From: Mycobacterium sp. UM_CSW
Lineage (GTDB): Bacteria > Actinomycetota > Actinomycetes > Mycobacteriales > Mycobacteriaceae
Direction: 5' to 3'
Assembly (NCBI RefSeq): GCF_000455205.1
Contig: NZ_AUWQ01000104.1
Span: 1-44,312, forward strand
DNA length: 44,312 nt
The notes under the pieces were generated by a model, which was not told where the DNA came from, searched no databases, and saw nothing but the letters and a program-made list of their open reading frames with translations. Positions 1 through 44,312 of this stretch are shown piece by piece. Numbering within the stretch: the first letter of the stretch is position 1; each line of letters opens with the position of its first letter. Made by a program: the position numbers and the translations under genes.

Positions 1-540
1 ACAACCCCCAACCTCCCCACCACCCTCCACGACCTCCTGAACTTCCAGCCGCCTCCGCTTGTGACGAGTCTCGAGGCGCTTTCCACGGGACTGATTTTCC
101 CGGTGGTGACGTCGTCGGTGTGGTCGTCCGCGGCCATCGGCTGGGCTTTAACGCCCGCCGCGGCACCGGCGGCCGCCGCCGCTGCGCCGGGGATCCCGTT
201 GGCGAACTTTGCGACGGGCGAGGCGTTGGGTCTCGGCCCCGCGCCGGCGTCGGCAAGCATGGGCGACTCGGCCCTGCTCGCCGACGCACTATCGGTGCCG
301 CCCGGTTGGGCCACCGCGGCGCCGGGCAGCCTTGCCGCTGCCGCTGTGCCCCGCCCCAGCGTTGCCGGCGTTGTCCCGGTCTCCGACAGCGTCTTTGGCT
401 CGATGCCGTTGTTCGGCGGGGCGGCGCTGATGACAGCGACTCGGCGGGGCGTGAAAAGTGCTGACTTCGAACACAATACGACGCGACGAGCACCCCAAGG
501 CAGCGAAGGTGCACAGAGCAAACCAGCAAGCGAATCGTGA
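1..540 (+). CDS. PPE family protein, C-terminal part (5' end outside window)
   Basis: The reading frame is open from the first base and ends in TGA at 538-540, so only the C-terminal ~179 residues are present. The Ala/Gly/Pro-rich tail contains LSVPPGWATAAP, the Gly-x-x-Ser-Val-Pro-x-x-Trp-type signature of the PPE-SVP subfamily. PPE proteins are mycobacterial ESX (type VII) substrates that act at the cell surface or outside the cell, usually paired with a PE partner. The N-terminal PPE domain is not visible, so the subfamily call rests on the SVP motif and composition. The last ~30 residues are unusually charged for a PPE tail and may have been gained by read-through. The gene is convergent with the CMD gene ending at 590. 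Confidence 0.85.
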   Translation, partial: TTPNLPTTLHDLLNFQPPPLVTSLEALSTGLIFPVVTSSVWSSAAIGWALTPAAAPAAAAAAPGIPLANFATGEALGLGPAPASASMGDSALLADALSVPPGWATAAPGSLAAAAVPRPSVAGVVPVSDSVFGSMPLFGGAALMTATRRGVKSADFEHNTTRRAPQGSEGAQSKPASES

Positions 541-589
541 GCGGAAGACATGGACGCCGCGGAACTGGCGCCCGCCGACGCCGTCCCGA

Positions 590-1132
590 CTACGCGTGGG
601 GAATCGATATGCGGGCGTTCGTGTCCAGGTCGACGTCGAGGGCGTTGAGCATCAGCGCCAATCCGGACCACCGATTGATTAGCATCAGCACTTCAATGGT
701 CGCCTGGGTGCCCAACGCGTGGTGCACCTCGTCGAACAGTGACGCCGCCACTTTCTTGGTGGTCACCAGCTCGGTCGTCAGGCGCAGCACCGAAAGCTCG
801 CTGCCGTCAAACACATCGGCGCTCGTCTTCCACGCGGAACCCAGAGCCGCGATCTCCCGTGGACTGACACCCGCTTTGCTTGCCGCGGTCGTGTGCTGAC
901 CGATCTCGTAGGGCGATGTCATCAGGTAGGCCGTCCGCAGGATGACGAGCTCCCTCAGCCTCGGGCTGAGGGCGGGGCTGACCAAAGCGTTACGGCCGGC
1001 CACCATCCACCCGGTGAACATGTTTTTCGCGTTGGCAAGGGTCCGGTAGACGTTGAGGTTCCCCCTTTCGAGGGTGAGTCCGCGTGCTGCGGCCGTCATG
1101 TCCTCGGGCGCTACGTATTTGATTCGCGTCAT
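590..1132 (-). CDS. Carboxymuconolactone decarboxylase (CMD/AhpD-like) family protein, copy 1
   Basis: A 180-residue all-alpha protein of the CMD/AhpD superfamily. The core RLRELVILRTAYL (about 58-70) followed by YEIGQHTTAASKAGVS matches the conserved CMD helix. The Cys-x-x-Cys pair of peroxidatic AhpD proteins is absent (SPYEIGQH instead), which argues against alkylhydroperoxidase activity. A lactone decarboxylase or isomerase-like or unknown role in ring-fission product metabolism is more likely. It starts at ATG 12 nt after the stop of the preceding CMD gene (1145-1678) and is the last gene of the MDR-dioxygenase-CMD-CMD unit. A paralogue at 19067-19609 is about 83% identical by eye. Family is confident; reaction is inferred from context only. 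Confidence 0.85.
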   Translation of the reverse strand: MTRIKYVAPEDMTAAARGLTLERGNLNVYRTLANAKNMFTGWMVAGRNALVSPALSPRLRELVILRTAYLMTSPYEIGQHTTAASKAGVSPREIAALGSAWKTSADVFDGSELSVLRLTTELVTTKKVAASLFDEVHHALGTQATIEVLMLINRWSGLALMLNALDVDLDTNARISIPHA

Positions 1133-1144
1133 GGGAGTTCCCGT

Positions 1145-1678
1145 TCACACCCGTAACTGGGCTGTCTCATCGATGTCGAGTTCGACGGCGTTGACCACCA
1201 GGGCCAGGCCGTAGTAGCAGCTGATTACCATGAGCACCTCGGTCAGTGCCTCGTCGCCCAGGGCGCTTTGGGCGCGAGCGAAGCTTTGTGGCCGCACTCG
1301 ATGGGTGAGGCAGAGTTCGTTGACCACGTCGAGCACGGCGAGCTCGGTTGGGCTGAACCCGGCCACGCCGGCATCACCGTCGCCCACGAGAACATCGATC
1401 TGCCGGTCGTCGAGTCCGGCAGCGCGGCCAAGCCCCAAATGTTGGTTCAGCTCGTACGCCGACTGCTGCAGGTGCGCGACGCGAAGGATGATCAGTTCCC
1501 GCATTCGCGCGCCAAGCGTTGGGCTGCCCAGCATTTCATCGACCATCTGAGCCCACCCGATGAAGACCTCGGGCGCATTGGCGATCAACCGGAATACGTT
1601 CAGTTCACCGTGGCGGGTCATGAACTGACGAATCTCTTCCGGTTGATCGCCGACGCCGGCGAGAGGAACTCGCGACAT
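1145..1678 (-). CDS. Carboxymuconolactone decarboxylase (CMD/AhpD-like) family protein
   Basis: A 177-residue CMD-family protein, clearly related to the adjacent 180-residue copy but divergent. Shared landmarks are GELNVFRLIANAPEVFIGW near 24-42 and RMRELIILRVAHLQQSAYELNQH near 59-81. It also lacks Cys-x-x-Cys. ATG at 1676-1678 is preceded by an AAAGGGAC ribosome binding site. It sits 13 nt downstream of the intradiol dioxygenase, so it is almost certainly cotranscribed with it. In known catechol and protocatechuate pathways CMD proteins act after ring cleavage, which fits this position. The substrate is unknown, and the pair may form a heteromer; that is inference. Confidence 0.85.
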   Translation of the reverse strand: MSRVPLAGVGDQPEEIRQFMTRHGELNVFRLIANAPEVFIGWAQMVDEMLGSPTLGARMRELIILRVAHLQQSAYELNQHLGLGRAAGLDDRQIDVLVGDGDAGVAGFSPTELAVLDVVNELCLTHRVRPQSFARAQSALGDEALTEVLMVISCYYGLALVVNAVELDIDETAQLRV

Positions 1679-1691
1679 TCGCTCGTCCCTT

Positions 1692-2573
1692 TCAGTTCTG
1701 CTCGGTGTTCGGCGCGAGCCGGAAGGTCCACTGCAGGGTCACGAAGGGCTCGTCGACGCTGGTTCCGTCGGGCGCCACACCGGGCTCGTGCCGGACAAAG
1801 TCCGCCTCCAGCGAGTCCTGGGCCGCGAACACCGCATCGCGGTCGATGTACGGGTCGTCTCGCAGGAACAGCTGGGTGATCAGTGGGTGGTATCCCTCGG
1901 CATGGAACTGGAAATGGACATGCTGCGGTCGCATGATGGATCGGTCTGCGGCGCGCAGGATTTCGCCGCACGGACCGTCGGTCGGTACTGGGTAGTAGCG
2001 TGGCTCGATCGAGCGGTACCAGAATCGGCCGTCCGCGTCGGTGGTGAGCAGGGCTCGCATCGCCAAGTGGTTGTTCAGCTTGTCGAGCTGCTGAACGTCG
2101 TAGTATCCGTTGCCGTCGCTGTGCCAGGTGTCCACGAGGACGCCCGCGATCGGGTCACCATGCTCGTTGACGACTCGGCCGTCGACGAACATCGGTGTGC
2201 CCGCGACGCCGCCGGAGATGTCGGCGCCGTTGTCCACCTTGGGCCGGCCCTCGACGTAGAACGGACCGAGCAGGGCCGAGTCGGTGGCCGAGGAGCCATT
2301 GTGGTGGCTCATGATGTCGACCAGCATGCTCAGACCGAGGATGTCTGATAGCAGCACATACTCCTGCCGAGTGGGACCGGAGATCTTTCCGACCCGCTCG
2401 AGGAAATCCATTGCGGAGTACCATTCGTCGCCGGTCAGGCGGGTTTCGCGCGCGAAATCGTGCATATGAGCGATCAGGTGGACGAACAGCTCCTTGAAAC
2501 GGTCGTCCTTGGAGTTGTCGAAAGTCCGCTGAACGGCTTCGGTGATCGTTTCTTCGGTGTAGTTGATAGCCAT
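1692..2573 (-). CDS. Intradiol ring-cleavage dioxygenase (hydroxyquinol 1,2-dioxygenase-like)
   Basis: A 293-residue non-haem Fe(III) dioxygenase that opens ortho-dihydroxylated rings between the hydroxyls. The N-terminal dimerisation and helical domain (1-100) is followed by the beta-sandwich catalytic domain. The four expected iron ligands are visible: Tyr158 (DTWHSDGNGYYD), Tyr194 (RYYPVPTDGP), His218 and His220 (RPQHVHF). Length and N-terminus resemble hydroxyquinol/chlorocatechol 1,2-dioxygenases more than protocatechuate 3,4-dioxygenase. The frame is open further upstream, but ATG 2571-2573 has a strong CAAGGAGGG site 4-8 nt away and begins the family-like N-terminus. It lies between the MDR gene (40 nt upstream) and two CMD genes. 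The product would be a maleylacetate or muconate; the exact catechol is inferred. Confidence 0.9.
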   Translation of the reverse strand: MAINYTEETITEAVQRTFDNSKDDRFKELFVHLIAHMHDFARETRLTGDEWYSAMDFLERVGKISGPTRQEYVLLSDILGLSMLVDIMSHHNGSSATDSALLGPFYVEGRPKVDNGADISGGVAGTPMFVDGRVVNEHGDPIAGVLVDTWHSDGNGYYDVQQLDKLNNHLAMRALLTTDADGRFWYRSIEPRYYPVPTDGPCGEILRAADRSIMRPQHVHFQFHAEGYHPLITQLFLRDDPYIDRDAVFAAQDSLEADFVRHEPGVAPDGTSVDEPFVTLQWTFRLAPNTEQN

Positions 2574-2613
2574 TGTCCCTCCTTGGGTGTTCGGTGGCTG
2601 GGCCCCTGTCGGT

Positions 2614-3585
2614 TCAGGGGTGGATGACGATGCGACCGGCCGTATGGTCGGCGACGGCTTGATATGCCACGGCCCCCTTGTCGAGCGGATAGCTCGCGGT
2701 GATGGGCAGCGGCCGGAATTCCGACGATTCGAAATAGGAAGCGATGTGGGCCAGGCGACGCGCCGAGTCGACGACATCGAGTTTTCGGCTGTCCGCACCA
2801 AGAATCGAGGTCTCGTTGTGGTAGAGATCCCGCAGATTGATTTCCACCGTGCCGGAACCAACAGCGTTGATCACAACCAGCCTGCCTCGCCGTGCGAGAC
2901 AAGCCAGGGCGGCGGCGGTGGTGACCCCACCGACGGCGTCGTAGACGACCTCTGCGCCCTTGCCTCCGGTGAGCCGTTTGATCTCGCCCGCGACGTCGAC
3001 GGCCGGGTCGAGCTCAAGGAAGTGGTCGATGACCGCCGCCGCAGGAGTGTCGACTCCAGGCGGCCTGCGGTCCACTCCGATCACCGTTGCGTGGCGCGCG
3101 CGTCCGATTTGGGCAACCGCTCCTCCGACGCCGCCGGAAACGCCAAAGACAACAATGGTTTCGCCCTCGGATAGTTGCGCCGTCTCGACGGCGCCGTACC
3201 AGCCGACTACGAAGTTGACGCCGACGGTGGAGGCTTCGTCAAAAGTCAGTGACTCGGGTTTGGGGGCCAGTGCTTCAACCGGCACGGACATGAGTTCGGC
3301 GTGCGAGCCGTCACGAGTGAATCCGACGTCTCCGCCGGTGCCCCAGACCGCAACGCCTTGCCAGTGCTTCGGTCCGCTGACGACCACCCCGGCGTAGTCG
3401 CGTCCGGGTATGCGCGGCAGTACCGTGCCTTCCATCGTGCCGGCGACGTTCTTTACGTCGGACGGGTTCACCGATGCCGCCGACACGCGCACGACCGCTT
3501 CCTGCGCCGTCGCCACGGGGTCCGGCACATCGGCGAGCTGCAGGACGTCGGGGGCGCCGAACTGCTCGAAACGCAACGCACGCAT
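2614..3585 (-). CDS. MDR-superfamily NAD(P)-dependent oxidoreductase, quinone-reductase-like
   Basis: A 323-residue medium-chain dehydrogenase/reductase. The N-terminal GroES-like domain includes VSAASVNPSDVKN and IPGRDYAGVV. The Rossmann domain starts at VVFGVSGGVGGAVAQIGRA (about 145-163), followed by VIGVDRR. No structural or catalytic zinc cysteines are seen, placing it with zinc-independent quinone reductase/enoyl reductase-like members. ATG at 3583-3585 has a GGGAGG site 8 nt upstream. It is the first gene of the unit that continues into the dioxygenase and CMD genes, so reduction of a quinone or an unsaturated ring-fission intermediate is a reasonable but unproven role. Confidence 0.85.
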   Translation of the reverse strand: MRALRFEQFGAPDVLQLADVPDPVATAQEAVVRVSAASVNPSDVKNVAGTMEGTVLPRIPGRDYAGVVVSGPKHWQGVAVWGTGGDVGFTRDGSHAELMSVPVEALAPKPESLTFDEASTVGVNFVVGWYGAVETAQLSEGETIVVFGVSGGVGGAVAQIGRARHATVIGVDRRPPGVDTPAAAVIDHFLELDPAVDVAGEIKRLTGGKGAEVVYDAVGGVTTAAALACLARRGRLVVINAVGSGTVEINLRDLYHNETSILGADSRKLDVVDSARRLAHIASYFESSEFRPLPITASYPLDKGAVAYQAVADHTAGRIVIHP

Positions 3586-3646
3586 TGCTACGACCTCCCT
3601 TGATTCATTCGCACCGGGGGCGGGTGGCGGACGAGAGCCCTTTGGC

Positions 3647-3693
3647 GCGCCGTGGGCTGCAAGGGATTTGCGTCCTTTGCAGCGCCACGGCGC
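3647..3693 (-). terminator. Long stem-loop between isochorismatase-like gene and MDR gene
   Basis: The left arm starting GCGCCGTGGGCTGCAAGG (3647-3664) pairs with the right arm CCTTTGCAGCGCCACGGCGC (3674-3693), interrupted by one or two bulges. The loop is about 9 nt. It follows the stop of the gene at 3723-4388 and precedes the MDR start, so it probably ends the amidohydrolase-isochorismatase transcript. There is no clear U-tract, which is common in mycobacteria. A role as an attenuator of the downstream unit is also possible. Confidence 0.6.
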
Positions 3694-3722
3694 ATGAAAT
3701 TGGCTCGAACGAGGCCACTCGG

Positions 3723-4388
3723 TTAGCTGGCGTGGACGCCGACGAAGTCGTTGGCGTAGTACAGGCCTTGGCCGTACACCCCGCCGCGCTGCCGCATGAG
3801 ATCGCCCACTTGGTCGTACGTCTGGAGGCGGGCCCAGTCGCGTTGCAGCTCGAGCAGTACCTGGATCCAGGTGACGGGGTACGCGCCGGCTTGGATCATG
3901 CGTTCCATCGCATGCTGATGCGCGGCGGGCGTGAATCCGCCGGACGCATCGGCCACGACATAGACCTCGAAGCCTTGCTCAAGAGCGGACAGCGCCGGAA
4001 GGACCACACAGACCTCGGTCCACAGACCCGACAGGACGAGCTTGCGCCGGCCCGTGGCCTTAATCGCCTCCACGACCGCGCTGTCTTCCCAGGGGTTCAT
4101 CGTGGTGCGGTCGAGGATCGGGTGATCGGGGAACTCCGCGTGCAGCTGCGGCATCAGATGTCCGGCGAAGGTATCGGCGGCGACGGTCGTCAAGATGACT
4201 GGGACATTGAAGATCTTGGCCGCCCTGCCCAAACCTACCGCCGCGTTGATGATCGACGTGCGGTCGTCACTGCCGGTCGCGAAGAACATCTGCGGCTGAT
4301 GGTCGGCGAACACGAACACCGAATTGTCCGGTGTCAATAGTGCTTTGCCGGGCGTCGGGGTGGCCTGGCTGATGGTGGAGATGGACAC
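3723..4388 (-). CDS. Isochorismatase-like cysteine hydrolase (YcaC-type)
   Basis: A 221-residue alpha/beta hydrolase of the isochorismatase superfamily. Asp29 (FVFADHQ) and Cys127 (LSGLWTEVCV) match two residues of the catalytic Asp-Lys-Cys triad. The stretch DRTTMNPWED (93-102) is typical of the YcaC-like branch, whose physiological substrates are mostly unknown. The start is GTG at 4386-4388 with AAAGGAA upstream. It follows the amidohydrolase by 62 nt and probably shares its transcript. Both are C-N hydrolase-type families, suggesting sequential removal of amide or carbamoyl groups before ring processing; this is inference from neighbourhood. Confidence 0.85.
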   Translation of the reverse strand: MSISTISQATPTPGKALLTPDNSVFVFADHQPQMFFATGSDDRTSIINAAVGLGRAAKIFNVPVILTTVAADTFAGHLMPQLHAEFPDHPILDRTTMNPWEDSAVVEAIKATGRRKLVLSGLWTEVCVVLPALSALEQGFEVYVVADASGGFTPAAHQHAMERMIQAGAYPVTWIQVLLELQRDWARLQTYDQVGDLMRQRGGVYGQGLYYANDFVGVHAS

Positions 4389-4450
4389 TGTGGTTCCTTT
4401 CTTTTCTGTTGACGTTTCCGAACGCCAAAGTCCTGCGAGCAGTGGTGGTG

Positions 4451-6346
4451 TCAGTGTCGGTGCGTTTCGAAGGTGTCGGCCGCCGCGACGGCAAGCTGTT
4501 CGCCGCGCCGGGACCGCCAGGCAGCTTCCGCGCGGGAATCCAGGGCCGCGTCAACGAGCGCGGCGGCTTGCGCGGCGCCGCGCCGGCTGGGCGGCGGGGT
4601 GGCGTAGTAGCCGCCGAAGCGGGCAACGGGGCTCCACGCCGGTTCGATTGGTTGCAGCGACTGGTCGAGGCCTTCGAATTCGGCTGTGGCGTAAACCACT
4701 TCGCCGCCGACCATGGTGAGCACCGCTTCGATGTGGGGGATGTCTGACTCCTCGACGGCGAAATAGTCGTCGGTTAAGACGGCCAGGTCGGCGAGGTAGC
4801 CGGGCCGCAAGATTCCCTTGGTGTCGGCTTCACCGCTGAGCGTGGCGCCGGCGACGGTATACCGCTCGAGCGCCTCCTCGCGGGTGAGGCGATTCTCGAC
4901 CGGATAGAGGATGGTGTTTCCCAAGGTGCGCCCACTGATCATCCAGTGCAACGCCACCCACGGGTTGTAAGAAGACACGCGCGTTGCGTCCGTGCCGGCG
5001 GCGACGGTCAAACCGGCGGACAGCATGGCCCGCAACGGTGGACTGCTCTGTGCCGCGGTGGTGCCGTACCGGGAAACGAACGCCTCTCCCTGGAAAGACA
5101 TTCGGTTCTGTACCGAGACGGCGCCGCCGAGGGCGACGATACGCTCGATACTGCTCTGGCTGACCGTTTCGGCATGGTCGAAGAACCATCGGCCCGGCCC
5201 GGGAAAAAGGCCCTCGGCGGAGAGTTTTTCGAACACCGCGAGGTCGCGCTGGATCGTCTCGTCATAGGTTGCGTGCAACCGGAATCCCCAGCCGTGTTCG
5301 CACAGCAGGCGCACCGCTTTCTCAAACTCCTGTTCGTAGTCTTCGGCCAACTCCGGGCGTGGTTCGCTGAAGTTCTCGAAATCTCCTGCGGCCCAGGTGA
5401 GATTCTCGCCGGCACCGTTCAGTCGCAGGTACTCGTCACCATCACCGGGGGTCACCGTCTGGACCCACCGCTGGATGTCGGCCACCTCCTGGCCGCCGAC
5501 TTGCGGGAACAGATGGTAGGCGATGCGCATGGTCAGCTGATTGCGCTCGGCGAGCGTGCGAACGGCGGCGTAGTTCTCGGGGAAGTTCTGGAAACCGCCG
5601 GCTGCGTCGATCGCCGATGTCAAACCGAAGCGGTTGAGCTCACGCAGGTAGTGCCGCGTGGAAAGCAACTGTTCGTCGGGATCGAGATTCGGCGCCTTCG
5701 CGAGGGTGAGGTAAAGAAGTGTCGCTGCCGGGGCTGCGAGCAGCATGCCCGTCGGCTCACCGTCGCGACCGCGAACGATCTTCCCGCCGTTGGGATCCGG
5801 AGTGCTCTTGGTGTAGCCCGACGCACGGACGGCCGCGCGGTTCATCAACGCGGACTGATACAGGTTAAGCACGAACACCGGCGTGTCGGGCGCCGCGTCG
5901 TTCAGTTCGTGCAGGGTGGGGAGCCGGCGCTCGACGAACTGTTCCTTGCAGAATCCGCCCACGACGCGCACCCAGTGCCCGGCGGGTGTGGCGGCGGCCT
6001 GGTCGCGCAGCATCTGCAGCGCGAGTGCTAGGGATGGAACGCCGTCCCAACGCAATTCGAGCACGTAGTTGAGCCCGCCGCGGATCACGTGCAGGTGCGA
6101 GTCGTTCAGTCCCGGGATGACCCGCCTCCCTTGCACATCGATGACGGACGTCGATTCGCCAACACAGGACAGAATCGTTGCGTCGTCCCCGACGTCTGTG
6201 ACATGCCCATTTGTGATGGCAAGGGCCGACGCGTGCGGCAGGGCAGGATCCCCCGTGTAGATCTTGCCGTTGCGCAATACAACGTCGGCCGGCTGGCCGA
6301 CCGGGCGTGGCGCCGGTTGAATGCCTTGTACGGGCATCGAACTCAT
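4451..6346 (-). CDS. Metal-dependent amidohydrolase, YtcJ-like
   Basis: A 631-residue amidohydrolase-superfamily (TIM-barrel) protein. The N-terminal beta-sandwich stretch ADVVLRNGKIYTGDP is followed by the metal-binding motif IPGLNDSHLHV (His84, His86). Further conserved segments are RLHATYDETIQRDL, FFDHAE, and AAGTDATRVSSYNPW with the catalytic-type Asp near the C-terminus. Closing elements GILRPGYLADLAVL are typical of YtcJ/NfdA-like proteins that hydrolyse N-substituted amides or formamides. The frame extends 18 codons upstream, but ATG 6344-6346 has GGAGGT 6 nt away and fits the family N-terminus. It heads its own unit (337-nt upstream gap). Substrate unknown. Confidence 0.88.
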   Translation of the reverse strand: MSSMPVQGIQPAPRPVGQPADVVLRNGKIYTGDPALPHASALAITNGHVTDVGDDATILSCVGESTSVIDVQGRRVIPGLNDSHLHVIRGGLNYVLELRWDGVPSLALALQMLRDQAAATPAGHWVRVVGGFCKEQFVERRLPTLHELNDAAPDTPVFVLNLYQSALMNRAAVRASGYTKSTPDPNGGKIVRGRDGEPTGMLLAAPAATLLYLTLAKAPNLDPDEQLLSTRHYLRELNRFGLTSAIDAAGGFQNFPENYAAVRTLAERNQLTMRIAYHLFPQVGGQEVADIQRWVQTVTPGDGDEYLRLNGAGENLTWAAGDFENFSEPRPELAEDYEQEFEKAVRLLCEHGWGFRLHATYDETIQRDLAVFEKLSAEGLFPGPGRWFFDHAETVSQSSIERIVALGGAVSVQNRMSFQGEAFVSRYGTTAAQSSPPLRAMLSAGLTVAAGTDATRVSSYNPWVALHWMISGRTLGNTILYPVENRLTREEALERYTVAGATLSGEADTKGILRPGYLADLAVLTDDYFAVEESDIPHIEAVLTMVGGEVVYATAEFEGLDQSLQPIEPAWSPVARFGGYYATPPPSRRGAAQAAALVDAALDSRAEAAWRSRRGEQLAVAAADTFETHRH

Positions 6347-6683
6347 GGCATTACCTCCAATTAGTGCGGCTCCGCGCCCACCTGGTGGGCCTTCGCGCAA
6401 GACAACTCTCGCTCATATGCGTGTGGCGGACCATCGCACGCTGGGTGATCTTTTATGGCGGTTCGGGGGATGCTTGAGGGGTGTGCTCCTCCCCCGAGGT
6501 GCCCCGCGGGCGCGCGGCAAATCCGCGAATACCATTGCTGCATAACGATTCCTGGCCGACGGATGCCGATTATTTCATTCAGACCGGATGGACGTCTGGC
6601 CGACCCGATTGCATAGGCGGGTGTCGACGGTGTCGCGGCCGCGCCCTCGCGTCGAACTGTCTGCCTGCGAAGGCTGTCGCGAC
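6347..6683 (-). promoter_or_regulatory. Intergenic control region upstream of the amidohydrolase, with a repeated 12-bp element
   Basis: The 337-nt gap between the LLM oxidoreductase and the amidohydrolase holds no convincing gene. On the minus strand it contains AAGCATCCCCCG (plus-strand 6464-6475), about 118 bp upstream of the amidohydrolase start. The same element, AAACATCCCCCG, lies 103 bp upstream of the UbiX-like gene. The A+T-rich ATAAAAGATC follows. The arrangement suggests a promoter with a binding site shared by both units. No -10 or -35 can be assigned with confidence. Confidence 0.4.
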
Positions 6684-7697
6684 CTACCGTCGGGCGGACG
6701 GACGCACGGCTGACATGAAAGCCTCCAATTCCCGTGCGATGTCGGGACCTGAAGGTTCGAAGATAATTTCGGTGGCGCCGGCTTCGGCCATCGCGGCAAC
6801 GGCCTTGCGCACCGTTTCGGCGGGTCCCGTCAGCGTGGTCGCCGGAATCGACGCATAACCACCGGCATGCCACGCTGCCAGGTCCGCGTCGTTCATCTCC
6901 ACCATATGGCCCTGGTGAACGGACAGATGCCGCACACGTTCTGGCACCTTCTCGATCACGTCGAGCCACGCGGTCCCGCCGGGCATCTCCCATACGGCCT
7001 CAGCACCTTTGACGGTGTACGTGTAATGCAGGCCCGCCGCCCATGGGGCGCCGACCGCCGCGCGGACTCGTTCGGCCGCCAGATCTTCCCCGTCGTCGAG
7101 TACGGTGCCCATCGTCGCCACCGCTGCCCGCGGGAACTCGCGCTGCCCGGGGACCACGTTGAACATGGACATGAGACCATCGGCACCCAGTCGCTTCGCG
7201 ACCCCGGCACCCTTGGGTCCGATAGCCGCGATCAGCAACGGTATTCGCAACGGCAGGATGCCCGCGGCACCGGAGGTGAGCATCAGCTTCACGGGCGCTC
7301 CCTCCCACTCGACGACTTCCCCGGCCAACAGCGCCTGGTACGCCCGGACGTAGGCCTCCATGTAAGACCACCGGACCGGAGGTTGACCGATCGCCGCCCG
7401 GCTGGAGAACCCGGTGCCGAACGACGTCACGACCCGGCCGGGCGCCCACCGATGCAGGGATGCCGTCTGCGCAGCGTTCACCAGCGGGTGTCGCTGCGTC
7501 GGAATCAGCACTGCCGGCCCGAGTTCGATCGTCGTGGTGAGCTCGGCCGCTCGGTGTAAGTCCACCCAGACGTCATCGCCTTCGAACGGCGTGTCGTACA
7601 GGTAGGCCGCGCGGTACCCGAGCCCTTCCGCCGTGGCAATGTGCTGCGCCGCCTCGTACGAGGGCGGCAACGCCATGCTCACATCGATGTCGGTCAT
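6684..7697 (-). CDS. LLM-class flavin-dependent oxidoreductase (bacterial luciferase fold)
   Basis: A 337-residue TIM-barrel protein of the luciferase-like monooxygenase family, using FMN or F420. Family features are a beta strand followed by AEGLGYRAAYLYDTPF, PAVLIPTQRHPLVNAAQTASLHR, GRVVTSFGTGFSSR, LIAAIGPKGAGVAKRLGADG and the C-terminal GATEIIFEP. ATG at 7695-7697 has AAAGG about 8 nt upstream and lies 2 nt after the esterase stop at 7700, so translation is probably coupled. It is the last gene of the UbiX-UbiD-esterase-LLM unit. A hydroxylation or reductive step on the aromatic substrate is plausible; cofactor choice cannot be read from the sequence. Confidence 0.85.
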   Translation of the reverse strand: MTDIDVSMALPPSYEAAQHIATAEGLGYRAAYLYDTPFEGDDVWVDLHRAAELTTTIELGPAVLIPTQRHPLVNAAQTASLHRWAPGRVVTSFGTGFSSRAAIGQPPVRWSYMEAYVRAYQALLAGEVVEWEGAPVKLMLTSGAAGILPLRIPLLIAAIGPKGAGVAKRLGADGLMSMFNVVPGQREFPRAAVATMGTVLDDGEDLAAERVRAAVGAPWAAGLHYTYTVKGAEAVWEMPGGTAWLDVIEKVPERVRHLSVHQGHMVEMNDADLAAWHAGGYASIPATTLTGPAETVRKAVAAMAEAGATEIIFEPSGPDIARELEAFMSAVRPSARR

Positions 7698-7699
7698 CG

Positions 7700-8686
7700 C
7701 TACGCCTTTCTGATCGCGTTCGGTTGTACTGCGGCCTCGGTGCGGTGGAAGGCCTGACGCAACACGGCGACGGCCTGTCGTATCGCCGCTGTCGAGGCGG
7801 CCGTTCCTCGCAACGCGTTCAGCATCATGAAATCGTGGATGGTCGCGTTGTAGCGGACACTTGTGCAGCGCACTCCCGCGGCGCTCAGCTTGCGGGCGTA
7901 GGCTTCGCCTTCGTCACGCAGCGCGTCGCATTCGGCCACCACGACGAATGCCTCCGGCAGCCCCACTAGTTCTTTGACGGCGGCCCGCAATGGCGACGCG
8001 AGCACCTCATTTCGGCGGTCCCGATCAGGAAGGTAGGCGTCCCAGAACCACGCCATGGCCTTCGCGGTCAGATGCGGGCCGTCGCTGAATTCGCAATAGC
8101 TGGCTGTGTTTTGCGCCGCATCGGTCACCGGGTAGAACAGCAACTGGCGGACGAAGGTGACGTCGCCGCGGCGGTGGGCCAGGATGGCCAGAGCCGCAGC
8201 GAGATTACCGCCAGCAGAGTCCCCGGCGACCGCCATTCGGGTGGCATCGAGGTTCGCGCTCGCGCCGTGACGGCAGACCCACCGCGCGGCGGCATAGGCT
8301 TGCTCGATGGTTTCGGGGTAACGCACCTCCGGCGCGCGGTCGTAATCGACGAACACGACCGCCGCGTCGGCGCCGACCGACAACTCCCGCACCAGGCGAT
8401 CGTGAGTCGCGGCGCTGCCCAGCACCCACCCCCCGCCGTGCAAGTAGAGCACGACGGGCAAGAGGCCCACGGCGCCAAGCGGTTTGACGATACGAAGGGG
8501 AACCTCGGTGCCGCGGACCACGACGGGCGTCCACGAGCTGTCGACATCTGGCTTGTCAACCGGCGCCGACTGGACCTCCTCCAGGCCGGCGCGCGCCGCA
8601 TCGGGAGTGAGCTCGTACACCTGGGGCGAGCGGGCGGCAGCCGCGGCGAACTCGGCCGCAGCCCTTTCAAGGGCATACTCGGTCAC
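7700..8686 (-). CDS. Alpha/beta hydrolase, hormone-sensitive-lipase (HSL) type esterase
   Basis: A 328-residue carboxylesterase. The oxyanion-hole motif HGGGW is at 83-87 and the nucleophile elbow GDSAGG at 155-160 (Ser157), both hallmarks of the HSL/family IV group. VAECDALRDEGEAYA provides the acid and TIHDFMML the histidine. The start is GTG at 8684-8686, with only a weak GAGAGAG upstream. It is 24 nt downstream of the UbiD-like gene. It probably frees an aromatic acid or alcohol from an ester before or alongside decarboxylation; the pairing is inferred from the operon, not from sequence detail. Confidence 0.88.
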   Translation of the reverse strand: MTEYALERAAAEFAAAAARSPQVYELTPDAARAGLEEVQSAPVDKPDVDSSWTPVVVRGTEVPLRIVKPLGAVGLLPVVLYLHGGGWVLGSAATHDRLVRELSVGADAAVVFVDYDRAPEVRYPETIEQAYAAARWVCRHGASANLDATRMAVAGDSAGGNLAAALAILAHRRGDVTFVRQLLFYPVTDAAQNTASYCEFSDGPHLTAKAMAWFWDAYLPDRDRRNEVLASPLRAAVKELVGLPEAFVVVAECDALRDEGEAYARKLSAAGVRCTSVRYNATIHDFMMLNALRGTAASTAAIRQAVAVLRQAFHRTEAAVQPNAIRKA

Positions 8687-8710
8687 GGGGATGGCTCTCT
8701 CGGGTGACGA

Positions 8711-10303
8711 TCAGACCTCGGATAGCCGCTTACTCAGCTCTTCCATGGTGAGCAGGTTCCGCTGGTCATCGTTGAGGTAGGGGATCCCTATCCCGTACTC
8801 GGCCCACCGGTCGGCAACGCGGGACTCCAGTTGCGGATGGATCTTGTCGATCGGCGGGAAGTGCCGACCGCCCCACTCGGGCCGAGGTTCGAATTCCCAG
8901 CTGCGGGTGGCGTCGATCAGCACCCGGTGCCATTCCCCCGCACCGTATTTGGCCGCATCGTTCTTGGCTGGTGCGGTGGACGGGTCCAGCGGCGAGCCCA
9001 TCGATGGCCCATAGACGTGGATGTCGCCGACCCCGGCGTTCACCCGATACGACATTGCCCAGTCCAGCGCGACCGGGTCGTGGATGTCGACGTCTTCCTC
9101 CACGACCATCACGTTCTTGTGAAACCAGACCGCTCCACCGGTACCCCACAAGGCGGCGGCAATCTGCTGCGCATGACCTCGGTAGTTCTTGTGGATCTGA
9201 ACGTTCGTGTTTTGGCCGTTGCTGACCTCCGTCATCCATAAATCGGTGATGCCGCCGATTCCGAGGTCGTCGAGCGTGTTCCAGGTGATGGCCGAGCGCG
9301 CGAAATTGGTGATGCTGTCTTCGTTGTAGAAGCCGGGGCGGATTCCCTCGAGGGTGCCACGCAACACCGGGTCGTTGCGATGGGTGATCCGCGTGACCTT
9401 GAGAACGGGGTTCGGTGCGGCGCCCCCGATGAAGCCGGGGTATTCGGCAAACGGGCCTTCCATTTCGAAAGTGGCGGGGTCGGGGTCGATGAAGCCTTCC
9501 ACGACGATCTCAGCGCTCGCGGGTACAAGCAACGGCACCGTTTCGCAGGGCACCAAATCGACGGGGCGGCCCAGCAGCGCGCCCATCATGTCCCATTCGC
9601 ACACGGCTTTCGGGAACGGGCTGCCCGCGCAAAATCCGAGCACGTCGTGCCATCCGTAGACGACGGCGACCGGCATGGGCTCGGGTTTGTACTCAGACAT
9701 GTGGCCGCCCCAACCCTGGCTGGGCACCAGTAATTTCGCTATTTTGTCGCGGCCGACGATCATGCCGCGGTAGCAGCCGATGTTTTCGCGTCCGGTGTAC
9801 TTGTCCTGGGTGACCACACCGCAGAACGTGTCGATGTAGCGTCCGCCGTCCTCGCCATGCCACTTGGGCGCCGGAAATTGGAACAGGTCGATGTCGTCGC
9901 CTTCGAGGATGTTCTCCTTGACCGGCCCGGTCTCGACCACGCGGGGCAGGATCGGCTTCTTGAACGCCTCCCGCAGGTGACGCACGATGGCCGAGTCGCC
10001 GGTCCCTTCGGGTAGCCCCAGCATTAGCTGGACCTGGCGCCGATTGCCGATTGCGGATGTCAAAAGCTTGGTGCCTCGGGTGTTTTCATGCCCGATGATA
10101 TTTTCGAAGAGTAGCGCCGGACCGCCGAGGGCGAGGTTCGCGCGGGTGATCGCGCCGATCTCCTCGTTCCAGTCCACGGGGACGGTGACTCGTGCCAATT
10201 GGCCGGCGGCCTCCAGCGTCGCAATCCAACTGCGCTGGTCGGGCCCCGGGTCCTGGCCGTTCTGTGCCGCCGAGGTGTCCGTCAGTTCCGTTCCCGTGCT
10301 CAT
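8711..10303 (-). CDS. UbiD-family (prenylated-FMN-dependent) decarboxylase
   Basis: A 530-residue UbiD-type decarboxylase using prenyl-FMN made by the UbiX-like enzyme encoded 59 nt upstream. Catalytic-region motifs are ENIGCYRGMIVG (active-site Arg), EGPFAEYPGF (the conserved Glu pair of the Glu-Arg-Glu triad) and ITHRNDPVLRGT. The N-terminal WIATLEAAGQLARVTVPVDW is also typical. ATG 10301-10303 has GAGGAGC 5-6 nt upstream. UbiD enzymes catalyse reversible (de)carboxylation of aromatic, heteroaromatic or acrylic acids; the sequence alone does not tell which. Placement next to an intradiol dioxygenase cluster favours a hydroxybenzoate-like or heteroaromatic acid. Confidence 0.92.
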   Translation of the reverse strand: MSTGTELTDTSAAQNGQDPGPDQRSWIATLEAAGQLARVTVPVDWNEEIGAITRANLALGGPALLFENIIGHENTRGTKLLTSAIGNRRQVQLMLGLPEGTGDSAIVRHLREAFKKPILPRVVETGPVKENILEGDDIDLFQFPAPKWHGEDGGRYIDTFCGVVTQDKYTGRENIGCYRGMIVGRDKIAKLLVPSQGWGGHMSEYKPEPMPVAVVYGWHDVLGFCAGSPFPKAVCEWDMMGALLGRPVDLVPCETVPLLVPASAEIVVEGFIDPDPATFEMEGPFAEYPGFIGGAAPNPVLKVTRITHRNDPVLRGTLEGIRPGFYNEDSITNFARSAITWNTLDDLGIGGITDLWMTEVSNGQNTNVQIHKNYRGHAQQIAAALWGTGGAVWFHKNVMVVEEDVDIHDPVALDWAMSYRVNAGVGDIHVYGPSMGSPLDPSTAPAKNDAAKYGAGEWHRVLIDATRSWEFEPRPEWGGRHFPPIDKIHPQLESRVADRWAEYGIGIPYLNDDQRNLLTMEELSKRLSEV

Positions 10304-10362
10304 GTCGTGCTCCTCATTGGGGTAAATCTTTTTGTCTTACGGTTCTCGACGGTTGGCCGCGT

Positions 10363-11007
10363 TCACGGCCGGGTCGAAATCGATTCCAGTTCTGCGAGTA
10401 GCTCGTTGGCGTCCTTAAGTTGTTTGCCGCCGTTCGTTTCGACTGGCCGCTGATCGTCTTTCCAGCGGCTGATTAGACTGTGGTCGATCCCGAGCTGATC
10501 GACGACCCGGCCCACCACGTAGTCGGTGACCTCCGTGACCGATGTTGGCCGCGAGTAATAGGCCACCGTCGGGGGGAAGATCACGACCCCAAGGGTTGCC
10601 AGATAGTGCATGTTGTCCAGATGAATGGGGCTCAAGGGCGCCTCCCGCGCAACCAGCACCAGTCGGCGGCGTTCCTTGAGCGTCACATCGGCAGCCCGAG
10701 TGATCAGATTGTCGCTATATCCGACCCGGATAGCGCTCAACGTCTTCATGCTGCAAGGGCACACGACCATCCCATCTGTGCGGAACGAGCCACTCGAGAT
10801 GGCTGCCGCCAGATCGCGGGCGCTGTAGACGTGTGAGGCCAGCGCCCGCACTGCATCGACGCTGACGTCGGTTTCCAGCTTGATCGTGGCCCGGGCCCAG
10901 TCACTGAGGATGAGATGGGTCTCGACGCCCAGTTGCCCGAGAACCTCCAGCAGACGAACGCCGAGAGCGGCGCCCGTCGCGCCCGTAATCGCGACCACTA
11001 AACGCAT
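10363..11007 (-). CDS. UbiX-like flavin prenyltransferase
   Basis: A 214-residue flavoprotein that prenylates FMN to give the UbiD cofactor. The N-terminus VVAITGATGAALGVRLLEVL carries the FMN-binding Gly-Ala-Thr-Gly loop. Later conserved stretches are GMVVCPCSMKTLSAIRVGYSDNLITRAADV, LKERRRLVLVAREAPLS and GVVIFPPTVAYYSRP. The last ~25 residues (QRPVETNGGKQLKDANELL) extend slightly beyond the usual core. ATG 11005-11007 has GAGGAGGA 5 nt upstream. As the first gene of the unit, its promoter region (11008 onward) probably controls UbiX-UbiD-esterase-LLM expression. Confidence 0.92.
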   Translation of the reverse strand: MRLVVAITGATGAALGVRLLEVLGQLGVETHLILSDWARATIKLETDVSVDAVRALASHVYSARDLAAAISSGSFRTDGMVVCPCSMKTLSAIRVGYSDNLITRAADVTLKERRRLVLVAREAPLSPIHLDNMHYLATLGVVIFPPTVAYYSRPTSVTEVTDYVVGRVVDQLGIDHSLISRWKDDQRPVETNGGKQLKDANELLAELESISTRP

Positions 11008-11347
11008 GCGTCCTCCTCGGAGCCGGAAAGCGCTGAATTAGGTTCTCGGTGAAACGCGTCTTGGCTCCACTAACTGTCACACGCTCGTCTGTGCCCTGCC
11101 ATCACCCGCCGGGGGATGTTTACGCGGACCGAGAGGGATGAACTAAGCACCGACAACTCTGCGCAGCGACCCAGCGACTACTTTTTCGCAGGAGCAGCTA
11201 GCTAGTAGCTGTCGGGACCTGTGAGAAAGCGCCACCCGGCGGCAAACGGCGTTGGCAAATCCCTACCAACCTCAACGTCGCCCGTGATACAACCGCCAGC
11301 AGCACCCGACACACCAACAGCTCAAGACTCGACGGAACGGACAAATC
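11008..11347 (-). promoter_or_regulatory. Upstream region of the UbiX-UbiD unit, with 12-bp element at 11110-11121
   Basis: About 340 nt without a convincing gene. On the minus strand AAACATCCCCCG (11110-11121) lies 103 bp before the UbiX-like start. It differs at one base from the copy upstream of the amidohydrolase (6464-6475). The remainder up to 11347 may hold the 5' end of a decayed plus-strand gene. No regulator gene is adjacent, so a site for a distant regulator is the simplest guess. Confidence 0.4.
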
Positions 11348-11816
11348 ATGCATGCCGCAAGGAACTTCGCCGCAACCGTTCTCTTTCCGCCGGCCTAGCC
11401 AGCTCCTTCTTCAAGCCCTTCAGCGGCCACTTCGACGGCTCCCACACGCGGTGAATGGCCACTACGTCAAAACAGAAACCAACTCGGTGGGCCACTCTGT
11501 TGAAGACGACAGGTACATGACCCCGTGCGGCGACGGGTGTGCCAAAGTAAACATGGTGGGCGGAAACGGAGGTAATCAGACCTCGTCACAGGCCCGGTTC
11601 ATCAACGGCCAATGGGCAATGGACGTAACGAATCTCGCTGATCTTCGTATCGAGGCCACCGCGATCCGACCGTCGTCGCGAGCGCTCACTATTCGTGGAA
11701 TCCGAACACGCTCGCGGGCACGGGTCAAGTCACCTACAACACTACGGAACGTTGCGGACAATCGGGCATGCAAAACCAACTACACCGACAGCATCCAACT
11801 GAAGCCGGCGACCTGA
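11348..11816 (+). pseudogene. Decayed gene for a small mycobacterial secreted protein
   Basis: Protein-like fragments occur in all three plus frames in the correct order. MHAARNFAATVLFPPA (from 11348, frame 2) looks like a signal-peptide start. SSFFKPFSGHFDGSHTR follows in frame 1. VNGHYVKTETNSVGHS, YMTPCGDGCAKVNMVGG and ARFINGQWAMDVTNL are in frame 3. SAHYSWNPNTLAGTGQVTYN (about 11686-11745) is in another frame, and TNYTDSIQLKPAT ends at 11816 back in frame 3. The pattern Pro-Cys-Gly-Asp-Gly-Cys, Asn-Gly-Gln-Trp and Trp-x-Pro-x-Thr-Leu-Ala-Gly resembles a common family of short exported mycobacterial proteins of unknown function. At least three frameshifts and a stop are needed, so it is not expressed as one product. 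The family match is from memory. Confidence 0.6.
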
Positions 11817-11987
11817 CACCTAGCTCTTTGCTGCATCTCGGCAGCAGCAGCCCAGCTACGTAATCACCCTCCCCGGGCTGGACGACCGTGACCACGGTTT
11901 CACCCGCACCGGCCATGCGACCCACCTCCCGGACCTGTTTATACCGGTTTTCGACTTACGCGGGCACGCCGCCTGTTTCCCGCCCCG

Positions 11988-12473
11988 TCACCCCGAGAAC
12001 ACGGGCACGGTGATGCCGACCGCAGCGTTTTCGTCCGGCGTCGCCAGCCGGTAGCCGTACCGCCCCGCAACCTCGACGAAGCGCGCCACCTCTCGGGCGG
12101 TCGGTGGCGGCGAGCTCACCGGCCGGCCTACCTCGCGAAAAAATCTGCCCATGCGCGCCGTCGTGATGATCAGGTCGACTGCGGGTTCCTGCGAGACGTT
12201 GCGGTGCGCGTGCGGGACGTCGCCCGGCACCCGGACGTAATCTCCGGCGTGGGCATCGCGCCATTGAAGGCCGCCAGCTCCCTCGGCAAGCACCTGGTGG
12301 CTGCCCGCCAGGATGTAGAAATCCTCGAAGTCGTTGTGGCTGTGCAGTGGGACCACCACCCCGGGTGGGATGACCGCGCGCATGACGCAGAACTGCTCTT
12401 CCTCGGGCGGAGTCATGAACTCCACGACGGGTCCGAAGACTTCGACCGCTTCCGCAATGTTGGTTGTTGTCAC
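11988..12473 (-). CDS. Cupin-domain protein
   Basis: A 161-residue single-cupin protein. Motif 1 is PLHSHNDFEDFYILAG, giving the His-x-His-x(4)-Glu-type metal ligands. Motif 2 is GDYVRVPGDVPHAHRN. Small cupins of this type include dioxygenases, isomerases and sensors, so the reaction is undetermined. The start is GTG at 12471-12473 with TGAGGAC 6 nt upstream; longer starts in the same frame have no family-like sequence. It is the last of three co-oriented genes (HD, nitroreductase, cupin) and lies 43 nt from the nitroreductase stop. Confidence 0.8.
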   Translation of the reverse strand: MTTTNIAEAVEVFGPVVEFMTPPEEEQFCVMRAVIPPGVVVPLHSHNDFEDFYILAGSHQVLAEGAGGLQWRDAHAGDYVRVPGDVPHAHRNVSQEPAVDLIITTARMGRFFREVGRPVSSPPPTAREVARFVEVAGRYGYRLATPDENAAVGITVPVFSG

Positions 12474-12516
12474 GCTGTCCTCACGGTCCAGGCGACGGAA
12501 CGGTTCGGCCGCCGCA

Positions 12517-13221
12517 CTATCCGACCGCGGCCAATCCGGCTGTCGGCGCCTCTTGAGGCGACCACAGCGGCTCCGGCACCTCGACACCGAACGGCGCATC
12601 CCAGTGGTTGCGGGACGAAACCTCGTGCACGGGGCGGCGATTGGCGGCCACGCCCCACTTGCCCAGGGGATAGCCGAGGGTCAGCATGGCCGACATCTTC
12701 CAGCCCTCCTCGACGGGCACGCCCAGCATCTCGTTCACCTTGTCGCGGAAATTGTTGAGCACCATCGTCATGACGCCGCCGACGCCCTCGGCCCGGGCGG
12801 CGAGCAGGGCGCTCCAGATCGCGGGGTAGATGTTGGCGCCGCCAAGATCGTCGATCGCGAACACGAAGAGCAACAGGGGAACCTCGTCGAAGTGGTCGGC
12901 CAGGTAGTTGCCGGAGCCCTTGATCCGGCGCATCGTCTCGGCGTGAGCGGCGAGGTCCGCGCCGGGCCCCGGCACCACCATCGGTCCCTGCCCCGTGCTG
13001 AACTTCTCGTATTCGAGGGCGCGGGCCTGCCGGAACAGTTCGCCGAACTCGTGGATGAGTTGTGGATCGTCGACGGCGACAAAGTGCCAGCGTTGGGTGT
13101 TGCCGCCGTTGGGTGCCCGCACGGCCGCATCGAGAATGCGGGCCTGCACGTCCAGCGGGACCGGGTCCGGCCGCAACCGCCGCATCATCCTGGTGGTGTA
13201 CAGCGCCTCGTGGATTTCCAT
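12517..13221 (-). CDS. Nitroreductase-family FMN oxidoreductase
   Basis: A 234-residue FMN-dependent NAD(P)H oxidoreductase of the nitroreductase superfamily. Characteristic parts are YTTRMMRRLRPDPVP (phosphate-binding Arg-Arg), AAVRAPNGGNTQRWHFVAV, SALLAARAEGVGGVMTMV and the C-terminal GYPLGKWG followed by Arg/Pro residues. ATG at 13219-13221 is chosen because the GGGAG site lies about 8-12 nt upstream; an in-frame ATG 6 codons earlier (13239) overlaps the HD gene stop. It is 17 nt after the HD-domain gene, so these are cotranscribed. Substrates might be quinones, nitroaromatics or enones; none is indicated by sequence. Confidence 0.85.
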   Translation of the reverse strand: MEIHEALYTTRMMRRLRPDPVPLDVQARILDAAVRAPNGGNTQRWHFVAVDDPQLIHEFGELFRQARALEYEKFSTGQGPMVVPGPGADLAAHAETMRRIKGSGNYLADHFDEVPLLLFVFAIDDLGGANIYPAIWSALLAARAEGVGGVMTMVLNNFRDKVNEMLGVPVEEGWKMSAMLTLGYPLGKWGVAANRRPVHEVSSRNHWDAPFGVEVPEPLWSPQEAPTAGLAAVG

Positions 13222-13238
13222 TTGTCCGCTCCCTTCCA

Positions 13239-13889
13239 TTATTCGGGCCAATTGCTGTTGAGAACGAAGTCGACCATGTTCCCCGGCTTGAACGTGGGGT
13301 CGAAGTGCGCCAGCACGTCGGCGTTCATCGTCCCGAAAGTCGTGTCGGGGCGATGCTTCATGCCGTCGTTGAAGGCCGCCAGGATGCGGTTCTTGAAGTC
13401 CGGACGGGGATGGGCGGCGGTCACCGCGTCGACCGCTTCCGGGTCCAGGGCCTCGAGCCCCGCGCCGACCACGTCGGTCTTGACACCGGCTGCCAGCAAA
13501 GCGGTTACGGGGTCGAGGCGCGCGGGAACCTCGGGCGTCGAGTGCAGGGCGATGCCGAGCCAAACCTTGTCGGCGTCGGCCTGTCCGACGCCGTGCTCGA
13601 GCAGGAACTCACACGCCGCGTCGGCGCCGTCCATCTCGAAGCGCTGGGTCGACGTGCCGTAGCGCCCGGTGAGGCCCAGGTCGTGGAACATCGCGCCCAC
13701 GTACAGCAGCTCCGGGTCGGGCGAAAGGCCGAGCCGGAGCCCGTGCAGCGCGCCGAACAGGAACACCCGCCGTGAATGGTGGAAGAGGACGTCGTCTTCG
13801 ACGCTTCGGATGAAGTCGGTGGCGTCCCGGGCGACGGCGGTGTCGGGGATGACGATGCCGGCTATGGTCTCGATGGACTGGATTACCAT
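13239..13889 (-). CDS. HD-domain phosphohydrolase-like protein, copy 1
   Basis: A 216-residue HD-superfamily protein. The metal-site motif is present as HSRRVFLFGAL (about 38-48), then LLYVGAMFHDLGLT with the His-Asp doublet. A later WLGIALHSTPEVP and AAHPRPDFKNRILAAF are strongly conserved in its paralogue. ATG 13887-13889 is preceded by AAAGGAGA. The paralogue at 15120-15770 has exactly the same length and is about two-thirds identical by eye, and a third decayed copy lies at 15900-16235. HD proteins hydrolyse phosphate esters or nucleotides; related small HD proteins also include nitrile/cyanamide hydratase-like enzymes, so function is open. First gene of the HD-nitroreductase-cupin unit. 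Confidence 0.85.
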   Translation of the reverse strand: MVIQSIETIAGIVIPDTAVARDATDFIRSVEDDVLFHHSRRVFLFGALHGLRLGLSPDPELLYVGAMFHDLGLTGRYGTSTQRFEMDGADAACEFLLEHGVGQADADKVWLGIALHSTPEVPARLDPVTALLAAGVKTDVVGAGLEALDPEAVDAVTAAHPRPDFKNRILAAFNDGMKHRPDTTFGTMNADVLAHFDPTFKPGNMVDFVLNSNWPE

Positions 13890-13957
13890 GACCGCTTCTC
13901 CTTTGTGGACTAGGTCCATCTTCCGGCGCCGAGCGGCCATTCACCGGTGCCGTTCGT

Positions 13958-13981
13958 GCCCTCTTTCCCACAGAATCCGAC
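13958..13981 (-). promoter_or_regulatory. 24-bp conserved upstream element, HD copy 1
   Basis: On the minus strand the element starts GTCGGATTCTGTGGGA and continues AAGAGGGC. It matches 22 of 24 bases of the element at 15838-15861. Its near edge is 69 bp from the HD start codon, against 68 bp for the second copy, while the sequence between element and start codon has diverged. That selective conservation suggests a promoter or operator. No sigma-factor consensus is claimed. Confidence 0.55.
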
Positions 13982-14007
13982 GTCGGCGGCGGTATTCAGG
14001 CGGCCGG

Positions 14008-14706
14008 TCAAGCGGCGAGGATTGCCGTGGCGACCTCGTCGGGGTGGGTCAGCAATCCATTGTGCGTCCCGGGTACCACGACGGGCCGGACCCCGATCCG
14101 GGCGGCGGATTCGGCCGCCGGCCGCGGCATCGCCACATCGTCGGCGCCGGTGATGTAGGCCATCGGAATGCCGAGATCGGCCGCGCCGATGTCGAGGGCG
14201 CCAAGGAAGTAGCCGCCGGGCTGGAGCGTCAACAGATCGGCCACCAACCGCTGTAGGTCGGGCGAGACGCCTTGCATCAACTCCCGCTCGAGGTATGCCC
14301 TGGTCGCCCGGACGGCGCCCACCGGCGATTCCCTGATCGACCGCAGCGCCGACAGGCGCTGGTCGGGCGGGTTCTCGTCGATCAGTGACCGGCCGCGAAG
14401 CGGCACATGCCCGTTGTAGTAGACGAGTTTGTCGACACGCCCGGCCAGCACCCGCGCGGCGCCGGTGGCGGGAAAGCCGCCCCAACTGTGTGCGACCAAG
14501 ACGACGTTGCCCGCTGTCAGCCGTCGAACCTCCTGGGCAATGTGTTCGATCGCGTCTCGTAATTGGTACCCGGAAGGGTCGTCGCCGTCGTTCATTCCGG
14601 GCAGCGTCAGGGTGATAGCCCGGTGGCCCGCCGCGCGAAGCCGCTCGGCGACCGGTCGCCAGGACCACGCTCCATGCCAGGCGCCGGGGACCAGCACATA
14701 CGTCAC
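14008..14706 (-). CDS. Alpha/beta hydrolase (EstC/salicylate-esterase-like)
   Basis: A 232-residue compact alpha/beta hydrolase. The N-terminus VLVPGAWHGAWSWRPVAERL contains the oxyanion-loop sequence typical of EstC- and methylketone/salicylate-esterase-like plant and bacterial enzymes. The nucleophile elbow is VLVAHSWGGFPATG (Ser73). The acid is in YITGADDVAMPRP and the histidine in VVPGTHNGLLTHPDEVA. The start GTG 14704-14706 overlaps the TGA of the upstream FAD-oxidoreductase remnant as GTGA, so the two were once translationally coupled. With that partner broken, expression now depends on the remaining leader. Substrate unknown. Confidence 0.85.
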   Translation of the reverse strand: MTYVLVPGAWHGAWSWRPVAERLRAAGHRAITLTLPGMNDGDDPSGYQLRDAIEHIAQEVRRLTAGNVVLVAHSWGGFPATGAARVLAGRVDKLVYYNGHVPLRGRSLIDENPPDQRLSALRSIRESPVGAVRATRAYLERELMQGVSPDLQRLVADLLTLQPGGYFLGALDIGAADLGIPMAYITGADDVAMPRPAAESAARIGVRPVVVPGTHNGLLTHPDEVATAILAA

Positions 14707-15031
14707 CGAGGCAATGCAATTCGTGGTTTCGCGGCCATGCGAAACATGGTCGACGGGCGGTACAACTCCCTGCGAGGCCCGACCATGTTCATCATCCGCA
14801 GGAACCTCTGGACCATGGCTGGTCCAGAATCCCGGTCAGCCGGGCCGCCGAGATGTGCGGCAGACCTCCCTGCGGCACTCCGTGACGGGTGAGCGGTCCG
14901 TCCGCGAGAAGATCGCGTTTGACCACGGTCACGGTGTCGTAGAAATCGGCGAGCACCCGCGCCAGCAAACCGGTGATGCTGGCCCCGAGAACTATTGCAC
15001 TGCCTCTAGATTCGGACGAGTGCGTCGACAA
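14703..15031 (-). pseudogene. FAD-dependent oxidoreductase remnant with its central part deleted
   Basis: The N-terminal ~72 residues are recognisable: SAIVLGASITGLLARVLADF carries the dinucleotide-binding Gly-x-Gly-x-x-Gly-like loop, followed by VTVVKRDLLADGPLTRHGVPQG and LPHISAARLTGIL. The frame then stops at 14792. In an overlapping frame from about 14811 to 14703, MVQRFLRMMNMVGPRRELYRP continues to a TGA that overlaps the next start. This resembles the C-terminus of the same mycobacterial FAD-binding family, whose members are about 400-500 residues. Roughly three quarters of the gene is missing and the two ends are out of frame. The C-terminal match is from memory and less sure. Confidence 0.7.
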
Positions 15032-15072
15032 GCTGCCTCCTTGATTTCACCGACGGAACATTGCTGGCGTGG

Positions 15073-15100
15073 CGATGCGCCCGCGTAGGCGGGCGCATCG
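15073..15100 (-). terminator. Perfect 12-bp stem, 4-nt loop hairpin after HD copy 2
   Basis: CGATGCGCCCGC (15073-15084) and its exact complement GCGGGCGCATCG (15089-15100) enclose the loop GTAG. It lies 20 nt past the stop of the HD gene at 15120 and before the FAD-oxidoreductase remnant. A U-tract is absent, as in many mycobacterial intrinsic terminators. Confidence 0.7.
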
Positions 15101-15119
15101 GAATCGGAAGAATTGGCGC

Positions 15120-15770
15120 CTATTCGGGCCAGGTGTTGCCCAGAATGATGTCGACGAAGTTGTCGCGGGCGAACGTCGGGTCGAAGCGCTCGAGCACATC
15201 GGCGTTGACTGTGCCGAACGTGCTGTGCGGGCGGTGCTTCATGCCGTCGTTGAAGGCGGCCAGGATGCGGTTCTTGAAGTCCGGCCGGGGATGGGCGGCG
15301 GTGACGGCGGCGAGCGCGTCGGGCGACAGGTCGTCGCGGCCGATGCCCAGGACGTCGGTTTCGACACCCGCTGTGACCAAGGCGATTTCGGGCTCGAGGA
15401 ACTCGGGGATGCCGGGCGTGGTGTGCAGGGCGATGCCCAGCCACACCTTGTGGGCATCGGCCTCGTCGACGCCGTGCTGCAGCAGGAAATCGCGCGCCGC
15501 GTTGGCGCTGTCCACCTCGAAGCGCAGGGTGGACGTGCGGTAGCGCTCGGTCAGGCCGATGTCGTGAAACATCGCGCCGGCGTAGAGCAGTTCCAGGTCC
15601 GGTTGCAGCCCCCGGCGGCGGCCCTGCAGCGCGCCGAACAGGAAGACCCGGCGGGAATGGTCGAAGAGCAGATCGTCTTCGGCGTCGCGAATGTACTCGG
15701 TGACCTCGCGCACTAGCGGGGTGTCGGGTACGACGATGTCGGCGATGGTTTCCATCGGCTGAGTAAACAT
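15120..15770 (-). CDS. HD-domain phosphohydrolase-like protein, copy 2
   Basis: A 216-residue paralogue of the HD protein at 13239-13889. It conserves HSRRVFLFGAL, LLYAGAMFHDIGLTERY (His-Asp doublet), KVWLGIALHTTP and an identical AAHPRPDFKNRILAAFNDGMKHRP block. ATG 15768-15770 has AAAAGGAGA about 7 nt upstream. It appears to be transcribed alone: a perfect hairpin follows at 15073-15100. It shares the 24-bp upstream element with copy 1, so both are probably controlled together. Strong conservation of the C-terminal block suggests a substrate or partner interface. Biochemical role unknown. Confidence 0.85.
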   Translation of the reverse strand: MFTQPMETIADIVVPDTPLVREVTEYIRDAEDDLLFDHSRRVFLFGALQGRRRGLQPDLELLYAGAMFHDIGLTERYRTSTLRFEVDSANAARDFLLQHGVDEADAHKVWLGIALHTTPGIPEFLEPEIALVTAGVETDVLGIGRDDLSPDALAAVTAAHPRPDFKNRILAAFNDGMKHRPHSTFGTVNADVLERFDPTFARDNFVDIILGNTWPE

Positions 15771-15837
15771 GATCGCGTCTCCTTTTGTCTTGGGCTCATT
15801 CTGAGGCGATGCGCGAGTGCGCAACCGCGTCATATCA

Positions 15838-15861
15838 GCCATCTATCCCACAGAATCCGAC
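15838..15861 (-). promoter_or_regulatory. 24-bp conserved upstream element, HD copy 2
   Basis: Minus strand GTCGGATTCTGTGGGA followed by TAGATGGC, matching the copy at 13958-13981 in 22 of 24 positions, with the near edge 68 bp from the start codon. The spacing is the same as in copy 1 within one base. Confidence 0.55.
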
Positions 15862-15899
15862 ATGGACGGCAGAGTTTTTTGAGCAGGCAACACCATTCG

Positions 15900-16235
15900 A
15901 CGCTTCAAGACGTCGTTGGAGGCCCCCATGGCGCACCGCTTGAAGTCAGGGCGCGGATGGGCGGTCGTGAACGCGGCGAGCGTCTGGGGAAAGGTCGTCG
16001 CTGTCGATGCGCAGGACATCGTCTCGAAACGCGCTGTCGCAAAGGCGATTCGGCTCGACGAATTCGAGGATCCTCGTCGTGGTGCGCAGCGCGATGCTCA
16101 GCCACGGTTTGTCGGCGTCGGCTTTGTCGACGCTTTGTCGCACCGGGAACTGACGGGCTGCGTTCGAGTTGTCCACCTCGGAAGCGCAGCGTCGACGGGC
16201 GGTTGCGCTCGATGAACCTCGGTTGCGCTTTCTTT
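15900..16235 (-). pseudogene. Decayed third copy of the HD-domain gene
   Basis: Minus-strand fragments align in order with the two intact HD proteins. RNRPSTLRF corresponds to RYRTSTLRF. SNAARQFPVRQSVDKADADK corresponds to ANAARDFLLQHGVDEADAHK. PWLSIALRTTTRILEFVEP corresponds to VWLGIALHTTPGIPEFLEP, LRIDSDDLSPDA to IGRDDLSPDA, and PRPDFKRCAMGASNDVLKRR to PRPDFKNRILAAFNDGMKHR. Frameshifts occur between the fragments. The N-terminal part with the HD motif is missing, as is the last ~30 residues. It is therefore an inactive remnant, showing that the family was once present in three adjacent copies. Confidence 0.75.
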
Positions 16236-16424
16236 GGTTTGGCCGGCGGCCGAACCATCGTGCTCGGGCCCGGGAGCCTCGTTGGCGCTCAGCCGGATCG
16301 GTAACGAACCTGTGAAAACACTAGTTGTATTTGGACGCGCGGCGATGCCCGGTTAGGCTCAGGCCCGCCTTGGTTACCGCCGGGTAAATTCCGGGCGATT
16401 AACCAGCAGCAAAGGGAGGCAACC

Positions 16425-16451
16425 GATTTCGCGTACGCCCTGCGCGAAATC
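16425..16451. promoter_or_regulatory. Perfect 9-bp inverted repeat upstream of PE gene
   Basis: GATTTCGCG (16425-16433) and CGCGAAATC (16443-16451) form a perfect dyad with a 9-nt spacer, about 73 bp upstream of the PE start. The rest of the 288-nt gap (16236-16523) shows no gene. Either an operator for a dimeric regulator or a hairpin in the 5' leader; the sequence cannot separate these. Confidence 0.45.
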
Positions 16452-16523
16452 TCTATTGTGCTGCATGTCAAATAGATTGGGTCACCCGGTTACCCCGCGG
16501 TGGCCCCAGGAAAGAGGATGCAG

Positions 16524-18152
16524 ATGTCATTTGTGATCGCGACGCCGGATCTGGTCGAGAGCGCGACCGCGAATCTAGCGGGCATTGGTTCGTCGCTAGC
16601 CGAGGCCGCCAGCGGCGCGGCTGGTCCCACCACGGGGATCGCGGTGGCGGCTCAGGATGAGGTTTCGATTGCCATCGCTTCGATATTCGGCAACTTCGGT
16701 CAGCAATTCCAGACCTTAAACGCGCGGGCGCAGGCATTCCACGAGCGGTTCCTCGGGCTGCTGGATGCCGGAGCGGGTGCCTACGCGAGCGCGGAAGTCG
16801 AGAACGTCAGCCAGGTCCTGCTGGGCGAGGGACTCGACACCGTGCTCGGATCCGTCGATTCCTATGTGGGTGGGGCGGTGTCTGCGCTGCAGAACAGCAG
16901 CGTAGGCGCACTCCTCGGTGGCGAGATTCAGGCTGGCGCGCAAGCGATGTCGAACGCGACCGCAAGCGCACCCATCGCTTTAGGGACGCTGCAGCCGGGT
17001 GGAGCATCCGCTTTCGTCGACGATCTTGGCTCGTTCGGTGCCACCGTGGCCGCGCCATACCGGGCGCTGGTGTCGAACACTGCCACGAACCTGCTAGCCA
17101 TCAGGACGACCCTCTTGGCCGACCCCTTCCCGTTCGTGCACCAGCTGGCCACCAACCAGGTCGGCTACGCGCAAACCATCGCCTCCTCGCTCGCGACCGG
17201 CATACAAAATCTACCCACCGGGCTGGCCGCCCTGCCGGCGAGCGTTCAGGCCGGCATTCAAGGTCTTACGTTCCCCGACCCGGGCGCCGCCATCCAGCAG
17301 CTCGTCAACAACCAGATCACCTACGCGCAGACGATCGGCACGGGACTCCAGGCAACCGTGCGCGACCTCGGTATCGGATTGGCCGGATTGCCGGCGACCT
17401 TCCAGACCGCGGGTCAGGCGCTTGCAGCCGGCGATGTCCAAGGGGTCTGGAACGCCTTCGCGCAAGGCGCGGAAAACGTCTTACTTCCCGGGTTCCAACC
17501 GTTGAGTTTTGACTTCAGTGAAGTGGGATCGCCCACGGCGACGCCGCTGCCCGTCGTTCCACTCGGCCCCCTCGGGGACTTGGCACCCATCCTCGCCATC
17601 CCCGGCCAGATGGCCCAAAACTTCACCAACCTGCTGCCAGTGGGGTCTATCCCCGCCCAGATCTCCCAGCACATCACCAACCTGGTAGAGACGGTCACGG
17701 ATTTCGGGGCGACGTTCAACCCCGGCAACCTCGCGATCAACTTCGGCTTGCCGTTGCAGGTCGTTTTCGACGGGGTGGGCGCGCCCGTCAACGCGGTGAT
17801 CGCCCTAAACTCCAGCGCGGTCGCGTTTGCCACAGCCGTACAGACTGGCGATCCGCTCGGTGCGGCGGCGGCTTTGATCGATGCGCCCGCCGTTGTTACG
17901 AACGGCTTCCTAAACGGTCAGACTTTGATCAGCCTGCCGCCCTTGACGGGGACCATCACAGTCGACGGGGCCCCGGTGACGACAATTAGTCCGACGGCTG
18001 AACTTCCGCTGGGCGGGCTGCTAACGCCGCTTAGTCCGGTGGTCCTGGCCGGTGGCCTAGGTTCGGTGCCGGGGACCCCGATCGGTGGCTTAATTCCGGG
18101 CCTGCTGCTCCTCAGGTCCGAGCTGGCCGCGGCGATTGGAGCTCACGCCTGA
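16524..18152 (+). CDS. PE family protein with long non-PGRS C-terminal region
   Basis: A 542-residue PE protein. Residues 1 to about 90 are a PE domain (MSFVIATPDLVESATANLAG onward, with the PE pair replaced by Pro-Asp). The remaining ~450 residues are Ala/Leu/Pro-rich without Gly-Gly-x PGRS repeats. Two related segments occur: HQLATNQVGYAQTIASSLAT and QQLVNNQITYAQTIGTGLQA, each followed by GLAALPASVQ or GLAGLPATFQ. PE proteins are exported by ESX systems. ATG 16524 is preferred over ATG 16518 because the AAAGAGG site is 6 nt away and MSFV is the usual PE start. No PPE partner is adjacent. Confidence 0.88.
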   Translation: MSFVIATPDLVESATANLAGIGSSLAEAASGAAGPTTGIAVAAQDEVSIAIASIFGNFGQQFQTLNARAQAFHERFLGLLDAGAGAYASAEVENVSQVLLGEGLDTVLGSVDSYVGGAVSALQNSSVGALLGGEIQAGAQAMSNATASAPIALGTLQPGGASAFVDDLGSFGATVAAPYRALVSNTATNLLAIRTTLLADPFPFVHQLATNQVGYAQTIASSLATGIQNLPTGLAALPASVQAGIQGLTFPDPGAAIQQLVNNQITYAQTIGTGLQATVRDLGIGLAGLPATFQTAGQALAAGDVQGVWNAFAQGAENVLLPGFQPLSFDFSEVGSPTATPLPVVPLGPLGDLAPILAIPGQMAQNFTNLLPVGSIPAQISQHITNLVETVTDFGATFNPGNLAINFGLPLQVVFDGVGAPVNAVIALNSSAVAFATAVQTGDPLGAAAALIDAPAVVTNGFLNGQTLISLPPLTGTITVDGAPVTTISPTAELPLGGLLTPLSPVVLAGGLGSVPGTPIGGLIPGLLLLRSELAAAIGAHA

Positions 18153-18155
18153 GTC

Positions 18156-18525
18156 GTGGAGATCGCTTTGCATCCACACATCATGGTCGCTGTCGGCGAC
18201 CGCGGTGGGCACGACCGACAGTTGTGTTTCGCGGTGGACTACATCGACGGCTCGGACCTCACGGACTGCTGGGCACGCACTATGTGGCTGGATGCCCAAC
18301 GACGAGGCAATCACTGTGATGACCGCGTGGCCGACGCGTTGGACTCCGCACACCACCTCAAACTGCTGCACGGCGGCGTCAACGCGCCTACATCATCATC
18401 AGCTGACCCCGGAACGTCGGTATGGCGCGAATCATTCTGAGCCACCGCGGATTACGCACACCATTCGCCGCCGTGAGCGGTCTGACAGCGACCGACATGG
18501 CGTTCGGCACCGTCGACTACGGCGG
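18156..18525 (+). pseudogene. Decayed Ser/Thr protein kinase (PknH/PknF-like) fragment
   Basis: Pieces of a mycobacterial STPK catalytic domain appear in order across frames. LHPHIMVAVGDRGGHDRQLC and FAVDYIDGSD resemble the hinge region. GWMPNDEAITVMTA lies in a second frame. VADALDSAHHLKLLHGG is back in the first frame and corresponds to the catalytic loop, where the His-Arg-Asp and Lys-Pro-Ala-Asn residues are lost. VSGLTATDMAFGTVDY (about 18473-18520) in a third frame matches the activation-loop region. The N-terminal lobe and all extracytoplasmic parts are absent. It abuts the PE gene stop at 18152, suggesting a rearrangement point. Family assignment is by memory of STPK motifs. Confidence 0.65.
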
Positions 18526-18551
18526 TCCACCGGGTATTTCCTTGCCCGCAT

Positions 18552-19037
18552 TCAAGGCGATCGTTCGGATAGCAAGGCTTCGTCGAGTTCGCTGCGGGAG
18601 CTGATGCCGAGCTTGGTGAAGACCTTGTGAAGGTGGTACTGGACCGTTCGGCCACTAATGAACAGTCGCGCACCAATTTCCTGATTTGACAGTCCATCAC
18701 GAGCTAACCGGGCAATCTGGCCTTCCTGCGCCGTGAGCTGTGGACCGCCGATGGCCTCGGCGCGCACATGAATGCTGTCGCCGGAGGCCGCAAGCTCTCG
18801 GCGGGCGCGGTCGGCGAATCCGTCCATTCCGAATGTGTCGAACATGTCGTGGGCGCTTCGCAGCTGCGTTCGGGCTTCGGTCGTGCGCTGCGCCCGCCGC
18901 AGCCATTCGCCGTAGAGCAGGTGGGCCCGTGCCAGTTCTGTACGCATGCGGGTCCGGCCCAGCCGCTCGATCGCCTCGCGGTACAACCACTCGGCCTCGG
19001 AGTTCTCGCTTAGTAGTGCTCTTGAACGTGCTTCGAC
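18552..19037 (-). pseudogene. Truncated LuxR/LAL-type transcriptional regulator, C-terminal end only
   Basis: The last ~160 residues of a large ATP-binding LuxR (LAL) regulator. TPR-like helices are visible (ARSRALLSENSEAEWLYREA, RTRMRTELARAHLLYGEWLR), then a complete helix-turn-helix: LTAQEGQIARLARDGLSNQE and IGARLFISGRTVQYHLHKVF. Full-length members are about 900-1100 residues. The frame runs upstream only to a stop just beyond 19060 and has no normal start codon. LuxR-like sequence gives way near 19037 to sequence homologous with the upstream flank of the CMD gene, marking a junction. Probably not expressed. Confidence 0.8.
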
Positions 19038-19066
19038 CCCCAGTGCGGGTATGAACAGGAACTCTC

Positions 19067-19609
19067 ATGACGCGCATTGCCTACGTTACGCCTACGCAAA
19101 TGAGCGAGTCGGCCCGCGAACTTACCCTCGAGCGGGGCAATCTCAACGTCTACCGTGCCCTGGCCAACGCTAAAAACATGTTCACCGGATGGATGGTGGC
19201 GGGCCGCAGCGCTCTGGTCAGTTCCGTGGTCAGTCCGAGACTGCGGGAGCTTGTCATCCTGCGAACCGCGTACTTGATGGAATCGCTGTACGAGATCGGA
19301 CAGCACACGACCGCGGCCAGCAGAGCTGACGTCAGTCCGCGCGAGATCGCCGGCCTGGGCTCCGCATGGCAAACAAGCACCGATGTGTTTGGCGGAGTGG
19401 AACTTTCGGTGCTGCGTCTGACAACCGAATTGGTGACCACCAAGGGCGTGACGGGCGCGCTGTTCGACGAGGTGCACAACGCCTTGGGAAGCCAGGCGAC
19501 CGTAGAAGTGCTGATGCTGATAAACCGGTGGTCCGGGTTGGCGCTCATGCTCAATGCGCTCGACGTAGACCTGGACACGAACGCCCGAATATCGATTCCC
19601 CGCGCCTGA
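19067..19609 (+). CDS. Carboxymuconolactone decarboxylase family protein, copy 2 (duplicate)
   Basis: A 180-residue CMD-family protein of the same length as, and about 83% identical by eye to, the protein encoded at 590-1132. RLRELVILRTAYLMESLYEI and the final NALDVDLDTNARISIP are near identical. It also lacks Cys-x-x-Cys. ATG 19067 is preceded by AACAGGAACTCTC, matching the leader of copy 1. The homology with copy 1 starts about 29 bp before the ATG, inside what would be the last codons of the upstream CMD gene, so this copy was derived from such a gene pair. It is on its own next to a cut regulator. Function as for copy 1. Confidence 0.85.
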   Translation: MTRIAYVTPTQMSESARELTLERGNLNVYRALANAKNMFTGWMVAGRSALVSSVVSPRLRELVILRTAYLMESLYEIGQHTTAASRADVSPREIAGLGSAWQTSTDVFGGVELSVLRLTTELVTTKGVTGALFDEVHNALGSQATVEVLMLINRWSGLALMLNALDVDLDTNARISIPRA

Positions 19610-19831
19610 TATTTCGAGAACTTCGTCAATTGGGCATGGGGCGGCAGGGTCCGGGGAGCTCGCCCGACGGCGCCTCGTTGCCTTCTCCCGAACCCGTGGG
19701 GTGAGCTTGTCGGCTGGCGGCGCTCGGTCAGACTGATATCCGCCGGGTTGTTGGCGACCAGTATGGTGCACCGAGCTGCATCCACCCATGGCGATTGAGC
19801 CGTCTTTACCCCAGATTGCGACAATGGGCCC

Positions 19832-20806
19832 GTGGCGGAAGCCGGTGCGCGGTCGCGGGTCGTGGTGATCGTCGTCTTCGACGACGTGACGATGCTGGAC
19901 GTCGCGGGGGCGGGTGAGGTCTTCGCCGAGGCCAACCGATTCGGCGCCGACTATGAGCTGAAGATCGCGTCGGTGGACGGCCGCGACGTCACCACCTCGA
20001 TCGGCACCCGGTTGGGCGTGACGGACGCGCTTTCGTCGATCGAGTCGGCCGACATCATCATGGTCGCCGGGAGCGACGACCTGCCGCGGCGGGCGATCGA
20101 TCCCGCGCTTGTCGACGCGGTCAAGTCGGCCGCGGGGCGCACGCGGCGCCTGGCGTCGATCTGCACGGGTTCGTTCATCCTGGCGCAGGCCGGCCTGCTC
20201 GACGGCCGGCGCGCCACCACGCATTGGCATGACGCCCGGCTGTTCGCCCGGGCCTTTCCCGACATCGCCGTTGAACCGGACGCGCTGTTCGTCCGCGACG
20301 GCGACGTCTTCACCTCGGCCGGGGTGTCGTCGGGCATCGACCTTGCGCTGGCGCTCGTCGAAATGGATCACGGCACCGAGCTGGTCCGCGACGTAGCCCG
20401 GTGGCTGGTCGTCTACCTCAAGCGCGCGGGCGGTCAATCGCAATTCTCGACGCTGGTCGAGGCCGAGCCCCCGCCGCAGTCCCCGCTGCGCAAGGTCACC
20501 GAGGCGATCGCGGCCGACCCGGCGGCCAACCACAGCGTGAAAACGCTTGCCGCGCAAGCGTCTCTGAGCACGCGGCAGCTGACCCGGCTATTCCAGTCCG
20601 AACTCGGCACGACGCCGGCCCGCTATGTCGAGATGGTGCGCATCGACGCCGCCCGCGCCGCGCTCGACGCCGGCCGCAGCGTCGCCGACACGGCCCGCAT
20701 CGCCGGGTTCGGCAGCGCCGAAACCCTCCGGCGCGTGTTCGTCGACCACCTCGGCGTCTCGCCGAAGGCGTACCGGGACAGATTTCGCACCGCGTCCCGC
20801 GGCTGA
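19832..20806 (+). CDS. GlxA-family transcriptional regulator (DJ-1/PfpI plus AraC HTH)
   Basis: A 324-residue regulator. Residues 1 to ~190 are a DJ-1/PfpI-like domain with VVVIVVFDDVTMLDVAGAGE and the nucleophile-elbow region LASICTGSFILAQAGLLDGR followed by ATTHW. Residues ~215-320 carry an AraC-type pair of HTH motifs: VKTLAAQASLSTRQLTRLFQ and VADTARIAGFGSAETLRRVF with LGVSPKAYRDRF at the end. The start is GTG 19832 with no clear Shine-Dalgarno, so a near-leaderless transcript is possible. It precedes the LLM oxidoreductase by 24 nt and probably controls it and perhaps the neighbouring catabolic genes. Ligand unknown. Confidence 0.9.
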   Translation: MAEAGARSRVVVIVVFDDVTMLDVAGAGEVFAEANRFGADYELKIASVDGRDVTTSIGTRLGVTDALSSIESADIIMVAGSDDLPRRAIDPALVDAVKSAAGRTRRLASICTGSFILAQAGLLDGRRATTHWHDARLFARAFPDIAVEPDALFVRDGDVFTSAGVSSGIDLALALVEMDHGTELVRDVARWLVVYLKRAGGQSQFSTLVEAEPPPQSPLRKVTEAIAADPAANHSVKTLAAQASLSTRQLTRLFQSELGTTPARYVEMVRIDAARAALDAGRSVADTARIAGFGSAETLRRVFVDHLGVSPKAYRDRFRTASRG

Positions 20807-20830
20807 ATGGCGAGGGCATACTGTTCCGCC

Positions 20831-21847
20831 ATGCACATTGATCTGATGGCGGTGCCGCAACCGTTGGACCGGGTCGGTGAGCTGGCACGCCGCACCCAGG
20901 CCGCGGGGTTCTCCGGCCTGCTGTTGACCGAGACCGGGCGCACGCCCTACCTCAACGCCGCCGTCGTCTCGCAGGCCGCGCCCGGCCTGGAGCTGTCGAC
21001 CGGGGTCGCGGTCGCATTCCCGCGGAGTCCCTTCATCACGGCCGCCACCGCGTGGGAGCTTCAGGAGGCGACCGGCGGGAAGTTCCGGCTCGGTCTCGGT
21101 ACGCAGGTTCGCACGCACGTCGTGCGGCGATACGGCATGGCCTTCGAGCACCCCGGCCCGCGGCTGCGCGACTACGTGCTCGCGGTGAAGGCGTGCTTCA
21201 CCGCCTTCCGGACGGGCAAGCTCGACCACCATGGCGAATTCTACGATCTCGACTTCATCAGCCCGCAGTGGAGCGCCGGACCCATCGACGCGCCGGATCC
21301 GAAAGTCGATGTGGCGGCGGTCAATCCGTGGATGCTGCGGATGGCGGGCGAGGTGGCCGACGGCGTGCACGTCCACCCGCTCGGCGAGCCGGGGTACCTC
21401 GCCCGTCACGTCGTGCCCAACATCGCGGACGGGGCGGCGAAGGCGGGGCGCTCGGCGTCGGACATCGCGATGATCGTGCCGGTGATGACGATCGTCGGCG
21501 ACACCGACGAGGAGCGCGACAGTGAACGGGAGTCGGTGCGCGCCAGCATGTCCTTCTACGGCAGCACACCGAATTACGCGTTCATCTGGGACGAGGCCGG
21601 GTTCGAGGGGACGACGGCGCGCATTCGCGAGAGGCAGAAGGCGGGGGACTTCGCCGGCATGGCGGCCCAGATCAGCGACGAGCACATCGCCGCCTTCGCC
21701 ACCGAGTCGACGTGGGACGGCCTGGCCGATGCGCTGACCGCGAAGTATGGCGGGATCGCGACGCGCCTCGTGTTCTATAACGCCCAGGGCAACCATGAGC
21801 GCTTCGAACGCTACGGCGAGGTGGCTCGGCGTATCCAGGGGCGGTAA
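20831..21847 (+). CDS. LLM-class F420-dependent oxidoreductase
   Basis: A 338-residue luciferase-like protein resembling the mycobacterial F420-dependent subfamily. Features are DLMAVPQPLDRVGELARRTQ, GFSGLLLTETGRTPYLNAAV, GKFRLGLGTQVRTHVVRRYG and VAAVNPWMLRMAGEVADGVH. ATG 20831 is preferred over an in-frame upstream ATG at 20807 because the family N-terminus begins at Met-His-Ile-Asp. It is 24 nt after the GlxA-type regulator stop. The ends are convergent with the BBE-like gene 19 nt beyond. Subfamily and cofactor are inferred from overall resemblance. Confidence 0.85.
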   Translation: MHIDLMAVPQPLDRVGELARRTQAAGFSGLLLTETGRTPYLNAAVVSQAAPGLELSTGVAVAFPRSPFITAATAWELQEATGGKFRLGLGTQVRTHVVRRYGMAFEHPGPRLRDYVLAVKACFTAFRTGKLDHHGEFYDLDFISPQWSAGPIDAPDPKVDVAAVNPWMLRMAGEVADGVHVHPLGEPGYLARHVVPNIADGAAKAGRSASDIAMIVPVMTIVGDTDEERDSERESVRASMSFYGSTPNYAFIWDEAGFEGTTARIRERQKAGDFAGMAAQISDEHIAAFATESTWDGLADALTAKYGGIATRLVFYNAQGNHERFERYGEVARRIQGR

Positions 21848-21866
21848 GGGTGGGCACCGCGCCCGA

Positions 21867-23198
21867 CTAGCGGCGATTTCCGACATTGGATCCCTTGTCC
21901 TCGCTGACGCTGGGAAGTGGAATGGCGGTGAAAACGCCGTCGGGGTCGTAGTGCTTCTTGGCGGCGACGAGTCGGATGGCGTTCTCGCCGTACGCATTTG
22001 CGATCAGCCCGTGGTCGTCGGGCCCTAGCAGGTTGGCGTAGCCGCCCGGAAGCGCGTGCGGACCAAGTGCGGCCGAGGCCGCGTCGGCCCAGGCGCTAGA
22101 TCGGGCGCCGTCCTCGCCCTCCCAACCGGCGACGATCTCGACGACGAAATGTGGGCGTCGGTTCGCGAACGCGGTCTGGTCCGGGGCGACCAGGGTCGAC
22201 GCGCCGTGACAGTGGTGAATGGAGATGCCGCTAGGGGTGGTCAGTGTCCGGCCGATCTCGAGGAGAGTATCGATGACCTGTGGCGTGTAACCCGCGATCG
22301 TGCGGGTGCGAATCGCCCAACAGTGTCCACGGACGTCCCACGCGGCGAACAGACTCGGCCATTCGCGGTACGTCATGGGCGCGACTTGGGCGCTCAGCGG
22401 CTTTCCAAGCTTAGTGAGCGCATCGACGGCGGTTTGGCCGGAAAGAAGATCGCCGCTCCAGGCCGGGGCTAGAAAAACCGCCGGAGTGCCGTCCGGGCCG
22501 GACATCACTCCGCTTTGCACGGTCAACTCGTCCGGCGCCGTCGACAACAGCGCATCCAGACCACGCCACACCGTCGCACCCTGCGACAACGGAAACAGGA
22601 TCATTCCGCCGATCAACCTGTCGAGCGGATGCAATTGGACGCGCATTGAAGTGACGACGCCGAAGTTGCCGCCACCACCGCGCAATGCCCAGAAAAGCTC
22701 CGGCTCGTGAGTCGCGTCGGCCGACACGATCCGGCCGTCCGCCAGGACAACCTCGGCGCCGAGCAGGTTGTCCGATGCAAGGCCGAACCGCCCGTTGAGC
22801 GGTCCGTAGCCCCCGCCGAGTGTCAAGCCGGTGATGCCAACGCCACCGCAGTTGCCAGTAACGGCCACCAGCCCGTACGGCGCGACCGCGTCGATCAAGT
22901 CGGCCGCGGTGACACCCCCACCCACCGTTGCGACCCGGGACCTGGTATCGACTGTGACACTTCGCATCCCGGACATGTCGATCACCAGACCGCCGTGGCA
23001 CACAGCGCGACCCGCCCAGTCGTGGCCGCCTCCGAGCACCGAGAGCCGCATCCCGCGGTCGCGCGCCACACGGACGGTTTGTTGTACGTCGCCCGCTGAC
23101 TCGGCTCGCACGATCAATGCCGGACGATGTTGCACCGCCCCGTTCCAGATCAACGGCGCACCGTTGGCGGCCGCGCCTATCGCATCGGTCGTACTCAT
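21867..23198 (-). CDS. BBE-like FAD oxidoreductase, probably bicovalent FAD
   Basis: A 443-residue FAD_binding_4/berberine-bridge-type oxidase. VLGGGHDWAG places His59 at the 8-alpha-methyl attachment position, and GNCGGVGITGLTLGGGYG places Cys117 at the 6-S-cysteinyl position, so bicovalent FAD is expected. ALRGGGGNFGVVTSM and the C-terminal YDPDGVFTAI (BBE motif) complete the pattern. ATG 23196-23198 has TAGGAGC 4 nt upstream. The gene starts 7 nt after the ThDP enzyme stop (23206), so the two are coupled. BBE-like enzymes oxidise alcohols, sugars or amines; substrate is unknown here. Confidence 0.9.
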   Translation of the reverse strand: MSTTDAIGAAANGAPLIWNGAVQHRPALIVRAESAGDVQQTVRVARDRGMRLSVLGGGHDWAGRAVCHGGLVIDMSGMRSVTVDTRSRVATVGGGVTAADLIDAVAPYGLVAVTGNCGGVGITGLTLGGGYGPLNGRFGLASDNLLGAEVVLADGRIVSADATHEPELFWALRGGGGNFGVVTSMRVQLHPLDRLIGGMILFPLSQGATVWRGLDALLSTAPDELTVQSGVMSGPDGTPAVFLAPAWSGDLLSGQTAVDALTKLGKPLSAQVAPMTYREWPSLFAAWDVRGHCWAIRTRTIAGYTPQVIDTLLEIGRTLTTPSGISIHHCHGASTLVAPDQTAFANRRPHFVVEIVAGWEGEDGARSSAWADAASAALGPHALPGGYANLLGPDDHGLIANAYGENAIRLVAAKKHYDPDGVFTAIPLPSVSEDKGSNVGNRR

Positions 23199-23205
23199 TT
23201 TGCTC

Positions 23206-24903
23206 CTACGGTTGGACGATGACGTCGAGCAAGAAGGTCCGTCCCGACGCGACGGCTTCGAGCGCACGCTCCACTGCCCCGGCCAGCTCGTCGGGTTTCT
23301 GCACGCGTTCACCCGTGCCTCCGTAGGCTTCGGCCTGCTTCACGTAGTCGGGCGTCGGCCCAATTACGTTGCCGACGAAGTTCTCTTCGCGGACCGCATC
23401 GCTGTCGGGGTAGTACTTGAGGAGATTCCGGGTTTGGGATGCGTATTGCCGGTTGTTGCACAGCACGATGAACAGCGGGACGCCGTATTCCTGTGCGAAT
23501 CCGAGGGCAGCCGGAACGGGATTGTAGTGCCAGGCTCCGTCGCCGACGATGGAGACGACCGGCTGCCCCGGGCGCGCCAGTTTGACGCCGAGCGCGGTGC
23601 CCAGCCCGGTGCCCAGTGCCCCTGCCCACCCGCGATACTGCTGGAAAGGCTTGCGGGCGTAGAGGAACTGAATCATCTGCGGCACTTGGGATGTGATCTC
23701 GTCGACACAGATCGCGTTCTCGGGGAGTGCGTCGTGCAACGCACCGAATAAGCTGGCTGCCGGCACGAAATCAGTTGCCTGCGAAGCCAACTGGCGGGCT
23801 TCTTCGATACCGTTGGCGCGGACGGTTTGCGTATAGCCGGCCCACCGCTCGGTAGCCTGGGATCGCGCAGCCGACCGCGTTCGCAAATTGGACGCGAGGG
23901 CACCCAGGTTGAGCGAGAGGTCTCCCGCAACCGCCTCGGTGGTGGGATACCCCCAGTAGGCGGCTCGCGGGCGCAGCGGGTCTTGCTCGAGGTGGATGAC
24001 GGCGCATCCTGGGCGTAGCACCGTATTTGGCGGGTGCCAGGGTCCGTTGCAGCCGGCCATGAGTACGGCGTCGGCTTCGCCGAGCACCGCTTCCACCGGC
24101 CCCGCCCCGTAGAGCGGATGTGACCGCGGGAAGTTGTGATAGGCCGGATTCCAGAATTCGAAGACGGGCGCCGACAGCGCCTCGGCAATGCCTACGAGGG
24201 CGTTGCGGTCAGCGTCGGTGCGCCCGCCGTGTTCGGTGATGATGATGGGATTGGTGGCGCCCAGAAGAGTTTCGGCCACCCGGTCGATATGTTCTGGTGT
24301 CGCGACGATCGGTGCAGGGGAAACCCACGCGGGGACATCAGCGTGACCGTCGGCCATCAACAACTGAAACGGAACCTCCAGCAATGTTGGTCCCGTTGGG
24401 ACGGACTCGGCGATGAAGCAGGCGCGCCAGAGTTCATGAACCAGGTCGGAACGCGTGCGTGCGCGCTTCGCCCACTTGACGACGGCTTCGCCGTGGCGCG
24501 CCGGGCCAGCATGATCGGTCAGCAGCGAGGGCCATTCGGCACCGGGATCGCCGTCAGGGTCATCACCGTAGCTGAGCGTGTCAGGTGACAGCACCGTCAT
24601 GGGTGTGCGCTCCTGCAGCGCGGTGCCCAGGGCCATCGACGCGTTTTGAACTCCCAGCGATGTCGGCAGGAAGACGATCTGGCTTCGGCCGCTGGCCTTG
24701 TAGTAGCCCGATGCCAGGCTCACGGCCAGCAACTCATGACGACAACGGAAGTAGCGCGGCGTCATGTCAGCGGCCCGCCGGGCGAGCGCTTCCCACACCG
24801 GCGCCATCACGGCGATGGGAGAGGCGAAAATGCAGTCCACGCCCTGCGATTCCAACTGCGCCAGCAATACTTCGGCGCCCGTCTTGGGTGCATCCCCCGT
24901 CAC
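23206..24903 (-). CDS. Thiamine-diphosphate-dependent enzyme (acetolactate synthase/benzoylformate decarboxylase-like)
   Basis: About 565 residues with the three-domain ThDP fold. The N-terminal Pyr domain carries the catalytic Glu in YFRCRHELLAVSLASGYY. The central domain has NPIIITEHGG. The C-terminal PP domain has the ThDP/Mg motif VSIVGDGAWHYNP ending at LFIVLCNNRQYASQ. It belongs with the divergent decarboxylase or carboligase-like members rather than true AHAS. Start is uncertain: GTG 24903 gives a family-like N-terminus, while an in-frame GTG at 24951 would add 16 residues; neither has a strong ribosome binding site. It lies between IclR and BBE-like genes on one strand, suggesting 2-oxoacid decarboxylation followed by oxidation. 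Confidence 0.85.
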   Translation of the reverse strand: MTGDAPKTGAEVLLAQLESQGVDCIFASPIAVMAPVWEALARRAADMTPRYFRCRHELLAVSLASGYYKASGRSQIVFLPTSLGVQNASMALGTALQERTPMTVLSPDTLSYGDDPDGDPGAEWPSLLTDHAGPARHGEAVVKWAKRARTRSDLVHELWRACFIAESVPTGPTLLEVPFQLLMADGHADVPAWVSPAPIVATPEHIDRVAETLLGATNPIIITEHGGRTDADRNALVGIAEALSAPVFEFWNPAYHNFPRSHPLYGAGPVEAVLGEADAVLMAGCNGPWHPPNTVLRPGCAVIHLEQDPLRPRAAYWGYPTTEAVAGDLSLNLGALASNLRTRSAARSQATERWAGYTQTVRANGIEEARQLASQATDFVPAASLFGALHDALPENAICVDEITSQVPQMIQFLYARKPFQQYRGWAGALGTGLGTALGVKLARPGQPVVSIVGDGAWHYNPVPAALGFAQEYGVPLFIVLCNNRQYASQTRNLLKYYPDSDAVREENFVGNVIGPTPDYVKQAEAYGGTGERVQKPDELAGAVERALEAVASGRTFLLDVIVQP

Positions 24904-24979
24904 GCTTGTGACGTTATGAAGCGACGGGGACCACGGCCAGCGTGTGCCCACTCAGTGGGTTTTTCCGCCGGTTACCCTT

Positions 24980-25672
24980 TCACAGTGCGTGAAGCAGGCT
25001 GACGATCCGGGTTCCGGTGGCCCTGGTAGCAGCCAGTAGTCCGAGCGGAGGGCGCCGTTGGGCGACGACCGTCGACACGGCAGCCGCCGCATCGCCGCCG
25101 AGAGGAATCGCTATGGCAACACAGCTGAGATTCGCCTGTACGCCGCCAGCATCCACTATTGGTGCGGTGCGGCCTATTTCGGCGTAGGCGCGAGCGGCCG
25201 CCGTGCCCGACGGCACCTTGGCTCCGAGCTCCGCCGTGAATACCCCTGGGACGCGGGCGTCCACCGCGTCCAGGAACACCGGTTCACCGCCGATTAGGGC
25301 AGACAACTGAACCGCGGCCCCCGTGGCGGTTGCGAGTTCGGCGATCGGTCGACGGGCGACCACCCGCAGTTGACGTTCGGGGCTCACCCGTGAACCCAAC
25401 CCCAACAGGCTCGCGCCGAGTCGGTAGCGAGTGCCTTCACGCCTGACCGCCCCGACTGCGATCAACTGCTGCAGCAGTCGACGGACCGTCTCCCGAGGGA
25501 TGCCGCTTGCGTTCGCCAAGTCGAGCAGCCGCACCGGTTCCAACGCGCCCACGTGTTCCAGCAGTTCGAATGCGCTCTCGATGACCCCGCGACCGTCGTG
25601 GCGAGACGAGCCGCCGGTCGCGCCCGCGCGCTTACCCACGGCCATACGATCCGGCTCGGACTGGACCACCAC
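24980..25672 (-). CDS. IclR-family transcriptional regulator
   Basis: A 230-residue IclR-type regulator. The N-terminal winged HTH spans GVIESAFELLEHVGALEPVR and ANASGIPRETVRRLLQQL, with GTRYRLGASLLGLG as the wing. The C-terminal effector domain (AELATATGAAVQLSALIGGE, LGAKVPSGTAAARAY) is somewhat short. Start is GTG 25672 or GTG 25669; the AAAGGAG site spacing slightly favours 25669. It is the first gene of the IclR-ThDP-BBE unit and presumably controls it, sensing a small carboxylate. The ligand cannot be read from the sequence. Confidence 0.88.
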   Translation of the reverse strand: MVVQSEPDRMAVGKRAGATGGSSRHDGRGVIESAFELLEHVGALEPVRLLDLANASGIPRETVRRLLQQLIAVGAVRREGTRYRLGASLLGLGSRVSPERQLRVVARRPIAELATATGAAVQLSALIGGEPVFLDAVDARVPGVFTAELGAKVPSGTAAARAYAEIGRTAPIVDAGGVQANLSCVAIAIPLGGDAAAAVSTVVAQRRPPLGLLAATRATGTRIVSLLHAL

Positions 25673-25717
25673 CAGCTCCTTTAGCCTGCCGTTGTCGCCA
25701 TCGACATCACACCGCCG

Positions 25718-28700
25718 CTACTTGGTGGCGTTGTACTTGTTGATCGCGTCGTCCAGCCGCTGCAGCGCGGCGCCGTAGCCGGCGAAATCGCCCTTCTTCT
25801 GGGCGTCTTTCGCCGCGCCGAGCGCCGCCTGGATCTCCTGCAGCGCAGCCGCCTTGGCCGGCGACAGCGTCGTCGAGCCGTCCGGCGACGGCGGCACGAC
25901 CGCGGTGGGCGGCGGCGGCCCCGGGGGCGCGGCGGGCACCGGGGGGCTGGCCGGGCCGGCGGGGCTGGCGGGCGGCGTCGGGTTCGGGGCGGCGCCGGGC
26001 TCGGTGGGCACTATCCCGGTCGCGGTCGCGCCCGCGCCCGGGCCGAACAGCCCGTTGAGGGCGTCACCCACCGTCGGGCCGTATCCGATCTTGTCGTTGT
26101 ACATCATCGCCACCCGGATCAACCGCGGATACGACGAGGCGGCGTCGCTGGCGCCGGGCGAGGCGTAGACGGGTTCGACGTAGAGCAGCCCACCCTGGCC
26201 CACCGGCAGCGTGAGCAGGTTGCCCCACCGGATCCGGTTCTGGTTGTCGCGCCCGATGACGCCGAGGTCCTGGGACACCGCCGGATCGGTGGTGATCGCG
26301 TTGTTGGCCAGCTTCGGGCCGTTGACCTGACCCGGAATGGTCAGCACGGTGAGCTTGCCGTACGTCGCCGGGTCGGAGCTGGCGCTGATGTAGGCGGCCA
26401 GGTAGTCCCGCTTGAACCGGTTCATCGCGCTGATCAACTGGTATGACGCCGAATTATCGTTCTTGGCAATGTTTTTCGCGACGATGTAGTACGGCGGCTG
26501 GTAGCTGCTGGCGGTGGGGTTCGGATCCAGCGGCACGTCCCAGAAGTCCGACGTGGAGAAGAACGTCACCGGGTCGTTGACGTGGTACTTGGCCAGCAGC
26601 ATCCGCTGCACCTTGAACAGGTCCTCGGGATAACGCAGGTGTTCGGAAAGCTCGGGGGTGATGTCGCTCTTGGGTTTCACCGTGCCGGGGAATACCTGCA
26701 TCCAGGCCTTGAGGACCGGATCCGATTCGTCCTGCTGGTAGAGCGTGACGGTGCCGTCATAGGCGTCGACGGTGGCCTTCACCGAGTTTCGGATGTAGGA
26801 GACCTTCTTGTCGGGCGCCAGGCGGTTGAACGCCACCTCGGTGGAGTCGGCGGTGGCGGACTCCAGGGAGGTCAGCTCCGAGTACGGGTAGTTGTCCAGG
26901 GTGGTGTAGCCGTCGATGATCCACACCAGCCGCTTGTTCACGATCGCCGGGTACACCGCGCTGTCGGTGGTCAGCCACGGCGCCACCGCCTCCACCCGGC
27001 GCGCGGGATCCCGGTTGAACAGGATCTTGCTGTTGGAGCCGATCACGTTGGAGAACAAGAAGTTTCGCTCGGCGAACTTGGCGGCGAACACGCTGCGGGA
27101 GATCCAGCTGCCGATCGGGACTCCCCCGAGCCCGCTGTAGGTGTAGTTCTTGGTTTCGGCGCTGGTCTCGTAGTCGTATTCGCGGTCGTTGCCGTTCTTC
27201 CCGACGATCGCGTAGTCGGCGGACGTGTTCGAGATGACGGGCCCGTAGTAGATGCGCGGCTGGTCCAGCGGCGCCGGCCCGTCGGACACCACGCTGCCGT
27301 TGGCGCCGACGACGTTGACGAGGAACTCGGGGTAGCCACCGTTTTGGTTGGGGTCGTTGGCGATTCCGCGCACCGTGTTGGCCGGCGACGCGATGAACCC
27401 GTTGCCGTGGGTGTAGACGCTGTGCCGGTTGATCCAGTCGCGCTGGTTGTCGATCAGCCGATCCGGGTTGAGCTCCCGGGCCGCGACGACATAGTCGCGC
27501 AACGCCCCGTTGCGGTCGAGGTAGCGGTCGATGGAGAGCTGGTCGGGGAAGAAGTAGAAGTTCTTGCCCTGCTGGAACTGCGTGAACGCCGGGCTGACGA
27601 TCGTCGGGTCGAGCAGCCGGATGTTCGAGGTCGTCGCGCGGTCGGCGGCGACCTGCTGGGCGGTGGCCTGCCCGTCGCCGGTGTAGTTGCGGTAGCTCAC
27701 CTGCTCGGAGGTCAGGCCGTAGGCCTGGCGCGTCGCGGTGATGCTGCGGCTGATGTATTCGCTTTCCTTCTGCGCGGCGTTGGGCCGGACGCTGATCTGT
27801 TCGACGATCAACGGCCACCCGGCTCCCACGATCAGCGACGACAGCAGCAGCAGAACCAGGCCGATGGCCGGAATCCGCAAGTCGCGCAGCACGATTGCCG
27901 AGAACACCGCGGCGGCGCAGATCAGGGCGATCGCCATCAGGATCAGCTTGGCCGGCAGCACGGCGTTGATGTCGGTGTAACCGGCACCGGTGAACGGCTT
28001 GCCGCCGCGGGTGTGCGACAGCAGCTCGTAGCGGTCCAGCCAGTAGGCGACGGCTTTGAGCAGCACCAGCACGCCGACCAGGCTGACCAGCTGGATGCGC
28101 GCCGAGCGGCTCAGCGCCCCGGTGCGGCCGGACAGCCGGATGCCGCCAAAGATGTAGTGCGCCAAGATGTTCGCCAGGAAAGCCAGGAACACCGCCACGA
28201 ACATGTAGGACAGCAGCAGCCGGTAGAACGGCAGCTCGAACGCGTAGAACCCGAGGTCCTTGCCGAACTGGGGATCCCTGATGCCGAAGGTTCCGCCATG
28301 GATGAACAGCTGAACGCGCACCCAGTAGCTCTGCGCGATGATGCCCGCCAGCAGGCCGACGGCCGCGGGGATTCCGATGCCCACCAGCCGCAGGCGCGAC
28401 ACGACGACGGCGCGGTAGCGGGCCACGGGATCGTTGGTGTTGCTCGGCACGAACACCGGACGGGCGCGGTAGGCCAACGCGAGCCCGGTGAACACGATGC
28501 CGCCGACCAGCAGTCCCGCGACCAGGAACACCACGATGCGGGTGACCAGCACGGTGGTGAACACCGAGCGGTAGCCCAGCTCCCCGAACCACAGCCAGTC
28601 GACGTAGGCGTCGATCAGCCGCGGACCGGCGAGCAGCAACACGATCACACCGAGTGCGATCAGGATCAGAATCCGGCTACGCCGAGTCAGCTTCGGCATC

Positions 28701-28723
28701 CGTGCGGTGGGCCGCATCCCCAC
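25718..28723 (-). CDS. UPF0182 family large membrane protein (Rv3193c-like)
   Basis: A 1001-residue integral membrane protein. About seven hydrophobic segments lie in residues 15-330, starting with [20 protein letters not shown] and including [19 protein letters not shown] large, probably extracytoplasmic domain follows (330-900). The last ~100 residues are a Pro/Ala-rich linker and a helical tail ([20 protein letters not shown]). The N-terminus [18 protein letters not shown] and the PDZ-protease neighbour match the Rv3193c locus. Function is not established for the family. An in-frame stop-free antisense frame covers most of this gene but is a codon-bias shadow. Divergent from the small gene at 28867. 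Confidence 0.93.
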
Positions 28724-28866
28724 TGGCTACGCTCCCTGATCTCGCTGCCCGGTGCTAGAGATTTTCTAGAACGGTCACAACTCTACGCATTGCCGGACGC
28801 CGGGTGTGTTCTGCTTGGGCGGTGCTGGAACAGAGCGGACGCGCCGGGCCGACGGTTGCCAAGGCG

Positions 28867-29328
28867 GTGTGGACCGAGGCGGACTTCGATCAGATGAGCT
28901 GGCACGACTGTGCCGTGCACGCGGTTGCGGTCGAGCCCGCGCCGCCGCATCCCGGCCGGCTGCTCGTCGACCTCGACTACATCGTCGAATGGGTGCGCCC
29001 CACCCCGCCGGAAGACACCTTCAGCTTCTGGCTCTGCCCCGCCACCCTGGTGTTCGACGAGGCGTGGGACCTCGTCGGCGACGTCAACCTGCGGGGTTTC
29101 AGCTTCGAGCTGTCGCTCGAAACGCTCGAGCGGTCCGGTCCGGACGAGCACGACGCGTTCCAGTGGACCCTCGTCGGCCACGAGTTCACCCTCGCGCTGT
29201 GCGCCCCCGGTTTCACCCAATACCTGCGCCGCCCGCCCGTCCGCAGCCCGCAGCAGCGGCTCTCCGTCTCGGAACGAGGCGGGCTCAGCTTCGACCGGCG
29301 GGACTACGCAGACCGACCGGGGGGCTAA
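28867..29328 (+). CDS. Hypothetical protein, ~153 residues
   Basis: Not recognised as a characterised family. From GTG 28867 the product begins WTEADFDQMSWHDCAVHAVA and is rich in Trp, Asp and aromatic residues: DYIVEWVRP, TFSFWLCPATLVFDEAWDLV, FSFELSLETLE. This looks like a small soluble beta-rich domain with no signal peptide or membrane segment. Earlier in-frame GTGs at 28804 and 28822 would add an unlikely low-complexity N-terminus; none has a good ribosome binding site. The TAA at 29326-29328 overlaps the stop of the convergent PDZ protease gene by 3 nt. Codon usage is as in neighbours, and third-position G/C bias favours this frame. Confidence 0.7.
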   Translation: MWTEADFDQMSWHDCAVHAVAVEPAPPHPGRLLVDLDYIVEWVRPTPPEDTFSFWLCPATLVFDEAWDLVGDVNLRGFSFELSLETLERSGPDEHDAFQWTLVGHEFTLALCAPGFTQYLRRPPVRSPQQRLSVSERGGLSFDRRDYADRPGG

Positions 29329-30347
29329 CAGCTCGGGGTCTGACCGCCCGCCTTGATCGCGTGCAGCGCGTCCACCGCCTGCGCGAGGGTCTCGACCTTG
29401 ACCAGGCGCAACCCGGACGGGTTGTCGGAGGTGGCCTCGTAGCAGTTCTTCGCCGGCACCAAAAACACTGTGGCGCCAGCCGAGTGCGCGGCGGCCATCT
29501 TGTGGGTGATGCCGCCGATCTGGCCGACCTTGCCGTCGACCGAGATGGTCCCCGTCCCCGCGATGAACGTCGAGCCGGCCAGGTCGCCGGTGGTGAGCTT
29601 GTCGACGACCGCGAGGCTGAACATCAGCCCGGCCGACGGCCCGCCCACGTTGGCGAGGTTGAAGTCGACGACGAACGGCGCCCACGGCGCGTCGAGCACC
29701 GCCACCCCCATGAAGCCGTAGTCACGATCCTTGTTCGTTCCCAGCGTAATTTGCGCGACCCCGGCGGGCTCGTTCTTGCGGCGGTAATCGATCGTCACGA
29801 CCTGACCGGGCTTGGTGTTCTTCAGGAACCCGGTGAACTGCTCGACGCTGGCGACCGGGGTGCCGTTGACCGCGTCGATCGCGTCGCCGGACTTCAGCTT
29901 GCCCGCCGACGGACCGGGGTCGGTGACGGTCGCGACGGTGACCGCGACCGGGTACTTCAAGAAGCCCAGCGCGGCGTAGGCGGCGCTGTCCTCGGACTGC
30001 TTGAAGTCGGCGTTGTTGGCCTTGTCGACGTCCTCGCGCGACTTGCCCGGCGGGTAGACGAGATCGCGCGGGATCAGCTGTTCCTGTCCCGAAAGCCACA
30101 GCGTCAGCGCTTCCCCGAGGGTGAGGTCGTCGCGCTGGGACACCGTCGTCATGTTGAGGTGGCCGGTCGTCGGGTGCGTCTCGGTGCCCTCGATCGCGAC
30201 CACCTGCTTGCCGTCGACCTCACCGAGCGTGTCGAACGTCGGGCCCGGGCCCAGGGACACAAACGGCACCGTCACCACCGCGAGCAGCACGCCGAAGACC
30301 ACGATCGGCACCAGCGCGACGATCAACGTGAGAATCCGCCTGTTCAC
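29325..30347 (-). CDS. PDZ-domain, Lon-like Ser/Lys protease (YlbL/Rv3194c-like)
   Basis: A 340-residue membrane-anchored protease. One N-terminal transmembrane segment (ILTLIVALVPIVVFGVLLAV) is followed by a PDZ domain (about 130-215, including DPGPSAGKLKSGDAIDAVNG). The Lon/S16 protease domain follows, with the catalytic Ser in NVGGPSAGLMFSLAVVD and the Lys in GKVGQIGGITHKMAAA. The family is known to act on membrane or cell-envelope substrates in other bacteria; its mycobacterial target is unknown. GTG start 30345-30347. Synteny with UPF0182 on one side and the metalloprotease-like gene on the other matches the conserved locus. Confidence 0.93.
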   Translation of the reverse strand: MNRRILTLIVALVPIVVFGVLLAVVTVPFVSLGPGPTFDTLGEVDGKQVVAIEGTETHPTTGHLNMTTVSQRDDLTLGEALTLWLSGQEQLIPRDLVYPPGKSREDVDKANNADFKQSEDSAAYAALGFLKYPVAVTVATVTDPGPSAGKLKSGDAIDAVNGTPVASVEQFTGFLKNTKPGQVVTIDYRRKNEPAGVAQITLGTNKDRDYGFMGVAVLDAPWAPFVVDFNLANVGGPSAGLMFSLAVVDKLTTGDLAGSTFIAGTGTISVDGKVGQIGGITHKMAAAHSAGATVFLVPAKNCYEATSDNPSGLRLVKVETLAQAVDALHAIKAGGQTPSC

Positions 30348-30442
30348 GCGCCTACCCTATCCGGCGCCTGCTCAGGCTCGTTCAGCTACGAGCGTGACCA
30401 CAGATGGCGCGTTGCGTCCCCGCGGTGAGTACCGTTGACGTT

Positions 30443-31807
30443 ATGCCTGACCTGCCATTCGGCTTCTCCTCCGGCGACGACCCGGAGCGCGAGAAGAAAG
30501 ATCCCGGTTCCGGTTCGGGGGGATCCGATCCTATGGGCGCCTTCGGCATGGGCGGGGAATTCGGCATGGGCGACCTGGGCCAGATCTTCACCCAGCTGGG
30601 CCAGATGTTTTCCAGCGCGGGCACCGTCATGGCCGGCGGCAAGTCATCCGGGCCGGTGAACTACGAGTTGGCGCGCCGGGTCGCGTCGAGCTCGATCGGT
30701 TTTGTCGCGCCCATTCCCGCCTCGACGACCAAGGCGATCGCCGACGCGGTCCACCTCGCCGAGACGTGGCTGGACGGCGCGACGGCACTGCCCGCGGGCA
30801 CGTCGAAGGCGGTCGGCTGGAGCCCCAGCGACTGGGTCGACAACACGCTGGAGACGTGGAAGCGGCTATGCGATCCGATGGCCGAGCAGATCGCGACGGT
30901 GTGGGCGTCCTCGCTGCCCGAAGAGGCCAAGAGCATGGCCGGCCCGCTGATGGCGATGATGTCGCAGATGGGCGGCATGGCGTTCGGCTCGCAGCTCGGC
31001 CAGGCGCTGGGACGGTTGTCCCGCGAGGTGCTGACGTCGACCGACATCGGTCTGCCGCTCGGCCCCAAGGGGGTGGCCGCGATACTGCCGGACGCCGTCG
31101 ACTCGTTCGCCTCCGGACTCGAGCAGCCGCGCAGCGAGATCCTGACGTTCCTGGCCGCCCGCGAGGCGGCGCACCACCGGCTGTTCAGCCACGTGCCGTG
31201 GCTGTCCAGCCAGTTGCTGGGCGCGGTCGAGGCCTACGCCAGCGGCATGAAGATCGACATGTCCGGGATCGAGGAGCTGGCGCGCGACTTCAATCCCGCG
31301 TCGTTGTCCGATCCGGCGGCCATCGAGGAGCTGCTCGGGCAGGGGGTTTTCGAGCCGAAAGCCACACCGGCGCAAAAGCAGGCGCTGGAACGGCTCGAGA
31401 CGCTGCTCGCATTGATCGACGGCTGGGTGCAGGTGGTGGTCACCGCGGCCCTGGGTGACCGGATCCCGGGCACCGCCGCGCTCAGCGAGACGCTGCGCCG
31501 CCGCCGGGCCAGCGGCGGGCCGGCCGAGCAGACGTTCGCGACGCTGGTCGGCCTCGAGCTGCGGCCGCGCAAGCTGCGCGAGGCCGCCGCCCTCTGGGAG
31601 CGGCTGACGGAGGCCGCCGGGGCCGACGCGCGCGACGCCGTCTGGCAGCACCCGGACCTGCTGCCCGGCGCCGAGGACCTCGACGAGCCGGCCGGCTTCA
31701 TCGACCGGGTCATCGGCGGGGACACCAGCGGCATCGACGAGGCCATCGCGAAATTAGAGGAAGGCCCCGATGCTGAAGGCTCTGCCGGCGACGCCGGCGA
31801 CAGCTGA
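30443..31807 (+). CDS. Zinc-dependent metalloprotease family / DUF2342 protein (Rv3195-like)
   Basis: About 454 residues. A Gly/Ser/Met-rich N-terminus (MPDLPFGFSSGDDPEREKK, then MGAFGMGGEFGMGDLGQIFT) precedes an all-helical domain. Histidines in LAAREAAHHRLFSHVPWL probably bind metal. Other conserved stretches are LLALIDGWVQVVVTAAL and GLELRPRKLREAAALWERL. ATG 30443 is chosen; GTG 30425 is in frame and would add six residues, and neither has a clear ribosome binding site. Divergent from the PDZ protease. Annotated in actinobacteria as a putative hydrolase or F420-associated protein; its activity is unproven. Confidence 0.88.
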   Translation: MPDLPFGFSSGDDPEREKKDPGSGSGGSDPMGAFGMGGEFGMGDLGQIFTQLGQMFSSAGTVMAGGKSSGPVNYELARRVASSSIGFVAPIPASTTKAIADAVHLAETWLDGATALPAGTSKAVGWSPSDWVDNTLETWKRLCDPMAEQIATVWASSLPEEAKSMAGPLMAMMSQMGGMAFGSQLGQALGRLSREVLTSTDIGLPLGPKGVAAILPDAVDSFASGLEQPRSEILTFLAAREAAHHRLFSHVPWLSSQLLGAVEAYASGMKIDMSGIEELARDFNPASLSDPAAIEELLGQGVFEPKATPAQKQALERLETLLALIDGWVQVVVTAALGDRIPGTAALSETLRRRRASGGPAEQTFATLVGLELRPRKLREAAALWERLTEAAGADARDAVWQHPDLLPGAEDLDEPAGFIDRVIGGDTSGIDEAIAKLEEGPDAEGSAGDAGDS

Positions 31808-31882
31808 TCAGCTCGCGGCCGTTTGCTGGCGGTGCTACGTTGCACACCAGTCGAATGTCGGGCCGACTCTTTGCGAGCGAAC

Positions 31883-32623
31883 ATGGTCAGGATTGCCAGC
31901 GCGATGCGCACCGCCCTGGCGGAAGCCTGCATCGGTATGGCCGGCGTTTTGCTGGTATCCGGGTGCGGCGCGGCGCCGCCCTCGACACGGGCGACGCCGT
32001 CGGCTCCCACCGCTGCCGCCTCGGCCAGCCCGCCCGCGCCGGCGAGGACGACCGCCGACGGCGTGTACGGCGACCCGGATGCGGCGGCCAAGTACTGGGT
32101 TCAGCAGTCGCTGGAGGACACCTGTGGGTTGGCTTCGGTGGCCGACGTGGTCGGTGAGGTCACCGGCAACCCCCCGACGGAGCAGCAGATCATCAAGCTG
32201 GCCCAGAGCACGCCCTCGGTGATCCGCGACGGCCCGATCTATTTGCCCACCGGCGACCCGGGCCACGAGACCGAAGCCGGTGGCATCGACATGGCCGACA
32301 CCGTCGTGCTGCTCGAGCACTACGGCATCAAATCGCGCATGATCTACGACACGCAGCCGGACCAGACCGGGTTGTCGGCGCTGGAGCAGTACCTCGGTTC
32401 CGGCCGCAAGGTGATTGCGTGGGTCAACGGCGGAACCATTTTGAACAGCGACGACCAGCGCACCTCGCCCGATCACTTGCTGGTGGTCACCGGGGTCGAC
32501 ACCAACAACGACACCGTGCACCTCAACGACCCCTACGCCGACCACGCCAACACGAAGGTCAGCATCAAGCGCTTCATGACGGCCTGGAAGGTCGGGCAGA
32601 AATCGATCGTCGTCACCGGTTGA
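31883..32623 (+). CDS. Lipoprotein with C39-like papain-fold peptidase domain
   Basis: A 246-residue secreted protein. An N-terminal signal with lipobox LLVSGC (Cys28) suggests lipidation, followed by a Pro/Ala/Ser/Thr linker (30-58). A Peptidase_C39-like domain follows with nucleophile Cys81 (SLEDTCGLASVADVVGEV), the His of SPDHLLVVTGVD and the Asn/Asp of HLNDPYAD. The domain ends with KVSIKRFMTAWKVGQKSIVV. ATG 31883 is used; Met at 31904 is also possible. I do not recall this gene at the same position in M. tuberculosis, so it may be an accessory addition at the conserved locus. The first 47-bp repeat copy begins 11 nt after its stop. Confidence 0.85.
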   Translation: MVRIASAMRTALAEACIGMAGVLLVSGCGAAPPSTRATPSAPTAAASASPPAPARTTADGVYGDPDAAAKYWVQQSLEDTCGLASVADVVGEVTGNPPTEQQIIKLAQSTPSVIRDGPIYLPTGDPGHETEAGGIDMADTVVLLEHYGIKSRMIYDTQPDQTGLSALEQYLGSGRKVIAWVNGGTILNSDDQRTSPDHLLVVTGVDTNNDTVHLNDPYADHANTKVSIKRFMTAWKVGQKSIVVTG

Positions 32624-32634
32624 ACGTGCGGCCG

Positions 32635-32681
32635 CGGCGCTGTGGATAACTGAGCCCGGGGTCGCCCGTCGGCTTGGCACA
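32635..32681 (+). repeat. 47-bp imperfect direct repeat, left copy
   Basis: Begins CGGCGCTGTGGATAAC and matches 34720-34766 at 43 of 47 positions by hand alignment. The segment contains TGTGGATAA, the complement of a perfect DnaA-box sequence; its meaning is unknown. The two copies bound the segment with the GNAT-like, Val-Asn-Gly repeat and PE genes. Confidence 0.75.
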
Positions 32682-32841
32682 GGCTCCCGCCATCCCTCGA
32701 TTCCGCGAAGTAGGCCTGCGGTGTGTCGGCATTATTGCCAGATCGAAGGACTTGACGTATGGTTCATCCGTACGCTCGATACTATAGGTATGCATTGCTC
32801 GCCTAATGGTCTACCTAAGGTTTGGCGACGGAAGGAAGCCA

Positions 32842-33639
32842 ATGAGTGCACTTTCACTAAGCCCTGCAGTCCGCGACGAGTTTTCTCTTGGGCATGGCCT
32901 TAGCTGGCGTGATCCGGACATCGGCTGCACGCTGGTTGTTTCGCAGCCGTCGGCAGATCCTGACTTGTGGTCCGAGTACGCAGCGGGCGCCCAGTCCAGC
33001 TATCGCAGGCATGGTGTGGAGTGCGCTCTCGACATCGAAGCGCTGCGCAGCGGAGCCGACACCACCATGTTCTTCGCCGTCATCGACGATGACGGACGGG
33101 TCGTGGCCGGCGTGCGAGCCAAGGGCCCACTGAGGTCGATTGAGGATGCGCATGCGGTCGCTGAGTGGGCGGGTCAACCTGGCGAACAGGCCGTCCGAAA
33201 TATGATCGCCGACCGCATACCGTCCGGGATTCTGGAGATGAAGTCGGCCTGGGCAGTCGACAATTCGGACCGGAAACGTAGTCTTACCCGCGCTATAGCC
33301 CGCAGCGGTTTCCACATGATGGTCATCCTTGATTCGCAATTTTGTATGGCCACAGCCCCGACAACCATTCTGAATCGGTGGCGTTCTTCTGGCGGAGTGG
33401 TGGCCGCCATTCCGGCGACTCCCTATCCGGACGAACGCTACCGAACCAAGATGATGTGGTGGAACCGGCGTGATTTCTTTAACCACGCGGAACCAGATCA
33501 GATTGCCAAGACCATCGTCGAGACGAAGTACCTCCTCCACGAGTTATACCGCCGCGGTCGGGTCGATCCCGTTCATCCGAAGTGGATCACCACCAATCAC
33601 AACCAACTAATCCGCCCTAGCCGTTCTGAGGTCGCCTGA
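32842..33639 (+). CDS. GNAT-like N-acyltransferase (FeeM/autoinducer-synthase-like), uncharacterised
   Basis: A 265-residue protein. Residues ~40-230 look like a GNAT-type acyltransferase core: YRRHGVECALDIEALRSGAD, the strand TTMFFAVIDDDGRVVAGVRA, and LTRAIARSGFHMMVILDSQF followed by RWRSSGGVVAAIPATPYPDE. It is closest in feel to the N-acyl amino acid synthase/autoinducer synthase branch, but this is impression, not a match I can prove. ATG 32842 has a strong GGAAGGA site 4 nt upstream. A TTGACG (32752) and TACTAT (32780) lie upstream, though 22 bp apart, so a sigma-A promoter is doubtful. GC content is lower than flanking genes. It precedes the small Val-Asn-Gly repeat gene by 55 nt and may act with it. 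Confidence 0.6.
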   Translation: MSALSLSPAVRDEFSLGHGLSWRDPDIGCTLVVSQPSADPDLWSEYAAGAQSSYRRHGVECALDIEALRSGADTTMFFAVIDDDGRVVAGVRAKGPLRSIEDAHAVAEWAGQPGEQAVRNMIADRIPSGILEMKSAWAVDNSDRKRSLTRAIARSGFHMMVILDSQFCMATAPTTILNRWRSSGGVVAAIPATPYPDERYRTKMMWWNRRDFFNHAEPDQIAKTIVETKYLLHELYRRGRVDPVHPKWITTNHNQLIRPSRSEVA

Positions 33640-33694
33640 CATCCCCATCGTCGGGCGTCGACAATCCCAATCCGAAAATCTCAAAGGTCTTGCA

Positions 33695-33958
33695 ATGGAT
33701 AACAACCCGGATGACGTCTGGATCATGTTCATTACGGATATCGAATCCCGCGACAAATTGCTCAGCTACAGCAGAGGGTCGCAATGGGAGGTGGATCCGA
33801 ATACCGCCGCGGCACTGATCTTGGTGGGCGCAGCGGTGAGGTCGCCCACGCCCACCCAACCACAAGAGGGACCCGTCAATGGGGTCAACGGGGTTAATGG
33901 CGTCAATGCGGTCAATGGGATTGTTGGGGTGCCCGCAGCCTCTGTCGAGAGCCCCTGA
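33695..33958 (+). CDS. Small protein with C-terminal Val-Asn-Gly tandem repeat
   Basis: An 87-residue protein of unknown family. The N-terminal ~50 residues (MDNNPDDVWIMFITDIESRD, then NTAAALILVGAAV) look like a small folded domain. The C-terminal tail is five tandem near-identical triplets, Val-Asn-Gly/Ala, encoded by 9-bp units at 33875-33919, then IVGVPAASVESP. ATG 33695 has AAAGG 8 nt upstream. It follows the GNAT-like gene by 55 nt on the same strand, suggesting an operon; a role as a substrate or partner of that enzyme is conceivable. No signal peptide is seen. It ends 44 nt before the convergent PE gene. Confidence 0.65.
   Translation: MDNNPDDVWIMFITDIESRDKLLSYSRGSQWEVDPNTAAALILVGAAVRSPTPTQPQEGPVNGVNGVNGVNAVNGIVGVPAASVESP
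33875..33919 (+). repeat. 9-bp tandem repeat encoding Val-Asn-Gly
   Basis: Five consecutive 9-bp units, GTCAATGGG with substitutions, in frame with the gene at 33695-33958. The sixth unit (ATTGTTGGG) is more diverged. Synonymous changes between units (GTC/GTT, AAT/AAC, GGG/GGC) suggest the repeat is not a very recent expansion. Confidence 0.8.
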
Positions 33959-34002
33959 CGTTCGTTGGGCGCCGGTGGGCCTGTGTCTCGAAAGCCGTCT
34001 CG

Positions 34003-34509
34003 TTAGATACCGAACGCTGCTAATAGCGGGGCGAATTGCTGGCTGAGTTGTAAAAGAATTATCAGGCTAACGATCGCTGCTAGCCAAAAGGCGACAAACA
34101 GAACGAACGGTGGCCCGACAAAACCCAAGAACAGGAAGGTCGCGAGGACCTGCGGGTCGGCGGCGATCGCGCTGACCAGCCCGCTCGCCTCCGCAGGCAA
34201 TTCCTGCAAGTTCTGCAGAAACGAGGCGAGGGCGGCCTCGATGTCGGTGTACGAGAACGCACCGGCAGTCAGGTGCTGCACGAACTGGTCGTTGAACGCC
34301 GCTGCCTGACCGGCTAGCGCCTGATAGTTCGCGGCGTGGTGAGAGAACACCTTGGCGATCGCACCGGACACCTCATCGGCCGCCGCCGGCACTATCGCCG
34401 TGGTCGGCGCCGCCGCCACCTTGTGCGCGGCCTCGACGTTCAGGCCGATATTGGCCAGATTCGCCGCCGCCGTGTGCAACGCCTCCGGCGTGACCATTAC
34501 CTGCGACAT
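34003..34509 (-). CDS. PE family protein with C-terminal hydrophobic segment
   Basis: A 168-residue PE protein. Residues 1 to about 95 are a PE domain, including MVTPEALHTAAANLANIG with the Pro-Glu pair and AYTDIEA-like FSYTDIEAALASFL. Residues ~115-160 form one or two hydrophobic helices (VLATFLFLGFVGPPFVLFVA, FWLAAIVSLIILLQL), unusual for a PE protein and suggesting membrane attachment. ATG 34507-34509 has AGGTGG 5 nt upstream. It lies inside the 47-bp-repeat-bounded segment, with no PPE partner beside it. It is convergent with the Val-Asn-Gly repeat gene. Confidence 0.85.
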   Translation of the reverse strand: MSQVMVTPEALHTAAANLANIGLNVEAAHKVAAAPTTAIVPAAADEVSGAIAKVFSHHAANYQALAGQAAAFNDQFVQHLTAGAFSYTDIEAALASFLQNLQELPAEASGLVSAIAADPQVLATFLFLGFVGPPFVLFVAFWLAAIVSLIILLQLSQQFAPLLAAFGI

Positions 34510-34563
34510 TGGTCCACCTACTAGCTAGCCCCTGGCTATCACGAGTCCTGGCGGTCCTTTCGC

Positions 34564-34670
34564 CCGTCAGAACAGGAATGTCCAGCGTATGGCGTTGCTG
34601 CGGCGCGGCATTAAGTAACCGAATACTGCACTTCCCGGCCTTGGCCCGGCGTCCTCCACCGTCAGAACAG
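34564..34670 (+). repeat. 12-bp direct repeat pair upstream of the PE gene
   Basis: CCGTCAGAACAG occurs at 34564-34575 and again at 34659-34670, 95 bp apart start to start. Both are inside the 266-nt gap between the PE gene start and the ThiF-like gene. The remainder holds no convincing gene. Purpose unknown; chance repetition is possible. Confidence 0.4.
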
Positions 34671-34719
34671 AAAATTGAAGGCCGTCTCGGGTTGTCGTTA
34701 AACGCCTTTCGCCCAGAGG

Positions 34720-34766
34720 CGGCGCTGTGGATAACCGAGCGCGGCGTCGCCCGTCGGCCTGGCACA
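34720..34766 (+). repeat. 47-bp imperfect direct repeat, right copy
   Basis: Matches 32635-32681 at 43 of 47 positions and ends 10 nt before the start of the ThiF/cyclodehydratase-like gene, so it overlaps that gene's leader. It includes the same TGTGGATAA (complement of a DnaA-box sequence). The four differences are single-base substitutions with no gaps. Confidence 0.75.
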
Positions 34767-34776
34767 TTCTCAACCC

Positions 34777-35637
34777 ATGACCCAGGCCGCCACGGTTTCG
34801 CTGTACGCGCTGGACCCCGGGATGCCGGTGTTGCTGCGGCCCGACGGCGCCGTGCAGGTCGGCTGGGATCCGCGCCGCGCCGTGCTGGTCCGCCCGCCGT
34901 GCGGACTGGCCGCCGCCGAGCTGGCCACGCTGCTGCGGTCCATGCGGTCGCCGATGCCGTTATCCGAGCTGCGGCGCCAGGCCGTCGACCGCGGATTGCA
35001 GGACGGTGACGGCCTGACCCACCTCGTCGCGCAACTGGTGGGGGCGGGCGTCGCGACCGAGTGCCGGCGGTCCCGGGGCCGGTCGGCATCGATCCGCGTG
35101 CACGGGCGCGGGCCGCTGTCCGAGCTGATGGTGGAATCGCTGCGCTGCTCGGGGGCTCGCGTCGCGCACAGCAGCCAGCCCCACGCCGCCGTGTCCCCCG
35201 GCGACGTCGACCTCGTCGTGCTGTCGGACTACCTGGTCGCCGACCCGCGCATGGTGCGCGAGCTGCACGCCCGCGGCGTTCCGCACCTTCCCGTTCGCAT
35301 CCGCGACGGCACCGGTCTGGTAGGCCCGCTGGTCATCCCCGGCGTGACCAGCTGCCTCGGGTGTGCCGACCTGCACCGCAGCGACCGCGACGCCGCCTGG
35401 CCGGCCATCGCCGCCCAGCTGCGCGACACCGTCGGCGTGGCCGACCGGGCCACCCTGCTCGCGACCGCGGCCCTGGCGCTCAGCCAGGTGAACCGGGTGA
35501 TTGCGGCGGTGCGCGGCCAGCAGGCGGTGCCCGACCCCGCGCCGCCGCCGGCGCTCAACGCGACGTTGGAGTTCGACCTGGGCGCCGGCTCGATCGTCGC
35601 GCGCCAGTGGACCAAGCACCCGCTGTGCACGTGCTGA
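34777..35637 (+). CDS. Cyclodehydratase/TOMM-type, ThiF-related protein (Rv3196-like)
   Basis: A 286-residue protein resembling the leader-binding and E1-like part of TOMM (thiazole/oxazole-modified microcin) cyclodehydratases. The N-terminal ~90 residues look like a winged-helix peptide clamp (LATLLRSMRSPMPLSELRRQ). The later CLGCADLHRSDRDAAWPAIA has the Cys-x-x-Cys and Asp-Arg-Asp-x-Ala-Trp pattern seen in these proteins. No YcaO partner, dehydrogenase or obvious precursor peptide is adjacent, so it is an orphan as in related actinobacteria. ATG 34777 follows the right 47-bp repeat. Activity unproven. Its end is 77 nt before the ABC1 kinase start. Confidence 0.75.
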   Translation: MTQAATVSLYALDPGMPVLLRPDGAVQVGWDPRRAVLVRPPCGLAAAELATLLRSMRSPMPLSELRRQAVDRGLQDGDGLTHLVAQLVGAGVATECRRSRGRSASIRVHGRGPLSELMVESLRCSGARVAHSSQPHAAVSPGDVDLVVLSDYLVADPRMVRELHARGVPHLPVRIRDGTGLVGPLVIPGVTSCLGCADLHRSDRDAAWPAIAAQLRDTVGVADRATLLATAALALSQVNRVIAAVRGQQAVPDPAPPPALNATLEFDLGAGSIVARQWTKHPLCTC

Positions 35638-35714
35638 CCAAGCCGCCCCGTGCAAAGACAACCTATGGTCCGGATCACGGGCCCCACGCGCCGAGCGTCG
35701 TGGATGATGGAGAC

Positions 35715-37043
35715 GTGGCAGACATCAAACGCGGACGCGCTGCGCGCAACGCGAAGCTGGCCAGCATCCCCGTCGGCTTCGCCGGCCGGGCGGCCCTGGG
35801 CTTCGGCAAGCGGCTGACGGGCAAGTCCAAGGACGAAGTCCAGGCCGAGATGCTCGAGAAGGCCGCCAACCAGTTGTTCACCGTGCTGGGTGAGCTCAAG
35901 GGCGGGGCGATGAAGGTCGGCCAGGCCCTGTCGGTGATGGAGGCCGCCATCCCAGAGGAGTACGGCGAGCCCTACCGCGAGGCGCTGACCAAGCTGCAGA
36001 AGGACGCCCCGCCGCTGCCCGCCGCCAAGGTGCACCGGGTGCTGGACGCCCAGCTCGGCACCAAGTGGCGGGACCGGTTCAGCTCGTTCGATGACACCCC
36101 CATCGCCTCGGCCAGCATCGGCCAGGTGCACAAGGCGGTGTGGTCCGACGGCCGCGAGGTCGCCGTCAAGATCCAGTACCCGGGCGCCGACGAGGCGCTG
36201 CGCGCCGACCTGAAGACCATGCAGCGGATGGTCGGCGTCGTCAAACAGCTCTCCCCCGGCGCCGACGTCCAGGGCGTGGTCGACGAGCTGATCGAGCGCA
36301 CCGAGATGGAGCTCGACTACCGGCTGGAGGCCGACAACCAGCGCAAGTTTGCCAAGGCGTATCACGACAGCCCGCACTTCCTGGTGCCGCACGTCGTGGC
36401 CAGCGCGCCGAAGGTGGTGGTCCAGGAGTGGATCGAGGGGATCCACATGGCGGAGATCATCCGCAACGGGACCCGCGAGCAGCGCGACCTGATCGGCACC
36501 CGCCTGCTCGAGCTCACCTTCGACGCGCCGCGCCGGCTGGGCATGCTGCATGGCGACGCGCACCCCGGAAACTTCATGCTGATGCCCGACGGCCGGATGG
36601 GCGTCATCGACTTCGGCGCGGTCGCGCCCCTGCCGGGCGGGTATCCCGTCGAGCTCGGGATGACGATCCGGTTGGCGCGCGACAAGAATTACGACCTGCT
36701 GTTGCCGACCATGGAGAAGGTCGGCTTCATCCAGAAGGGCCAGCAGGTGTCGGTCCGCGACATCGACGAAATGCTGCGCCAGTACGTCGAGCCCATCCAG
36801 GTCGACGTCTTCCACTACACCCGCAAGTGGCTGCAGAAGATGACCCTGGTTCAGATGGACCGGTCGGTTTCTCAGATCCGGACGGCCCGGCAGATGGACT
36901 TGCCGCCCAAGCTGGCGATACCGATGCGCGTCATCGCGTCCGTCGCCGCGATCCTGTGCCAGCTGGACGCGCACGTGCCGATCAAGGCGCTCTCGGAGGA
37001 ACTGATCCCCGGCTTCGCCGAGCCCGACACCGCAGTCGTCTAA
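35715..37043 (+). CDS. ABC1/UbiB-family atypical kinase (Rv3197-like)
   Basis: A 442-residue UbiB/ADCK-type atypical kinase. The Ala-rich loop and KxGQ motif are GELKGGAMKVGQALSVME. Other family marks are PIASASIGQVHKAVWSDGRE, VAVKIQYPGADEAL, the catalytic loop MLHGDAHPGNFMLMPDGR and the metal-binding VIDFGAVAPLPG. GTG 35715 is chosen because the following residues match the family N-terminus; GTG 35700 is in frame and possible. It is downstream of the cyclodehydratase-like gene and convergent with whiB7. Family members act in lipid or quinone metabolism; the mycobacterial role is less clear. Confidence 0.9.
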   Translation: MADIKRGRAARNAKLASIPVGFAGRAALGFGKRLTGKSKDEVQAEMLEKAANQLFTVLGELKGGAMKVGQALSVMEAAIPEEYGEPYREALTKLQKDAPPLPAAKVHRVLDAQLGTKWRDRFSSFDDTPIASASIGQVHKAVWSDGREVAVKIQYPGADEALRADLKTMQRMVGVVKQLSPGADVQGVVDELIERTEMELDYRLEADNQRKFAKAYHDSPHFLVPHVVASAPKVVVQEWIEGIHMAEIIRNGTREQRDLIGTRLLELTFDAPRRLGMLHGDAHPGNFMLMPDGRMGVIDFGAVAPLPGGYPVELGMTIRLARDKNYDLLLPTMEKVGFIQKGQQVSVRDIDEMLRQYVEPIQVDVFHYTRKWLQKMTLVQMDRSVSQIRTARQMDLPPKLAIPMRVIASVAAILCQLDAHVPIKALSEELIPGFAEPDTAVV

Positions 37044-37053
37044 CTCCACGAGG

Positions 37054-37100
37054 GTGCAACTACCGACGCCCTCTCTCGAGAAACGCGTCGCCAGTTGCAC
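37054..37100. terminator. Bidirectional hairpin between ABC1 kinase gene and whiB7
   Basis: GTGCAACTACCGACG (37054-37068) can pair with CGTCGCCAGTTGCAC (37086-37100) with two mismatches and a 17-nt loop. It lies between convergent stops at 37043 and 37120 and could end both transcripts. Confidence 0.55.
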
Positions 37101-37119
37101 TTTCGCGGCTTAGGTTTCC

Positions 37120-37386
37120 CTAGGCGGCGACATCTTTGCGCGGACGTCCGCGCGGTCGTTTGCGGCTGACGATCGATCCCCGCTCGAAAATCTCGCCGCC
37201 CCAGACGCCCCAAGGTTCGGCCCGCTCCAGCGCCGCCGTCAGGCACTGGCGCCGGACGGGGCAGCCAGCGCAAAGCGTCTTGGCGCGTTCGAGGTCGGCC
37301 GGGGCCTCGGCGAACCACAGGTCGGGATCATCGACGTGACAAGGCAATTCCGGCAACCTCGGTCTTGGGACTGACAGTGCCGACAT
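37120..37386 (-). CDS. whiB7: WhiB7 redox-sensing transcriptional activator
   Basis: An 88-residue WhiB-family protein. Four Fe-S cysteines are visible at 16, 39, 42 and 48 (PELPCHVD, LCAGCPVRRQC). The WhiB turn GVWGG is at 60-64, and an AT-hook RGRPRK near the C-terminus is the WhiB7 hallmark. It partners sigma-A and activates intrinsic drug-resistance genes in mycobacteria. ATG 37384-37386 is chosen to match the family N-terminus; the frame extends upstream through the leader. Synteny with uvrD2 and the ABC1 kinase agrees with Rv3197A. Expression is probably controlled by the leader hairpins and uORF upstream. Confidence 0.95.
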   Translation of the reverse strand: MSALSVPRPRLPELPCHVDDPDLWFAEAPADLERAKTLCAGCPVRRQCLTAALERAEPWGVWGGEIFERGSIVSRKRPRGRPRKDVAA

Positions 37387-37444
37387 GTCCTGTTCACCTG
37401 CTTCCTGGTCGGGGTGGCTATCCTTCGCGGTGATCCGGACCAGG

Positions 37445-37501
37445 TTGGGAGGCTTCCCAATAACTGTGGCCACGGATCCTGTTGACTTCGGGTCCGTGGC
37501 C
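37445..37501 (-). promoter_or_regulatory. Tandem hairpins in the whiB7 leader (attenuator)
   Basis: Two stem-loops in the 5' leader. The distal one pairs GGCCACGGA (37468-37476) with TCCGTGGCC (37493-37501), a perfect 9-bp stem with a 16-nt loop. The proximal one is TTGGGA-GGCT-TCCCAA at 37445-37460 (plus strand), 58 nt from the whiB7 start. whiB7 is known to be controlled by a long leader with attenuation in mycobacteria; which stem is terminator and which antiterminator is inferred, not shown. Confidence 0.65.
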
Positions 37502-37522
37502 ATCTGGGCAAATCCGGGCTAG

Positions 37523-37684
37523 TTAGGTATAGCCCCGATTCACGGACGCGTCGGTCGCGGCGGCGACACGGTGCTTCACCGCGGCCGCCGACACGGCGGC
37601 ATGGGCGGCGTGGGAGGTGGACTTGGAGCGGCCTTCAGCGAGCACCGAGGCGGGCGCGCATACACCGAACGCGTTGGTAATCAT
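37523..37684 (-). CDS. Candidate whiB7 leader uORF, 53 residues
   Basis: A short frame on the whiB7 strand starting ATG 37682-37684 with GAGAGGAGG about 9 nt upstream and ending in TAA at 37523-37525. It begins MITNAFGVCAPASVLAEGRS and has a run of small Ala/Ser/His/Val residues, ending NRGYT. It stops 21 nt before the distal leader hairpin, an arrangement that suits ribosome-stalling control. Translation is not proven. A leader-peptide gene is known to precede whiB7 in other mycobacteria, but I cannot confirm homology here. Confidence 0.6.
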   Translation of the reverse strand: MITNAFGVCAPASVLAEGRSKSTSHAAHAAVSAAAVKHRVAAATDASVNRGYT

Positions 37685-37733
37685 CGGGGCGGGCCTCCTC
37701 TCAGCTGGCAGCGGTCTGCGGCTTCGAGGGTAA

Positions 37734-37766
37734 ATGGTAGCGGACGCCGCCCACAACCGATTTTCT
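37734..37766 (-). promoter_or_regulatory. Candidate whiB7 promoter
   Basis: On the minus strand, an A+T-rich AGAAAAT (37760-37766) precedes a possible -10 TACCAT (37734-37739). A+T tracts just upstream of -35 are characteristic of WhiB7-activated promoters, including autoregulated whiB7. The -35 is not clear. It is about 55 bp upstream of the uORF start and 20 bp from the uvrD2 stop. Confidence 0.35.
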
Positions 37767-37785
37767 GACCTGCGGATTCGGCGCC

Positions 37786-39906
37786 TCAGCGGGCCTGCCG
37801 TACCAGCTCGAGCACGTCGGGCCCGTACTGTTCGAGCTTTCGCGCGCCGATGCCCGGGATCGCGATCAGCGCCGTCTCGTCGTCGGGAAGCAGCTCAGCG
37901 ATCGCGATCAGGGTGTTGTCGGAAAAGACGATGTACGGCGGCATCTTCTGTTCGGTGGCGACGTTCAGCCGCCACGCCTTGAGCTTGAGCAACAAGTCCT
38001 CGTTGACGTCGCCGGCGCACGTCGTGCAGCGCCGCAACATGATGGCCGCCGGGGTGGTCAGGTCGTTGTTGCAGATCCGGCAGCGCGTCGCCGTCCCCCG
38101 ATTGCGCCGGGACTTGGCCGGCGCGGCGTCGGCGCGCGTCTGCGGCGCGATGCCGTTGAGGAACCGCGACGGCTTGCGGCTCTGCCGCCCGCCGGGGCTG
38201 CGGGCCAGCGCCCAGCTGAGCGCCAAATGTATTCGCGCCCTGGTGATTCCGACGTAGAGCAGCCGGCGCTCCTCCTCGACGGCCTCACTTTCGGGGCCAT
38301 GCGCCAGCGCGTGCGAGATCGGTAGCGTGCCGTCGGCCAGCCCGACCAGGAACACCGCGTCCCACTCAAGCCCCTTCGCGGCGTGCAGCGAGGCCAGCGT
38401 GACGCCCTGGACCACCGGCGGGTGACGGGAGTCGGCGCGCATCCGCAGCTCGGCCAGCAGCCCGGGCAGGTCGAGCTGCGGGCGCTGCGCTACCTCGTCG
38501 TCGACCAGCTCGGCCAGCCCCGCCAGCGCCTCCCAGCGATCCCGGGCCCGGGCGCCGGTCGGTTCCTCGGCCGTCAGGCCCAGCGGCTCGAGGACCGCGC
38601 GGACGACCTCGGGCAAGGGGGCTGCCGGATCTGCGTCGCCCCGGCCGGCCGCGCGCTGCAGCGCCAACAGCGCCTGCTTGATCTCCTGACGGTTGAAAAA
38701 TCCCTCGCCGCCGCGGATCTGGTAGGTGATGCCGGCCTCGGTCAGGGCCTCCTCGTAGACCTCGGACTGCGCGTTGACCCGGTAGAGCACCGCGATCTCC
38801 GATGGCGCCGTGCCGGATTCGATCAGCCGGGCGATCGATTTGGCGACCGCGGCGGCCTCGGCGGTTTCGTCGGGGTGCTCGTGAAACGACGGCACCGGGC
38901 CGGGCGCGCGCTGGCCGGACAGCTGCAGCTTGCTGCCGGCGACGCGGCCCCGCGCGGCGGCGATCACCTGATTGGCCAGCGACACCACCTGCGGCGTGGA
39001 CCGGTAGTCGCGCTCCAGGCGCACCACGGTGGCGTCCGGGAACCGCCGCGAGAAGTCGAGCAGGAACCGCGGCGTGGCCCCGGTGAACGAGTAGATGGTC
39101 TGGTTGGCGTCGCCGACGACGGTCAGGTCGTCGCGGTCGCCCAGCCAGGCCGCGAGCACGCGCTGCTGCAGCGGGGTGACGTCCTGGTACTCGTCGACGA
39201 CGAAGCAGCGGTAGCGCCCGCGGAACTCGTCGGCGACGGCCGCGTCGTTTTCGATGGCGGCGGCCGTGTGCAGCAGCAGGTCGTCGAAGTCCAGCAGGGT
39301 CACCGATTCGTCGCGGACCTTCAGCGCCTCGTAGGCGTCGTAGACGGCGGCGATCTGCTTGGCGTCCATCGGGACGTCCCGACCGGCGTCGGCCACGGCG
39401 GGCGCGTACTCCTCGGGGCCGATCAGCGACGCCTTGGCCCACTCGATCTCCCCGGCGAGGTCGCGGACGTCGTCGGTGCTGACGTTCATCCGGCAGCGGC
39501 TGGCCGCGCGGGCGACGACGGCGAACTTGCTGTCGAGCAGCTGCCAGCCGGTGTCGCCGACGACGCGCGGCCAGAAGTACCGCAGCTGGCGGTGCGCGGC
39601 GGCGTGGAAGGTCAGGGCCTGCACGGCGCCGACCCCGGGACCCGCGTGCCCGGCGTTGGCGAGCGTGCGCAACCGGGAGCGCATCTCCCCCGCCGCACGC
39701 TGGGTGAACGTGACCGCCAGGACCTGGCCGGCCGCGACGTGACCGCCCGCGACGAGCTGGGCGATGCGGTGGGTGATGGTGCGCGTCTTGCCTGTTCCGG
39801 CGCCCGCGAGCACGCAGACCGGTCCGCGCGGCGCCAGCACCGCTTCGCGCTGCTCGTCGTCCAGCTCGGCGGTCAGTGCGTCGGCGACCATCGGCATGGC
39901 GTCCAT
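37786..39906 (-). CDS. uvrD2: ATP-dependent DNA helicase UvrD2
   Basis: About 706 residues, close to the ~700 of the M. tuberculosis protein. Superfamily 1A motifs include Walker [72 protein letters not shown] and [15 protein letters not shown]. The C-terminal tetracysteine zinc motif [20 protein letters not shown] and Cys-x-x-Cys pair, plus an HRDC-like domain ([20 protein letters not shown]), identify UvrD2. Start ATG 39906 is one of several close Met codons (39897, 39891); none has a clear ribosome binding site. Transcribed divergently from mrx1. Confidence 0.95.
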
Positions 39907-40049
39907 CTTGTCAGCGATGGCCGACAAACCGGGTGCGGCGCCACGTGTGAATCGGGTCGCTTCGGAATTCGTGGCCCGCTCCGCTCCCCGATTGCCCAAC
40001 TCCTCAGCATCCCGCTGCGCGGAATCCATCGTCGTCGCGCTACGTTGAA

Positions 40050-40301
40050 TTGATCATGTCCTCGCTGACCATGTACACGACCTCCTGGTGTGGCTTTTGC
40101 CACCGGCTCAAGACGGTGCTGCGCTCCGACGGCATCCCCTACGACGAGGTCGACATCGAGCGAGACCCCGCCGCGGCGGAGTTCGTCAGCTCGGTCAACG
40201 GCGGCAATCGGACGGTCCCGACGGTGAAGTTCGCCGACGGGTCGACGCTGACCAATCCGAGTGCGGCCCAGATCAAAGCGAAGCTGGCCGAAGTCGGCTG
40301 A
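40050..40301 (+). CDS. mrx1: Mycoredoxin Mrx1 (glutaredoxin-like)
   Basis: An 83-residue glutaredoxin-fold protein with active site [11 protein letters not shown], which reduces mycothiol-mixed disulfides in actinobacteria. Other conserved parts are [15 protein letters not shown] and [20 protein letters not shown]. Start is uncertain: TTG 40050 gives a length and N-terminus like Rv3198A, while ATG 40056 would be two residues shorter; no Shine-Dalgarno is seen, so a leaderless transcript is possible. It shares a divergent intergenic region with uvrD2 and converges with nudC 7 nt downstream. Confidence 0.92.
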
Positions 40302-40307
40302 CGGAGC

Positions 40308-41231
40308 TCAGTCGAGCACGGCCCAGGACTCGATGATCACTCGGGCGATCGAGATCGAGCCGGGCAATAGGAGTTTGGAATCCGAGGCGCTGCTCCAATC
40401 GCCGACAGCAAGCGCCGCGCGCACCTCGTCGCGGGTGAACCATTTCGCCTCGGCGATCTCGCCGTCGTTGAACGAGAACTCCTCGCTCGGGTCGGCCACG
40501 GCGTGGAAGCCGACCATCAGCGAGCGCGGGAACGGCCACGGCTGGCTACCCAGGTAGCGCACGTCGCGCACGGTCAGCCCGATTTCCTCCCGGATCTCCC
40601 GAGCGACGCACACCTCGAACGACTCACCGGCCTCGACGAACCCGGCGAGCAACGAGAACATCCGCTCGGGCCACACCGCCTGGCGGGCGAGCACCGCCCG
40701 GTCGCCGCCGTCATGGACGAGGCAGATGACCGCCGGGTCGATGCGCGGGAACTCCTCGTGGCCGGTGACCGGGTTGACCCGCGCCCAGCCGCCCCGCGCC
40801 GGGCGCGTCGGTGAGCCGTCGAGCGCGCTGAATCGCGCGCTGTCATGCCAATTGAGCAGCGCGATGGCCGACGACACCAGTTGGCTGCTGGTGTCGTCGA
40901 AGATCGGGCCGAGGCTGCGCAGGTTCAGCACCTCCGTCTTGACGTCGGGGTCCTCGGGCGCCTGCAGCGCGGCGCGGACGGCCCAGACATGGCGACCGCC
41001 GTCGATGCGGCCCAGGAACACCGCCTCGGGCGGCGGCTTGTCGCCCAGCGCGGACGCGGCGCCGAGCACCACCCGGCCGTCGGCGACCAGAACTTGGTTG
41101 CGCGAATCCACCCGCAGCAGCGCCGCATCCGCCCACCCCGCCGTCGCGGCGTCGACGTCGGTGCGTAGCTGGTCGGCGCGGTCGGCGCCGACGCGCGACA
41201 GCAGCGGGACACTCTGCAGCTGGAAGTCCAC
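40308..41231 (-). CDS. nudC: NAD+ diphosphatase NudC (NADH pyrophosphatase)
   Basis: A 307-residue Nudix hydrolase. The Nudix box is GFVEAGESFEVCVAREIREE followed by IGL, and the NADH-pyrophosphatase marker SQPWPFPRSLM follows. The N-terminal domain is more divergent (MDFQLQSVPLLSRVGADRAD). The zinc-binding cysteines common in E. coli NudC are absent, as in other mycobacteria. Converts NAD(H) to NMN(H) and AMP, and can remove NAD caps in other species. GTG start 41229-41231. It is separated from the channel gene by 6 nt, so both are cotranscribed (adnB-channel-nudC on one strand). Confidence 0.93.
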   Translation of the reverse strand: MDFQLQSVPLLSRVGADRADQLRTDVDAATAGWADAALLRVDSRNQVLVADGRVVLGAASALGDKPPPEAVFLGRIDGGRHVWAVRAALQAPEDPDVKTEVLNLRSLGPIFDDTSSQLVSSAIALLNWHDSARFSALDGSPTRPARGGWARVNPVTGHEEFPRIDPAVICLVHDGGDRAVLARQAVWPERMFSLLAGFVEAGESFEVCVAREIREEIGLTVRDVRYLGSQPWPFPRSLMVGFHAVADPSEEFSFNDGEIAEAKWFTRDEVRAALAVGDWSSASDSKLLLPGSISIARVIIESWAVLD

Positions 41232-41237
41232 GATCGC

Positions 41238-42308
41238 CTAGTGCCCCGCGTGCCGGATGTAGAGCAGCCGGTCGGTGGCCTCGATCGCGTCCACCTCGGG
41301 GGCGCCGATGCGCAGCAGGTGGCCATCGCGCACCACGCCGAGCACGATGTCGCGCAAATGCCTTGGGGAGCCACCGATTTCGGTCTGCTCGACCTCGCGT
41401 TCGGCGATGGCCAACCCGGCGTCGGGGGTCAGCAGATCCTCGATCATCTCCACCACGCTGGGCGTGCTGGTGGCAAGGCCGAGCAGCCGGCCGGCGGTTT
41501 CCGAGGAGACCACCACCGAGTCGGCGCCCGACTGCTGCAACAGATGCTGGTTCTCGGCCTCGCGGATGGACGCCACGATCTTGGCCTTGGGCGCGATCTC
41601 CCGCGCCGTCAGCGTCACCAGCACGGCGGTGTCGTCGCGGCTGGTGGCGACAACGATCGACGCCGCGTGCTGCGCGCCGGCCAGCCGCAGCACGTCGGAC
41701 CGGGTGGCGTCGCCGCGGACGGTGACCAGCCCGGCCGTCGCGGCGTGCTCGAGGGCGGACGGATCCATGTCGACGACGACGACCTCGCCCTGCGAGGCCT
41801 CGTCGCCGAGGATCGCGCCGACCGCCGTTTTGCCCTTGGTGCCGTACCCGATCACGATCGTGTGGTTGCGCACTTTGCTCCTCCAACGCTGAATCTTCCA
41901 CGCTTGCCGGGACCGCTCCGAGAGCACCTCGAGCGTGGTGCCGACCAGCACCGCCAGGAACGCGATCCGCAGCGGCGTGAAGACCACCGTGTTGACCAGG
42001 CGCGCGGTTTCCGAGTAGGCGGTGATGTCGCCGTAACCGGTGGTCGACAGCGACACCGCGGAGAAGTACAGGCAGTCCAGGAACGTCAGTGGCGCGCCCC
42101 GCACGTCGCGGTAACCGCCGCGATCCAGGTACACGACGACGGTGGCGGCCAACAACACCAGCAGCGCGATCGCGACCCGGCGGGTGATGACGCGGGTGGG
42201 GCTCGCGGGGTCTTCGGGGATGCGCAGCACGCCGACCAACTGGTGACCGGGCTGGGCGGTCAGGGTTTCGTCCAGGCCGCTGAGTTTGCGCGCCCTACCG
42301 TTGCCCAC
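41238..42308 (-). CDS. Potassium channel subunit with RCK/TrkA-N domains (Rv3200c-like)
   Basis: A 356-residue two-TM ion channel. TM1 (VAIALLVLLAATVVVYLD) and TM2 (LAVLVGTTLEVL region) flank the pore loop with selectivity filter LSTTGYGDI. A Rossmann RCK/TrkA-N domain (IVIGYGTKGKTAVGAIL, EVVVVDMDPSALEHAATAGL) and a TrkA-C-like domain follow. Predicted as a ligand-gated K+ channel. ATG 42306-42308; 5 nt downstream of the adnB stop, so probably translationally coupled. Synteny matches M. tuberculosis Rv3200c. Confidence 0.93.
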   Translation of the reverse strand: MGNGRARKLSGLDETLTAQPGHQLVGVLRIPEDPASPTRVITRRVAIALLVLLAATVVVYLDRGGYRDVRGAPLTFLDCLYFSAVSLSTTGYGDITAYSETARLVNTVVFTPLRIAFLAVLVGTTLEVLSERSRQAWKIQRWRSKVRNHTIVIGYGTKGKTAVGAILGDEASQGEVVVVDMDPSALEHAATAGLVTVRGDATRSDVLRLAGAQHAASIVVATSRDDTAVLVTLTAREIAPKAKIVASIREAENQHLLQQSGADSVVVSSETAGRLLGLATSTPSVVEMIEDLLTPDAGLAIAEREVEQTEIGGSPRHLRDIVLGVVRDGHLLRIGAPEVDAIEATDRLLYIRHAGH

Positions 42309-42313
42309 GAGTC

Positions 42314-44312
42314 CTATGTAACCACGCTGGCGAGCCTGCCATCAGGTGGACGGTCGCCGAGCAACGCGGCCAACTCGTCGGGATCCGGCAGTTCCTCGGG
42401 CGTCACGGTGGCGCCGGTGCGCACGTAGTAGAACGCGGTGCGCACCGACGACTCCGGGAGTTGCGACAACGCGGCCCAGGCCAAGCGGTAGACCGCGAGC
42501 TGGACCGCGGCCTGCCGCATGGCTTCGGGCCCGCGCGGTGGCTCGCCGGTCTTCCAGTCGACGACGGTCGCCCCGCCGTCGGGGTCGGCGAACACGGCGT
42601 CGATGCGGCCACGCACCACGGTCTCGCCGATCGGCATCTCGAACGGCACCTCGACGGCCACCGGCGTGCGCGCCGCCCACCCCGATTTGGCGAACGCTTC
42701 CTGCAGCGCGGCCAATTCGCGGGTGTCGCCGACCTCGGAGTCGGCCGCGCCCGGCAGGTCGCCGAGGTCGAACAGCGAGTCGGCGCCGTAGAACCGCTGG
42801 ACCCAGGCGTGAAAGGCGTTGCCCAGCAAGGCATGCGGGTCCGGGCGGGTGGGCAGCCGGTGCACCAGCCGCTGCGCCGCGGCCACCGGGTCACGCGCCA
42901 GGTCCACCAGGCCGCTGACGGAGACCTGGCTGGGCAGGGCGTGCGGGCCCGGGCCGGCCGCCCTTGCCCGCTCGGCCAGCAACGCGTCGACGTCGGCCGC
43001 CCACCCGTCGACGTCGGCCCCGGTCTCGTCCGGATCGCCCGCCATGGCCCCGGTCACCAGCGCGGCCCCGGCTTCCACGGCGGCGCGCCGTGCGGCCAAC
43101 GGGTCGGCGGGCCAGACCGCCTCGACGACGTTGTCGCGCATCGGATTTCGTTCACCGTCGGCGGGATCGGGTGCCCAGTGTTCCACCACCCCGCACGGAT
43201 CGCCGTCGGCGGCCGAGCGGTCGATGATGTCCTTGAGCTCACAGAGGAACTCCGACGGGCCGCGCGGTTTGACCCCGGTGGATCCCCATTGATGGCCGGA
43301 CACCAGCAGCGTGTCCTCGGCCCGGGTGATCGCCACGTACAGCAGCCGGCGTTCCTCGTCGACGCGCCGCTGCTCGAGTTGGCGGCGGTGCTCGAAGATC
43401 TTGTCCGACAGCTGCTTTCGATTCGTGACGTCCGACGTGTCCAGCACCGGGACGCCCAGCGAGCCCGCCGAGGCGCGGTCGCCGCGAAGCAGCGGCGGCA
43501 GCTCGGCGGCGTCGGTGAGCCAGCTGCTGCGCGACGCGGTCGACGGGAAGATGCCGCCCGACAGGTGCGCGACCGCGACGACCTGCCACTCCAGACCCTT
43601 CGCCGAATGCACGGTGAGGATCTGGACGCGGTCGCGCGCGACCGCCGCCGGGGCGGGCGGCAGACCGTTCTCCACGGTCTCGGCGACGTCGAGGTAGGCC
43701 AGCAGGCCGGCGACCGATGCCGTCACCGACTGGTCGGTCGCCACCCGTGTTCGCTCGGCGTAGCCGGCGACCACGTCGGCGAACGCGTCGAGGTGTTCGG
43801 CGCCGGTCCAGCCGGCCGGGATCGCCGCGCCGGCGCGGACTTCGCAGTCGACACCCAGCGCGCGGCGCACCTCGGCAACCAGGTCGGGCAACGAATGACC
43901 GAGGTGGCCGCGCAGGGCGCGCAGCTCGGCGGCCAGCGCGGTGATGCGCCGATAGCCCGTGGGCGAATACGCGCCGGCCGGGCCGGGATCGCTGATCGCG
44001 TCGGCCAGGCAGGCCGTATCGGGATCGGGCCCGGCCGCCATCGCGATCGACTCGGGCGACGCCGGGCCCGAGCGTTCCCCGGCGAGGGCCAGCGCGCGCT
44101 GCCACAGCGCGGCGATATCGCGACCGCCGAGGCGCCAGCGCGGGCCCGTCAGCACCCGCATCGCCGCCGCTCCGGCCGTCGGGTCGGCCACCAGCCGCAG
44201 CATGGCCACCACGTCGGCGACCTCGGGGATGGACAACAGGCCGGCCAAACCCACCACCTCGACCGGGATTCCGCGCGCGCGAAGCGCGTCGGCGATGGGC
44301 GCCGCGTCGGCG
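42314..44312 (-). CDS. adnB: Helicase-nuclease subunit AdnB, C-terminal part (5' end outside window)
   Basis: The reading frame runs to the window end and covers the last ~665 residues of an ~1100-residue protein. The C-terminal UvrD-type helicase motifs include VQILTVHSAKGLEWQVVAVA and ERRLLYVAITRAEDTLLVSG. A RecB-like nuclease domain follows, with GRIDAVFADP and the catalytic VVDWKTGEPP (Asp-x-Lys) plus QLAVYRLAWAAL. AdnAB is the mycobacterial double-strand-break resection motor nuclease. adnA would lie just upstream outside the window. The assignment of AdnB rather than AdnA rests on the neighbouring Rv3200c-like channel. Confidence 0.9.
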   Translation of the reverse strand, partial: ADAAPIADALRARGIPVEVVGLAGLLSIPEVADVVAMLRLVADPTAGAAAMRVLTGPRWRLGGRDIAALWQRALALAGERSGPASPESIAMAAGPDPDTACLADAISDPGPAGAYSPTGYRRITALAAELRALRGHLGHSLPDLVAEVRRALGVDCEVRAGAAIPAGWTGAEHLDAFADVVAGYAERTRVATDQSVTASVAGLLAYLDVAETVENGLPPAPAAVARDRVQILTVHSAKGLEWQVVAVAHLSGGIFPSTASRSSWLTDAAELPPLLRGDRASAGSLGVPVLDTSDVTNRKQLSDKIFEHRRQLEQRRVDEERRLLYVAITRAEDTLLVSGHQWGSTGVKPRGPSEFLCELKDIIDRSAADGDPCGVVEHWAPDPADGERNPMRDNVVEAVWPADPLAARRAAVEAGAALVTGAMAGDPDETGADVDGWAADVDALLAERARAAGPGPHALPSQVSVSGLVDLARDPVAAAQRLVHRLPTRPDPHALLGNAFHAWVQRFYGADSLFDLGDLPGAADSEVGDTRELAALQEAFAKSGWAARTPVAVEVPFEMPIGETVVRGRIDAVFADPDGGATVVDWKTGEPPRGPEAMRQAAVQLAVYRLAWAALSQLPESSVRTAFYYVRTGATVTPEELPDPDELAALLGDRPPDGRLASVVT

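Follow-up and report, generated by a model that had tools for sequence, protein, structure and literature searches.

A ten-gene run in Mycobacterium sp. UM_CSW that probably unites a resident UbiX-UbiD locus with a hydroxyquinol-type ring-cleavage cassette

The window analysed here is a stretch of 44,312 nucleotides that makes up one complete contig (NZ_AUWQ01000104.1) of the 186-contig draft genome of Mycobacterium sp. UM_CSW. The ORF check of the window found all ten minus-strand genes predicted at 590-11007, and each of the ten products matches a Pfam family above the gathering cut-off, which bears out the identities originally proposed (Table 1); in the order from CMD1 to UbiX these families are CMD, CMD, Dioxygenase_N/C, ADH_N/ADH_zinc_N, Isochorismatase, Amidohydro_3, Bac_luciferase, Abhydrolase_3, UbiD (three domains) and Flavoprotein. 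Two starts were set inward: that of the dioxygenase to the ATG at 2573, which has AGGAGG upstream and is preferred because the mechanical ORF, with its start at 2861, runs into the MDR gene, and that of the amidohydrolase to 6346, the mechanical ORF having run to 6400. The minus-strand run extends beyond the ten genes up to 15842, with genes for cupin, nitroreductase, HD, alpha/beta hydrolase and again HD proteins; for the HD protein only weak matches were found among solved structures (best E 0.00079). The window contains no Rfam family and no tRNA. Below, ubiX, ubiD and the EST and LLM genes are referred to as set A, and the amidohydrolase, YcaC-like hydrolase, MDR, dioxygenase, CMD2 and CMD1 genes as set B.

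Table 1. Features of the locus, with positions in the window and the supporting matches
Feature	Position	Strand	Evidence
CMD1, carboxymuconolactone-decarboxylase family	590-1132	-	PF02627 E 8.7e-11; YExxxH motif, no CxxC
CMD2, second CMD-family protein	1145-1678	-	PF02627 E 3.3e-10
Intradiol dioxygenase, hydroxyquinol type	1692-2573	-	PF00775/PF04444; 1tmx E 1.2e-67
MDR, quinone-oxidoreductase / enoyl-reductase-like dehydrogenase	2614-3585	-	PF00107, PF08240; 1yb5 E 2.6e-31
YcaC-like isochorismatase-family cysteine hydrolase	3723-4388	-	PF00857 E 4e-30; 1yac YcaC E 2.1e-40
YtcJ-like amidohydrolase (Amidohydro_3)	4451-6346	-	PF07969 E 1.3e-115
Gap where resident set A ends and cassette B begins	6347-6683		337 bp, between LLM gene and amidohydrolase
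LLM, luciferase-like monooxygenase-family oxidoreductase	6684-7697	-	PF00296; downstream of ubiD in 8/27 other loci
EST, alpha/beta hydrolase (HSL/LipP1-like esterase)	7700-8686	-	PF07859 E 1.7e-71; NF058653 288.5 bits, cut-off 350
UbiD-family prFMN-dependent decarboxylase	8711-10303	-	TIGR00148 258.4 bits, cut-off 244.85
UbiX-family flavin prenyltransferase	10363-11007	-	TIGR00421 263 bits, cut-off 108.9; beside ubiD in 26/27 loci
Cupin-domain protein, upstream of ten-gene cluster	11988-12527	-	PF07883
Nitroreductase-family protein, recurrent in ubiXD surroundings	12517-13233	-	PF00881; 11/27 other ubiD loci (fetched stretches)
HD-domain protein, cyanamide-hydratase kind	13239-13940	-	PF01966; TIGR03401 50.5 bits, below cut-off 109.85
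Alpha/beta hydrolase	14008-14706	-	PF12697
HD-domain protein, paralogue of 13239-13940	15120-15842	-	PF01966; HD relative in 19/27 other ubiD loci
DJ-1/AraC-type regulator	19832-20806	+	FtrA-like NF006902 247.4 bits, cut-off 425; relative in 18/27 ubiD loci

As originally predicted, UbiD keeps its Arg/Glu motifs, with Arg179 and the EGPFAE motif carrying Glu282/Glu287 aligned with those of 7pda and 6h6v, and is accompanied by a UbiX that scores above its family cut-off. ubiD was found in 17 of 198 genus genomes (E <= 1e-100), and a relative of EST adjoins it in 5 of the 27 other mycobacterial ubiD loci. Three of these loci (L029, L119 and L129) exhibit the arrangement UPF0182 - AraC - HD - nitroreductase - ubiX - ubiD, the same order as in the window, where further genes are interspersed. 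Set A, together with the upstream nitroreductase, HD and DJ-1/AraC genes, is thus most likely a resident mycobacterial prenylated-FMN (prFMN) decarboxylase locus, and the DJ-1/AraC-type gene is a candidate regulator of it.

The dioxygenase retains all four Fe ligands named in the original prediction (Tyr158, Tyr194, His218 and His220, numbered from the start at 2573). Its best solved relative is the hydroxyquinol 1,2-dioxygenase 1tmx, and 1tmx, 3n9t, 8r2v, 8r2x and 8r2w all outrank every catechol enzyme among its solved relatives; ortho-cleavage of a polyhydroxylated ring is its likely chemistry, as had been proposed. The protein falls in a separate clade (support 100/100), found in 24 of 396 genus genomes and marked by a signature of L-L, V and Cys: L/L/V replaces V107/F108/I199 of 1tmx, residues which we take to line the pocket, in 14/14 clade rows aligned, and the Cys is conserved within GPCGE.

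The core MDR-dioxygenase-CMD2-CMD1 is widespread in the genus. Among the 24 clade loci both CMD genes lie beside the dioxygenase in 20 and at least one in 23, MDR adjoins it in 16 and is absent from the fetched stretch in 7, and a divergent LysR gene is present in 9. A CxxC redox pair is the mark of AhpD-type peroxidases in the CMD family; unlike these, neither CMD1 nor CMD2 of the window has CxxC, nor does the displayed stretch of their relatives, which has YExxxH. The solved relatives of CMD1 are too weak to indicate a function (best E 0.0013). MDR has the quinone oxidoreductase 1yb5 as its best solved relative. The cluster lacks a maleylacetate reductase, as had been noted, and none was found anywhere in the draft genome (E <= 1e-6); among the 24 clade genomes the enzyme is full length in 1, a fragment in one more and not found in 22, whereas canonical hydroxyquinol dioxygenases have it nearby in 11 of 13 loci examined. 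The earlier suggestion that MDR might take its place accords with the recurrence of MDR as a conserved neighbour.

Both hydrolases of set B have their catalytic residues invariant in 4 aligned rows: Asp29 and Cys127 in the YcaC-like hydrolase (151 bits to NF041461, below the cut-off of 310, though 1yac is its best solved relative), and HxH 84/86, His358, His391 and Asp453 in the amidohydrolase. The latter gene was found in 2 of 396 genus genomes, its own and that of a second mycobacterium (G233), in which all six set B genes lie within 7.7 kb; because all six occur together there, set B is a true cassette. The probability that both amidohydrolase genomes carry the dioxygenase clade by chance was put at 0.0035, but this value was discarded, as our own genome is included by construction; for G233 alone, the appropriate figure is the base rate of 23/395. 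A maleylacetate reductase (2.3e-104 to 3hl0) is also part of the G233 cassette, and a search of that genome for ubiD at E <= 1e-20 found none.

Because its dioxygenase clade adjoins MDR where canonical loci have maleylacetate reductase, the best reading of set B is a variant hydroxyquinol route that in this genome adjoins the resident prenyl-flavin decarboxylase operon. With set B taken as separate from set A, as argued below, it is also possible, and we hold this tentatively, that its substrate is not hydroxyquinol but, for example, pyrogallol or a substituted catechol, with MDR and the CMD proteins handling a product other than maleylacetate. The altered pocket positions and the conserved Cys are consistent with such a substrate, as are the scarcity of maleylacetate reductase in the clade genomes and the presence of two CMD genes, which to our knowledge are not a feature of hydroxyquinol routes. 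However, the G233 cassette includes a maleylacetate reductase, hydroxyquinol dioxygenases are the closest solved relatives, and L at 108 also occurs in several canonical rows, as does V at 199 in one (L118).

Do the two sets belong together? According to the original prediction the ten genes form a single pathway: an aromatic acid freed by the hydrolases is decarboxylated by UbiD to catechol, pyrogallol or hydroxyquinol, whose ring the dioxygenase then cleaves. On this view the union of two older sets would have made a working new route. The shared strand, the adjacency and the intact active sites agree with this, and in Rhodocyclales two loci encode a UbiD (61 and 63% identity) immediately after an intradiol dioxygenase gene that is short and non-orthologous; a UbiD-to-ortho-cleavage route may therefore exist for this UbiD group. 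However, no dioxygenase, amidohydrolase, isochorismatase, MDR or CMD gene was found in the fetched stretches of the 27 other mycobacterial ubiD loci, and in none of the 23 further genus genomes that carry this dioxygenase clade does ubiD lie beside the dioxygenase; only one of them (G240) has ubiD at all, on another contig. ubiD thus occurs in 2 of 24 clade genomes, near its rate of 17/198, and the two sets co-occur in 1 of 198 genomes (our own) versus 0.94 expected or, with our own genome excluded because it counts by construction, in 0 versus 16 x 10 / 197 = 0.8. The distributions of A and B are independent, their union was observed in one genome only, and the cassette of G233 does without ubiD. 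The ten-gene pathway is accordingly improbable, and since the sets travel separately in relatives we consider the locus to be, most likely, a composite of two neighbouring gene sets. The scattering of the genes in relatives, envisaged at the outset as evidence against one pathway, was indeed seen between ubiX-ubiD-est-LLM and the other six genes but not within these six, which stay together in G233.

Base composition does not set the two sets apart. GC is 0.626-0.657 and GC3 0.753-0.838 in the six genes of set B, versus 0.620-0.677 and 0.749-0.815 in the four of set A, and a horizontal origin of set B was rejected on this ground; so was a mobile element at the junction, as 6347-6683 shares no repeat of at least 20 nt with 1-16500. 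With ten genes facing one way and short gaps inside each set (2-137 bp), one transcript is possible. A promoter and terminator scan of 500-12100 gave background results (0 promoters versus 2.0 in shuffles, 8 terminators versus 8.2) and nothing at the junction. That an assembly error joined two places of the genome between the LLM and amidohydrolase genes is highly improbable: the junction was seen in 1 of 396 genomes and the window is a whole contig of a many-contig draft, but the junction is interior to this 44-kb contig, is free of such repeats and has similar base composition on either side.

For the composite of two sets the following working may be proposed, with family chemistry as the guide. 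UbiX would make prenylated FMN for UbiD, which with this cofactor would decarboxylate some aromatic or heteroaromatic acid, perhaps liberated by the esterase and perhaps acted upon by the LLM enzyme through a redox step. In the adjoining set B, a putative hydroxyquinol-type ortho-cleavage cassette, the amidohydrolase and the YcaC-like hydrolase would act on an amide, ester or lactam to liberate a polyhydroxylated ring, and the Fe(III) dioxygenase would cleave this ring between two hydroxyls. MDR could act as a quinone reductase that keeps the easily oxidised triol reduced, or it could take over the role of maleylacetate reductase by reducing the C=C bond of a maleylacetate-like product; a simple replacement is disfavoured because G233 has both enzymes. 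The CMD proteins may complete the processing of the product by decarboxylation or isomerisation. Could the core MDR-dioxygenase-CMD2-CMD1 be an actinobacterial ortho-cleavage operon not described before, with an MDR-type reductase replacing maleylacetate reductase (or serving another triol), and could it be coupled here to the resident prFMN decarboxylase into a new carboxylate-to-ring-cleavage route? We regard this as rather unlikely. If the composite reading is right, a common mycobacterial ring-cleavage operon (24/396 sampled genus genomes) would escape the usual marker, maleylacetate reductase, and the conserved neighbours of a little-known prFMN decarboxylase locus might reveal its substrate; the case also cautions that adjacency in one genome is poor ground for reading out a pathway.

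Among the matches listed from the open-licence literature, no paper was recognised as describing such a gene combination. With the hydroxyquinol 1,2-dioxygenase / maleylacetate reductase route (1tmx, PnpC 3n9t; 3hl0) set B shares the dioxygenase family, the Fe ligands and the equivalent of Arg218 and, in G233, the reductase as well; it differs in its separate L/L/V clade and in MDR and two CMD genes standing where canonical loci have the reductase. Like PhdA-PhdB-PhdC, the phenazine-1-carboxylate decarboxylase operon of Mycolicibacterium fortuitum (PMC13040415), set A has a mycobacterial UbiD with a UbiX partner; the three-gene Phd operon has the flavin-reductase-like PhdC, whereas no flavin-reductase-type Pfam domain was found among the 15 window genes scanned (590-15842). 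The non-oxidative hydroxyarylic acid decarboxylases VdcB and VdcC are, respectively, the best NCBIfam match of the window's UbiX and the second best of its UbiD; neither match reaches its curated cut-off (267.8 bits against 290 for UbiX, 237.6 against 650 for UbiD). On Streptomyces and Acinetobacter plasmids (L133 and L136) a YcaC-like hydrolase and a YtcJ-like amidohydrolase are encoded close together on one strand, in stretches without a relative of the window's dioxygenase. In yeast, a catechol dioxygenase (PMC9204233) is reportedly paired with a gallate decarboxylase. Such a system would combine decarboxylation of an aromatic acid with subsequent intradiol cleavage, the order of steps first proposed for the ten genes, carried out there by yeast enzymes.

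The ten minus-strand genes that the original prediction had placed in one row are all confirmed, each with a Pfam family above the cut-off; the dioxygenase has all four iron ligands in place in the alignment, and UbiD keeps Arg179, Glu282 and Glu287 at the expected motif positions. The dioxygenase start was chosen because AGGAGG precedes the ATG at 2573 and a longer ORF (to 2861) overlaps the gene of the quinone-oxidoreductase/enoyl-reductase-like dehydrogenase (MDR). The intergenic gaps within the row amount to 2–137 bp, with the sole exception of 337 bp between the luciferase-like monooxygenase-family (LLM) and amidohydrolase genes. Two HD-domain paralogues upstream are 76% alike over 300 nt, at a spacing of 1881, and have a 33-nt stretch in common immediately before each gene; they are likely a tandem duplication including the leader.

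Features of the ten-gene row and its surroundings (CMD, carboxymuconolactone-decarboxylase family)
Feature	Coordinates	Strand
Ten-gene row	590-11007	minus
ubiX-ubiD-esterase-LLM	6684-11007	minus
Amidohydrolase-isochorismatase-MDR-dioxygenase-CMD2-CMD1	590-6346	minus
Dioxygenase gene	1692-2573	minus
Prolonged same-strand run: cupin, nitroreductase, HD, alpha/beta hydrolase, HD genes	to 15842	minus
HD-domain paralogues	13239-13940 and 15120-15842	
PE gene, next after 15842	16500-18152	opposite to the ten-gene run
Past the AraC gene: berberine-bridge-like FAD oxidase, TPP-dependent enzyme, regulator-like ORF (by eye)	21867-25672	minus

The ubiX-ubiD set was compared with 27 other mycobacterial ubiD loci (16: L021–L033, L036, L063, L068; 11: L119–L129), a non-exhaustive sample in which species may repeat, with stretches of up to about 10 kb per side. 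ubiX adjoins ubiD in 26 of them (the exception is L125), an LLM gene lies downstream in eight, and an esterase gene adjoins in five, a 56% match 3 kb off in L068 being excluded. Recurrent neighbors are a DJ-1/AraC regulator (18/27), an HD protein (19/27) and a nitroreductase (11/27), all present in the window too, outside the ten-gene row. Since the order UPF0182-AraC-HD-nitroreductase-ubiX-ubiD of three loci (L029, L119, L129) is also that of the window, which carries extra genes between its members, this set probably lies at its old place. Decay of the set in some species is suggested by L125 (genome G077, without a ubiX match) and L129 (G120), where the UbiD relative is interrupted by an internal stop or a break. 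In L022 and L063, judged by eye, a DsbA/FrnE-like gene separates esterase and LLM, where the window has 2 bp, and LLM is followed by an SDR-like gene and one for an oxidoreductase. Judged by eye, UbiX-UbiD of L126 (G083) comes after genes resembling those for PaaA/C-type proteins, SDRs and an acyl ligase, and has a transposase-like gene on its downstream side; a canonical dioxygenase adjoining maleylacetate reductase (L117) lies about 52 kb off on the same contig. The incomplete L067, labelled an Acidobacteriaceae MAG and excluded from the sample, encodes a UbiD 84% identical to that of the window and is probably a misbinned mycobacterial contig. In the mostly alphaproteobacterial L045–L059, every locus contains at least two UbiD matches in close proximity.

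The window's dioxygenase clade is present in 24 of 396 genus genomes (E <= 1e-100). Window counted, both CMD genes follow the dioxygenase in 20 of the 24 loci and one in three more (only L195 has none beside it), while MDR adjoins it in 16, is nearby in L131 and was not seen in the fetched stretch of seven; a divergent LysR gene occurs in nine. Contig edges end several stretches (L100, L192, L200).

The original prediction had all ten genes serving one pathway, in which hydrolases free an acid, UbiD decarboxylates it and the dioxygenase opens the ring. The best argument that such a union could be useful comes from two Rhodocyclales loci (L034 1052-5435, L042 8455-12852), 2 of 59 searched (48 + 11), where genes for an SDR and for a short intradiol dioxygenase of another subfamily directly precede those for UbiDs of 61 and 63% identity, making the combined chemistry plausible. 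A branched-chain-type substrate-binding protein gene follows in both, and the short dioxygenase has a signal-like start (by eye); in L035, a further close relative, hardly any sequence is available upstream. Against this, dioxygenase, MDR, CMD, isochorismatase and amidohydrolase have no match in any of the 27 mycobacterial ubiD stretches, and the window is the only one of the 24 clade loci with ubiD alongside; among clade genomes ubiD occurs in the window's own and, on another contig, in G240 (search thresholds 1e-100, 1e-20 and 1e-60). In a first sample of 198 genomes, ubiD was found in 17 and a full-length dioxygenase in 11, partial matches in G059 and G089 being left uncounted; they co-occur in one genome, the window's own, versus 0.94 expected, and with it removed in none versus 0.8. 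The single ten-gene pathway is unsupported and in our view improbable. Scattering in relatives separates the ubiD set from the six other genes, not the six from one another.

Those six genes are a real, somewhat unusual cassette. The amidohydrolase occurs in just two of the 396 genomes (E <= 1e-80), the window's own and G233, where no ubiD was found by genome search (E <= 1e-20). G233 carries CMD1-CMD2-dioxygenase on one strand and, divergently, a SnoaL-like gene (by eye), maleylacetate reductase (matching the solved 3hl0, E 2.3e-104), amidohydrolase, isochorismatase and MDR, the last three 79, 65 and 71% identical to those of the window. The clade dioxygenase alone would be mild evidence, given its base rate of 23/395 without the own genome; all six genes inside 7.7 kb are strong evidence, so the six form a single cassette, arranged differently in the two genomes. 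The more distantly related actinobacterium G609 has a 39% amidohydrolase about 2.5 kb from orthologues of MDR (66%) and dioxygenase (69%), with a divergent LysR gene. The amidohydrolase and isochorismatase-type hydrolase also pair on plasmids without dioxygenase (L133, L136).

A tree built from 32 intradiol dioxygenases separates the window's clade (14 rows) with full support from the hydroxyquinol 1,2-dioxygenase 1tmx and the remaining rows, and in the clade V107, F108 and I199 of 1tmx, which we take to line the pocket, are replaced by L, L and V. In 13 chosen canonical actinobacterial loci (L109–L118, L169–L171) maleylacetate reductase lies within about 1.5 kb in 11 (exceptions L113, L171) and MDR alongside in none, L171 having a 25% match 6 kb off. 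Among the 24 clade genomes a full-length maleylacetate reductase occurs in G233 only; the fragmented draft G148 has a 96-residue fragment. The genome search found none in the window's own genome, a meaningful absence, since it detected the enzyme in G233 and, beside a canonical dioxygenase, in G609. Family profiles and solved relatives place MDR in the quinone-oxidoreductase/enoyl-reductase type, so it likely reduces a quinone or a C=C bond. By its sequences, the dioxygenase set is a predicted variant of the hydroxyquinol route.

No description of such a cluster was recognised in the open-licence literature surveyed, among the matches listed. The window's UbiX and UbiD fall below both cut-offs for VdcB and VdcC. 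A flavin-reductase-type domain was not found in the 15 genes scanned in the window, a difference from PhdABC, in which the gene for PhdA, a mycobacterial UbiD of phenazine-1-carboxylate degradation, shares an operon of three genes with phdB and phdC, the latter encoding a maturase (PMC13040415).
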